DNA of 29,552 bases from a virus. Of this stretch, positions 1 to 29,552 are shown piece after piece. The stretch lies in the IMG/VR virus record IMGVR_UViG_3300020233_000005, positions 1 to 29,552 of that record; one strand, written 5' to 3'. Every line of letters begins with the position of its first letter. The stretch's first letter is position 1. The position numbers and the translations under genes are program-made. The notes beneath the pieces were generated by a model that was given only the letters and a program-made list of their open reading frames with translations, did not search any database and was not told where the DNA came from.

Positions 1-45
1 AGCAACTGTGATTATATGGCTATAAATGGTAAAAGGTATTTATAG
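1..45 (+). CDS. Possible C-terminal end of an upstream gene (partial)
   Basis: Frame 1 is open from the first base and ends at TAG 43-45, giving 14 residues ending in NGKRYL. It could be the tail of a gene lying before the window. The stretch is too short to prove coding, and a chance open frame is quite possible. Confidence 0.25.
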   Translation, partial: SNCDYMAINGKRYL

Positions 46-64
46 AATAGTTTAGGGTCGTTTT

Positions 65-82
65 ACCCGTAAACCCGTAAAC
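65..82. repeat. Tandem 8-bp direct repeat ACCCGTAA
   Basis: ACCCGTAA occurs twice head to tail and is followed by a further AC. It lies in the non-coding stretch before the packaging promoter, 53 bp upstream of the -35 box. Repeats placed like this often bind a regulator, but nothing here identifies one. Confidence 0.4.
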
Positions 83-95
83 ATTTGTCTTTTAA

Positions 96-109
96 TTGAC
101 ACCTGTCAA
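96..109. promoter_or_regulatory. Candidate operator, inverted repeat TTGACA-CC-TGTCAA
   Basis: This is a perfect 6-bp inverted repeat with a 2-bp centre, 25 bp before the -35 box of the terminase promoter. TTGACA also looks like a -35 box, but no reasonable -10 lies 16-18 bp downstream (the candidates read like TGTTGA). A protein-binding palindrome is therefore the better reading. Confidence 0.4.
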
Positions 110-134
110 GTTATGATGTGTTGAAAAAACCATG

Positions 135-163
135 TGGACAGAGAGCATGTGTGTTGGTATAAT
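135..163 (+). promoter_or_regulatory. Sigma70-like promoter with extended -10 for terminase genes
   Basis: The -35 is TGGACA (135-140), one mismatch from TTGACA. A 17-bp spacer follows, then a perfect TATAAT (158-163) preceded by TGG, which makes an extended -10. The predicted transcription start is about 169-171, on the ATG at 171, so the message would be leaderless. The longer reading frame opening at 132 overlaps the promoter itself and is rejected as the start. Confidence 0.75.
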
Positions 164-170
164 TTGGGTA

Positions 171-632
171 ATGAAAAGACCAGTAGGGAGACCGACAAAA
201 TATAATAAAGGGATGATTGATAAAATTCAAGAGTATTTAGATGTGTATCAAGATGAAGAAAGGCAAGTTTTAAAACAGTCAAGTGAGAAGTATGAAATGT
301 TTGATACTAAACTTACAGTTAAGCTTCCAACCATTGAAGGATTTGCTCGATTTGTAGAAGTAAATAAGGACACACTTTATGAATGGAGGCAACAACATAA
401 AATTTTTTCCGACTCTTTAGAAAAAATCCTTATAGAACAACAGGAAAGACTCATCAATAATGGTTTGTCTGGTGACTATAATTCAACGATTGCAAAACTA
501 ATACTTTCAAGCAATCATGGTATGGTAGAAAAGAAAGAAACTGATTTAACTTCAGGAGGAAAACCACTTAATATAAATCTCTCAAGTGAGATAGTAAAAA
601 GAGATGATAAATCTACACGAAGCACAAAGTGA
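171..632 (+). CDS. terS: Terminase small subunit
   Basis: This 153-residue protein matches the usual size and sequence style of phage terminase small subunits, which bind the packaging site on phage DNA and hand it to the large subunit. It opens with a basic GRPTKY segment. Residues 53-78 (LPTIEGFARFVEVNKDTLYEW and following) look like the DNA-binding helix-turn-helix. Residues around 105-125 (NNGLSGDYNSTIAKLILSSN) are highly characteristic of the family. The start is set at 171 because the promoter lies directly before it and covers the longer N-terminal extension. The last 29 bases overlap the large-subunit gene, as expected for partners made together. Confidence 0.93.
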   Translation: MKRPVGRPTKYNKGMIDKIQEYLDVYQDEERQVLKQSSEKYEMFDTKLTVKLPTIEGFARFVEVNKDTLYEWRQQHKIFSDSLEKILIEQQERLINNGLSGDYNSTIAKLILSSNHGMVEKKETDLTSGGKPLNINLSSEIVKRDDKSTRSTK

Positions 633-1986
633 ACTTGCTAAAAATACAGCGAGATATAAAGTATGGCGCGCAGGCAGAAAAACAGGTAAATCTGTTTATG
701 CGACAGAGGAGCTAAAAGGCTGTGCTGTCTTAAAAGACGATGCAAGAGCATTATATATAGCAACAACACAAGGACAGGCACGGGATATTGTTTGGCGACC
801 ACTTAAAAAGGAATTTATAAATGCGGGAGCAAAAACTAATGAGTCATTGTTGGAAATAGAAACACCAAATAAGTTTGGCACTAAGAGTTTAATTAAATTA
901 ACCGGTTGGGAAAGTATTGATAGAGTGCGTGGTCAAAGTTTTGACCTTATTATCATAGATGAGTTAGATTCTATTTCAGGATTTTTACAAGAGTTTCAGG
1001 AAACAGTAAAGCCACTTGTACTTGATAGAAAAGGAAAGATTATTTTTATTGGTACGCCAAAGGACAGTAACTCTAATTTACAATCATTAAAAGACACTTA
1101 CGAAAATGATGATGAGTGGGATTTTTTTCATTCTACATCTTATGAAAATCCTTATATTGACTCTAAAGAAATAGATAAAGAAAAAGAAGCACTAAGTTTA
1201 CAATCATTCAGACAGGAATGGTTAGCAGAATATGGAGATGGAAGTACAAGACTTTTTGACCCAATAGCTGTTGCTGACATGTTTAAAATAGAATTGTCTG
1301 ACAATGATGACATAAAGTATTTGACTGTTGATCCCGCAGGAGCTGGTAAAGACACTACTGCGTGGGCTATGTGGACAGGACATGAAGTATGGCTATCACA
1401 AGATAATGGGCTTAGAAGCGATGATATAGAGGATAAGATACTAAAGTCAGAGGTAAAACATAGTATTCCACGACAAAACATAGCTATTGACGGTGTTGGA
1501 CTTGGTGACTCAATTGGTGACAGGGCAACTCTGGGAGGAATAACTATCTTCAAAGGTTCATTCTCGCCCATAAAGACTGACAAGGATATTTCAAAAGCAA
1601 TAGAAACGCCAATAAAACAATTGAAATATACAGAGTCAAAGTTTCTAAACTTGCGTGCTCAGACATATTTTGCATTGGCAAGAGCAATTCAAGAGCGAAC
1701 CATAAAAGTAAACTGTAGTGTTGAGCAAGCCGAAATGATTAAACGTGAATTGAATGCTACAGTTGAAATGGAGGATACGAGAAAGATACAGATAATTCCA
1801 AAAGATGAGATACAAAGAATTGTAGGACACTCGCCAGATTTAGCTGACGTTCTAGCAATTAGAATGTATTGGGATATTATAGGAAGTGTATCACCAATTC
1901 AGGAACTACCAAAAGAGCTAATACAAAAACTTGAGATGCAGTTTGCAAGGACACGAAGTAATCGTAAAGCTAATTCATCACAATGA
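604..1986 (+). CDS. terL: Terminase large subunit (packaging ATPase and nuclease)
   Basis: This 460-residue motor protein pumps DNA into the prohead and cuts the concatemer. The N-terminal ATPase shows Walker A AGRKTGKS (residues 23-30) and Walker B DLIIIDE (114-120). The C-terminal RNase H-like nuclease shows VDPAGAGKD, then IAIDGVGLGD, then SPDLADVLAIR, supplying the expected three acidic metal-binding positions. All catalytic motifs look intact and the length is normal. The gene overlaps terS by 29 bases and its ATG has no SD, so coupled translation with terS is likely. It overlaps the next gene by four bases (ATGA). Confidence 0.96.
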   Translation: MINLHEAQSELAKNTARYKVWRAGRKTGKSVYATEELKGCAVLKDDARALYIATTQGQARDIVWRPLKKEFINAGAKTNESLLEIETPNKFGTKSLIKLTGWESIDRVRGQSFDLIIIDELDSISGFLQEFQETVKPLVLDRKGKIIFIGTPKDSNSNLQSLKDTYENDDEWDFFHSTSYENPYIDSKEIDKEKEALSLQSFRQEWLAEYGDGSTRLFDPIAVADMFKIELSDNDDIKYLTVDPAGAGKDTTAWAMWTGHEVWLSQDNGLRSDDIEDKILKSEVKHSIPRQNIAIDGVGLGDSIGDRATLGGITIFKGSFSPIKTDKDISKAIETPIKQLKYTESKFLNLRAQTYFALARAIQERTIKVNCSVEQAEMIKRELNATVEMEDTRKIQIIPKDEIQRIVGHSPDLADVLAIRMYWDIIGSVSPIQELPKELIQKLEMQFARTRSNRKANSSQ

Positions 1987-2390
1987 AAATAAGTAAAAAA
2001 TATCCACCAAATTATAGGCAGGTTGTAGACATTCTCGGAGCTGATGACACAACTGTGTATTGCTATGGTGATACTATTTACAATCCTAACAATATAGAAA
2101 TAACACCAGATATTGAAGTACATGAAGAAGTGCATAGTAAACAGCAGGGGGATAACCCGGAGTTGTGGTGCTTGAAGTATCTCAACGACAAGGAGTTTAG
2201 ACAGCAATCAGAAGTTGAAGCGTATGGCGCACAATATTTTTTTGTAAAGAACCATCTTGGTGGTGGTAAGATGTTGGAGTGGTTATTGGACAAGCTTGCT
2301 GATGAATTGTCTAGTTCGTGTTATAATTTAGATATTAACCAAGCACAAGCAAAGTCAAAAATTCGCAATGAAGCAAAGAAAGGTAATTGA
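1983..2390 (+). CDS. HEXXH-containing putative metalloprotein, possible phage peptidase
   Basis: This 135-residue protein carries HEEVH at residues 47-51, the zinc-metallopeptidase HExxH pattern. A second acidic cluster (SEVEAY, 76-81) lies at a distance where gluzincin-type enzymes place their third ligand. The protein sits between terminase and portal, and no conventional prohead protease was recognised in this morphogenesis cluster. A role in capsid maturation is possible but unproven. Alternatives are a peptidase acting on host proteins or a degenerate structural zinc protein. There is no signal peptide. The ATG overlaps the terL stop (ATGA) and has no SD. Confidence 0.6.
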   Translation: MKISKKYPPNYRQVVDILGADDTTVYCYGDTIYNPNNIEITPDIEVHEEVHSKQQGDNPELWCLKYLNDKEFRQQSEVEAYGAQYFFVKNHLGGGKMLEWLLDKLADELSSSCYNLDINQAQAKSKIRNEAKKGN

Positions 2391-2520
2391 ATACTCTACT
2401 AACTTTTTTGTCAGGGATAAACACCCAACAAAATTGTATTTGTATGTATTTGATTATAAATTTAATTTTTATGGTAAATGGGCAAAGACTATTAACAGTT
2501 TTCTTAGAAAGGCGGAATAA
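2368..2520 (+). CDS. Small basic hypothetical protein, 50 residues
   Basis: An ATG at 2368 opens a 50-residue frame ending at TAA 2518-2520. It starts MKQRKVIEYS and ends INSFLRKAE, with an aromatic-rich middle (LYLYVFDYKFNFYGKW). It overlaps the preceding gene by 23 bases, fills the gap exactly and stops three bases before the portal ATG. That packing is what a real phage gene looks like. Function is not recognised. Its 3' end also supplies the AAAGGCGG that lies before the portal start, one of the few SD-like sequences in the window. Confidence 0.6.
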   Translation: MKQRKVIEYSTNFFVRDKHPTKLYLYVFDYKFNFYGKWAKTINSFLRKAE

Positions 2521-2523
2521 AAT

Positions 2524-4338
2524 ATGGATGACAACAATTCAATAGGAGAAATAGTGCGAAAAATGGAGTCTAACTATCTTAGTGGTGAGTCTAAAATATC
2601 CAAGTATGTAATATTCAATCTTAATGAAAACATTGAAAAGATTTACGCTTACTTAAACTCTGTACCAGTATCAGGAAAGTACGATGCTAATAATGATGAA
2701 AAACCATTTATAAATATTGTGGTATCTGCTCGTAATATATGGATGCGTGCGACAGATATAGACACGAGTTGGATAAAGATACGTCCGACAACATCAAAAC
2801 AATTTATAACTGCGCTTGTTGCTACAACTAAAGTGCAAGATTGGATGAAAAAAACATTCTTTGCTAATTTTCTTAACGATTGGGGACGAATACTTGCTGG
2901 GTACGGGTCATGTATTACAAAAACAGTACGCAACAGTGATGGACTACATTTAACAACAATTCCTTGGAATAGCATCATTTGTGATGCCGTTGATTTTGAT
3001 GCAAATCCTAAAATAGAAATATTAGAACTGACTGAAGGTGAACTACGCAGGAGAGTAAAAACACACAAGTATGACAAAAAAGCAGTTGAAGAACTTATTG
3101 GTTCACAAAAAACAAGAGAAACTATTTCAGGCGTTAAAAAAGACAGTAAAAGTGACTATTACAAGCTATATGAAATACACGGAGAACTATCAAAGTATCT
3201 TTTGACAGACAAAGATAAAGACAAAGATGAGTTTGTACAACAAATGCATGTAATATCTTATGTGTCTAATGGAAGTAATAATAAAGAGTATGATGACTTC
3301 ACATTAGTACAGGGTCAGGAAGACAAAGACCCATATAGAATAACTCATCTTATTAAAGAAGATGGACGTTCACAATCAATTGGTTCTGTTGAGTCACTAT
3401 TTCAAACACAATGGATGGAAAATCACTCTATACTCGCACAAAAGAAACAACTTGACCTTGCTTCTAAACTTTTCTTTCAAACATCAGACCCAAAGTATGT
3501 GAGTGTAAATGTGATTAACGATATAGAAAACGGTGACATTTTACATCACACATTAAATCAGCCACTTACGCAAGTAAATAATGGGTCACACGATATAAGC
3601 TCACTACAAAACTTTTCTGCCTATTGGAAGTCAAGAGGAAATGAAACAGTTGGAATATCTGAAGCAATGCTTGGAGCTTCTGCTAAGAGTGGTACTGCAT
3701 GGAGACAAACAAAAGCATTACTTAATGAGTCATACAATTTATTTAAATTGATGACACAAAATAAAAGCAATAGTCTAAAAATGATGTTTCGTGAGGATAT
3801 AATTCCATTCATAAAAGAGACTGAGTTAAATAATTCAAAAGAAATAGAAGTTATTTTGGATGCTTACGATATTAAACAGTTTGATACTAAATATTTAACA
3901 GCAGAAGCGAATAGACGTTTTAATGACTCTGTAATAGAGTCGGCGTTGACAGACAAAGATATGCCAATGATGGAAGCTGTCCAAGCTCAAGTACAAGGAG
4001 AACTTAACGACATGGGAGATAAGCGGTTCTTAAAACCATCGGAAGTACCTAATGTTGTATGGAAAGAAATGCTTAAAGATATTGAATGGGAACTTGATAT
4101 AGATATAACCGGGGAAGCAAAAGATACACAAGAAGCTATGGCAACACTCAATACAGCATTGCAAACAGTTATGATACCTGGTTATGCTCAGAATGAGGAA
4201 GCAAAGATGATTGTAGCAAAGATTTTGGGAATGACGGGTGTGATTTCACCGCTTGAACTTACAGGTATACAGGGACAACCAGCGCAGGCACCACAGCCTG
4301 CACAGGTTCCACAGGTCGGCGCTGGTATACCACAGTGA
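2524..4338 (+). CDS. Portal protein
   Basis: This 604-residue protein directly follows the packaging genes, and its size and composition fit a phage portal, the dodecameric ring at the packaging vertex through which DNA enters and leaves. Typical features are the long acidic and aromatic N-terminal half, a central segment around residues 375-400 (GNETVGISEAMLGA and the following SGTAWRQTKAL) resembling the portal stem helix region, and a Pro/Gln/Ala-rich C-terminal tail (QAPQPAQVPQVGAG). I assign it from gene order and these features, without a database match. An AAAGGCGG precedes the ATG by a suitable distance, so SD-assisted initiation is possible here. Confidence 0.85.
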   Translation: MDDNNSIGEIVRKMESNYLSGESKISKYVIFNLNENIEKIYAYLNSVPVSGKYDANNDEKPFINIVVSARNIWMRATDIDTSWIKIRPTTSKQFITALVATTKVQDWMKKTFFANFLNDWGRILAGYGSCITKTVRNSDGLHLTTIPWNSIICDAVDFDANPKIEILELTEGELRRRVKTHKYDKKAVEELIGSQKTRETISGVKKDSKSDYYKLYEIHGELSKYLLTDKDKDKDEFVQQMHVISYVSNGSNNKEYDDFTLVQGQEDKDPYRITHLIKEDGRSQSIGSVESLFQTQWMENHSILAQKKQLDLASKLFFQTSDPKYVSVNVINDIENGDILHHTLNQPLTQVNNGSHDISSLQNFSAYWKSRGNETVGISEAMLGASAKSGTAWRQTKALLNESYNLFKLMTQNKSNSLKMMFREDIIPFIKETELNNSKEIEVILDAYDIKQFDTKYLTAEANRRFNDSVIESALTDKDMPMMEAVQAQVQGELNDMGDKRFLKPSEVPNVVWKEMLKDIEWELDIDITGEAKDTQEAMATLNTALQTVMIPGYAQNEEAKMIVAKILGMTGVISPLELTGIQGQPAQAPQPAQVPQVGAGIPQ

Positions 4339-4359
4339 TAATAGTTAAATAAATAAATT

Positions 4360-4917
4360 ATGACGGAAGAAACAAACCTTTTAGTAAAAAAAGACGATGT
4401 TAAAATCATTAAAGCAATCTTCAAGGATAACGAAGACTTATTGAAAGCCATGCGAGCTGTTATGTTAGACATAAAACCTACAGAAAGTGAGAAGTCTAAT
4501 GTTAAAACAGCATTCGCAAATACAGAACTTTATAGGGTAATAAGTGAGCGTTTTTATCCAACACTTGAAGCTAGTAAAGATGCACCGATAGGACAGATAC
4601 AAGACGTATGGCTTGGTGCTGAAACAATGGTGTTTGCACAACACAGAGACACTGTACAGCAAGCAATAGGGTACAAGGAGCGTGCAATAAAAATGCTTAC
4701 TCTTGGATTGGCATTATTACTTAACCCAGACGGAGAAAAACCACGGACAAAGTTTGTACCAAGTGAAGTAGTTAATGATCCGCTTGCAATAGAACTGCAA
4801 ACACGGAATATGTATATAAAATTAATTGACACTCAATTAATGCACTTGTGGATTATTGCAGAGCAAGCAAGTGACGATAAAAAGGAAGAAAACAAAAAGA
4901 AGAATAGCACACAGTAA
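4360..4917 (+). CDS. Hypothetical head-region protein, 185 residues
   Basis: This mostly helical 185-residue protein lies between portal and scaffold, with acidic stretches, a hydrophobic segment around 112-122 (MLTLGLALLLN) and a lysine-rich end (KKEENKKKN). Phages of this general plan often encode a portal-associated or head-completion protein at this position. No motif fixes its role. The ATG is preceded by an AT-rich TAAATAAATAAATT with no SD. It ends the first proposed transcription unit, since a promoter follows at 4944. Confidence 0.7.
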   Translation: MTEETNLLVKKDDVKIIKAIFKDNEDLLKAMRAVMLDIKPTESEKSNVKTAFANTELYRVISERFYPTLEASKDAPIGQIQDVWLGAETMVFAQHRDTVQQAIGYKERAIKMLTLGLALLLNPDGEKPRTKFVPSEVVNDPLAIELQTRNMYIKLIDTQLMHLWIIAEQASDDKKEENKKKNSTQ

Positions 4918-4943
4918 AAAAAGTGTGATATAGTTATAAGCAA

Positions 4944-4973
4944 TTGACACTAAAGTCTTTAAAAAGAAATAAT
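4944..4973 (+). promoter_or_regulatory. Sigma70-like promoter for scaffold and capsid genes
   Basis: A perfect TTGACA -35 (4944-4949) and an AATAAT -10 (4968-4973, one mismatch) are separated by 18 bp. The predicted start falls about 4980, three or four bases before the ATG at 4984, so the mRNA would be leaderless or nearly so. It sits in the 66-bp gap after 4917, a sensible place for a strong capsid promoter. Confidence 0.6.
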
Positions 4974-4983
4974 AGACAAAACT

Positions 4984-5568
4984 ATGGAAAATGAATTAGA
5001 TGACTTCGACATCGAAAACGAAGAGGAAGACATCGAGGAAGAAGCTGACACCGAAGAGGAAGAAACTAAAGAAGAAGCCGAGGAAGAAGCTGACACCGAG
5101 GAAGACTCTGATGAATTAGAAACATTACGCAAAGAAAACAAAACACTACAAGCTCAAAAGGCTAAGTGGCGTGATAAAGCTAATAAACCTGTAGAGGTTA
5201 AAACTGAAGAGAAAGAGAAAGAGAAAGTTGACTCTAGCGAACCTACTCTTTCCAGTACAGATTTGCTATCACTTTTGGAAGCAAAGATAACGAATGAAAA
5301 AGACGTAGAACTTGTGACAAAAGACGCACAACTTCTAGGTGTTTCTATTTCTGAAGCTCTTAAGAACGACATTGTCGTTGAAAAGTTAAGAGTTATAAAT
5401 GAAAAAAGAAACACGGCCGACTCCACAAACACTCGTACTACTCGAGCTGGAAATAAAGGTATGTCTGATACTGAACTTATCAAAAAGGTTAATGCTGGAT
5501 ACATTCCAGAACCTGGCACAAAAGAAGCTGAACAGCTATTCTTGGCAAGACGTAAAGGACTAGAGTAA
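4984..5568 (+). CDS. Putative scaffolding protein
   Basis: This 194-residue protein lies just before the major capsid gene, the standard place for a scaffold, which shapes the prohead and then leaves or is degraded. Residues 1-45 are almost all Glu and Asp, with two similar EEADTEE blocks. Residues 45-75 form a charged coiled coil (ELETLRKENKTLQAQKAKW). The middle is Lys/Glu-rich. The C-terminus (GYIPEPGTKEAEQLFLARRKGLE) is basic and helical, as in scaffolds that dock onto coat protein. Its own promoter lies immediately upstream. The role is inferred from position and composition. Confidence 0.8.
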   Translation: MENELDDFDIENEEEDIEEEADTEEEETKEEAEEEADTEEDSDELETLRKENKTLQAQKAKWRDKANKPVEVKTEEKEKEKVDSSEPTLSSTDLLSLLEAKITNEKDVELVTKDAQLLGVSISEALKNDIVVEKLRVINEKRNTADSTNTRTTRAGNKGMSDTELIKKVNAGYIPEPGTKEAEQLFLARRKGLE

Positions 5569-5578
5569 ATATACGGCG

Positions 5579-5627
5579 GGAACCATTAAAAAATTAACAC
5601 GGTTCCTTTACAATTAAATATTGTAAA
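5579..5627 (+). promoter_or_regulatory. Two abutting stem-loops in the capsid gene leader
   Basis: Stem 1 pairs GGAACC (5579-5584) with GGTTCC (5601-5606) around a 16-base AT-rich loop, with a possible G-T closing pair. Stem 2 pairs TTTACAAT (5607-5614) with ATTGTAAA (5620-5627) around TAAAT. The stems touch end to end and could stack. They end 14 bases before the likely capsid start. Stem 1 lacks the T-run of a good terminator. A translational or RNA-processing element is more likely, and stem 2 could also be a DNA operator. Confidence 0.5.
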
Positions 5628-5641
5628 CACTACGAAAGCTT

Positions 5642-6508
5642 ATATTTAACACAAAAAGCACATACAGTCAGCGCGACAAATACTTCAAGTCACAATTTGA
5701 TATTGTTCTTAGGAACGCTATTATTGCCGAGAAGATTTGTAAAGTTGACCGTTCAGACCTTAAAAGAATTCAAAACCCATACGGAAACCAAATTACTGCG
5801 ACAATTCAAGCAGTTGCTGGTACGTACTCTGTAACAGCATGGACAATTACAGATGAAGCACTTACTGTAACTGATGAAGTAAACTTTTCAGAGCATATCT
5901 TTGCTCACGAAGAGTATTTTTCACAGTTTAGTTTGTCACAATCTCGTATTGACGAAATGATGTACGGAGTTGCTTATGGTATTGATAAGTTTGTTCTTAA
6001 CAATCTTACAGAAGATGCAACTGGTGCATACACAACTCCGGTTGGAGGATTTACCACTGCATCTAATATCAACACAATCTTTGCTAACTTACGTTCAAAG
6101 GTTGGTGGATACCAAAACAACTTCAATGGAATGGGAAACAAACTATTTGTTGTTCTTGAAGCAGCAGATATGGTTGGTGTAACTATTGCAGGAGCTACTA
6201 ACGGATTCAATTCTTCAGACTCTGTTCTTAAAAACGGACAAGTAGGAAGTTGGATGGGAGTAGACATCTTTGAAGTACAAGACGGAACGTTTGTTAATGC
6301 AACACTTGGTACTACTACAGTTACCAATTCTGGACATCGAGTATTTGGTGTAAAGAACGCATCAACATACGCTTCACCACGTGGACTCCAAATGGAGGAA
6401 AAAGGTGTATCAGGTAAAACTGGTAAGGAGATTGTAGTCTTTGGACTCGTAGGATTCAAACTATGGGCGCAAAAGGCAGGAATCACCGTTGATATTACGA
6501 TTTCCTAA
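5642..6508 (+). CDS. Major capsid protein (HK97-like fold), non-canonical start
   Basis: The frame is open from 5627 to the stop at 6508. From 5642 it gives 288 residues, normal for a major capsid protein. It reads FNTKSTYSQRDKYFK near the N-terminus, then KVDRSDLKRIQNPYGNQ, and ends GFKLWAQKAGITVDITIS, all typical of HK97-fold coat proteins. There is no in-frame ATG, GTG or TTG before TTG 5933 and ATG 5957, and starting there would discard about 100 well-formed residues. ATA at 5642 is the only sensible initiator-like codon. The alternatives are a mutated ATG or an assembly error. It lies between scaffold and head-completion genes, behind two stem-loops. Confidence 0.85.
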   Translation: MFNTKSTYSQRDKYFKSQFDIVLRNAIIAEKICKVDRSDLKRIQNPYGNQITATIQAVAGTYSVTAWTITDEALTVTDEVNFSEHIFAHEEYFSQFSLSQSRIDEMMYGVAYGIDKFVLNNLTEDATGAYTTPVGGFTTASNINTIFANLRSKVGGYQNNFNGMGNKLFVVLEAADMVGVTIAGATNGFNSSDSVLKNGQVGSWMGVDIFEVQDGTFVNATLGTTTVTNSGHRVFGVKNASTYASPRGLQMEEKGVSGKTGKEIVVFGLVGFKLWAQKAGITVDITIS

Positions 6509-6515
6509 TATCTAT

Positions 6516-6593
6516 CTCGTAGAACTTAATAATGTTCTACGAGGGTATGGGTAGGAAACTCCCGTCGGTTTTCTCCCTTTATCCTCGTAGAAC
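6516..6593 (+). promoter_or_regulatory. Alternative-pairing RNA element after the capsid gene
   Basis: CTCGTAGAAC occurs at 6516-6525 and again at 6584-6593, and its reverse complement GTTCTACGAG lies between them at 6534-6543. The middle copy can form a perfect 10-bp stem with the first copy (8-base loop) or with the last, but not both. The element fills the 99-bp gap between capsid and the next gene, 15 bases before the latter's ATG. It could adjust expression of the downstream genes relative to the capsid. No T-run follows the first stem. Confidence 0.6.
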
Positions 6594-6607
6594 TAACACA
6601 AATATTA

Positions 6608-7068
6608 TGACAGCAAAAAAGGCGGCAACCGCACCTGTAAAAACTCAGGTTGAGAAAGAAAAAGAAGTAGCACAAGTAGAAGCTCGTGCAAAACAAGCAG
6701 ATAGTGTACTTGCTCCTGTAGTAAAAGTATCTAAGGCGGATACTTCTGATATTGAAGTAGAAGACCCAGAACTTCTTATGCCTAAGGAACTACCACTTGT
6801 AATAAAACCTAAAGGTGGAAAGTGGAAAAATGATGAGCAGGTAGCATACGCTAAGGTACTTAATGCTTACGCATATAAGAACCCAAAGAAGTGGAAAGCT
6901 AATAAAATAAATCCAAAAACATTGGATGAAATCCCAAATACTTCTAAAAAAGATATTTGTATAGAGCAACTTGCAAAGCTAGAAAAGCATCCTGAACTGT
7001 TTGAACAGTTTACGGGTAATAGACTTGGTGACAAAATCTCTTACAAAAATCAATTAATGGAAAATTAA
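6608..7068 (+). CDS. Hypothetical head-associated protein, 153 residues
   Basis: From the ATG at 6608 the protein opens MTAKKAATAPVKTQVEKEKE, a basic Ala/Lys-rich and probably disordered N-terminus of about 50 residues, followed by a compact charged domain (WKNDEQVAYAKVLNAYAYKN). An in-frame ATG at 6532 exists but lies inside the loop of the capsid-downstream hairpin, and its extension looks non-coding, so 6608 is preferred. Position after the capsid suggests a head-completion or packaging-related virion protein. Function is not recognised. Confidence 0.7.
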
Positions 7069-7084
7069 AAGTTAACAATACTAT

Positions 7085-7450
7085 ATGGCACAAGCACAAA
7101 ACTTAAACATACTGCCTACAGTAGATGGTAGCTCTGTAACACAGGCTACAAGCCGTACTACTGGTGTGACATTGAATGCTTCAGCAGGAGTTATTACAAC
7201 TAACAATGCGAGTCTTGCAGCAGAAGCAACAGCAGACTTCACTGTTACTAACTCTGAAGTTGGTGTGAATGATGTTGTTGCTGTATCAATTCGTTCTGGC
7301 TCAAATGGTGGAGGAACTATCGTATCTGTATCAACAGTTGCAAACGGTTCTTTCAAAGTTAGAGTATACAACGGAAACGTAGCAGCAGGAACAGCAGAAA
7401 CAGGAGCAATCCTAATTAACTTTGTTGTAGTAAACAAAGCTATTAAATAG
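7085..7450 (+). CDS. Probable capsid decoration or small head protein, 121 residues
   Basis: A small Ser/Thr/Ala/Val-rich beta protein with no charged core motif. Its segment QATSRTTGVTLNASAGVITT, followed by DFTVTNSEVGVNDVVAVSIRSG, strongly resembles small structural proteins found next to capsid genes in many environmental phages. The expected role is binding the outside of the capsid or acting as a head fibre base, but this is inferred. The 57-bp gap after it holds only a weak CCGT/ACGG stem (7461-7473) and two GACGGG copies. Confidence 0.7.
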   Translation: MAQAQNLNILPTVDGSSVTQATSRTTGVTLNASAGVITTNNASLAAEATADFTVTNSEVGVNDVVAVSIRSGSNGGGTIVSVSTVANGSFKVRVYNGNVAAGTAETGAILINFVVVNKAIK

Positions 7451-7507
7451 TTTCTTAACTCCGTTTTAGACGGGAAAGACGGGGATTAACAAATTAAATA
7501 AATTATT

Positions 7508-8149
7508 ATGCAATATCTAAATGGAACAACCTCGCAAATTGTAAAAGCTACACAGGGGACTCTTTATGGAATAATCGTAAACTCACATGCAAGTGGAACA
7601 ATACGCTTTAACGACGGAGCGTCTGGCACTACATCAGCAGGAGTAAAGGCAACTGGGACACTAACAGCATCTGGTACATTCTCTAATGGCGACACTATAA
7701 CAATAGGAGATGTTACTTATACAATGCGTACAGCATTGACAAGTCCGGCAGTTAAAAATGAAATACTTATAGGTGCAGCGGCACTTAACTCTCTTGATAA
7801 CATTAAACTTGCAGTAAACGCTGGCTCTGGCGAGGGTACCAATTATTCAACAGGAACTGTAGCCAATCCAAAAGTAACAGCAACTACAAATACAGACACG
7901 ACTCAAGTTGTAGAAGCTCGTGATATAGGTACTGACGGAAATTCTATAGTGACTACAGAAACAGGTACTAACTCCGCATGGGGCGCCGCAACACTAGAAA
8001 GTGGTGCAGAGTCTTCTTTACTAATAATAAACACATATACATTTCCAACAGGTTCAACATCATTGGTGTTTAATGCAGGAATAGACTTCCACTCTGCGTT
8101 GTATGTATCTAAGGGTGGAACTATAGATTACACACTAATCTACGAATAA
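7508..8149 (+). CDS. Head or tail surface protein with an inserted beta domain
   Basis: This 213-residue protein looks like two pieces of one small fold (residues 1-45, TLYGIIVNSHASGTIRF, and 170-213, ending KGGTIDYTLIYE) separated by a complete extra domain. The insert, about residues 48-166, begins ATGTLTASGTFSNGDTITIG and ends GAATLESGA. It belongs to a beta-rich module seen widely in phage tail and fibre proteins. The flanks alone would make an ordinary small decoration protein of about 100 residues. It is probably exposed on the virion. Start at ATG 7508, after an AT-rich leader without SD. Confidence 0.7.
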   Translation: MQYLNGTTSQIVKATQGTLYGIIVNSHASGTIRFNDGASGTTSAGVKATGTLTASGTFSNGDTITIGDVTYTMRTALTSPAVKNEILIGAAALNSLDNIKLAVNAGSGEGTNYSTGTVANPKVTATTNTDTTQVVEARDIGTDGNSIVTTETGTNSAWGAATLESGAESSLLIINTYTFPTGSTSLVFNAGIDFHSALYVSKGGTIDYTLIYE

Positions 8150-8150
8150 C

Positions 8151-8897
8151 ATGGAATTTTCCAACGTAACGACAAAAGACGGTGGATTACAGCTTTGCGA
8201 AACTTTATGTGGAATGGAAGACGGAGCTATCACAAGTGACGCTACACTTCTAAAGACATTCACAATGCTAGTCAATCAAGGCTTTGATAGTGTTATGCCT
8301 TATCTCCTATCTAACACTGATTACATACGCTGGGACGACCTCAATCACACAGACCAGCCTGTGGGGACATTTAACATCGTATCAGGGCAGAGTGATTACC
8401 AAGTAAAGCAAGATGATAATTCATTGGACATACTTAACATCACACGAGTGAAGTTCTTATCTAGTGCTACAGAAACGAAATATGCAGACTTGGAACGTAT
8501 GACCATTGATGACCAACGAGCAACCTCGGCAATGAGTCCTAACTCTGATGAAGTAGGAATACCAACACACTATCTTGAAAGGAACAACACAATCTATCTA
8601 TACCCACAGCCAAACTACGCTTCAACAGCAGGAGTGAAGATATGGTTTGAACGAGAGCAAAGCTACTTCGTCAGCACCGACACCACTAAACAACCTGGAA
8701 TACCTAAACCATTCCACGCAGTACCATTCTTATACGCTTCAAAGCGTTGGCTGTTGATAAATAAGTCAGACAAGGTAGCTATGATAAATGACGTCAACAA
8801 TGAGATAGCTGTCAAACAGGAACAGCTGGACAGCTTAATAACAAAAAGAAACCCTGTGCGTAGGCGTATGACAGGGGCAGTAACAGACGCAAGGTAA
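8151..8897 (+). CDS. Head-tail adaptor protein
   Basis: This 248-residue protein has the style of the adaptor that sits below the portal in short-tailed phages. It has a helical N-terminus (LLKTFTMLVNQGFDSVMPYL), then QSDYQVKQDDNSLDILNITR and THYLERNNTIYLYPQPNY, a beta core typical of this family. The C-terminal helical section (KRWLLINKSDKVAMINDVNN, EIAVKQEQLDSLITKRNPVR) ends basic. It links the head genes to the tail genes that follow. The start is one base after the preceding stop. Assignment rests on sequence style and order. Confidence 0.72.
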   Translation: MEFSNVTTKDGGLQLCETLCGMEDGAITSDATLLKTFTMLVNQGFDSVMPYLLSNTDYIRWDDLNHTDQPVGTFNIVSGQSDYQVKQDDNSLDILNITRVKFLSSATETKYADLERMTIDDQRATSAMSPNSDEVGIPTHYLERNNTIYLYPQPNYASTAGVKIWFEREQSYFVSTDTTKQPGIPKPFHAVPFLYASKRWLLINKSDKVAMINDVNNEIAVKQEQLDSLITKRNPVRRRMTGAVTDAR

Positions 8898-8898
8898 T

Positions 8899-9471
8899 AT
8901 GGTTACGCTTACTAATCAGAGTAGCAGTGCAGAAGTATTAGATGGTTTATTAAAAGACCAAGAAAATCCGTCTTCTAATCAGAACGCAGAATATTGGTTT
9001 GGCAGTACCACATATCGCGGACAGTCATTTACTACTGGGACTGATACTTTAAATATTAAGGATTATAAGTTATATATGAAGTATAGAAGTGGAACTTCAA
9101 ATATTTTATACTGCGATATTTATGTTTCAAGTAATGATAAACCAACTGGTAATAGTTTAGGACAAGCTAGTATTACTGCAATCTCCAATACATCGTTTGC
9201 TTGGTATAAGTTCACATTTTCTTCAGCTATAATTTTGAGTGCTTCAACTAAATATGTTGCTGTTGTAAGTTCTCCCTTGTCAGCCTCTAATGCTTATATT
9301 ATGGGTGGTGACACATTGGAATCATACAACAATGGTAAAACAGCAGGGTCAACAGACAGTGGGACAACTTGGACTGTAAATGATGGTGATTTAATTTTTG
9401 AAACATATACATATATTTATGGTATATCCAATCAACCCCTAAACACCACCACCCTAACAAACCAAACATGA
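8899..9471 (+). CDS. Tail-associated beta-sandwich protein, possible carbohydrate binder
   Basis: The 190 residues show a single beta-sandwich-like domain. YRGQSFTTGTDTLNIKDYKL, then LYCDIYVSSNDKPTGNSLGQ, then a SSAIILSASTKYVAVVSS strand pair and DGDLIFETYTY resemble the domains named choice-of-anchor in bacterial surface proteins. That suggests an exposed binding module on the tail. The ends are low-complexity (SSSAEV at the N-terminus, TTTLTNQT at the C-terminus). Codons look more AT-rich than the adaptor and tail genes either side, consistent with a recently acquired module. The next gene overlaps by ATGA. Confidence 0.6.
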   Translation: MVTLTNQSSSAEVLDGLLKDQENPSSNQNAEYWFGSTTYRGQSFTTGTDTLNIKDYKLYMKYRSGTSNILYCDIYVSSNDKPTGNSLGQASITAISNTSFAWYKFTFSSAIILSASTKYVAVVSSPLSASNAYIMGGDTLESYNNGKTAGSTDSGTTWTVNDGDLIFETYTYIYGISNQPLNTTTLTNQT

Positions 9472-10889
9472 GAATATTTAGCCTAATGACAAAAGACTAC
9501 CTTACTGGAATAGCTTCTGGTGCTCATATTGAGCGTGGTGGTATCTGGCATAAGGCAGAGGGTATCAACCCATTCGTCAACCCACGACAAGAGAGTGTGG
9601 ACACAGGGCTGTTGCAGACCTGCTCAGCGCCAACAGAGGTTACAGGTGGTGTGGGTGGTACACCACTCTCAACCGCCACACGAGTAACAGGTGCTAATGC
9701 TGGCACAACATACATAGGCACATCTCTTGGAGTATCACAGATAGATATGTCGGCAGATAACAACGCCACAAGTACACTTACTGTAGCGAATATGACAAAT
9801 GGGCTAGAATTATTTCAATCAAGAGGTGCAACAGCGGAATACTTATACTACTGGCAGACTACACAGATTGGACGTTACGGCGACTTAAACGGCACACCAA
9901 CTGCAACAGACGCTTGGGTTACAGGGCTACAAGACACAAGCTATCATCCAACACATAAGATGTGGGACGAGATATACTACGGTAACAAGGATAGGATTGG
10001 GCAGATTAAAGATGACGGAGCAGGTGGGCAGACTCATTCAGCTAATGTGATTGACTTTGAAAGTAACATGCTTGTAACAGCACTTGATGATGATGGGCAA
10101 TTTTTAGTGGTAGGACTTTCCACCAACCAAGGCGATAACAACATATACGGACATTCACTTGTACGCTTCTGGAAGATAAACTCTTCTTCTTGGTCTTATG
10201 AGTGGGCTATTCCAGAAGCAAACATCATTGCTATCAAACGAGTAGGAACAGCAATGTATGCACTCTGCCCTTATGGACTTTATATATTTAACAGGTCTAC
10301 AGCACCACGGCTAGTACGTTCTTTTAAAGACAATGCACCATTTGGTATGCACAACGCCTTATCAAGTTTAGGTGACTCGGTAGTAAACGGCACAGGAGCC
10401 AATGCTACACTAGGTTTTTACGGTAGGATACTACCAGATGTACCTACTGCATATCACGAGTTGTATAGTGGCGGATCAGGAGCTGTAACGCTAGTAGACG
10501 CAACTATAAAGAATAATAGGGTATTCGTAGGTACAAACACTCCAAAGCTCTACAGGTACGATATTTCAACAGGTGGAGCTACTGGTACAGCTGAAACGGT
10601 ATATATTGCACTTAGGGAACGGTATGACATAAGTAGAATAGAAGTTATCCTAGGAGAGCCACTAGCGAGTGGTGATAGTTTGAATATAGACGTGCAGTCA
10701 GATGAAGATAACGTAGCCACAGACTGGGGGACAATATCGTTTGCTCTTCACGGTGCTAAAAAGCGAATAGCCTTGGAAAAGAAAAAGGACAACGTAGATA
10801 ACTTGAAACTAATCTTCAACTTTAACGCAGGTAATGTGAAGATAAAGCAAGTGAATATTTACGGAGATAAACGAAATAAAAATGGTTAA
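9468..10889 (+). CDS. Tail structural protein, probable beta-propeller (nozzle or hub)
   Basis: This 473-residue protein has repeated short strands rich in Gly, Asp and aromatic residues (LLYYWQTTQIGRYGDLNG-like blades, MLVTALDDDGQFLVVGLS, MYALCPYGLYIFNRS, RVFVGTNTPKLYRYD), a pattern typical of beta-propellers. The C-terminal domain (RISRIEVILGE-like strands, ending VKIKQVNIYGDKRNKNG) is a separate beta unit. Between adaptor and fibre, the nozzle or tail hub of a short-tailed phage is the best guess. It overlaps the previous gene by four bases and the fibre gene by eight. Confidence 0.62.
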   Translation: MRIFSLMTKDYLTGIASGAHIERGGIWHKAEGINPFVNPRQESVDTGLLQTCSAPTEVTGGVGGTPLSTATRVTGANAGTTYIGTSLGVSQIDMSADNNATSTLTVANMTNGLELFQSRGATAEYLYYWQTTQIGRYGDLNGTPTATDAWVTGLQDTSYHPTHKMWDEIYYGNKDRIGQIKDDGAGGQTHSANVIDFESNMLVTALDDDGQFLVVGLSTNQGDNNIYGHSLVRFWKINSSSWSYEWAIPEANIIAIKRVGTAMYALCPYGLYIFNRSTAPRLVRSFKDNAPFGMHNALSSLGDSVVNGTGANATLGFYGRILPDVPTAYHELYSGGSGAVTLVDATIKNNRVFVGTNTPKLYRYDISTGGATGTAETVYIALRERYDISRIEVILGEPLASGDSLNIDVQSDEDNVATDWGTISFALHGAKKRIALEKKKDNVDNLKLIFNFNAGNVKIKQVNIYGDKRNKNG

Positions 10890-13314
10890 TAAAAAACGGG
10901 GAGAACAAACACCAGTGGACATGAAATATGACGAGCCACAACACATTCTCAATCCAGTTAATGATTTAGAGAGTGGCTTTACTGAAATGGAGTTTAATAA
11001 AGTGCCAGAGGGAATACAGTCAAATAATTACTCATCAGGTAGTGCAGGGTGGAGAATAGACAAAGACGGTAACATTTATGCTAATTCAGGTACGTTTAGT
11101 GGTGCTTTAATTGCAGGAGAGTTACACATACCAGATAGAGATACTACAGCTAACTCATTCCATGTTGCTACTGACGGTAACGCATGGTGGGGTGCTACTG
11201 AAACAGATTTTAACTTAGATAATAGTAATGCTACTGCTTATGTTCTTAAGACAGGAGTGGCGAAGTTTAAAAGCGTAACACTTGATACAAATGTCACACT
11301 TTCGGGATTACAAGCTGGTTCAGCAATAGACGGGCAATATTTAGATGCGTTGTCGGTTGCTAGTGCTTCTGTTGCCTCAAGTGCAATATCAACAGCTAAG
11401 ATAGCAACTGACGCTGTGACACAAGCAAAAATAGCGGCACTTGCAGTTGGCTCTACTGAATTAGCAGCGGGAGCGGTTATCGCAGGTAAAATAACAGCCG
11501 GAACAATAGTAACTGGTGATATTGCCTCAAATACTATAACTGCAGCGAATATAGCAGCACTAACTATAACTGCTAGTGAATTAGCTACAGACTCTGTAAC
11601 GGCAGCTAAGATAGTTGCAGGAACTATTACTGCTACTGAAATGACTATTGCACAATTATCTGCCATAAACGCAGACATGGGAGCAATAACAGCAGGTACA
11701 ATCACATTACCTAGTGGTGGTCATATTAAAAGTGGGCAAACAGCGTATGAAACAGGAATTGGTTTTTATCTCGGCAATGATAGTGGTACTGTTGTGTTTT
11801 CTATGGGTAACTCAACAGACTACTTCAAATGGGACGGTACATCTGTGAAGATACTTGCAAGCGGTGTAAACGCCATAACCATTGATTATGGCTCTGATAT
11901 TCTCTTAAAAGAGGGTGGGGACATTAAGTTTACTTCTGTAACAGCACCAACGGCTTTAACATCAGCACTCATCACATCAGCAGGAAATGTAGACGCAGGA
12001 ACACATACTTATAAAGTTACTTATGTAAATGATAGTGGTGGGACGGAACAAGGAGGAGCCTCAAACACAGTGACTAACGACGCTTCAAATGCTCAAAATG
12101 CTTTAACAAATATTCCAGTTAGCACATCTGGTTCGGTAACTTCTAGGAAGATATATAGGACAAAAGCTGGGGGTACAAGTTATTTTTTACTTACTACGAT
12201 TGCAAATAACACGGCTACAACTTATACAGATAATACTGCGGATAGTGGTTTGACAGGAAATGGTACTTCAATAAGTGAAAATAATAGTTTTGGAAAAATT
12301 AAGATAGATGATGTTAGTGTTTTTAGTATAGGAACTAAAAATACCTTCGTTGGAGAAAATAGTGGGATTTCAAATACAGCGGGCGTTAGAAATGCTGGAT
12401 TAGGTAATTATGCATTAGTTTCTAACATAGCAGGTTATAACAATACTGCTCTTGGTAATAATTCTTTGAACCAAAATACAATAGGTTGGAGCAATACGGG
12501 AGTTGGTTATACTGCGCTAGTTAGAAATACAACTGGTAGTTATAATACTGCTCTTGGTGCTTGGGCATTAGAATCAAGTGTAACAGGTTTTAATAATATT
12601 GGACTTGGATATTTTGCTGGGTCTAAAGCCACTGGTTCAAACGAACTCTACATAGACAACCAACCACGAGCATCAAACGCAGTAGAAAAAACAAACTCCA
12701 TAATCTACGGAGTAATGGCTTCTACACCCGCAAGTCAGACTCTTACAGTTAATGCTTTATTAAAGGTAAATGGAGACGAAACACTAGACGGTACATTAAG
12801 TATAAAAGAACAAGCTAGTGCTAATGCTGACGTTGCAGGGTATGGACAACTATGGGTTAAAATAGCTACACCAAATGAATTGTGGTTTACTGATGACGCA
12901 GGAAATGATAGAGAAATAGGAAGTGAAAATGCACAGACGAAAAATGTAGAAGTAGTCCTTACAGACAACAGCACAGCTCCGACAGTAGTAGATGGATTGG
13001 GAGATATGTACTTCATAGTACCAGCAGAATTAGATGGTATGAACCTTGTATCAGTTGGCGCTCATGCGACAACAGTGTCATCATCAGGGCTTCCGTCATT
13101 TCAAATACACAACCTTTCAAATGCCCTAGATATGTTGAGTACAAATATAACCTTAGATGTAAGTGAAAAAGATTCTGCAACAGCAACTACCCCAGCAGTA
13201 ATAAATACATCTAATGACCATATAAATACAGGAGATGAAATAAGATTTGACTGTGATGTAGTCGGCACAGGGGCAAAAGGAATTACTATTAGACTTGGTT
13301 TTAGAACACCTTAG
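10882..13314 (+). CDS. Tail fibre protein
   Basis: This 810-residue modular fibre probably forms a trimer and binds the host. In order: a virion-attachment N-terminus (1-60), a WRIDKDGNIYANSGTFSG shaft opening, and a stretch near 160-260 of repeated A-K-I and T-I-T units (TAAKIVAGTITATEM) that suits a triple beta-helix. Then come a fibronectin-like domain near 355-450 (GTHTYKVTYVNDSGGTEQGG), four 17-residue NTALG-type repeats near 510-580 (GYNNTALGNNSLNQNTI), and a C-terminal tip domain ending GAKGITIRLGFRTP. The same 17-residue repeat type recurs in the secreted protein at 21153. Confidence 0.88.
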   Translation: MVNKKRGEQTPVDMKYDEPQHILNPVNDLESGFTEMEFNKVPEGIQSNNYSSGSAGWRIDKDGNIYANSGTFSGALIAGELHIPDRDTTANSFHVATDGNAWWGATETDFNLDNSNATAYVLKTGVAKFKSVTLDTNVTLSGLQAGSAIDGQYLDALSVASASVASSAISTAKIATDAVTQAKIAALAVGSTELAAGAVIAGKITAGTIVTGDIASNTITAANIAALTITASELATDSVTAAKIVAGTITATEMTIAQLSAINADMGAITAGTITLPSGGHIKSGQTAYETGIGFYLGNDSGTVVFSMGNSTDYFKWDGTSVKILASGVNAITIDYGSDILLKEGGDIKFTSVTAPTALTSALITSAGNVDAGTHTYKVTYVNDSGGTEQGGASNTVTNDASNAQNALTNIPVSTSGSVTSRKIYRTKAGGTSYFLLTTIANNTATTYTDNTADSGLTGNGTSISENNSFGKIKIDDVSVFSIGTKNTFVGENSGISNTAGVRNAGLGNYALVSNIAGYNNTALGNNSLNQNTIGWSNTGVGYTALVRNTTGSYNTALGAWALESSVTGFNNIGLGYFAGSKATGSNELYIDNQPRASNAVEKTNSIIYGVMASTPASQTLTVNALLKVNGDETLDGTLSIKEQASANADVAGYGQLWVKIATPNELWFTDDAGNDREIGSENAQTKNVEVVLTDNSTAPTVVDGLGDMYFIVPAELDGMNLVSVGAHATTVSSSGLPSFQIHNLSNALDMLSTNITLDVSEKDSATATTPAVINTSNDHINTGDEIRFDCDVVGTGAKGITIRLGFRTP

Positions 13315-13318
13315 TATT

Positions 13319-13957
13319 ATGGCAATAGCATTTGGAGCAATATCATCAGTATCAACGTTACAGACACCAACATCTGTAAGTGTTAGTGGTTCGGACACCG
13401 TAGGTATTGTTCATGTAAGTGATGGGACTGGTGTCTCAAATGAAATTACAGCTGTAACTTGGGACGGTGTATCAATGACTAAAATTGGTGAGGTTCAAAC
13501 TCCTGGAGCTAGGTGGCAAAGTGTATGGTGGATTGTTAACCCAACCAGTTCAGCAACTATTTCATTTACAGGAGGGAGTTACTGGAGAAGTTTTAACAGT
13601 TATTATACTGGCGCTCATCAGACTGCACCTATTGACTCAAGTAATACTGGAACTAGCTCAGCATCTACTTTTCTGTCTATTTCTACAACAGTAGTTGTTA
13701 GTGGTTGTTGGCTTATAATGGTTCAAGCAGATAGTACTGGAGGTAAGACTTACTCTGCCTCTAATGATATAAGCATAATGAGAGCAAATGCAGATGCAGG
13801 TGGGATTGCCTCAGCAGATAGTAATGGAACTGTTGCAACAGGAAGTAGGACAGCAACATTAACAGCTACGGGTAGTACAACACATGCAGGTATTACTTTT
13901 TCACTAGCACCAGCACCAGTCGTCTCAACATTTATTCCTAAAGTAATAATATTTTAA
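13319..13957 (+). CDS. Second fibre or receptor-binding beta protein
   Basis: This 212-residue protein starts at ATG 13319 (MAIAFGAISSVS); the longer frame from 13295 overlaps the fibre gene's end and is unlikely. It is a single beta-rich domain with VTWDGVSMTKIGEVQTPGAR, the WWIVNPTSS and SFTGGSYWRSFNSYYTGA strands, DSSNTGTSSASTFLSISTTV, and a hydrophobic tail STFIPKVIIF. This domain type is common at the tips of tail fibres in environmental phages, so it is probably an extra receptor-binding unit attached to the tail. Function is inferred from position and fold style. Confidence 0.65.
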   Translation: MAIAFGAISSVSTLQTPTSVSVSGSDTVGIVHVSDGTGVSNEITAVTWDGVSMTKIGEVQTPGARWQSVWWIVNPTSSATISFTGGSYWRSFNSYYTGAHQTAPIDSSNTGTSSASTFLSISTTVVVSGCWLIMVQADSTGGKTYSASNDISIMRANADAGGIASADSNGTVATGSRTATLTATGSTTHAGITFSLAPAPVVSTFIPKVIIF

Positions 13958-13960
13958 AAT

Positions 13961-14071
13961 ATGAAAGAAATATACAAACTATACAAACTAGCACGAGAGA
14001 ACATTACGGTGTTTTTATTGATTATCATAATTGCGTTGCAAATGCAAGTTTTGTTAGCCTTAATGGTATAA
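13961..14071 (+). CDS. Small single-span membrane protein, 36 residues
   Basis: An ATG at 13961 opens 36 codons ending at TAA 14069-14071. A basic head (MKEIYKLYKLARE) is followed by one very hydrophobic stretch (ITVFLLIIIIALQMQVLLAL). It starts three bases after the previous stop and fills the gap. It could be a small holin-like or channel-associated protein that places something in the host membrane during DNA entry, since the internal-protein genes follow. The TATAAT of the next promoter overlaps its last two codons. Confidence 0.6.
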   Translation: MKEIYKLYKLARENITVFLLIIIIALQMQVLLALMV

Positions 14072-14072
14072 T
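14064..14072 (+). promoter_or_regulatory. Extended -10 promoter before the internal-protein operon
   Basis: TGG-TATAAT (14064-14072) is a perfect extended -10. No good -35 lies 16-18 bp upstream, which extended -10 promoters can tolerate. The ATG of the next gene is at 14082, nine bases after the box, so the predicted transcript starts about two to three bases before it. Confidence 0.6.
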
Positions 14073-14081
14073 ATAAATAAT

Positions 14082-14285
14082 ATGAAAAATCAAACACTAC
14101 AAGATATGGTTAACATACTTATTGCTAAAGAGCAAAAGTTATATGAAAAAGCTGATATAGGTAGGTTACTTTTTATAAACTTTCCGAACAAGAAAAATCT
14201 TTTCCTTAAAAGAATAGCAGTGTGGATATTGAATAAGAATGGTGCTGTTATAGATACTAAATATTTCAATTTAAAACAAAAATAA
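14082..14285 (+). CDS. Hypothetical protein, 67 residues, first gene of the internal-protein unit
   Basis: This small basic protein has an N-terminal helix (LQDMVNILIAKEQKLYEKAD) and a Phe/Lys-rich centre (FINFPNKKNLFLKRIAVWIL). No family is recognised. Its ATG lies right after an extended -10 promoter, so it is probably translated from a leaderless mRNA. It ends one base before the large coiled-coil gene. It may act with the ejection proteins. Confidence 0.6.
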   Translation: MKNQTLQDMVNILIAKEQKLYEKADIGRLLFINFPNKKNLFLKRIAVWILNKNGAVIDTKYFNLKQK

Positions 14286-14286
14286 T

Positions 14287-16518
14287 ATGTCACACAGAAA
14301 TAAAAGTTATACATTAGTGCCTAAAAGTAGGGCAAAGGTTGGCGATGTAAAATCTGTGTCTAAAGGTGGTACTAGGAGATATTGGACTGCTCGTGATCTT
14401 GGTACAAAAAGTAGCTCCACAAGTAGTACTACAAGTAGTTCCACAAATAGTAAGTCTACTTCATCAGGGCAGACTGTAAAAAGAAGTGGAAAATTCTATG
14501 ATTACAAGGATGGCAGGTGGTATCTTAGTGGTACAACAACAAAAGCAATAGGCGGTAGTCTTATAAATAGACTTAACACTGAACGTCGTAGAGGAAACTT
14601 TGTAACGCCTCCAAAGAAAAAGAGTTTTAGTATAGAAGATTTCAATACAGCTGTCGTAAACAATGACACGGCAACTTTACAGAAAATGGGTGTAAAAACT
14701 ACTGCGCCAAAACGTACTTCTCAATTGGCGCAACTAGCGCAAGCTAAGAAAGATTTGCAAAAATTGCAATCTACTTTTGATGCTAAAAAAGTTGCAAAGC
14801 AAAATAAAGATGCAACCGATTTTGCTAATAAAAATAACCAACCTACCACTGGTATTATTTCTAATAAAAGAAATCCTAATTTTAGTTTTGCCTCGAATAA
14901 ATTATCTCTATCTAACCCGTCAATAGTTGACTTTTTAAATAAACAAGGTAAGCCTAGTGACTTTAGTACTAGAGCACAAATGGCACAGCAAGCTGGTATA
15001 CAAAACTATACTGGAACAGCAAGTCAGAATACACAATTACTTAATTCTCTTAGGCAAACTCCTGTACAGCAACCAGTTACACAAGCTCCTGTACAGCAAC
15101 CGACTACACAAGCTCCTGTACAGCAACCGACTACACCTTTACCGTCTATTGCAAGTCTTCCACAATTTCCTACAACGAAAATAGAGATACCAAATATAAA
15201 TGCAGACATAGGTACTATTCCTTTAACATCATTACAACAGCCACAACAACCCATAACTTTACCAGAAGCAAATGTGCAAGTACCAACAGTTGAACCAGTA
15301 GATGTAAACCAATTTATAACAAATTATTCTGATTTATTTAAGCAAGATAATGCATTGCAAGATAAACTTGCACAAGAGCAAACAGTTTTTGAAGGTCTTA
15401 CTGGTCAAGCATTATCACAAGAACAACGAAGAGCACAGCTTGAACAGCAAGCAGGAGTTGGTAATAAACGAGGTCAGGTACAGGACTTAGTTAATCAGTT
15501 GAGGAACATGAACACACAGGCTCAACAGGCTAGTCTTACTGCTGAAGATAGACTTGCTCCAACTTTTGCTATTACTGGAGAACAGGCAGCGATTGAACGA
15601 CAACGTACTGTTAAGGCATTAGGTAAATCGGCACAAATAGAAGCAATCAATGGAAACTTATCATCAGCACTTGACTTGGTAGACAGGCAAGTACAGGCTG
15701 AATTTGTGCCACTACAGGCTCAACTTGAAACGTCTAGAATGAGACTTGACTCTATACGTGAACAAATATCAAATGATAATTCTAAAAGAGGAAAAGCTAT
15801 TACGTTAGCACTTGATGAAAAAGCACGTCTGATAGATAAACAAGAAAAGCAACTAAAAACATGGAAACAAGACAGGAAAGATATACAAATCTTGGCATTG
15901 AACGCTGCACAAAATGGAGCAGATAATTTAACACTAAAGGCTATACAAGAAGCGGGTTCTATTGAAGAAGCAATACAACGTGGTGGTACATTTGTGCTGG
16001 ACCCTAAAGACTTGCAAAAACAGCGACAAGTGGACCAGTCAATGCAACTTCAACAATATCAAGTAGAACTACAACGTACTGAATTACAAAGTAAGTTACA
16101 GCAACAGCTTATAAATAATGGCTTAAATAAATATCAGGCTAATCTTGCCGCAACTGAATTACAGAATAAAATGGAAAATGATAGATACAAACTGCAACTA
16201 ATTGGTAAAGAAACACAATCACAGATAGCCCTAAGAGAAGCACAAACGGCTGACATATTAAGGCAGTATGGACTTGATGCAACCAAGGTTAATTTACTAG
16301 CAAAGGAATTAAATGCGAAGATAAGTTTGGATAATAGAAAACTCAATCAAGATATTAGTTCACCGAAAGTGACTAGTTCACCCAAAGTGACTGCTACTGC
16401 ACTCAAGCAGTTTATAAATACACAGATAGCTACACCAGAGTTTCAAGCACTTTCTCCTGAAGATCAACAGCTTTATATTCGTTCACAAGGTGGTGACCCA
16501 TATAGTTTTGGATTTTAA
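14287..16518 (+). CDS. Large internal virion protein, coiled-coil and Gln-rich
   Basis: This 743-residue protein has no enzyme motif. Residues 1-40 are basic (SRAKVGDVKSVSKGGTRRYW), about 40-62 are a Ser/Thr tract, then mixed sequence, then three Pro/Gln 9-mers near 258-283. The C-terminal two-thirds is long Gln/Ala/Leu-rich coiled coil (EQRRAQLEQQAGVG; LQQYQVELQRTELQSKLQQQ). Size, composition and position after the tail genes match the internal or ejection proteins of short-tailed phages, which leave the head with the DNA. A tape-measure role is possible but less likely, because no tail-tube or sheath genes are present. Confidence 0.7.
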   Translation: MSHRNKSYTLVPKSRAKVGDVKSVSKGGTRRYWTARDLGTKSSSTSSTTSSSTNSKSTSSGQTVKRSGKFYDYKDGRWYLSGTTTKAIGGSLINRLNTERRRGNFVTPPKKKSFSIEDFNTAVVNNDTATLQKMGVKTTAPKRTSQLAQLAQAKKDLQKLQSTFDAKKVAKQNKDATDFANKNNQPTTGIISNKRNPNFSFASNKLSLSNPSIVDFLNKQGKPSDFSTRAQMAQQAGIQNYTGTASQNTQLLNSLRQTPVQQPVTQAPVQQPTTQAPVQQPTTPLPSIASLPQFPTTKIEIPNINADIGTIPLTSLQQPQQPITLPEANVQVPTVEPVDVNQFITNYSDLFKQDNALQDKLAQEQTVFEGLTGQALSQEQRRAQLEQQAGVGNKRGQVQDLVNQLRNMNTQAQQASLTAEDRLAPTFAITGEQAAIERQRTVKALGKSAQIEAINGNLSSALDLVDRQVQAEFVPLQAQLETSRMRLDSIREQISNDNSKRGKAITLALDEKARLIDKQEKQLKTWKQDRKDIQILALNAAQNGADNLTLKAIQEAGSIEEAIQRGGTFVLDPKDLQKQRQVDQSMQLQQYQVELQRTELQSKLQQQLINNGLNKYQANLAATELQNKMENDRYKLQLIGKETQSQIALREAQTADILRQYGLDATKVNLLAKELNAKISLDNRKLNQDISSPKVTSSPKVTATALKQFINTQIATPEFQALSPEDQQLYIRSQGGDPYSFGF
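15058..15135 (+). repeat. 27-bp in-frame tandem repeat (APVQQPTTQ)
   Basis: Two full 27-bp units and a third lacking its last codon encode (T/A)PVQQP(V/T)TQ. Units two and three are identical over their shared 24 bp, so recent duplication is likely. The Pro/Gln linker separates the N-terminal region from the coiled-coil body. Confidence 0.85.
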
Positions 16519-16520
16519 TC

Positions 16521-18044
16521 ATGCAATCAGTAAGTGAATGGCAAAAAGGAATACAACCGTCTAACACTGGAAATACAGGTTTTCAGTCTGTTTCTGCTTG
16601 GCGGTCAACACGACCAACAACAACTAGACAGCAATTACAACCAGAACTTTCATTCTTTGATAAATTAAAAGGGTTTGGAAGTAGTGCCTTAAGTGGTATT
16701 AAACAGATACCGAGCTATTTATCACAAAGTGTAAGAAACCCTATACAATCAGGTGAGGGGGTGTTTAATACTGGTGTCGTTAAACCATTAGCTTTTCTAA
16801 ATGAAATAGGTGTTTCATTGACCAAGAAGTTTGGAATAAAAACTAGTGAGCCAAGGAATGTATTTGCAGAAGCTTCGAAAGCTATCGATGAACTCAAAAG
16901 GAGCGACAACCAACAAAAGGCATATGACACAGGTTCTTTTTTGGGGTATATGATTCCGTTTAGTAAAGTTTCACAAGGTGCAAGACTCGGACTGGGTGCT
17001 TTAAAACTGACACCAAAAGTAGCGAAGTTTATACCTGCGATTGCAGACACTGTGGGATTTTTAGGTACAGGACAGATACTATATGAAGAAGAAAATGGTT
17101 CGCGCGTTGACCAGTTAAAGAATGACACGATAGCACTTGCTTTGTTTACTGGCGGTGGCTTCTTACTTAAACGTGGTTTGGCACTAAGACAAAACAAATT
17201 AAAAAATACTCTTTCAGAAAAGGCTAAAAAGGAAGTTACAGAAGTGATGAAGCCAGTGGCGTCAACATTAGAAAGTGGTGGCAAAGTACCCTCTTCTGTT
17301 TTAGACGAAGCTGTAACAAAGGCAAATAGTGTTGTTATCAGAGATACTGGTAAGACTACAAAGGAGTTACTACTAGACTCATTAGAGAAAAGAGCGAAGA
17401 CATCAGTCAAAGAACTTAGGACACGTCCTGCTCTAAAGAATGAGCTTAGAGTTAAGCCAATAAAGACAAAGTCAGCACCCAAGATAAAAGAAGAGCCACT
17501 AAAAGTATTTTCAACTGAAAGCACATCAGGTCTTGCTAAAAGCATTAAACGAAAAGCTATCAAGTCTAAGATGATATTTGCGTTTGACAAACGTTTTAAT
17601 GAGTTGCCAAAACTTGAAAGGCGTATAAAGAAAGAAGATATTAAAAAGACAGATGAGTTTACTGTCAACAACCCAAATGAAGCTTTTGTAGTGGCTATGG
17701 GGCGAAAACCAGCACCGGCAGGCATGTTGCCAGAAGATATGCTTGTGTCAGTTACCAACTATGCAAGTGCCACGGGAAACGTAGAAGTGATGCGAAAATT
17801 AGCCAACGAGTCTGGTTTATTGTTAGAAAGTAGGATTTTAGGGCAAAGAGTACAAGCCCTTTCACAACTTAATCCTGTTGCTAGAAAGTTGACTGAGGTA
17901 ATAAAAGCTCATCAAGGTAAGGTTGTAAACTATGACAAAAGAGTAAATTCTACAAGAAAGACTATCAAGAATGAAGTAAAGAAAAACAACCTATCAAAAG
18001 AAGATACAAATTGGAGTAAATTTTTGGATAGTATCGTATGTTAA
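16521..18044 (+). CDS. Internal virion protein, probable first half of a split giant protein
   Basis: These 507 residues open with two similar motifs (QSVSEWQKG, residues 2-10, and QSVSAWRST, 22-30), followed by hydrophobic glycine-rich segments (about 145-210: GARLGLGALKL, SRVDQLKNDTIALALFTGGG) that could contact membranes. The C-terminal half (AFVVAMGRKPAPAGMLPEDM, then LLESRILGQRVQALSQLNP) resembles large multi-domain ejection proteins of environmental phages, and the ending KFLDSIVC with a terminal Cys is characteristic. A large antisense frame overlaps this gene but is only its shadow. Partner gene: 18217. Confidence 0.65.
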   Translation: MQSVSEWQKGIQPSNTGNTGFQSVSAWRSTRPTTTRQQLQPELSFFDKLKGFGSSALSGIKQIPSYLSQSVRNPIQSGEGVFNTGVVKPLAFLNEIGVSLTKKFGIKTSEPRNVFAEASKAIDELKRSDNQQKAYDTGSFLGYMIPFSKVSQGARLGLGALKLTPKVAKFIPAIADTVGFLGTGQILYEEENGSRVDQLKNDTIALALFTGGGFLLKRGLALRQNKLKNTLSEKAKKEVTEVMKPVASTLESGGKVPSSVLDEAVTKANSVVIRDTGKTTKELLLDSLEKRAKTSVKELRTRPALKNELRVKPIKTKSAPKIKEEPLKVFSTESTSGLAKSIKRKAIKSKMIFAFDKRFNELPKLERRIKKEDIKKTDEFTVNNPNEAFVVAMGRKPAPAGMLPEDMLVSVTNYASATGNVEVMRKLANESGLLLESRILGQRVQALSQLNPVARKLTEVIKAHQGKVVNYDKRVNSTRKTIKNEVKKNNLSKEDTNWSKFLDSIVC

Positions 18045-18214
18045 AAGAATTAAAATATCACATAATCGTCTGGGGAATAATAGTTGTATTTGTTGTACTT
18101 AATTTTGGCGTACTTGGAGCATTAGAAGTGTTTGGAACATTAGTTTGGTATATTATAGTAGCGACTTTTATCGTAGCGACTGTCTTTTTATTAGGTTATC
18201 TTTTAAGTGAATAA
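18038..18214 (+). CDS. Small two-span membrane protein, 58 residues
   Basis: An ATG at 18038 overlaps the previous stop by seven bases and runs 58 codons to TAA 18212-18214, two bases before the next ATG. A basic MLKELKYH head precedes two hydrophobic spans (IIVWGIIVVFVVLNFGVLGA and TLVWYIIVATFIVATVFLL). It could be a holin, but the real lysis cassette is 6 kb away. A membrane partner of the flanking ejection proteins is an equally good reading. Confidence 0.7.
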   Translation: MLKELKYHIIVWGIIVVFVVLNFGVLGALEVFGTLVWYIIVATFIVATVFLLGYLLSE

Positions 18215-18216
18215 TT

Positions 18217-20229
18217 ATGGCAAAAGTCTGCATACCAAAAGAGAATATAGATAGTTTCAAAAGAGCTATAAAAAAGCAGGATATTAAAATGTCTGACTTG
18301 TTTAATATGTCTACTGAACAGCTCACTAAAAAACTTAAACCATACGCAGGAAAGAATACGAAAGATGTGGTGTTACTTTTTGAACAGAAACGTATTCTAA
18401 AAAATAAACTACTTGGAATGAAAAATGCTGTTAGTAAGATTGGTGAGATAGGAAGATATGACCCAACAAAAAAAGCAGAAATTAAGAAAGCACTTGATGA
18501 GTTTAAAGCACAACAACGAGAAAGGGTGTTGAGTCCAAAAGAAACTGAAAACTTTTATAATGCATTAGCAGATAAAATGCTCGGTATCCATGTTACCAAA
18601 GCAGAGGCTAAAAACTTTTCAATACTAGAAAACAAAGCGAATAAATTAGAAAGCAAAATAGATATAAACAAGACACCAGAAGACGCACCGATATGGAGAG
18701 AGTTTGCTTCAGCAAAACATCTAGCAGTGAAGTATCACACACAACTGATGGAGGGCAATGGTGACATACGCACACTATTAAAGTCTTTTGGTAGTGACAC
18801 CAAACAAAACTTCAAAGAAGATAAACTAATTGCAACTGGTAAGTTAATGGTACAGGTACTTAACTTCATATCTGATTTATCAATTACAATGAAAGCAACA
18901 TGGGATAACTCGTTTATGGGTAGACAGGGTATGAATGTGCTTAAAACGCATCCGTCTAAGTGGTACCCTTCGGCAATGAAGAGTAATAAAGACTTTATTG
19001 ACACACTAAGAGGTCAAGATGCAGAAGCGGGGCTTATGATTGACGTATATTCAAGAAGAGGTTTTCTATCTGGCGAATACCAGACTGCTAAAATTATACC
19101 AAAGTCCGAGGAACCTATAGCAACACGAATACCTGAGCGACTACCTCTTATTGGTAATCTGTTTAAAGGTGCTGACATTGCCTTTATTGGTAACGCTATT
19201 CGTGTACGCATGGACTTATTTGATATGTTCAAAAAGAAAGCACTAGAGAATGGTGTAAAATGGGACAAGGCTCAGATTGAGGATATCGGCACTCTTATAA
19301 ACTCACTAACTGCCCGTGGTGGACTAGAGGGTAATGTTGGGGGAGTTTTGAAAGTTGTTTTGTGGGCTCCGAAAATGCTCAAGGCAAGTTGGGATGTACG
19401 AACAGCACACACTCTCGGTATAGGGCTTAAAACGAAGTTTGCACGAGATGAGGCATATATGAATATGGCGAAAATCATAGGAACAGATGCCATGATAATG
19501 ACACTAGCAAACGCTATTAAGCCCGGAAGTGCAGAAACAGACCCCCGTAGTACTAAGTTTGGAACTATCCAAGTGGGCAATACCGCGTTTGACTATACAG
19601 GCGGTGCTAAGTCACTTGCTGTTATCGCAGCTCAAATGGTTACTGGAGAACGAAAAACCACAGGAAATAAAACAATTACTGAACTCGGCTCTGGGTTTGG
19701 ACAACAGACTCGCTTTGACGCAATTATAAACTTCCTAACAGGTAAAACTAAGCCATTTCTTAATGTGTTGATACAAGTATTAAGGGGCAGAACCTACGAA
19801 AACAAAAAACCAACAGCTGGGAGTGTCGCAAGAGGGTTGTTTGTCCCTATTGTTACTGACAATGCTATTCAATTGAAGGATGATAGCTCTGTATCTGCTG
19901 TGGCTGGTGTAATGCTTGACTTCTTGGGCATAAACGCAAGTACCTATCCACGCTCAAGTACAAACTTTGACCTTAACCCGAGTGATGAAATGAAAGAGTT
20001 TAAAGTGAAAGTTGGTGAAGAAGATTTTAAAAAAGCAAACGAAGAATACAATAAACAGGTATCGCTAATGCTTGGCAAGTTAGACATCAACTCAAAATAT
20101 CAAGTATTGTCAAATGATGATAAGAAACGCGTTATTAAAAGTAAAAAGGCAAAGATTAAAGCAGATATCTTTCGTTCTTACGGATTTAGGAAGAAACGTG
20201 AAAGACCAGACCGAACCCCTCGTATATAA
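18217..20229 (+). CDS. Large internal virion protein with LPD38-like domain
   Basis: This 670-residue protein has an N-terminal KVCIPKENIDSFKRAIKK opening, a helical section near 20-190, then a conserved core (WDNSFMGRQGMNVLKTHPSK; GGLEGNVGGVLKVVLWAPKM). Around residues 440-490 it has DPRSTKFGTIQVGNTAFDYTG, followed by AAQMVTGERKTTGNKT. The last block matches what I know as the large polyvalent protein-associated domain 38 type, found in phage ejection polyproteins. The protein probably enters the cell with DNA. It ends basic (GFRKKRERPDRTPRI). Together with 16521 it looks like one giant protein encoded in two parts. Confidence 0.75.
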   Translation: MAKVCIPKENIDSFKRAIKKQDIKMSDLFNMSTEQLTKKLKPYAGKNTKDVVLLFEQKRILKNKLLGMKNAVSKIGEIGRYDPTKKAEIKKALDEFKAQQRERVLSPKETENFYNALADKMLGIHVTKAEAKNFSILENKANKLESKIDINKTPEDAPIWREFASAKHLAVKYHTQLMEGNGDIRTLLKSFGSDTKQNFKEDKLIATGKLMVQVLNFISDLSITMKATWDNSFMGRQGMNVLKTHPSKWYPSAMKSNKDFIDTLRGQDAEAGLMIDVYSRRGFLSGEYQTAKIIPKSEEPIATRIPERLPLIGNLFKGADIAFIGNAIRVRMDLFDMFKKKALENGVKWDKAQIEDIGTLINSLTARGGLEGNVGGVLKVVLWAPKMLKASWDVRTAHTLGIGLKTKFARDEAYMNMAKIIGTDAMIMTLANAIKPGSAETDPRSTKFGTIQVGNTAFDYTGGAKSLAVIAAQMVTGERKTTGNKTITELGSGFGQQTRFDAIINFLTGKTKPFLNVLIQVLRGRTYENKKPTAGSVARGLFVPIVTDNAIQLKDDSSVSAVAGVMLDFLGINASTYPRSSTNFDLNPSDEMKEFKVKVGEEDFKKANEEYNKQVSLMLGKLDINSKYQVLSNDDKKRVIKSKKAKIKADIFRSYGFRKKRERPDRTPRI

Positions 20230-20234
20230 TTTAA

Positions 20235-20243
20235 TGTTATAAT
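20235..20243 (+). promoter_or_regulatory. Extended -10 promoter before the fibre and lysis operon
   Basis: TGT-TATAAT (20235-20243) lies seven bases before the ATG at 20251, the same spacing as at the terminase promoter. A second TATAAT lies at 20225-20230. No good -35 is visible because the preceding gene ends at 20229. A leaderless transcript beginning at or beside the ATG is predicted. Confidence 0.65.
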
Positions 20244-20250
20244 TATCAAA

Positions 20251-21156
20251 ATGAAACCAGATAAAGCACAAAACTTCATAAAGGACAAGGACACGGCTAT
20301 GTTCAAAGAAATGGCTGAAACTAATGATAATCTTGAGGAAATCAAGAAAGCTGTTAAGGACAAGGTGGTGGTGGAGATAGGTGAGGTAACTGGCTTTGGA
20401 GACTTCGGTAAGGCAATAGACTCATTTAAGAAGTCACTTGGTGCTATCCAAAAGATAGAGGGGAAAGACGGACATACACCTTCAAATAGAGAGCTTGTAA
20501 ATTTAATCACACCACTAATTCCCAAGCCAGTAAAGGGAGAAGACGGACAGGACGCTGTGGTGGACTATGAGCGTGTAATCCGCGAAGTATTAAGTGAGAT
20601 AGAGCTACCAGAAGTAAACAAGCAGGAAATTATTGATGAGGTAGTGACACAACTCCCTACATCAGGCGATGCTATAAGGGACTCACTAGAACTTCTACAA
20701 AAAGGGGAACGCTTGTATGTAGACGCTATAGAAAGCAAAAAAGGCAGGGGACTAGACGAGATTATCCAAGACCTCTACAAGAGAATAGCTAATAAAGTAC
20801 AACACATTGGAGGTTCTATTCGGCTGTGGGTTTCAGAGGAAGACGGCAACCCAGATATACAAACAAGTAAAATACGCTTCCCTAATGGCTCAGTGACACA
20901 GAATGCAGATGACACTGTATCTGTTACAATAACAGCAGAGGTATATACTTCTGATTTGTCAAGCCAAGTGGACAATGTATTGAAAGTGTTTACAGTGCCA
21001 GCACACACTAGAGTTTTATCAGTAACATGTACCGACTTCCCGATTATTTATCGACCCGTTGTGGACTTCACAACCAGTGGCACGACACTGACACTAACTG
21101 CAGAAGTTCAACCACCAAGTTTAAGTGCAACATTATTATTTACATATATCGTATGA
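20251..21156 (+). CDS. Fibre-base or baseplate-type structural protein
   Basis: This 301-residue protein has a helical N-terminal half (MKPDKAQNFIKDKDTAMFKE; EVLSEIELPEVNKQEIIDEV), a KGEDGQDAVVDYE linker, then a short coiled coil (GRGLDEIIQDLYKRIANKV). The C-terminal beta domain (DNVLKVFTVPAHTRVLSVTC to PPSLSATLLFTYIV) is of a type found at the ends of phage tail fibre or host-specificity proteins. It likely anchors or helps assemble receptor-binding proteins. It is first in its operon, behind an extended -10 promoter. Its stop overlaps the ATG of the secreted adhesin gene (ATGA), so the two are translated together. Confidence 0.65.
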   Translation: MKPDKAQNFIKDKDTAMFKEMAETNDNLEEIKKAVKDKVVVEIGEVTGFGDFGKAIDSFKKSLGAIQKIEGKDGHTPSNRELVNLITPLIPKPVKGEDGQDAVVDYERVIREVLSEIELPEVNKQEIIDEVVTQLPTSGDAIRDSLELLQKGERLYVDAIESKKGRGLDEIIQDLYKRIANKVQHIGGSIRLWVSEEDGNPDIQTSKIRFPNGSVTQNADDTVSVTITAEVYTSDLSSQVDNVLKVFTVPAHTRVLSVTCTDFPIIYRPVVDFTTSGTTLTLTAEVQPPSLSATLLFTYIV

Positions 21157-23726
21157 AAATCATCATAACAATCGCAATCTTTTTAACAGTATTTGCTGTA
21201 GCTTACGCTGCACCATCATCGCAGTCGTTTAGAACATTGCTACCAACAACAGACTCTACTTATGATTTAGGTAGTGCTGTAAAACGCTGGGCAAATGTAT
21301 ATACAGATAACATAGACGCTACTACAATGCTCATTTCAGGAAGCTCTACAGGTGACCTAGACGGAGGTGGATTTAGTCTTATTAACTGGAAGAACTTGAC
21401 ACTTTCAGGAACCCTCGGCGTAACAGGAGCCTCCACTCTCGCAACCACCACAATCTCTGGAAACCTCGCGGTAAACACAAACCAACTTTATGTTGATACG
21501 AGTACGGGGAGGGTTGGGATTGGGACGAGTACGCCAAGTAAGAAACTTAATATTTTATCTACTGGAAGTGACCAATTGAGGTTGTCTTATAGTGCTTCTA
21601 AGTACACAGATTTTTGGGTAAGCTCTGCAGGTAATATCTATGTCCAACCATCAGGAGGGACATTATATTCGTATGGTAACGTGGATATAAGTGGTGGTAT
21701 TCAATCAAACTACGGTGCAACTATCAATAATCAACAAAATAATTCAGACACAAGGATTAGTGGGGTATCTGATGTAAATCTCTTTTATGCAGACTCATCA
21801 ACAGACAGAATCGGCATCGGCACCACGGCACCTTCACAAAAGCTAGACGTGGCGGGGAATATCAATATCTCGGCAGGCTCTTCACTTAAGATAGCAGGAA
21901 CTGATGTTCTTACCGCCTCCACCACCAATAGCTCGGTAACACTCGGGCAAAATGCTGGGGCAAACCTTGGTGCGACTGCGTTGTATAACACGGCGATTGG
22001 TATAAATGCGTTGAAAGTTGCGACGAGTAGTAATAATAATACTGCGGTTGGATATCAAGCTCTTAAATCTAATACAACAGGAGCTAATAATACCGTCCAA
22101 GGAACGAATGCTCTATACTTTAACACCACAGGTGGCAGTAACTCAACACAAGGTGTAAATTCTCTTTTTTACAACACCACAGGTTCTAACAACTCTGTAC
22201 AGGGTTTTCAAACACTCTACTCCAACACCACAGGTTCTAACAACTCTGTACAGGGATACGGTGCATTAAATGCAAACACTACAGGCTCTAACCTCACCGC
22301 ACAAGGATACCAAGCAGGGCGCTACATCACAGGTGGAGCAATTGCAAACGCCACCTCTTCAACTTCACTCTACCTAGGAGCTCTAACCAAAGCACTTGCC
22401 TCAGGGGACACGAACGAAATAGTGATTGGCTATGGAGCCGTAGGAGTGGGGAGTAACTCGGTGGTATTGGGGAATAGTAGTGTTGCCACGACGGTGTTGA
22501 GGGGGAATGTGGGGATTGGAAACACTTCACCAAGCTACAAACTAGATATCTCAGGCACACTAAACGCAACAGGAGCCGTAACTCTTGGTTCAACACTCCT
22601 TGTATCTGGACAAGTAGATTTGGGTCTTGATGTTGGTGGGGGTAAGTTTAATTCTTATAAAACAACAACTGGAACATCAGGGACTGAATACAACACTGTC
22701 ATCCGTCAAGACTCTCTTCCTACATCCCCTTCAACACTTACTAATGTCGCACTTTATACACAGGCACAGCACCATGGTAATGCTACTGTTGGTATTTCAG
22801 GTCTTACTAGCTTAAAAGCAGTTACTACAAACAGTGATACGACTACTGTTATTAACAGCAAGGGTATAGATGTGAGTGTTACTCAAAACTTAGGCACCCT
22901 AACCAATACTTATGGTGTGTATGTTGGTGATATTACTACAGGTACGCAAACAAATACGCCATTCTCTTTTTACGCCTCTGACGCGAATACATATAACTAT
23001 TTTGCGGGGAATGTAGGGATAGGTACGACAAATCCGAATACATATGGAGAAGGTGCAACTACATTAGCTGTATATGGAGAAGGTTCAAATTTATATGTTG
23101 GAGATAATACAGACGGGGTTCGCCTTGAACAATCTGGAGCAACTTCTGCATTACGATTTGGAAATTATACAACTGGAGGAGCCTCTGCATTCTTGCAATA
23201 TAATAGAGCAACAGGAAAACTTCAATATTCTGAAGGGATAGAAGGTTCTAGGGATGATTTTTTCACTATAGGTAATACAGGCAACGTCGGGATTGGGACC
23301 ACGGCTCCAGTAGGAAAACTTGATGTTTATGGTCAGACAACAGACGCTGTAAGTCTTGTGTCTAAAACAAATGCAACAGATGCTGGTCTAAAACTTGCAT
23401 TCTTCGGTGCAAATAGGTCAACAGCAGATGAAGAGATGGCAGCAATAAGACCTTTGTTGGTAAGTAATAATGGTGGGGCTGGTAATGTACAACTAGGACA
23501 GCTTGCATTTGATACCTCTGGAGTTGAAAGAATGAGGATAGACAAAGACGGAAATGTAGGTATTGGGACGACGACGCCAGGTGCACTACTTACCGTTGAC
23601 AACGGTGACATATATGTCGCTTCTCCAACTAAAGGAATAATACTAACTTCACCAGATGGTACATGCGCGCGAGGGACTATAGATAATTCTGATGTCTTAA
23701 CATTTGCTAGTGTAACCTGCCCATAA
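21153..23726 (+). CDS. Secreted adhesin-like fibre protein with signal peptide
   Basis: From ATG 21153 the product has 857 residues. Residues 1-20 (MKIIITIAIFLTVFAVAYAA) are a classic Sec signal peptide with AYA-A cleavage. Then follow TTDSTYDLGSAVKRWANVYT, six VGIGTTTP-type fibre units, five 17-residue NNT/NNS repeats (GSNNSVQGYGALNANTT) near 300-390, and a C-terminus PDGTCARGTIDNS to FASVTCP. The start/end combination is typical of Patescibacteria surface proteins. A longer frame from 21027 overlaps the preceding gene and lacks the signal at its N-terminus, so it is rejected. Likely roles are a surface-displayed adhesin or, if the signal is not cleaved, a virion fibre. A Sec signal on a phage fibre is unusual. 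Confidence 0.82.
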   Translation: MKIIITIAIFLTVFAVAYAAPSSQSFRTLLPTTDSTYDLGSAVKRWANVYTDNIDATTMLISGSSTGDLDGGGFSLINWKNLTLSGTLGVTGASTLATTTISGNLAVNTNQLYVDTSTGRVGIGTSTPSKKLNILSTGSDQLRLSYSASKYTDFWVSSAGNIYVQPSGGTLYSYGNVDISGGIQSNYGATINNQQNNSDTRISGVSDVNLFYADSSTDRIGIGTTAPSQKLDVAGNINISAGSSLKIAGTDVLTASTTNSSVTLGQNAGANLGATALYNTAIGINALKVATSSNNNTAVGYQALKSNTTGANNTVQGTNALYFNTTGGSNSTQGVNSLFYNTTGSNNSVQGFQTLYSNTTGSNNSVQGYGALNANTTGSNLTAQGYQAGRYITGGAIANATSSTSLYLGALTKALASGDTNEIVIGYGAVGVGSNSVVLGNSSVATTVLRGNVGIGNTSPSYKLDISGTLNATGAVTLGSTLLVSGQVDLGLDVGGGKFNSYKTTTGTSGTEYNTVIRQDSLPTSPSTLTNVALYTQAQHHGNATVGISGLTSLKAVTTNSDTTTVINSKGIDVSVTQNLGTLTNTYGVYVGDITTGTQTNTPFSFYASDANTYNYFAGNVGIGTTNPNTYGEGATTLAVYGEGSNLYVGDNTDGVRLEQSGATSALRFGNYTTGGASAFLQYNRATGKLQYSEGIEGSRDDFFTIGNTGNVGIGTTAPVGKLDVYGQTTDAVSLVSKTNATDAGLKLAFFGANRSTADEEMAAIRPLLVSNNGGAGNVQLGQLAFDTSGVERMRIDKDGNVGIGTTTPGALLTVDNGDIYVASPTKGIILTSPDGTCARGTIDNSDVLTFASVTCP
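22172..22255 (+). repeat. 51-bp tandem repeat core in the secreted fibre gene
   Basis: Two identical 33-bp blocks (22172-22204 and 22223-22255) have a 51-bp period, which equals one 17-residue repeat. Neighbouring units (about 22080-22310) are more diverged. Identity at the DNA level points to recent expansion of the repeat. Confidence 0.85.
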
Positions 23727-23727
23727 T

Positions 23728-24078
23728 ATGAGAAAGAAACTAGCAATACTGGCAACAACATTAGTTATATCAGCAGGAGCTGTGGTAGCTCCTGTGTTGC
23801 CACCACAGGGTATGCCGATAAATGAGTATCAAGCGCTTGTGGAGATGTATGACTATGAGATTAAGGAAATGAACGCTCGTGGTGATAATGTGTTTGTAAA
23901 CGTCACAAGTAGAAATGAGTTATTGTCTAAACTGAATACATACATACGCAATAATCCGACAAAGAAAGATAAGGTACTTGGAGTTTCTAAGGAAACGTAT
24001 ACAGCTATGCGTGAATATTTAATCATACAATCTGAAACAAAAGGAAAACGCAGGTCGTTAATTCAAATAATAAGATGA
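23728..24078 (+). CDS. Small exported protein, 116 residues
   Basis: An N-terminal MRKKLAILATTLVISAGAVV followed by APVLPPQG looks like a basic head plus hydrophobic core with an AVVA cleavage site, so export by Sec is likely. There is no lipobox Cys. The mature part is charged and helical (INEYQALVEMYDYEIKEMNA; NELLSKLNTYIRNNPTKKDK). No family is recognised. It starts one base after the stop of the secreted fibre gene and overlaps the next gene by ATGA. It may be a chaperone or anchor of the fibre, a spanin-like envelope protein, or a superinfection-exclusion factor. Confidence 0.65.
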   Translation: MRKKLAILATTLVISAGAVVAPVLPPQGMPINEYQALVEMYDYEIKEMNARGDNVFVNVTSRNELLSKLNTYIRNNPTKKDKVLGVSKETYTAMREYLIIQSETKGKRRSLIQIIR

Positions 24079-24275
24079 AAGAGACTCCATATACAAAAAG
24101 AGAACAAGACCAATTCCGTGACAGTATTCACGTTAAGTTAGATGCTATAATTATTCAAACTACTGAAACCAACGGCAAGGTTAGAAAAATCACACTTGGT
24201 CTTGCCATTGCTTTTGGACTTATTGTCGGTCTTGGAGTAACAGATTTGTCATCGTTAATAAAAATATTTATATGA
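24075..24275 (+). CDS. Holin-like or XhlA-like small membrane protein
   Basis: The 66 residues comprise an N-terminal amphipathic, charged helix (YTKREQDQFRDSIHVKLDAI) and one C-terminal membrane span (ITLGLAIAFGLIVGLGVTDL). This layout fits hemolysin XhlA-like proteins that accompany endolysins and help permeabilise the membrane. It directly precedes the amidase gene, sharing ATGA. It could be the holin itself or a helper, since two other small membrane genes lie after the amidase. Confidence 0.65.
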   Translation: MKETPYTKREQDQFRDSIHVKLDAIIIQTTETNGKVRKITLGLAIAFGLIVGLGVTDLSSLIKIFI

Positions 24276-24850
24276 TAATACAATCTCCATCACCAAACTT
24301 CTCAAGTAGTAAATACAAAAAGGTAGGAGTGCAACTGCACGCTACTATAGGACTCATGCCAGGAACACTTAATTGGTTGCGCAACCCACGTTCTTTCGCA
24401 TCAGCGCACTACCTTGTGACAAAAGACGGTACGATACACCAACTTGTTCAGTTAAAGGACAGAGCGTGGACTTCTGGACGAATTGGGGGTGTTTCAGAGC
24501 GTGCTAAACGTATAATGCTACGTACCTTGTGGGGTTCATATGTTAAACCAGGGCATTATCTTATTCAAATAGAAGTTGAGTGTCTTAAAGGGGAAACATA
24601 TACAGAAGAACAGTATCAGAGTATAGTTGAATTATGTAATCAGTTTGATTTTGATGTTACTGAAAACAATTTAATCACTCACAGAGATACATACAGTATT
24701 AAACCTAATCTTGAAAAAGAACGCACAGAGATACTTAAAAGGCTAGGAACTATAAACAAATGTGACTCTCAACCTTTAGTATTAAACAACTGGGGACAAT
24801 TAAGTATAAAGGTTGTAGAGGGTAGAATAATTTTAAGTAAAAAAATATGA
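24272..24850 (+). CDS. Endolysin, N-acetylmuramoyl-L-alanine amidase (Amidase_2 type)
   Basis: This 192-residue enzyme should cut the bond between MurNAc and L-alanine in peptidoglycan at the end of infection. Visible family signatures are VQLHATIG with H23 as first zinc ligand, SAHYLVTKDGTIHQLV (45-59), DRAWTSG (63-69), IQIEVE (98-103) and ITHRDTYSIKP with H137 as second ligand and K144. The usual AWHAG histidine is Thr67, and the third ligand position after K144 reads N146, not Asp or Cys. There is no signal peptide, so release depends on a holin. The C-terminal 35 residues are an unassigned small module. Confidence 0.82.
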   Translation: MIIQSPSPNFSSSKYKKVGVQLHATIGLMPGTLNWLRNPRSFASAHYLVTKDGTIHQLVQLKDRAWTSGRIGGVSERAKRIMLRTLWGSYVKPGHYLIQIEVECLKGETYTEEQYQSIVELCNQFDFDVTENNLITHRDTYSIKPNLEKERTEILKRLGTINKCDSQPLVLNNWGQLSIKVVEGRIILSKKI

Positions 24851-24951
24851 AATACATGATTTATGCTTGTTTTCTTGCTGTAGGTTTTGTGATAGGGTTA
24901 ACATATATGAACATGGCGTTAACAGAAGTAGTGTGTAATATTGGATTATGA
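24847..24951 (+). CDS. Very small membrane protein in lysis cassette, 34 residues
   Basis: The frame begins at ATG 24847, overlapping the amidase stop (ATGA), and ends at TGA 24949-24951, overlapping the next ATG the same way. The product is one hydrophobic span (MKYMIYACFLAVGFVIGLTY) and a short polar end. Two perfect four-base overlaps argue that it is genuine. A role in lysis timing (antiholin or holin partner) is possible. Confidence 0.6.
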   Translation: MKYMIYACFLAVGFVIGLTYMNMALTEVVCNIGL

Positions 24952-25124
24952 AAACACTTTTACAATCAAAGACATTTTGGAAAGCTGTAATTTTAGCTTT
25001 TACAGGTATTCTAACAGTCGCTTTAACAGAACTTAACTTAGTTGGTTACATCGCAATTGTTTCAGCAATTGCAGACGTAGCACTACGTTTAGTTACAACC
25101 AAGGGGATAGATAGTATTGCGTAG
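24948..25124 (+). CDS. Putative holin, 58 residues, two membrane spans
   Basis: SKTFWKAVILAFTGILTVAL opens the protein, a style I know from small phage holin-like proteins. Spans are about 12-27 and 32-48, and it ends LRLVTTKGIDSIA. It would form membrane lesions that release the amidase. The ATG overlaps the preceding stop (ATGA). It is the last gene of the operon, followed six bases later by the terminator stem. With 24075 and 24847 there are three candidates for the holin/antiholin roles. Confidence 0.68.
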   Translation: MKTLLQSKTFWKAVILAFTGILTVALTELNLVGYIAIVSAIADVALRLVTTKGIDSIA

Positions 25125-25129
25125 TATAA

Positions 25130-25158
25130 AAAAGACCGTCTTAATAAGACGGTCTTTT
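25130..25158. terminator. Bidirectional intrinsic terminator between convergent blocks
   Basis: A perfect 13-bp inverted repeat (AAAAGACCGTCTT with AAGACGGTCTTTT) surrounds a 3-base AAT loop. The GC-rich centre is GACCGTC, and a run of T follows on both strands (A-run from 25128 on the plus strand). It ends the late + operon and the minus operon alike. Confidence 0.92.
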
Positions 25159-25163
25159 GATAA

Positions 25164-25174
25164 GGATCACCTCC
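25164..25174 (+). other. Match to the 3' tail of 16S rRNA (GGATCACCTCC)
   Basis: Plus strand GGATCACCTCC equals the conserved end of bacterial 16S rRNA including the anti-SD. On the minus strand it reads GGAGGTGATCC, a full SD, overlapping the last codons and stop of the minus gene. No start codon with a usable frame follows it. It may be chance. Confidence 0.4.
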
Positions 25175-25340
25175 CTTCAGGCAAAACACAAACATTGTAT
25201 AGGTCCGGATTTTGCCAATCCTCCCAACATACCCATGAACATAGGTGGTTCCCCTTGCTGTCTTCATAGTCTATGCGACATGCACAGTCATAGTGTTGAC
25301 CACACTGTGCGCACTGAACCACGCGGACATAACTATCCAT
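25167..25340 (-). CDS. Cys-rich zinc-finger-like protein, 57 residues, strong SD
   Basis: From ATG 25340 the product has 57 residues with QCAQCGQHYDCACRID (residues 9-24) and LCSWVCWEDW (35-44), two cysteine clusters that could bind one zinc. It has no known family. The start is chosen because AGAGGTGG lies five bases before it (25346-25353), a real SD, whereas most genes in the window have none. By eye the gene is richer in GC than its neighbours, so it may have been acquired from elsewhere. A hairpin and a possible promoter lie just upstream on the minus strand. Confidence 0.7.
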   Translation of the reverse strand: MDSYVRVVQCAQCGQHYDCACRIDYEDSKGNHLCSWVCWEDWQNPDLYNVCVLPEGR

Positions 25341-25362
25341 TTTAACCACCTCTTTTCCTATA

Positions 25363-25390
25363 ATAACACCACCAAGAATGGTGGTGTTAT
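25363..25390 (-). promoter_or_regulatory. Leader hairpin that may mask the SD of the 25340 gene
   Basis: An 11-bp perfect stem (ATAACACCACC with GGTGGTGTTAT, 6-base loop) lies 10 bp upstream of the SD on the minus strand. The SD region contains GGTGGT, the same hexamer as one arm, so the ACCACC arm could pair with either. No T-run follows on the minus strand, so a terminator is less likely than an RNA switch. Confidence 0.5.
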
Positions 25391-25464
25391 CGAGTTAAGA
25401 TGTTGTGTGCTTGTTTATATACTCCGCAACCAGTCCAATTGTATTAGGTGTTACGGTTGTTTAT

Positions 25465-25494
25465 ATTGTAGCATATCTATCTATAACATCCCAA
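25465..25494 (-). promoter_or_regulatory. Possible minus-strand promoter for the Cys-rich gene
   Basis: Read on the minus strand, TTGGGA (25494-25489) and TACAAT (25470-25465) are 18 bp apart, with TGC before the -10. The leader to ATG 25340 would be about 118 bases and contain the hairpin. The -35 overlaps the end of the neighbouring gene. Only moderate consensus. Confidence 0.35.
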
Positions 25495-25723
25495 CATTGG
25501 CTTCTAAAATCTCCCTACTAACAATCATCTTCTTGGGGATTACCATATATGCACCTGCGTTTTCATCCTCTATAGCCATTGTAAGAGTGACAAACTCCTT
25601 TGTTTTTTTGACTAAGTAGCCCACCGTTTCTATCTCTACAAGAGTTTCCTCCTTTACTTTATCAAGGGACAACCACCCGTCATCGCCACAAGCGTCCTTC
25701 CATTTGATTTTTGTTATTTTCAT
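25481..25723 (-). CDS. Conserved-style phage protein of unknown function, 80 residues
   Basis: The sequence MKITKIKWKDACGDDGWLSL, then VEIETVGYLVKKTKEFVTLT and GAYMVIPKKMIVSREIL, matches the style of a small beta protein common in the early or accessory regions of many phages. I do not know its function. It starts two bases from the end of the DUF4406-like gene. The start has an AATTTAATT leader and no SD. Confidence 0.65.
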   Translation of the reverse strand: MKITKIKWKDACGDDGWLSLDKVKEETLVEIETVGYLVKKTKEFVTLTMAIEDENAGAYMVIPKKMIVSREILEANVGML

Positions 25724-25725
25724 AA

Positions 25726-26049
25726 TTAAATTACTGCTTTGAAGTCAGTACATATCTTTCCATAATTCTCAGCAATCAGGCGCTCTACTTTACATCCTCT
25801 AAATTCAGTGTAGTCATTTACGAAGAATACAATGTCCGCTCCTGCCATTATTTTTATTGACTCTCCTAGATACCACAATCTTATGTCGTCACCCTTTAGT
25901 GCAATTTCTTTGTCTGCACCATCTATAATACTATCAAGCAATTCCGCTTCTGGTAGTTTGACCTTAATTTGCTCAAACACTTTCTGCATTTCAGCACGCA
26001 CTTGTTCTGTACTTTTTGACTTCATTCCCATTGATATAAATACTTTCAT
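25726..26049 (-). CDS. DUF4406 / nucleoside 2-deoxyribosyltransferase-like protein
   Basis: From ATG 26049 (MKVFISMGMKSKSTEQVRAE) the product has 107 residues. It shows the KVFIS-GM-K opening, a middle DIRLWYLGESIKIMAGADIV, and the C-terminal EFRGCKVERLIAENYG typical of the DUF4406 group. That group has the Rossmann-like fold of nucleoside 2-deoxyribosyltransferases, enzymes that exchange bases on deoxynucleosides. In phages it is thought to act in nucleotide salvage or base modification, but activity is unproven. The frame from 26088 adds 13 residues (MKLSKKLKNKKYI) before this conserved start and is rejected. Confidence 0.78.
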   Translation of the reverse strand: MKVFISMGMKSKSTEQVRAEMQKVFEQIKVKLPEAELLDSIIDGADKEIALKGDDIRLWYLGESIKIMAGADIVFFVNDYTEFRGCKVERLIAENYGKICTDFKAVI

Positions 26050-26059
26050 AATATATTTC

Positions 26060-26278
26060 TTATTCTTTAACTTCTTTGATAATTTCATCTAGCTGGTCTT
26101 TAATTCTCGTTTCATCAACAACCATATCCCTAATCGCTTCTAGGATGGTGAGGGTGTTTTGGGTGTATTCAGCTAATGGTGTGTCTTCATGGACTACGAA
26201 CATTTTACCTGTGTAGTCTTTTGGCCATTGTTCAAACCTCTCCTCTCCCTCCCTAATCATTTTTGTAATCTTGTGCAT
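26060..26278 (-). CDS. Hypothetical protein, 72 residues, paralogue of the next gene
   Basis: MHKITKMIREGEERFEQ, then QNTLTILEAIRDMVVDE, then an acidic/basic helical end (IKDQLDEIIKEVKE). It is closely similar to the product of 26283-26552, which begins MHKITKQIKEGEDKFED and contains QNTLTLLEAIRDMVVAE. They arose by tandem duplication. No function is recognised. Mostly helical and charged, it could be a small host-takeover protein. Confidence 0.65.
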   Translation of the reverse strand: MHKITKMIREGEERFEQWPKDYTGKMFVVHEDTPLAEYTQNTLTILEAIRDMVVDETRIKDQLDEIIKEVKE

Positions 26279-26282
26279 ATTT

Positions 26283-26552
26283 TTACTTTAATTCTTTGAT
26301 AATAATTTCTAGCTGGACTTCGATGTCTTCTAGTGCCATATTGGTTGCCACGGCGAATTTTATATAATCGTCTTCTGCTTCATCATATATTTTTACTTTC
26401 TCAGCTACAACCATATCCCTAATCGCTTCTAGTAGGGTGAGGGTGTTTTGGTGTAAGTATTCTACATTTTTGTTTGGCTGTTCACCTGTTTTGTAAACAG
26501 TATCTTCAAACTTATCCTCTCCTTCTTTAATTTGTTTTGTTATCTTGTGCAT
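26283..26552 (-). CDS. Hypothetical protein, 89 residues, paralogue of 26060-26278
   Basis: It shares its opening and central motif with its neighbour but has a longer middle-to-end section (KVKIYDEAEDDYIKFAVATN) before a similar LEIIIKELK end. The two copies differ mostly after the shared LEAIRDMVV core. It has no SD; the leader is TTTAATAAAAAAT. The gene upstream (26527-26676) overlaps it by 26 bases. Confidence 0.65.
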   Translation of the reverse strand: MHKITKQIKEGEDKFEDTVYKTGEQPNKNVEYLHQNTLTLLEAIRDMVVAEKVKIYDEAEDDYIKFAVATNMALEDIEVQLEIIIKELK

Positions 26553-26676
26553 ATTTTTTATTAAACTTATCTATCTCACTTTGTACAGCTTCATCAGTCG
26601 GGTGAAACAACCTTACTTTTCCTAGTGTTTTCAATTTGAACTCAAGAAAATCTTTGAGTATTTGTTCCTCGGTCAT
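26527..26676 (-). CDS. Small hypothetical protein, 49 residues
   Basis: ATG 26676 overlaps the stop of the methyltransferase gene as ATGA. The frame runs 49 codons (MTEEQILKDFLEFKLKTLGK to KYAQDNKTN) and ends inside the next gene. It is charged and helical, with no recognised family. The four-base stop/start overlap and the use of an otherwise empty stretch support it as a real gene. Confidence 0.6.
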   Translation of the reverse strand: MTEEQILKDFLEFKLKTLGKVRLFHPTDEAVQSEIDKFNKKYAQDNKTN

Positions 26677-27224
26677 ATCTTTATTTCAACTGTTACAAAC
26701 GTATCATTCTTACTCCCTCCATGCGCCACAGCCATTATTTCTACAATACGAAATCCCCGGGCTTTCCCGAAACCATTGGTATTCCAACCAAACGATATAG
26801 CATGCCCACCAGATTCAATCTTCTCACACATATTACTTTTTATACTTTCGTAAAACTTCATTGAAGACTCTTCTTTTGTAAAATCCATTCCGAGTTTTTT
26901 ATAATGTTGTTTAATTTGTGTGAATGAGTATGGTGGGTCATAAAGTATTCCTGCATATTTTCCAGTTAGTTCGGCCGTAAAATCGCGAGCATCCATACAA
27001 AACTTTGCTTTTCTATCAGGATTGTGATCATTCGTTATCTCTGCCGGGCTGTACTTTCCTGCAAATGGGTCAACCCAATTCTTACCATTGCCTACATATT
27101 TTTCAAGTAAAACTTGAATTGGGTGTATAGAAAAAGTCCAAGCACAAGGCATCGCCCAAACACGACTAAACTTTATGTCTATTTCTTCAAACTTTCCTTT
27201 ATATAATTGTGCCACCTTTTTCAT
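26673..27224 (-). CDS. Adenine-specific DNA methyltransferase-like protein
   Basis: This 183-residue protein carries DPFAG at 52-56, a glycine-containing motif I-like SAM-binding loop, and DPPY at 96-99, the catalytic motif IV of N6-adenine methyltransferases, in the I-then-IV order. It is short for the class and no clear target-recognition domain is seen. It may modify phage DNA to evade host restriction, or act on host DNA. It overlaps the upstream gene by 26 bases and the downstream one by four. Confidence 0.75.
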   Translation of the reverse strand: MKKVAQLYKGKFEEIDIKFSRVWAMPCAWTFSIHPIQVLLEKYVGNGKNWVDPFAGKYSPAEITNDHNPDRKAKFCMDARDFTAELTGKYAGILYDPPYSFTQIKQHYKKLGMDFTKEESSMKFYESIKSNMCEKIESGGHAISFGWNTNGFGKARGFRIVEIMAVAHGGSKNDTFVTVEIKI

Positions 27225-27609
27225 ACCAGTCTATTAACTTACACATAACGTCCATATCGTAGTTTGCTACATATTCTTCTCTCTCCCTCGCTCCCTGCTC
27301 TTTTGCTTTTACTTCAACTTGACACATTTTCCATTTAATAAGCTCTAAGGTGTCAGGAGTGGTAAGTTTTCTTTCAGGAAAAGCCACATGCCATTCAGTA
27401 TCCCAACTTTTGATACGGTCACGAAGTAGTTTTGTAGATGACCAACCTTCGTCTATTCCCTGCTCTTTCGCTTTTGTGAGGGCTTGTTTGAGCCAATCTA
27501 TTGTTGTCTTTGTTTTATCGTCTGGAAAGAACATACCATTTTCACATTCACCATTTCCAAACTTGTCTGTAAACTCCTCCGCCATTTCTTCTATGCTATT
27601 TGTTTTCAT
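27199..27609 (-). CDS. Hypothetical charged helical protein, 136 residues
   Basis: It opens MKTNSIEEMAEEFTDKFGNG and has two AKEQG motifs (residues about 47-51 and 102-106), then a hydrophobic DWYEKGGTII end. Mostly helical. No family is recognised. Its 3' end overlaps the methyltransferase gene by 26 bases, which hints at joint expression. The leader before ATG 27609 is TTGAGTAATT, without SD. Confidence 0.6.
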   Translation of the reverse strand: MKTNSIEEMAEEFTDKFGNGECENGMFFPDDKTKTTIDWLKQALTKAKEQGIDEGWSSTKLLRDRIKSWDTEWHVAFPERKLTTPDTLELIKWKMCQVEVKAKEQGAREREEYVANYDMDVMCKLIDWYEKGGTII

Positions 27610-27639
27610 AATTACTCAATTAACTTATAATCTCGTTAC

Positions 27640-27963
27640 CTAAGCAAACCCGTTACCTTTTTCTATTAACACCCACTGGTTTTTATCTTGGCGTTGGTAT
27701 ACAGCACTACGTAGTGGTAATTCTAAAACAAAACGCCAATCTGCTGTTGGTTCTTTCAGTGCCATTCTCTCAAAACGTAGTAGACTTTCTGCTGTTTCCC
27801 ATTTTTGATTTGGGTCTGCTCTATAAACTAACTCTTTATTTTTTTCTATATAAGCATCTCCGAAACCTGCAATTATTTTTGTGTCCATAGGCAGTACAGT
27901 ATCGTCTACTCTACATGTACCGCAAGTATGTGAACCTGTTGTGAGTGGTTTCTTTTTTTTCAT
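27640..27963 (-). CDS. Hypothetical protein with CxxC motif, 107 residues
   Basis: A lysine-rich head (MKKKKPL) leads into SHTCGTCRVDDTVLPMDTKI. CGTC (residues 14-17) is a metal- or redox-type pair, but no second pair is seen. The rest is an alpha/beta domain (NQKWETAESLLRFERMALKE; WRFVLELPLRSAVYQRQDKN). No function is recognised. Its start lies at the end of the duplicated 76-bp segment and so borrows the original leader (GGATAAATT) from the copied gene. Confidence 0.6.
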   Translation of the reverse strand: MKKKKPLTTGSHTCGTCRVDDTVLPMDTKIIAGFGDAYIEKNKELVYRADPNQKWETAESLLRFERMALKEPTADWRFVLELPLRSAVYQRQDKNQWVLIEKGNGFA

Positions 27964-28036
27964 AATTTATCCTTTACTTAATAACTTTTTAGCTTCGCCT
28001 ATGGCATATGTCATAGTATCTAAGATGTCATACCAT
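27961..28036 (-). pseudogene. 76-bp duplicate of the 3' end of gene 28529-28762
   Basis: This segment matches 28523-28598 with five mismatches in 76 bp. Read on the minus strand it still encodes a relic DILDTMTYAIGEAKKLLSKG plus stop and the following ATT-ATG, against DILGAMTYAIGEAKKLLSKG in the parent. An in-frame TAA precedes the relic, so it is no longer a gene. The last codons and stop of gene 28028-28525 also fall within it, in another frame. Confidence 0.85.
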
Positions 28037-28525
28037 TAACTTATAACGCTTGCCCTCTACAGTGATAATATCATTGCTTTTGACATCCTCTGGCCTGATA
28101 CCTGTAATGTACGTGAAGCCTTCCCAAGAGAAAAATGGGATGTCTAGGTACTCCTGCTGTTCCTCTGGTGTGAGCTTGTTCCACATCTTCTTGAACGCTG
28201 GTGTATAACGAGTTTTGTAACTTTCTGATGAGTCAAACTCTAGTTTGTGGTAAATCCTTTTAATGTCAAAGTATTCTTCCTTAGTAACCTGCTTATTGAA
28301 CACTCTGTATCGTGGCTGTTGGAATGACTTATCATCGTTGTACTCTTCTGACCAGCAGAAGTAGTTGTACTCTGTCATTTTTAGATTTTTACAAGAGGTG
28401 CAATAGATGCAATAGGTGCAAGAGTCGCAAGAGTTGCAAAAGTCGCAAGAGTTGCAATAGGTGCAAGAGGTGCAATAGATGCAATAGATGCAAAAGTCGC
28501 AATCTATGTTTGTTTTTTCATTCAT
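28028..28525 (-). CDS. Cysteine tripeptide-repeat protein, 165 residues
   Basis: Residues 9-45 contain 13 cysteines at an exact period of three (pattern x-Tyr/Ser/Phe-Cys, as in CDFCIYCIYCTSC). The remainder is an ordinary globular domain (YRVFNKQVTKEEYFDIKRIY; FKKMWNKLTPEEQQEYLDIP; ITVEGKRYKLMV). A period of three could give a left-handed or ladder-like helix with a line of cysteines that binds metal or forms disulfides. This is inference. It is not a standard zinc finger. There is no signal peptide, and it may act in the reducing cytoplasm. The gene is a cassette between two copies of a 76-bp direct repeat. Confidence 0.75.
   Translation of the reverse strand: MNEKTNIDCDFCIYCIYCTSCTYCNSCDFCNSCDSCTYCIYCTSCKNLKMTEYNYFCWSEEYNDDKSFQQPRYRVFNKQVTKEEYFDIKRIYHKLEFDSSESYKTRYTPAFKKMWNKLTPEEQQEYLDIPFFSWEGFTYITGIRPEDVKSNDIITVEGKRYKLMV
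28391..28501 (-). repeat. Imperfect 9-bp tandem repeats encoding x-x-Cys units
   Basis: The plus strand shows a GCA/CGC-type nonamer (GCAATAGAT, GCAAGAGTT and variants) repeated with almost no break over 111 bp. The Cys codon position is fixed, while the two other residues vary among Tyr, Ser, Phe, Thr, Asn, Ile and Asp. Unit copies differ by only a few bases, as expected when repeats expand and drift. Confidence 0.85.
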
Positions 28526-28598
28526 AATTTATCCTTTACTTAATAACTTTTTAGCTTCACCTATGGCATATGTCATAGCGCCTAAGATGTCACACCAT
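28523..28598. repeat. Parent copy of the 76-bp direct repeat
   Basis: This copy contains the ATG of gene 28028-28525 and the last codons of gene 28529-28762. The other copy is at 27961-28036, in the same orientation. The two flank the Cys-repeat gene. Confidence 0.85.
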
Positions 28599-28762
28599 CT
28601 GTCAATGTAATCCAGCCCCCTGTTTCTGAATAGCCACTGTTTGGGTACAAACTTCTGCCCGTCAAACTCCACAAGAGTTATCTTCTTCTCTATGTAGTCA
28701 ATTTTTACAGTTACTTCTACCCCATCATATGTGTATGTGTTTATTTCGAGTCGTTTTTTCAT
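28529..28762 (-). CDS. Hypothetical protein, 77 residues
   Basis: A small beta-rich basic protein: MKKRLEINTYTYDGVEVTVK, then KKITLVEFDGQKFVPKQWLF and a helical end (DRWCDILGAMTYAIGEAKK). No function is recognised. The C-terminal 21 codons exist again as a decayed copy at 27961-28036. It stops three bases before the Cys-repeat gene. Confidence 0.6.
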   Translation of the reverse strand: MKKRLEINTYTYDGVEVTVKIDYIEKKITLVEFDGQKFVPKQWLFRNRGLDYIDRWCDILGAMTYAIGEAKKLLSKG

Positions 28763-28768
28763 ATCTAC

Positions 28769-29431
28769 TTAACTAATTCGATTAACTGCTATATCGTAGT
28801 ACCCTTTGTCCATTTCAATACCTATACCACGTCTATTGAGGTTCTGGCACGCTAGGAGTGTCGTGCCTGAACCCATTGTGAAGTCCAATACAAGTTCATC
28901 TTCGTCGGTATATGTCTTTATAAGATATTCCATGAGTGATACTGGTTTTTGGGTGGGGTGGAAATTAGATTTTAGTATATCTCTATTAAACTCAAGTAAC
29001 TGAATTGGAAACCTTGTTCTATCATCTCTATACGAAGTTGGAATACCATTGTTATTACCAATTAACTTACCAAAAGTTCCGTTTTTAATTTTGTTAGTTC
29101 TCAACTTTCCAGTATGTTTACTTTTTTGTGGGTTATATAAACATTGTTTTTTGTAAAACACAGAAATAGTTTCAATTACTTTTCCAGCTCTTCTTTTAAC
29201 TTGAAAAATATTAGTTGGTCTTTCTTTTTTCCAATACCAATCATACTTATAATTCTTAATATTGCTCATTCTTAATGCGCTTGAAAAGGGTTCACTACCA
29301 AATAACACTATCGCTCCATTTGGTTTGATAAGCTTGTTTAATCTCTCCCACATTGGTTCAAAAGGTATAACACTATCCCACTTACACGCAGTCGTCCCGT
29401 CAATAAGGGGGGTCGCAGATGATTGCATCAA
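28769..29431 (-). CDS. DNA methyltransferase (N4/N6, beta order), C-terminal part after frameshift
   Basis: The product contains TTACKWDSVIPFEPMW and KPNGAIVLFGSEPFSSALRM, then HPTQKPVSLMEYLIKTYTDE and DFTMGSGTTLLAC, the SAM-binding motif I, near the C-terminus. This is the arrangement of beta-type N6/N4 methyltransferases of the D12-like or Methyltransf N6/N4 family. The catalytic DPPY lies upstream in a different frame (29400-29525). The reading frames join at about 29400. The first 11 or so residues listed from ATG 29431 are out of the natural frame. Intact length would be about 250 residues. Confidence 0.72.
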   Translation of the reverse strand: MMQSSATPLIDGTTACKWDSVIPFEPMWERLNKLIKPNGAIVLFGSEPFSSALRMSNIKNYKYDWYWKKERPTNIFQVKRRAGKVIETISVFYKKQCLYNPQKSKHTGKLRTNKIKNGTFGKLIGNNNGIPTSYRDDRTRFPIQLLEFNRDILKSNFHPTQKPVSLMEYLIKTYTDEDELVLDFTMGSGTTLLACQNLNRRGIGIEMDKGYYDIAVNRIS

Positions 29432-29525
29432 CGGTTATACCCTCAGCAATCAACTTATCCATCTCTTCAAGAGCGTCACCTTGGATAAGTCTGCAAACAC
29501 CCCCCTTTTTTTTATTATTATTCAT
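29400..29525 (-). pseudogene. N-terminal fragment of the same methyltransferase
   Basis: ATG 29525 opens MNNNKKKGGVCRLIQGDALE and continues to VDAIICDPPY, immediately followed by TGA (29402-29400). LIQGDALEEM and DPPY are the expected start of a beta-type methyltransferase, and the missing TTACKWD continues in the +1 frame. An extra T after the TAT of DPPY would explain the break. The region also has A8 and G6 runs near the start and C6 within the DPPY codons, tracts prone to indels. Sequencing error, a phase-variable gene and a dead gene all remain possible. Confidence 0.7.
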
Positions 29526-29552
29526 AAATAAAGTATTTACTTAAATTGTTTT

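Follow-up and report, generated by a model that had tools for sequence, protein, structure and literature searches.

A probable AUA start on a phage major capsid gene, and near-cognate starts behind structured leaders in its family

Natural AUU starts are known in bacteria from infC and pcnB, and in infC the near-cognate start serves autoregulation. In dicistroviruses, the intergenic IRES is a structured RNA that lies ahead of a capsid gene with a non-AUG start. In phage T4, as described in the relevant part of PMC3014915, hairpins shorten the distance between the SD and the start codon of genes 25 and 38 from 27 to 11 and from 22 to 5 nt, respectively. T4-like phages also carry mobE and segB, free-standing HNH endonuclease genes located between structural genes with RNA hairpins nearby, in which a hairpin hides the endonuclease's own RBS, according to the portion of PMC2988022 that treats them.

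The major capsid protein (MCP) gene analysed here shares features with each of these systems. Like infC and pcnB, it shows a single-base variant of AUG at a conserved start, but its product is a major virion protein, the variants occur in separate lineages, and AUA and ACG dominate. As in the split RBS of T4 genes 25 and 38, a hairpin would, when looped out, shorten the distance from an SD-like motif to the start (family median, 28 to 5 nt); compared with the T4 genes as far as that account covers them, the gene concerned is a capsid gene, GGTG or GGCG lies at or in the hairpin base, the starts include non-AUG codons, and an extra or HNH-bearing segment is optionally present. As with mobE and segB, an endonuclease gene can lie between structural genes with RNA structure near it, whereas here, in comparison with what the cited text describes, the endonuclease gene lies entirely within a long stem beside the capsid start. 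Finally, an intergenic structured RNA precedes a non-AUG capsid gene as in dicistroviruses, but the system is bacterial, a pseudoknot is not part of the leader model, and every one of the non-AUG start codons is a near-cognate of AUG, pointing to the initiator tRNA. Near-cognate starts, split RBSs and free-standing homing endonucleases are thus each known already; what appears to be new, in that we did not find it in open-licence PMC text, is that they come together on a major capsid gene and do so repeatedly within one phage family. A search of the same literature returned no report of AUA or ACG initiation of a phage MCP.

The capsid frame and its start column

The window, by which we mean the whole stretch of DNA analysed (29,552 bases), is a contig (G000:C1) binned with a host genome of 748 kb (85 contigs, 94% complete); the hosts of these phages are probably Patescibacteria/CPR. 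The window contains a phage structural module composed of a terminase, a 604-aa ORF at the portal position, a scaffold-like ORF and then the MCP gene. The features around the capsid start are as follows.

4984..5568, plus strand: upstream ORF, ending with TAA at 5568; its ortholog family lies directly 5' of the MCP gene in relatives
5575..5580, plus strand: GGCGGG at the SD-like motif position (5' base of hairpin H0), where relatives have GGTG/GGCG
5578..5607, plus strand: leader hairpin H0 (RNA fold, centroid); a hairpin is found here family-wide
5594..5612, plus strand: 5' half of the extra element, TTAACACGGTTCCTTTACA (alignment); common to L099 and L025, also in L091
5608..5626, plus strand: second hairpin, UUACAAU/AUUGUAA (RNA fold)
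5622..5630, plus strand: 3' half of the extra element, TGTAAACAC (alignment)
5624..5626, plus strand: TAA stop in frame with the MCP gene, six codons 5' of the start
5642..5644, plus strand: putative AUA initiation codon of the MCP gene, in the ATG column of relatives
5642..6508, plus strand: MCP gene, 288 codons plus stop (PHROG match, pN/pS)

The upstream ORF is called scaffold-like by position only, as it gave no PHROG or Pfam match. The MCP matched major head protein profiles (PHROG 283, E 4e-6; PHROG 267, E 8.9e-5) with no match in Pfam, and by this sequence match to curated profiles it is assigned to the HK97-type phage major capsid proteins. Farther downstream, a short hydrophobic ORF of about 58 aa (18039-18215), which falls under the 60-aa limit of the ORF listing, fills the gap between a 507-aa and a 670-aa ORF and may encode a small membrane protein.

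The first-pass annotation had described the capsid frame as open from 5627 with TTG 5933 and ATG 5957 as its first standard starts. We found the frame to be open from 5627 to 6508 after the TAA at 5624-5626, with both codons in frame; initiation at TTG 5933 would indeed truncate the protein, the loss being 97 codons rather than about 100 residues. A scan of 5569-5642 detected no ATG, GTG or CTG in any frame, and the sole TTG, at 5621, is in frame and is followed by the TAA. The N-terminus as displayed, FNTKSTYSQRDKYFK, is encoded from 5645 onward, just 3' of the ATA.

Relatives, numbered here with an L prefix, were gathered by eight scans of viral contigs and one of genome contigs. The nearest to the window MCP show 67-76% identity, and a tblastn search of 50,697 GenBank phage records for close phages gave no match. 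Among host genomes (60 related genomes and 392 class members), the only MCP of this family was the window's own. The scan of genome contigs gave three loci. L048 (JAHEYD010000031.1), a contig titled Candidatus Nitrosotalea, has an MCP that belongs to the window's family and is identical to that of L047; it is probably a misbinned phage contig.

Relatives carry the N-terminal motif M(F)NTQSTYG-RDKYF, and when related N-termini were aligned, ATA TTT AAC ACA of the window fell against ATG TTT AAY ACM in L021 and L026, placing the ATA at 5642 in the ATG column, as had been expected from the window's sequence. The first 97 MCP codons showed pN of 0.13-0.18 and pS of 0.72-0.92 against seven relatives (0.13 and 0.81 against L090), a constraint equal to that on the rest of the gene. 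This purifying selection argues that the N-terminus is translated and excludes TTG 5933 and ATG 5957 as the starts of the main product. The window thus holds both marks by which we recognized near-cognate initiation, namely conserved protein sequence 5' of the first canonical start and a single-base AUG variant in the start column with no in-frame canonical alternative. Judged from sequence, AUA initiation of the MCP is well supported.

The start codon was assignable in 107 of 108 distinct MCP sequences (the N-terminus of L005 is cut off) and was ATG in 80, GTG in 13, TTG in four, ATA in four, ACG in four, ATC in one and ATT in one. Ten further distinct N-termini added two ATA starts, in L345 and L299, so that the start column was near-cognate in 12 of 117 (ATA 6, ACG 4, ATC 1, ATT 1). 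The AUA use that had been singled out as remarkable is supported for the window, and the lack of a standard start is not unique to it, the window being one of these 12. At the start column, which was picked by alignment to the N-terminal motif, 12 of the 12 codons are near-cognates, whereas each of the six codons 5' of the column is a near-cognate in 1-4 of the 12. In 10 of the 12 cases, no ATG, GTG or TTG lies in frame between the stop and the near-cognate codon; L002 and L099 have an in-frame GTG or TTG 6 and 9 codons upstream, so their starts are ambiguous. The ATA of L243 immediately follows an in-frame TAA, and the ACG is separated from the stop by TTT alone in L098 and by AAA TTT alone in L231.

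Structured leaders, an extra segment and HNH-type genes

The leader of the window contains no ORF, and as a whole it folds better than shuffled sequences (z -3.30; 2 of 200 shuffles fold as well). Among the 78 relatives with a gap of 28-60 nt upstream of the MCP gene, a stem of at least 7 bp precedes the start in 61.5%, compared with 16.3% of shuffles, and ends close to it (quartiles of the distance from the stem's 3' end, 3/5/9 nt). These hairpins have 67 distinct 5' arms, keeping the same shape with different letters. Four control families showed little or no excess of such stems (7-19% versus 6-13% of shuffles). GGTG or GGCG was found at the 5' base of the hairpin in 59 of the 78 short-leader relatives against 12.8 expected after shuffling, and the motif-to-start distance had a median of 28 nt when counted linearly and 5 nt with the hairpin looped out (n = 46). 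We infer that this motif is used as an SD; it often overlaps the stem base in relatives, and the host's 16S gene, in which an anti-SD would lie, is partial. The split-RBS spacing is a family statistic: in the window itself the motif, GGCGGG, is weak, and looping out both hairpins still leaves it about 15 nt away from the start. Searches of Rfam in eight sources gave no family at the gathering threshold, and in seven other sources, at E up to 1, only a chance microRNA-family match below the cut-off; group I matches were absent from the window, L002, L015, L016, L021, L025, L069, L075, L098, L192, L155, L186, L187, L243 and L253. Two other inverted repeats (TCGTAGAAC..GTTCTACGA and GGGTAGGAAACTCCC) occur at 6509-6606, immediately 3' of the MCP gene, which therefore has RNA structure on both flanks.

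Between the hairpin and the start, the window and most of the other near-cognate cases carry an extra structured segment. Its ends, TTAACACkGTTCCTyTACA ... TGTARACAC, are common to the window, L099 and L025. L091 shares these ends, and there the loop of a long stem (z -7.3) contains an HNH gene. In another form, read by eye, an outer stem GTTCTTT ... AAAGAAT is found in L155, L187, L186 and L299. While the window has no HNH gene at this site, a gap ORF of 150-210 aa lies upstream of the MCP gene in 6 of the 106 relatives with a measured gap (L148 gave no value). The HNH-type ORFs between the scaffold-like gene and the MCP gene are located as follows.

L155:983-1486
L192:2520-3035
L098:3935-4477
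L021:2419-2958
L075:2396-2857
L245: in the gap

Stems enclose the gap ORF in L192 (z -5.5), L155 (z -3.9) and L075 (z -2.5) as well as in L091; the pairing around that of L098 is different and weaker, and no stem was found around that of L245. Pfam matches above the cut-off were HNH in L021 (the same as L091) and L075 and NUMOD3 in L192. The ORFs of L155 and L192 are of endonuclease type, the match of the former lying below the cut-off, and that of L098 gave no endonuclease match in Pfam. The region ahead of these capsid genes is thus an apparent insertion hot spot for HNH-type ORFs. In L098 (4330-5720, near NLCEDATG) and L192 (2880-4260, near NELTENANG), a second ORF-bearing insertion splits the MCP gene itself at about the same point; by eye these insertions are group I intron-like, and they have no Rfam match.

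Near-cognate starts were found in 9 of 23 loci with gaps of at least 64 nt, a cut for "long" that was fixed after the data had been seen, but in only 1 of 80 with shorter gaps (p 2.8e-6), and non-ATG starts as a whole in 16 of 23 versus 11 of 80 (p 5.7e-7); L193, L195 and L197 were left out, as each has an in-frame ATG upstream of the assigned start. The two later ATA cases, L345 and L299, have gaps of 92 and 85 nt, in line with this association. When relatedness was controlled, the direction was unchanged and the association was not significant, with 3.3 pairs for and 0.0 against for near-cognate starts (median p 0.25) and 6.1 for and 0.6 against for non-ATG starts (median p 0.07). L253 has an ACG start behind a short normal leader, and L091 (of the HNH type), L145, L199 and L256 have long leaders and start with ATG, indicating that the extra segment is neither necessary nor sufficient.

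The proximity of endonuclease-type genes raises another reading, in which the start codon was changed so that a homing endonuclease with its target at the MCP start no longer cuts there; the cost would be low, as any start codon is read as Met. HNH-type ORFs lie directly 5' of the MCP gene in distant MCP lineages (L155, L192, L098 and L091), which speaks for it. We consider it unlikely, though still a serious competitor: L091 has an HNH gene and still starts with ATG, a site with the insertion is already protected, and the cut site is putative.

Recurrence and controls

An error of sequencing or assembly, with the gene in fact starting at an ordinary ATG, would account for every near-cognate codon being one base from ATG, and the ATA of the window is known from a single assembly, no second contig with it having been seen. 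Against an error, near-cognate codons occupy the start column in 12 of 117 N-termini, and three of these variants were also found in another metagenome. L344 and L345, from different metagenomes, both have ATA and differ at 2 positions in 3000 bases; L299 and L302, also from different metagenomes, both have ATA with 0 differences in 3000 bases; and one ACG N-terminus is common to L253 and L384 (metagenomes 3300031716 and 3300045391). In L231 and L098, the ACG has been kept across 34 synonymous changes, alongside 4 non-synonymous differences in 115 codons. Over 283 codons, L186 (ACG) and L187 (TTG) have 26 synonymous and 8 non-synonymous differences, and the counts in these two pairs show that genes with such starts remained under selection. 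L186 and L187 (3300035701_003344 and 3300032046_000224), whose capsids are about 98% identical, are also a natural pair suited to a comparison of start strength.

Near-cognate starts are, moreover, almost absent from neighbouring genes. In an unbiased stop-to-stop ORF test, a canonical start was lacking in 8 of 105 MCPs but in 3 of 399 neighbour genes (Fisher p 2.7e-4), these coming from four large plus-strand families (1/103, 2/103, 0/100 and 0/93) and the three exceptions probably representing divergent N-termini. Minus-strand families were left out of this control as shadow ORFs; over all families, 120 of 977 were flagged. In a quick tree of 107 rows, 10 of them near-cognate, parsimony required 9 changes, at least 7 of which were forced by starred (well-supported) branches. 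An error is accordingly very improbable, and the plain alternative offered by the first-pass annotation, a damaged gene or an assembly error, loses much of its force through this recurrence in separate lineages and metagenome assemblies.

Initiation might instead occur elsewhere, at an out-of-frame or distant ATG, with a frameshift, bypass or splicing joining it to the capsid frame. An out-of-frame ATG does lie within 40 nt in L002, L243, L231, L098 and L253, there are associated HNH-type genes, and L098 and L192 carry the ORF-bearing insertions within the MCP gene. Yet no ATG in any frame is present within 40 nt in the window, L155, L345, L299, L186, L099 or L192, and in the window there is none back to the stop of the upstream gene. 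The Rfam searches, group I and II introns included, gave no match, and no known self-splicing intron is, to our knowledge, small enough to fit in the 73-nt gap of the window. Since the window offers neither an ATG for such initiation nor an Rfam match, frameshifting, bypass and splicing do not explain its capsid start, and we regard such initiation as highly improbable. A bypass of the T4 gene 60 type was specifically rejected for the window, where 5569-5642 has no ATG or GTG in any frame.

Decay of the MCP gene into a pseudogene, within a defective prophage or contig, is scarcely credible. Such decay typically begins with a lost start codon, and the window's contig was binned with a host genome, but the MCP frame is full-length and under purifying selection in both halves, and the scaffold-like gene, the portal-position ORF and the terminase are all open at full length.

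A proposed leader-assisted AUA start and its meaning

The reading that we prefer, and hold to be very probable, is that the MCP gene is intact and is initiated at AUA 5642-5644 by the ordinary initiator tRNA, probably with help from a structured split-RBS leader. The near-absence of near-cognate starts in neighbour genes points to a cause local to the MCP leader. Folding of the hairpin would bring the GGTG/GGCG motif at its 5' base close to the start, forming a split or "accommodated" RBS, and we infer a role for the leader in start selection: the structured leader may position the ribosome such that AUG identity becomes less critical. Alternatively, weak codons may tune expression by balancing a strong leader, and the data do not separate this from positioning. 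The extra segment may be the site or the scar of a mobile endonuclease insertion.

IF3, which the host encodes, normally disfavours AUA starts and so speaks against this reading. A loss of IF3 that relaxes start selection in the host was ruled out by the presence of IF3 (PF00707) in G000, as in 18 of the 21 genomes searched. As for an altered or additional initiator tRNA, no tRNA gene was found in the window. A search of G000 with an initiator tRNA motif, GGGCTNATAACCC, gave no match; it missed the normal initiator as well and is hence uninformative.

A bolder reading, which we offer tentatively and consider possible though doubtful, is that the MCP leader acts as an RNA device, fixing the ribosome so firmly that AUG is dispensable. 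It would be a phage counterpart of the intergenic IRESs of capsid genes, spread or shaped by an HNH-bearing stem element that inserts 5' of capsid starts, with translation stepping over the inserted gene.

The most abundant protein of a virion would be expected to have a strong start codon. Gene callers would truncate or miss capsid genes of the kind described here; in the window, the first canonical start removes 97 residues. The reuse of AUA, ACG, AUC and AUU in one capsid family, with hardly any such case among neighbouring genes, would offer a naturally occurring test of what a bacterial ribosome requires to initiate.

Follow-up and report, generated by a model that had tools for sequence, protein, structure and literature searches.

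The mosaic adhesive trimer (MAT) fibres of Bdellovibrio bacteriovorus are displayed at the cell surface and have been linked to prey recognition (Caulton et al. 2024, PMC10769870). They carry a signal peptide, phage-fibre-like GIGTTxP repeats and a variable tip, they have no S74 domain, and in all 21 of them a conserved beta-rich domain of ~130 aa comes right after the signal. PblB of streptococcal prophages is phage tail-fibre-like and acts as a bacterial surface adhesin; the S. mitis protein gets out when the lytic cycle permeabilises the cell, attaches to other cells and has an important part in tail morphogenesis (PMC4508584). Pneumococcal PblB, with its predicted signal peptide, is a single precedent for a signal-bearing phage fibre, and no description of such fibres as a class was found in the open-access papers searched. 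By the general view, phage fibres assemble inside the cell. In ordinary tail fibres, a head of YadA-like repeats is combined with shaft and repeat modules; these fibres are encoded in a late-gene position and have no signal peptide. Phage DGR target proteins are stated to have no export signal, and absent signal peptides have been taken as support for a phage origin of fibre-like proteins (PMC6199706).

We looked at an 857-aa protein encoded in a stretch of 29,552 nucleotides from a virus (IMG/VR record IMGVR_UViG_3300020233_000005, positions 1 to 29,552; hereafter the window). Our best reading is that of a Sec-exported phage fibre resembling the Bdellovibrio MAT fibres, with which it has in common a predicted signal peptide, the repeats, a tip and the lack of an S74 domain. 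A phmmer search against PDB gave 8ond (E=6e-9) and 8ojn (E=5e-4), both MAT fibres, and no other match with E<0.01. Unlike the MAT fibres, the window protein is phage-encoded and single copy. It is also without their conserved N-terminal domain, as judged from the matches of residues 20-110 and from the published description of that domain: the shaft motif begins at residue 29, and the relatives of residues 20-110 are internal shaft motifs of viral fibres, with no cellular exported fibre among them. PblB differs in its domains and comes from an unrelated host phylum. Ordinary YadA-head fibres have the same modules and gene position, whereas the window protein adds a predicted signal and a cysteine-pair tip. 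With a signal present by rule, it also departs from the statement made for DGR targets.

The ORF starts at the ATG at 21153, its stop ends at 23726 and it overlaps the upstream gene by ATGA; coordinates and length agree with the preliminary description. The fibre-like character proposed there was borne out by PHROGs, in which the protein matched families of virion structural proteins, tail fibres and tail spikes (best E=2e-19). The features are the following.

10882 to 13314, plus strand: second fibre with YadA-head-like repeats and no signal peptide, an internal control (PHROGs; signal rule)
20251 to 21156, plus strand: 301-aa gene with ATGA overlap with the fibre gene (position, translation)
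21153 to 23726, plus strand: 857-aa fibre-like protein, putatively exported (translation; PHROGs; PDB 8ond E=6e-9)
21153 to 21209, plus strand: predicted Sec signal peptide, residues 1-19, MKIIITIAIFLTVFAVAYA, followed by APSS (hydropathy; n/h/AxA rule)
21210 to 21482, plus strand: phage-type shaft motif LLPTTDSTYDLGSAVKRWANVYTDN, residues 20-110 (segment search: 10 viral loci, 0 cellular)
21930 to 22577, plus strand: YadA-head-like repeats and post-head module, residues 260-475 (71% over 70 aa to G217; 173 IMG/VR contigs)
22578 to 23012, plus strand: orphan stretch, residues 476-620 (segment search: 0 relatives among the loci searched)
23013 to 23492, plus strand: GIGTTAP fibre repeats, residues 621-780 (segment search: 12 viral loci, 1 cellular)
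23574 to 23723, plus strand: C-terminal tip module, residues 808-857, with Cys838 and Cys856 (alignments A1 and A2; predicted structure)
23728 to 24078, plus strand: 116-aa protein with a predicted signal peptide or N-terminal anchor (rule; second hydropathy rank)
24075 to 24275, plus strand: 66-aa protein with a C-terminal transmembrane segment (translation)
24272 to 24850, plus strand: endolysin, N-acetylmuramoyl-L-alanine amidase (Pfam PF01510 E=1e-14; PHROGs amidase/endolysin)

The signal peptide proposed earlier was recovered by prediction. Among the scored proteins of contig C1, which holds the window, the 857-aa protein ranks first in N-terminal hydropathy, and it passes the n-region, h-region and AxA criteria of a rule written for the analysis. 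Cleavage after Ala19 is the natural site, and cleavage after A17 fits too. The product of the 23728 gene, previously named as its companion, does have a hydrophobic N-terminus and ranks second on C1. The rule called no signal in the 10882 fibre, which aligns with the 857-aa fibre at 31% over 216 aa. From its segment matches, the 857-aa protein reads as a mosaic of a phage-type shaft, a YadA-like head and a tip. Pfam gave no match to the C-terminal beta-barrel anchor of YadA-type trimeric autotransporters or to a C-terminal S74 peptidase/chaperone domain, and no membrane or wall anchor was found in the protein. A motif similar to that of the shaft is borne by a patescibacterial pilin-like protein (L084).

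The C-terminus is PDGTCARGTIDNSDVLTFASVTCP (SPDGTC...VTCP), and the ending PDGTC...VTCP noted before is thus present in the translation; the only two cysteines of the protein both lie in this module. Its supposed typicality for Patescibacteria was not upheld, since just 2 carry it among 379 further genomes of the phylum that were sampled, and it occurs in other phyla too; a Patescibacteria-specific C-terminus is ruled out by these scans. The tip ends proteins in Cytophagales, Pyrinomonadaceae, Terriglobia, Elusimicrobia and Uhrbacteria, and its best segment match is an exported Cytophagales protein (61%). In one of the two genomes of the phylum (G183, whose proteins are identical to those of an Uhrbacteria record), the tip-ended protein is encoded near a type II/IV secretion ATPase; in the other (G351), the tip ends a pilin-like protein, which lies in a pilin operon where the shaft motif is also found. 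The cysteine pair was absent from all 20 viral tips on the contigs found with the tip query, and was present in exported cellular proteins and in a pilin-like protein. This cysteine form of the tip fits an oxidising compartment. Exceptions exist, as the Runella proteins L108 and L109 and the protein L124 bear a signal and a tip without the pair; L124 had no relatives in INPHARED. On another viral contig, L229, the fibre is truncated at its start and has the ending CTITVKNGLVTATTCP. AlphaFold, run on residues 700-857, was confident for the last ~30 residues only (pLDDT about 92-94), where it predicts a small three-stranded beta unit; from the strand register of this model, Cys838 and Cys856 would come close together. 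Total cysteine content did not differ between signal-bearing and signal-less viral fibres (p=0.26), and it was dropped as a general mark of export; the tip pair alone was kept.

C1 is 37,474 bp long and belongs to a 94%-complete bin of 748 kb, a small Patescibacteria-type genome. Its two ends repeat the same 28 bp exactly, in direct orientation, and its tetranucleotide correlation with the other contigs of the bin is 0.52-0.53, near the bottom of the range that these show among themselves (0.49-0.67). C1 is probably a closed phage genome and not a chromosomal piece. It encodes terminase subunits, a major head protein, fibres and an amidase (Pfam, PHROGs), by which it reads as a podovirus-like phage, and TGA serves among its stops. 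Another genome of the same phylum (G421) has a related prophage with an integrase on a 149-kb contig, encoding homologues of the C1 670-aa protein (53% over 132 aa, E=1.5e-40), of the C1 507-aa protein and of the terminase. Therefore, the host assignment rests on more than binning. That the phylum is Patescibacteria we infer from genome sizes and from the identity of the G183 proteins to those of the Uhrbacteria record. IMG/VR held no relatives of the C1 TerL or 670-aa protein, and C1 had no spacer-like 20-mers in common with 18 other contigs of the bin. No integrase was recognised on C1, which leaves display during lysogeny unsupported. Of the overall interpretation in the preliminary description, Sec export holds up as the best reading and a host in this phylum is supported by the integrated relative of the phage; the Patescibacteria-specific C-terminus does not hold up.

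The same description had suggested that the protein was captured from the host. In the segment-search set, the head and post-head (residues 260-475) found their best matches in exported fibres encoded on chromosomes of the host's order, with G217 at 71% over 70 aa (E=4e-27). Head-related modules occur in 12 of 148 relatives, mostly in long ORFs, several with a signal or an anchor, and the host's own bin contains the start of such a long fibre gene beside an L21-like gene. These chromosomal fibres (G217, G244, G436 and others) are like the window protein in head and post-head, and several have a signal or a membrane anchor; they differ in being mostly 1500-4100 aa long, some with an extra N-terminal domain, and in their C-termini. 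With the first viral set for comparison, the case for a head captured from the host seemed strong; it was dropped once an IMG/VR scan with the post-head module gave 173 contigs, the best of which have equally close viral heads. Since the closest viral heads reach 70-78% against 71% for the chromosomal one, and since the signal-less 10882 fibre has modules in common with the same chromosomal fibres, capture from the host cannot be demonstrated here. What stands from that suggestion is the head that exported chromosomal fibres of the host's order have in common with the window protein: on these sequences, an exchange of modules between phage and host is clear, its direction not. The closest relatives are a mixture, and so are only in part ordinary signal-less fibres.

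If the protein were a surface adhesin taken over from the host, its display would serve to alter the attachment of the episymbiont to its partner. The head relatives in host genomes and in the host's bin agree with this, as do the role in prey recognition ascribed to MAT fibres (PMC10769870) and the contribution of pili to host binding in a Saccharibacterium (PMC12206443). Nevertheless, we consider such a captured adhesin improbable: the viral heads match as closely as those of the host, the signal-less 10882 fibre contains the same modules, C1 has no recognised integrase, and a gene expressed late, next to the lysis genes, would have little time left to change attachment. The functions first put forward, partner attachment or phage exclusion, are possible ones.

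Signals were then counted in other viral fibres. We kept 80 viral loci, 72 of which had an intact fibre start, and these fell into 49 groups by N-terminal sequence. The rule, written after the N-termini had been seen and calibrated on no known set, called a signal in 13 of the 49 distinct intact viral fibres, against 9 among 210 further ORFs from their contigs (p=1.2e-5). The background consisted of deduplicated ORFs of >=200 aa, scored like the fibres. The sample was picked by one module, the head, and the figures hold for that module family, most comparison contigs being fragments. When alternative starts were allowed to both sides, 14 fibres and 10 background ORFs scored (p=6e-6); a first count of 14/49 against 9/212 (p=3e-6) had given alternative starts to the fibres and not to the background, and was replaced. 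With shared C-termini collapsed, 12 of 46 viral fibres kept a signal (p=2.6e-5), and at the strictest threshold the enrichment gave p = 3e-4 to 1.3e-3. Several background positives are signal-bearing neighbours of signal-bearing fibres (L204, L233, L244, L264), so the contrast is conservative in that respect. A signal is thus present on about a quarter of the fibres sampled from this module family, and the earlier premise that phage fibres normally lack one does not hold in general. The frequency differs between fibre families, as an earlier sample of about 35 fibres drawn with other patterns had few signals, two of them strong (L008 and L019), and therefore no rate can be given for all phages.

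By eye, a Gln stands at +1 after a small residue in 10 of the 13 signal-bearing viral fibres (L204, L207, L213, L220, L233, L238, L248, L252, L263 and L264). Gln at +1 is the rule for Bacteroidetes signal-peptidase substrates (PMC5837995), and we infer that the hosts of these contigs are Bacteroidota. A binomial calculation for 10/14 at a Gln frequency of 2.8% gave 3e-13 for a fixed position and 1e-6 with five positions; these values, like those of the enrichment, are post hoc because the rule came after the N-termini and the Gln pattern before its test. The Gln pattern belongs to the fibres of other phages and not to the window protein.

These counts bear on whether the window protein is an ordinary virion fibre, cytoplasmic until lysis, whose hydrophobic N-terminus would be a virion-anchoring or assembly segment with an incidental likeness to a signal. 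Its modules and gene position are typical of virion fibres, 36 of the 49 fibres with the head module have no signal, and the first sample had few. That 10 of 13 relatives obey a taxon-specific signal-peptidase rule speaks against an incidental likeness, and the cysteine-pair tip was not seen among signal-less viral tips. We regard an ordinary virion fibre as unlikely, though it deserves some weight.

The 857-aa fibre gene sits between virion-type genes and the amidase gene, a late-gene position. The 301-aa protein upstream shows short collagen-like stretches by eye, has no Pfam or PHROGs family of its own that we could find, and is possibly a connector or adaptor. Downstream, the 116-aa protein had no significant Pfam or PHROGs match, and the 66-aa protein, without a Pfam match, is holin-like by position only. 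The phage of L008 (record G508) is a distant relative of the C1 phage, with a putative portal at 25% over 607 aa (E=4e-37) and a major head protein and an adaptor also in common. It encodes in the same order a 291-aa collagen/tail-fibre protein, a 790-aa signal-bearing fibre joined to it by an ATGA overlap, and a 131-aa transmembrane protein, so a signal goes with this gene position on both sides of a deep split. The frame relation between upstream gene and fibre was not constant among loci, on which grounds we rejected the idea that frameshifting fuses the 301-aa gene to the fibre gene; it likewise argues against a fused read-through fibre. Small downstream transmembrane genes were uninformative as a mark of signal-bearing fibres (4/10 against 7/28). 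In L238 and L263, the gene upstream of the fibre matches the PHROGs family "baseplate wedge tail fiber protein connector"; this suggests a virion context, which speaks against a decoy. Lysis genes come after the fibre in the window, L238 and L263.

This arrangement would also suit a receptor-binding fibre that is exported, folds and forms its disulfide outside the cytoplasm, and docks after lysis on a connector of the released virions, perhaps the 301-aa protein. A connector-like gene precedes the fibre in the window, L008, L238 and L263, and the lysis genes follow it in three of these. Moreover, the other signal-bearing records, most of them fragments, yielded no further fibre of this kind, and therefore the exported fibre could be the receptor-binding protein there. 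Against joining after lysis, the window phage has the second, signal-less 10882 fibre, the sequence contains no docking feature, and no precedent was found in the open-access papers searched. For the window protein we judge this course unlikely. That many tailed phages Sec-export a receptor-binding fibre, mature it outside the cytoplasm and join it to virions after lysis, with the window protein and at least a dozen other viral fibre lines as examples, seems to us rather doubtful.

Sec export of the 857-aa fibre is itself likely, judging from its sequence features, and is the most economical reading because it accounts for the signal, the tip cysteines, the cleavage sites of the relatives and the synteny. 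The phage also has the signal-less 10882 fibre, so the 857-aa fibre need not be the virion fibre. We tentatively favour, at somewhat below an even chance, a late phage fibre that is exported by the host Sec system and acts as a decoy or in exclusion. This builds on what was computed, namely the ORF, the rule-based signal, the mosaic, the recurrence, the gene position in L008 and the host lineage in the phylum. The fibre would be expressed alongside the virion genes, just before lysis, and exported by the host Sec system, with signal peptidase I cutting after Ala19. Outside the cell, three chains would assemble into a beta fibre that has a YadA-like head and, at the tip, a disulfide between Cys838 and Cys856. 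Before lysis, this trimer would remain at the infected cell's envelope or be released from it. Head and tip may then occupy the surface structures that the 10882 fibre of the virion would bind, giving a decoy or exclusion fibre and possibly also a stickier cell. The head repeats, like those of the 10882 fibre, and the position before lysis fit a decoy or exclusion role.

Signals on about a quarter of one sampled module family, together with taxon-specific sites and virion genes, would undermine the assumption that absent signals support a phage origin. They would imply that tailed phages put fibres on or outside the infected cell, with a bearing on superinfection exclusion, virion release and the attachment of episymbionts to their partners, and on the relation of phage fibres to the MAT-type adhesins of predatory bacteria. 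Of the 13 signal-bearing contigs, 10 yielded virion or lysis genes (L199, L204, L207, L213, L220, L228, L238, L244, L252 and L263), in a scan that covered these ten and L264. L204 has lysis genes only, the capsid gene of L213 lies on its record (L272), and L264 has a peptidase only. The capsid families differ between these contigs (e.g., phrog_283, 1328, 1005 and 267), and one of the phages is a tape-measure phage; the signal trait is therefore spread over several lineages. Finally, virion or lysis genes are also present in L194 and L212, whose fibres are signal-like and failed one criterion.

In other phages, we observed that the signal-bearing fibre is often adjoined by additional signal-bearing proteins, the same arrangement as that of the 116-aa product of 23728 adjoining the window fibre. 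Such a fibre and its signal-bearing neighbours possibly form an exported cassette. In four viral loci whose fibre contains the YadA-like head module, the neighbours were as follows:

L204, 3535-4221 and 9881-10381, signal-bearing proteins
L233, 5684-7105, signal-bearing protein
L244, 5808-6218, 6978-7436 and 8437-10431, signal-bearing proteins
L264, 9541-10761, signal-bearing protein

On L019, a viral contig whose gene content looks archaeal, two large proteins have signal-like N-termini (2449-5793 and 7374-9797), and one of the two is a fibre.

A relative of the window phage is present as an integrated prophage on the chromosome of another member of the host's phylum (G421 C1, L136 16548 to about L137 17940); downstream of the prophage's 728-aa gene, no signal-bearing fibre was seen. 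In several genomes of the host's order, chromosomes encode long fibres, exported or membrane-anchored, with phage-like head repeats:

G217 C8/C5 (L172, L173), long fibres
G081 (L174), long fibre
G244 (L175, L185), long fibres
G478 (L177, L178), long fibres
G436 (L186), long fibre

For two of these fibres, an ileS-like gene was present on the same contig. The N-terminus of some consists of a signal followed by an 'ltFqarl...dGtYn' domain, which may be the counterpart of the N-domain of MAT, the mosaic adhesive trimer fibres of Bdellovibrio bacteriovorus.

In a patescibacterial pilin operon, the C-terminal end of a pilin-like protein (L084 859-1605; L142 3159-3905) combines the two elements that bracket the window fibre, namely the fibre's shaft motif and its cysteine tip. 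Finally, the window encodes a protein with 14 cysteines:

28028-28525 (-), 165 aa, successive cysteine repeats (DCDFCIYCIYCTSCTYCNSC...)
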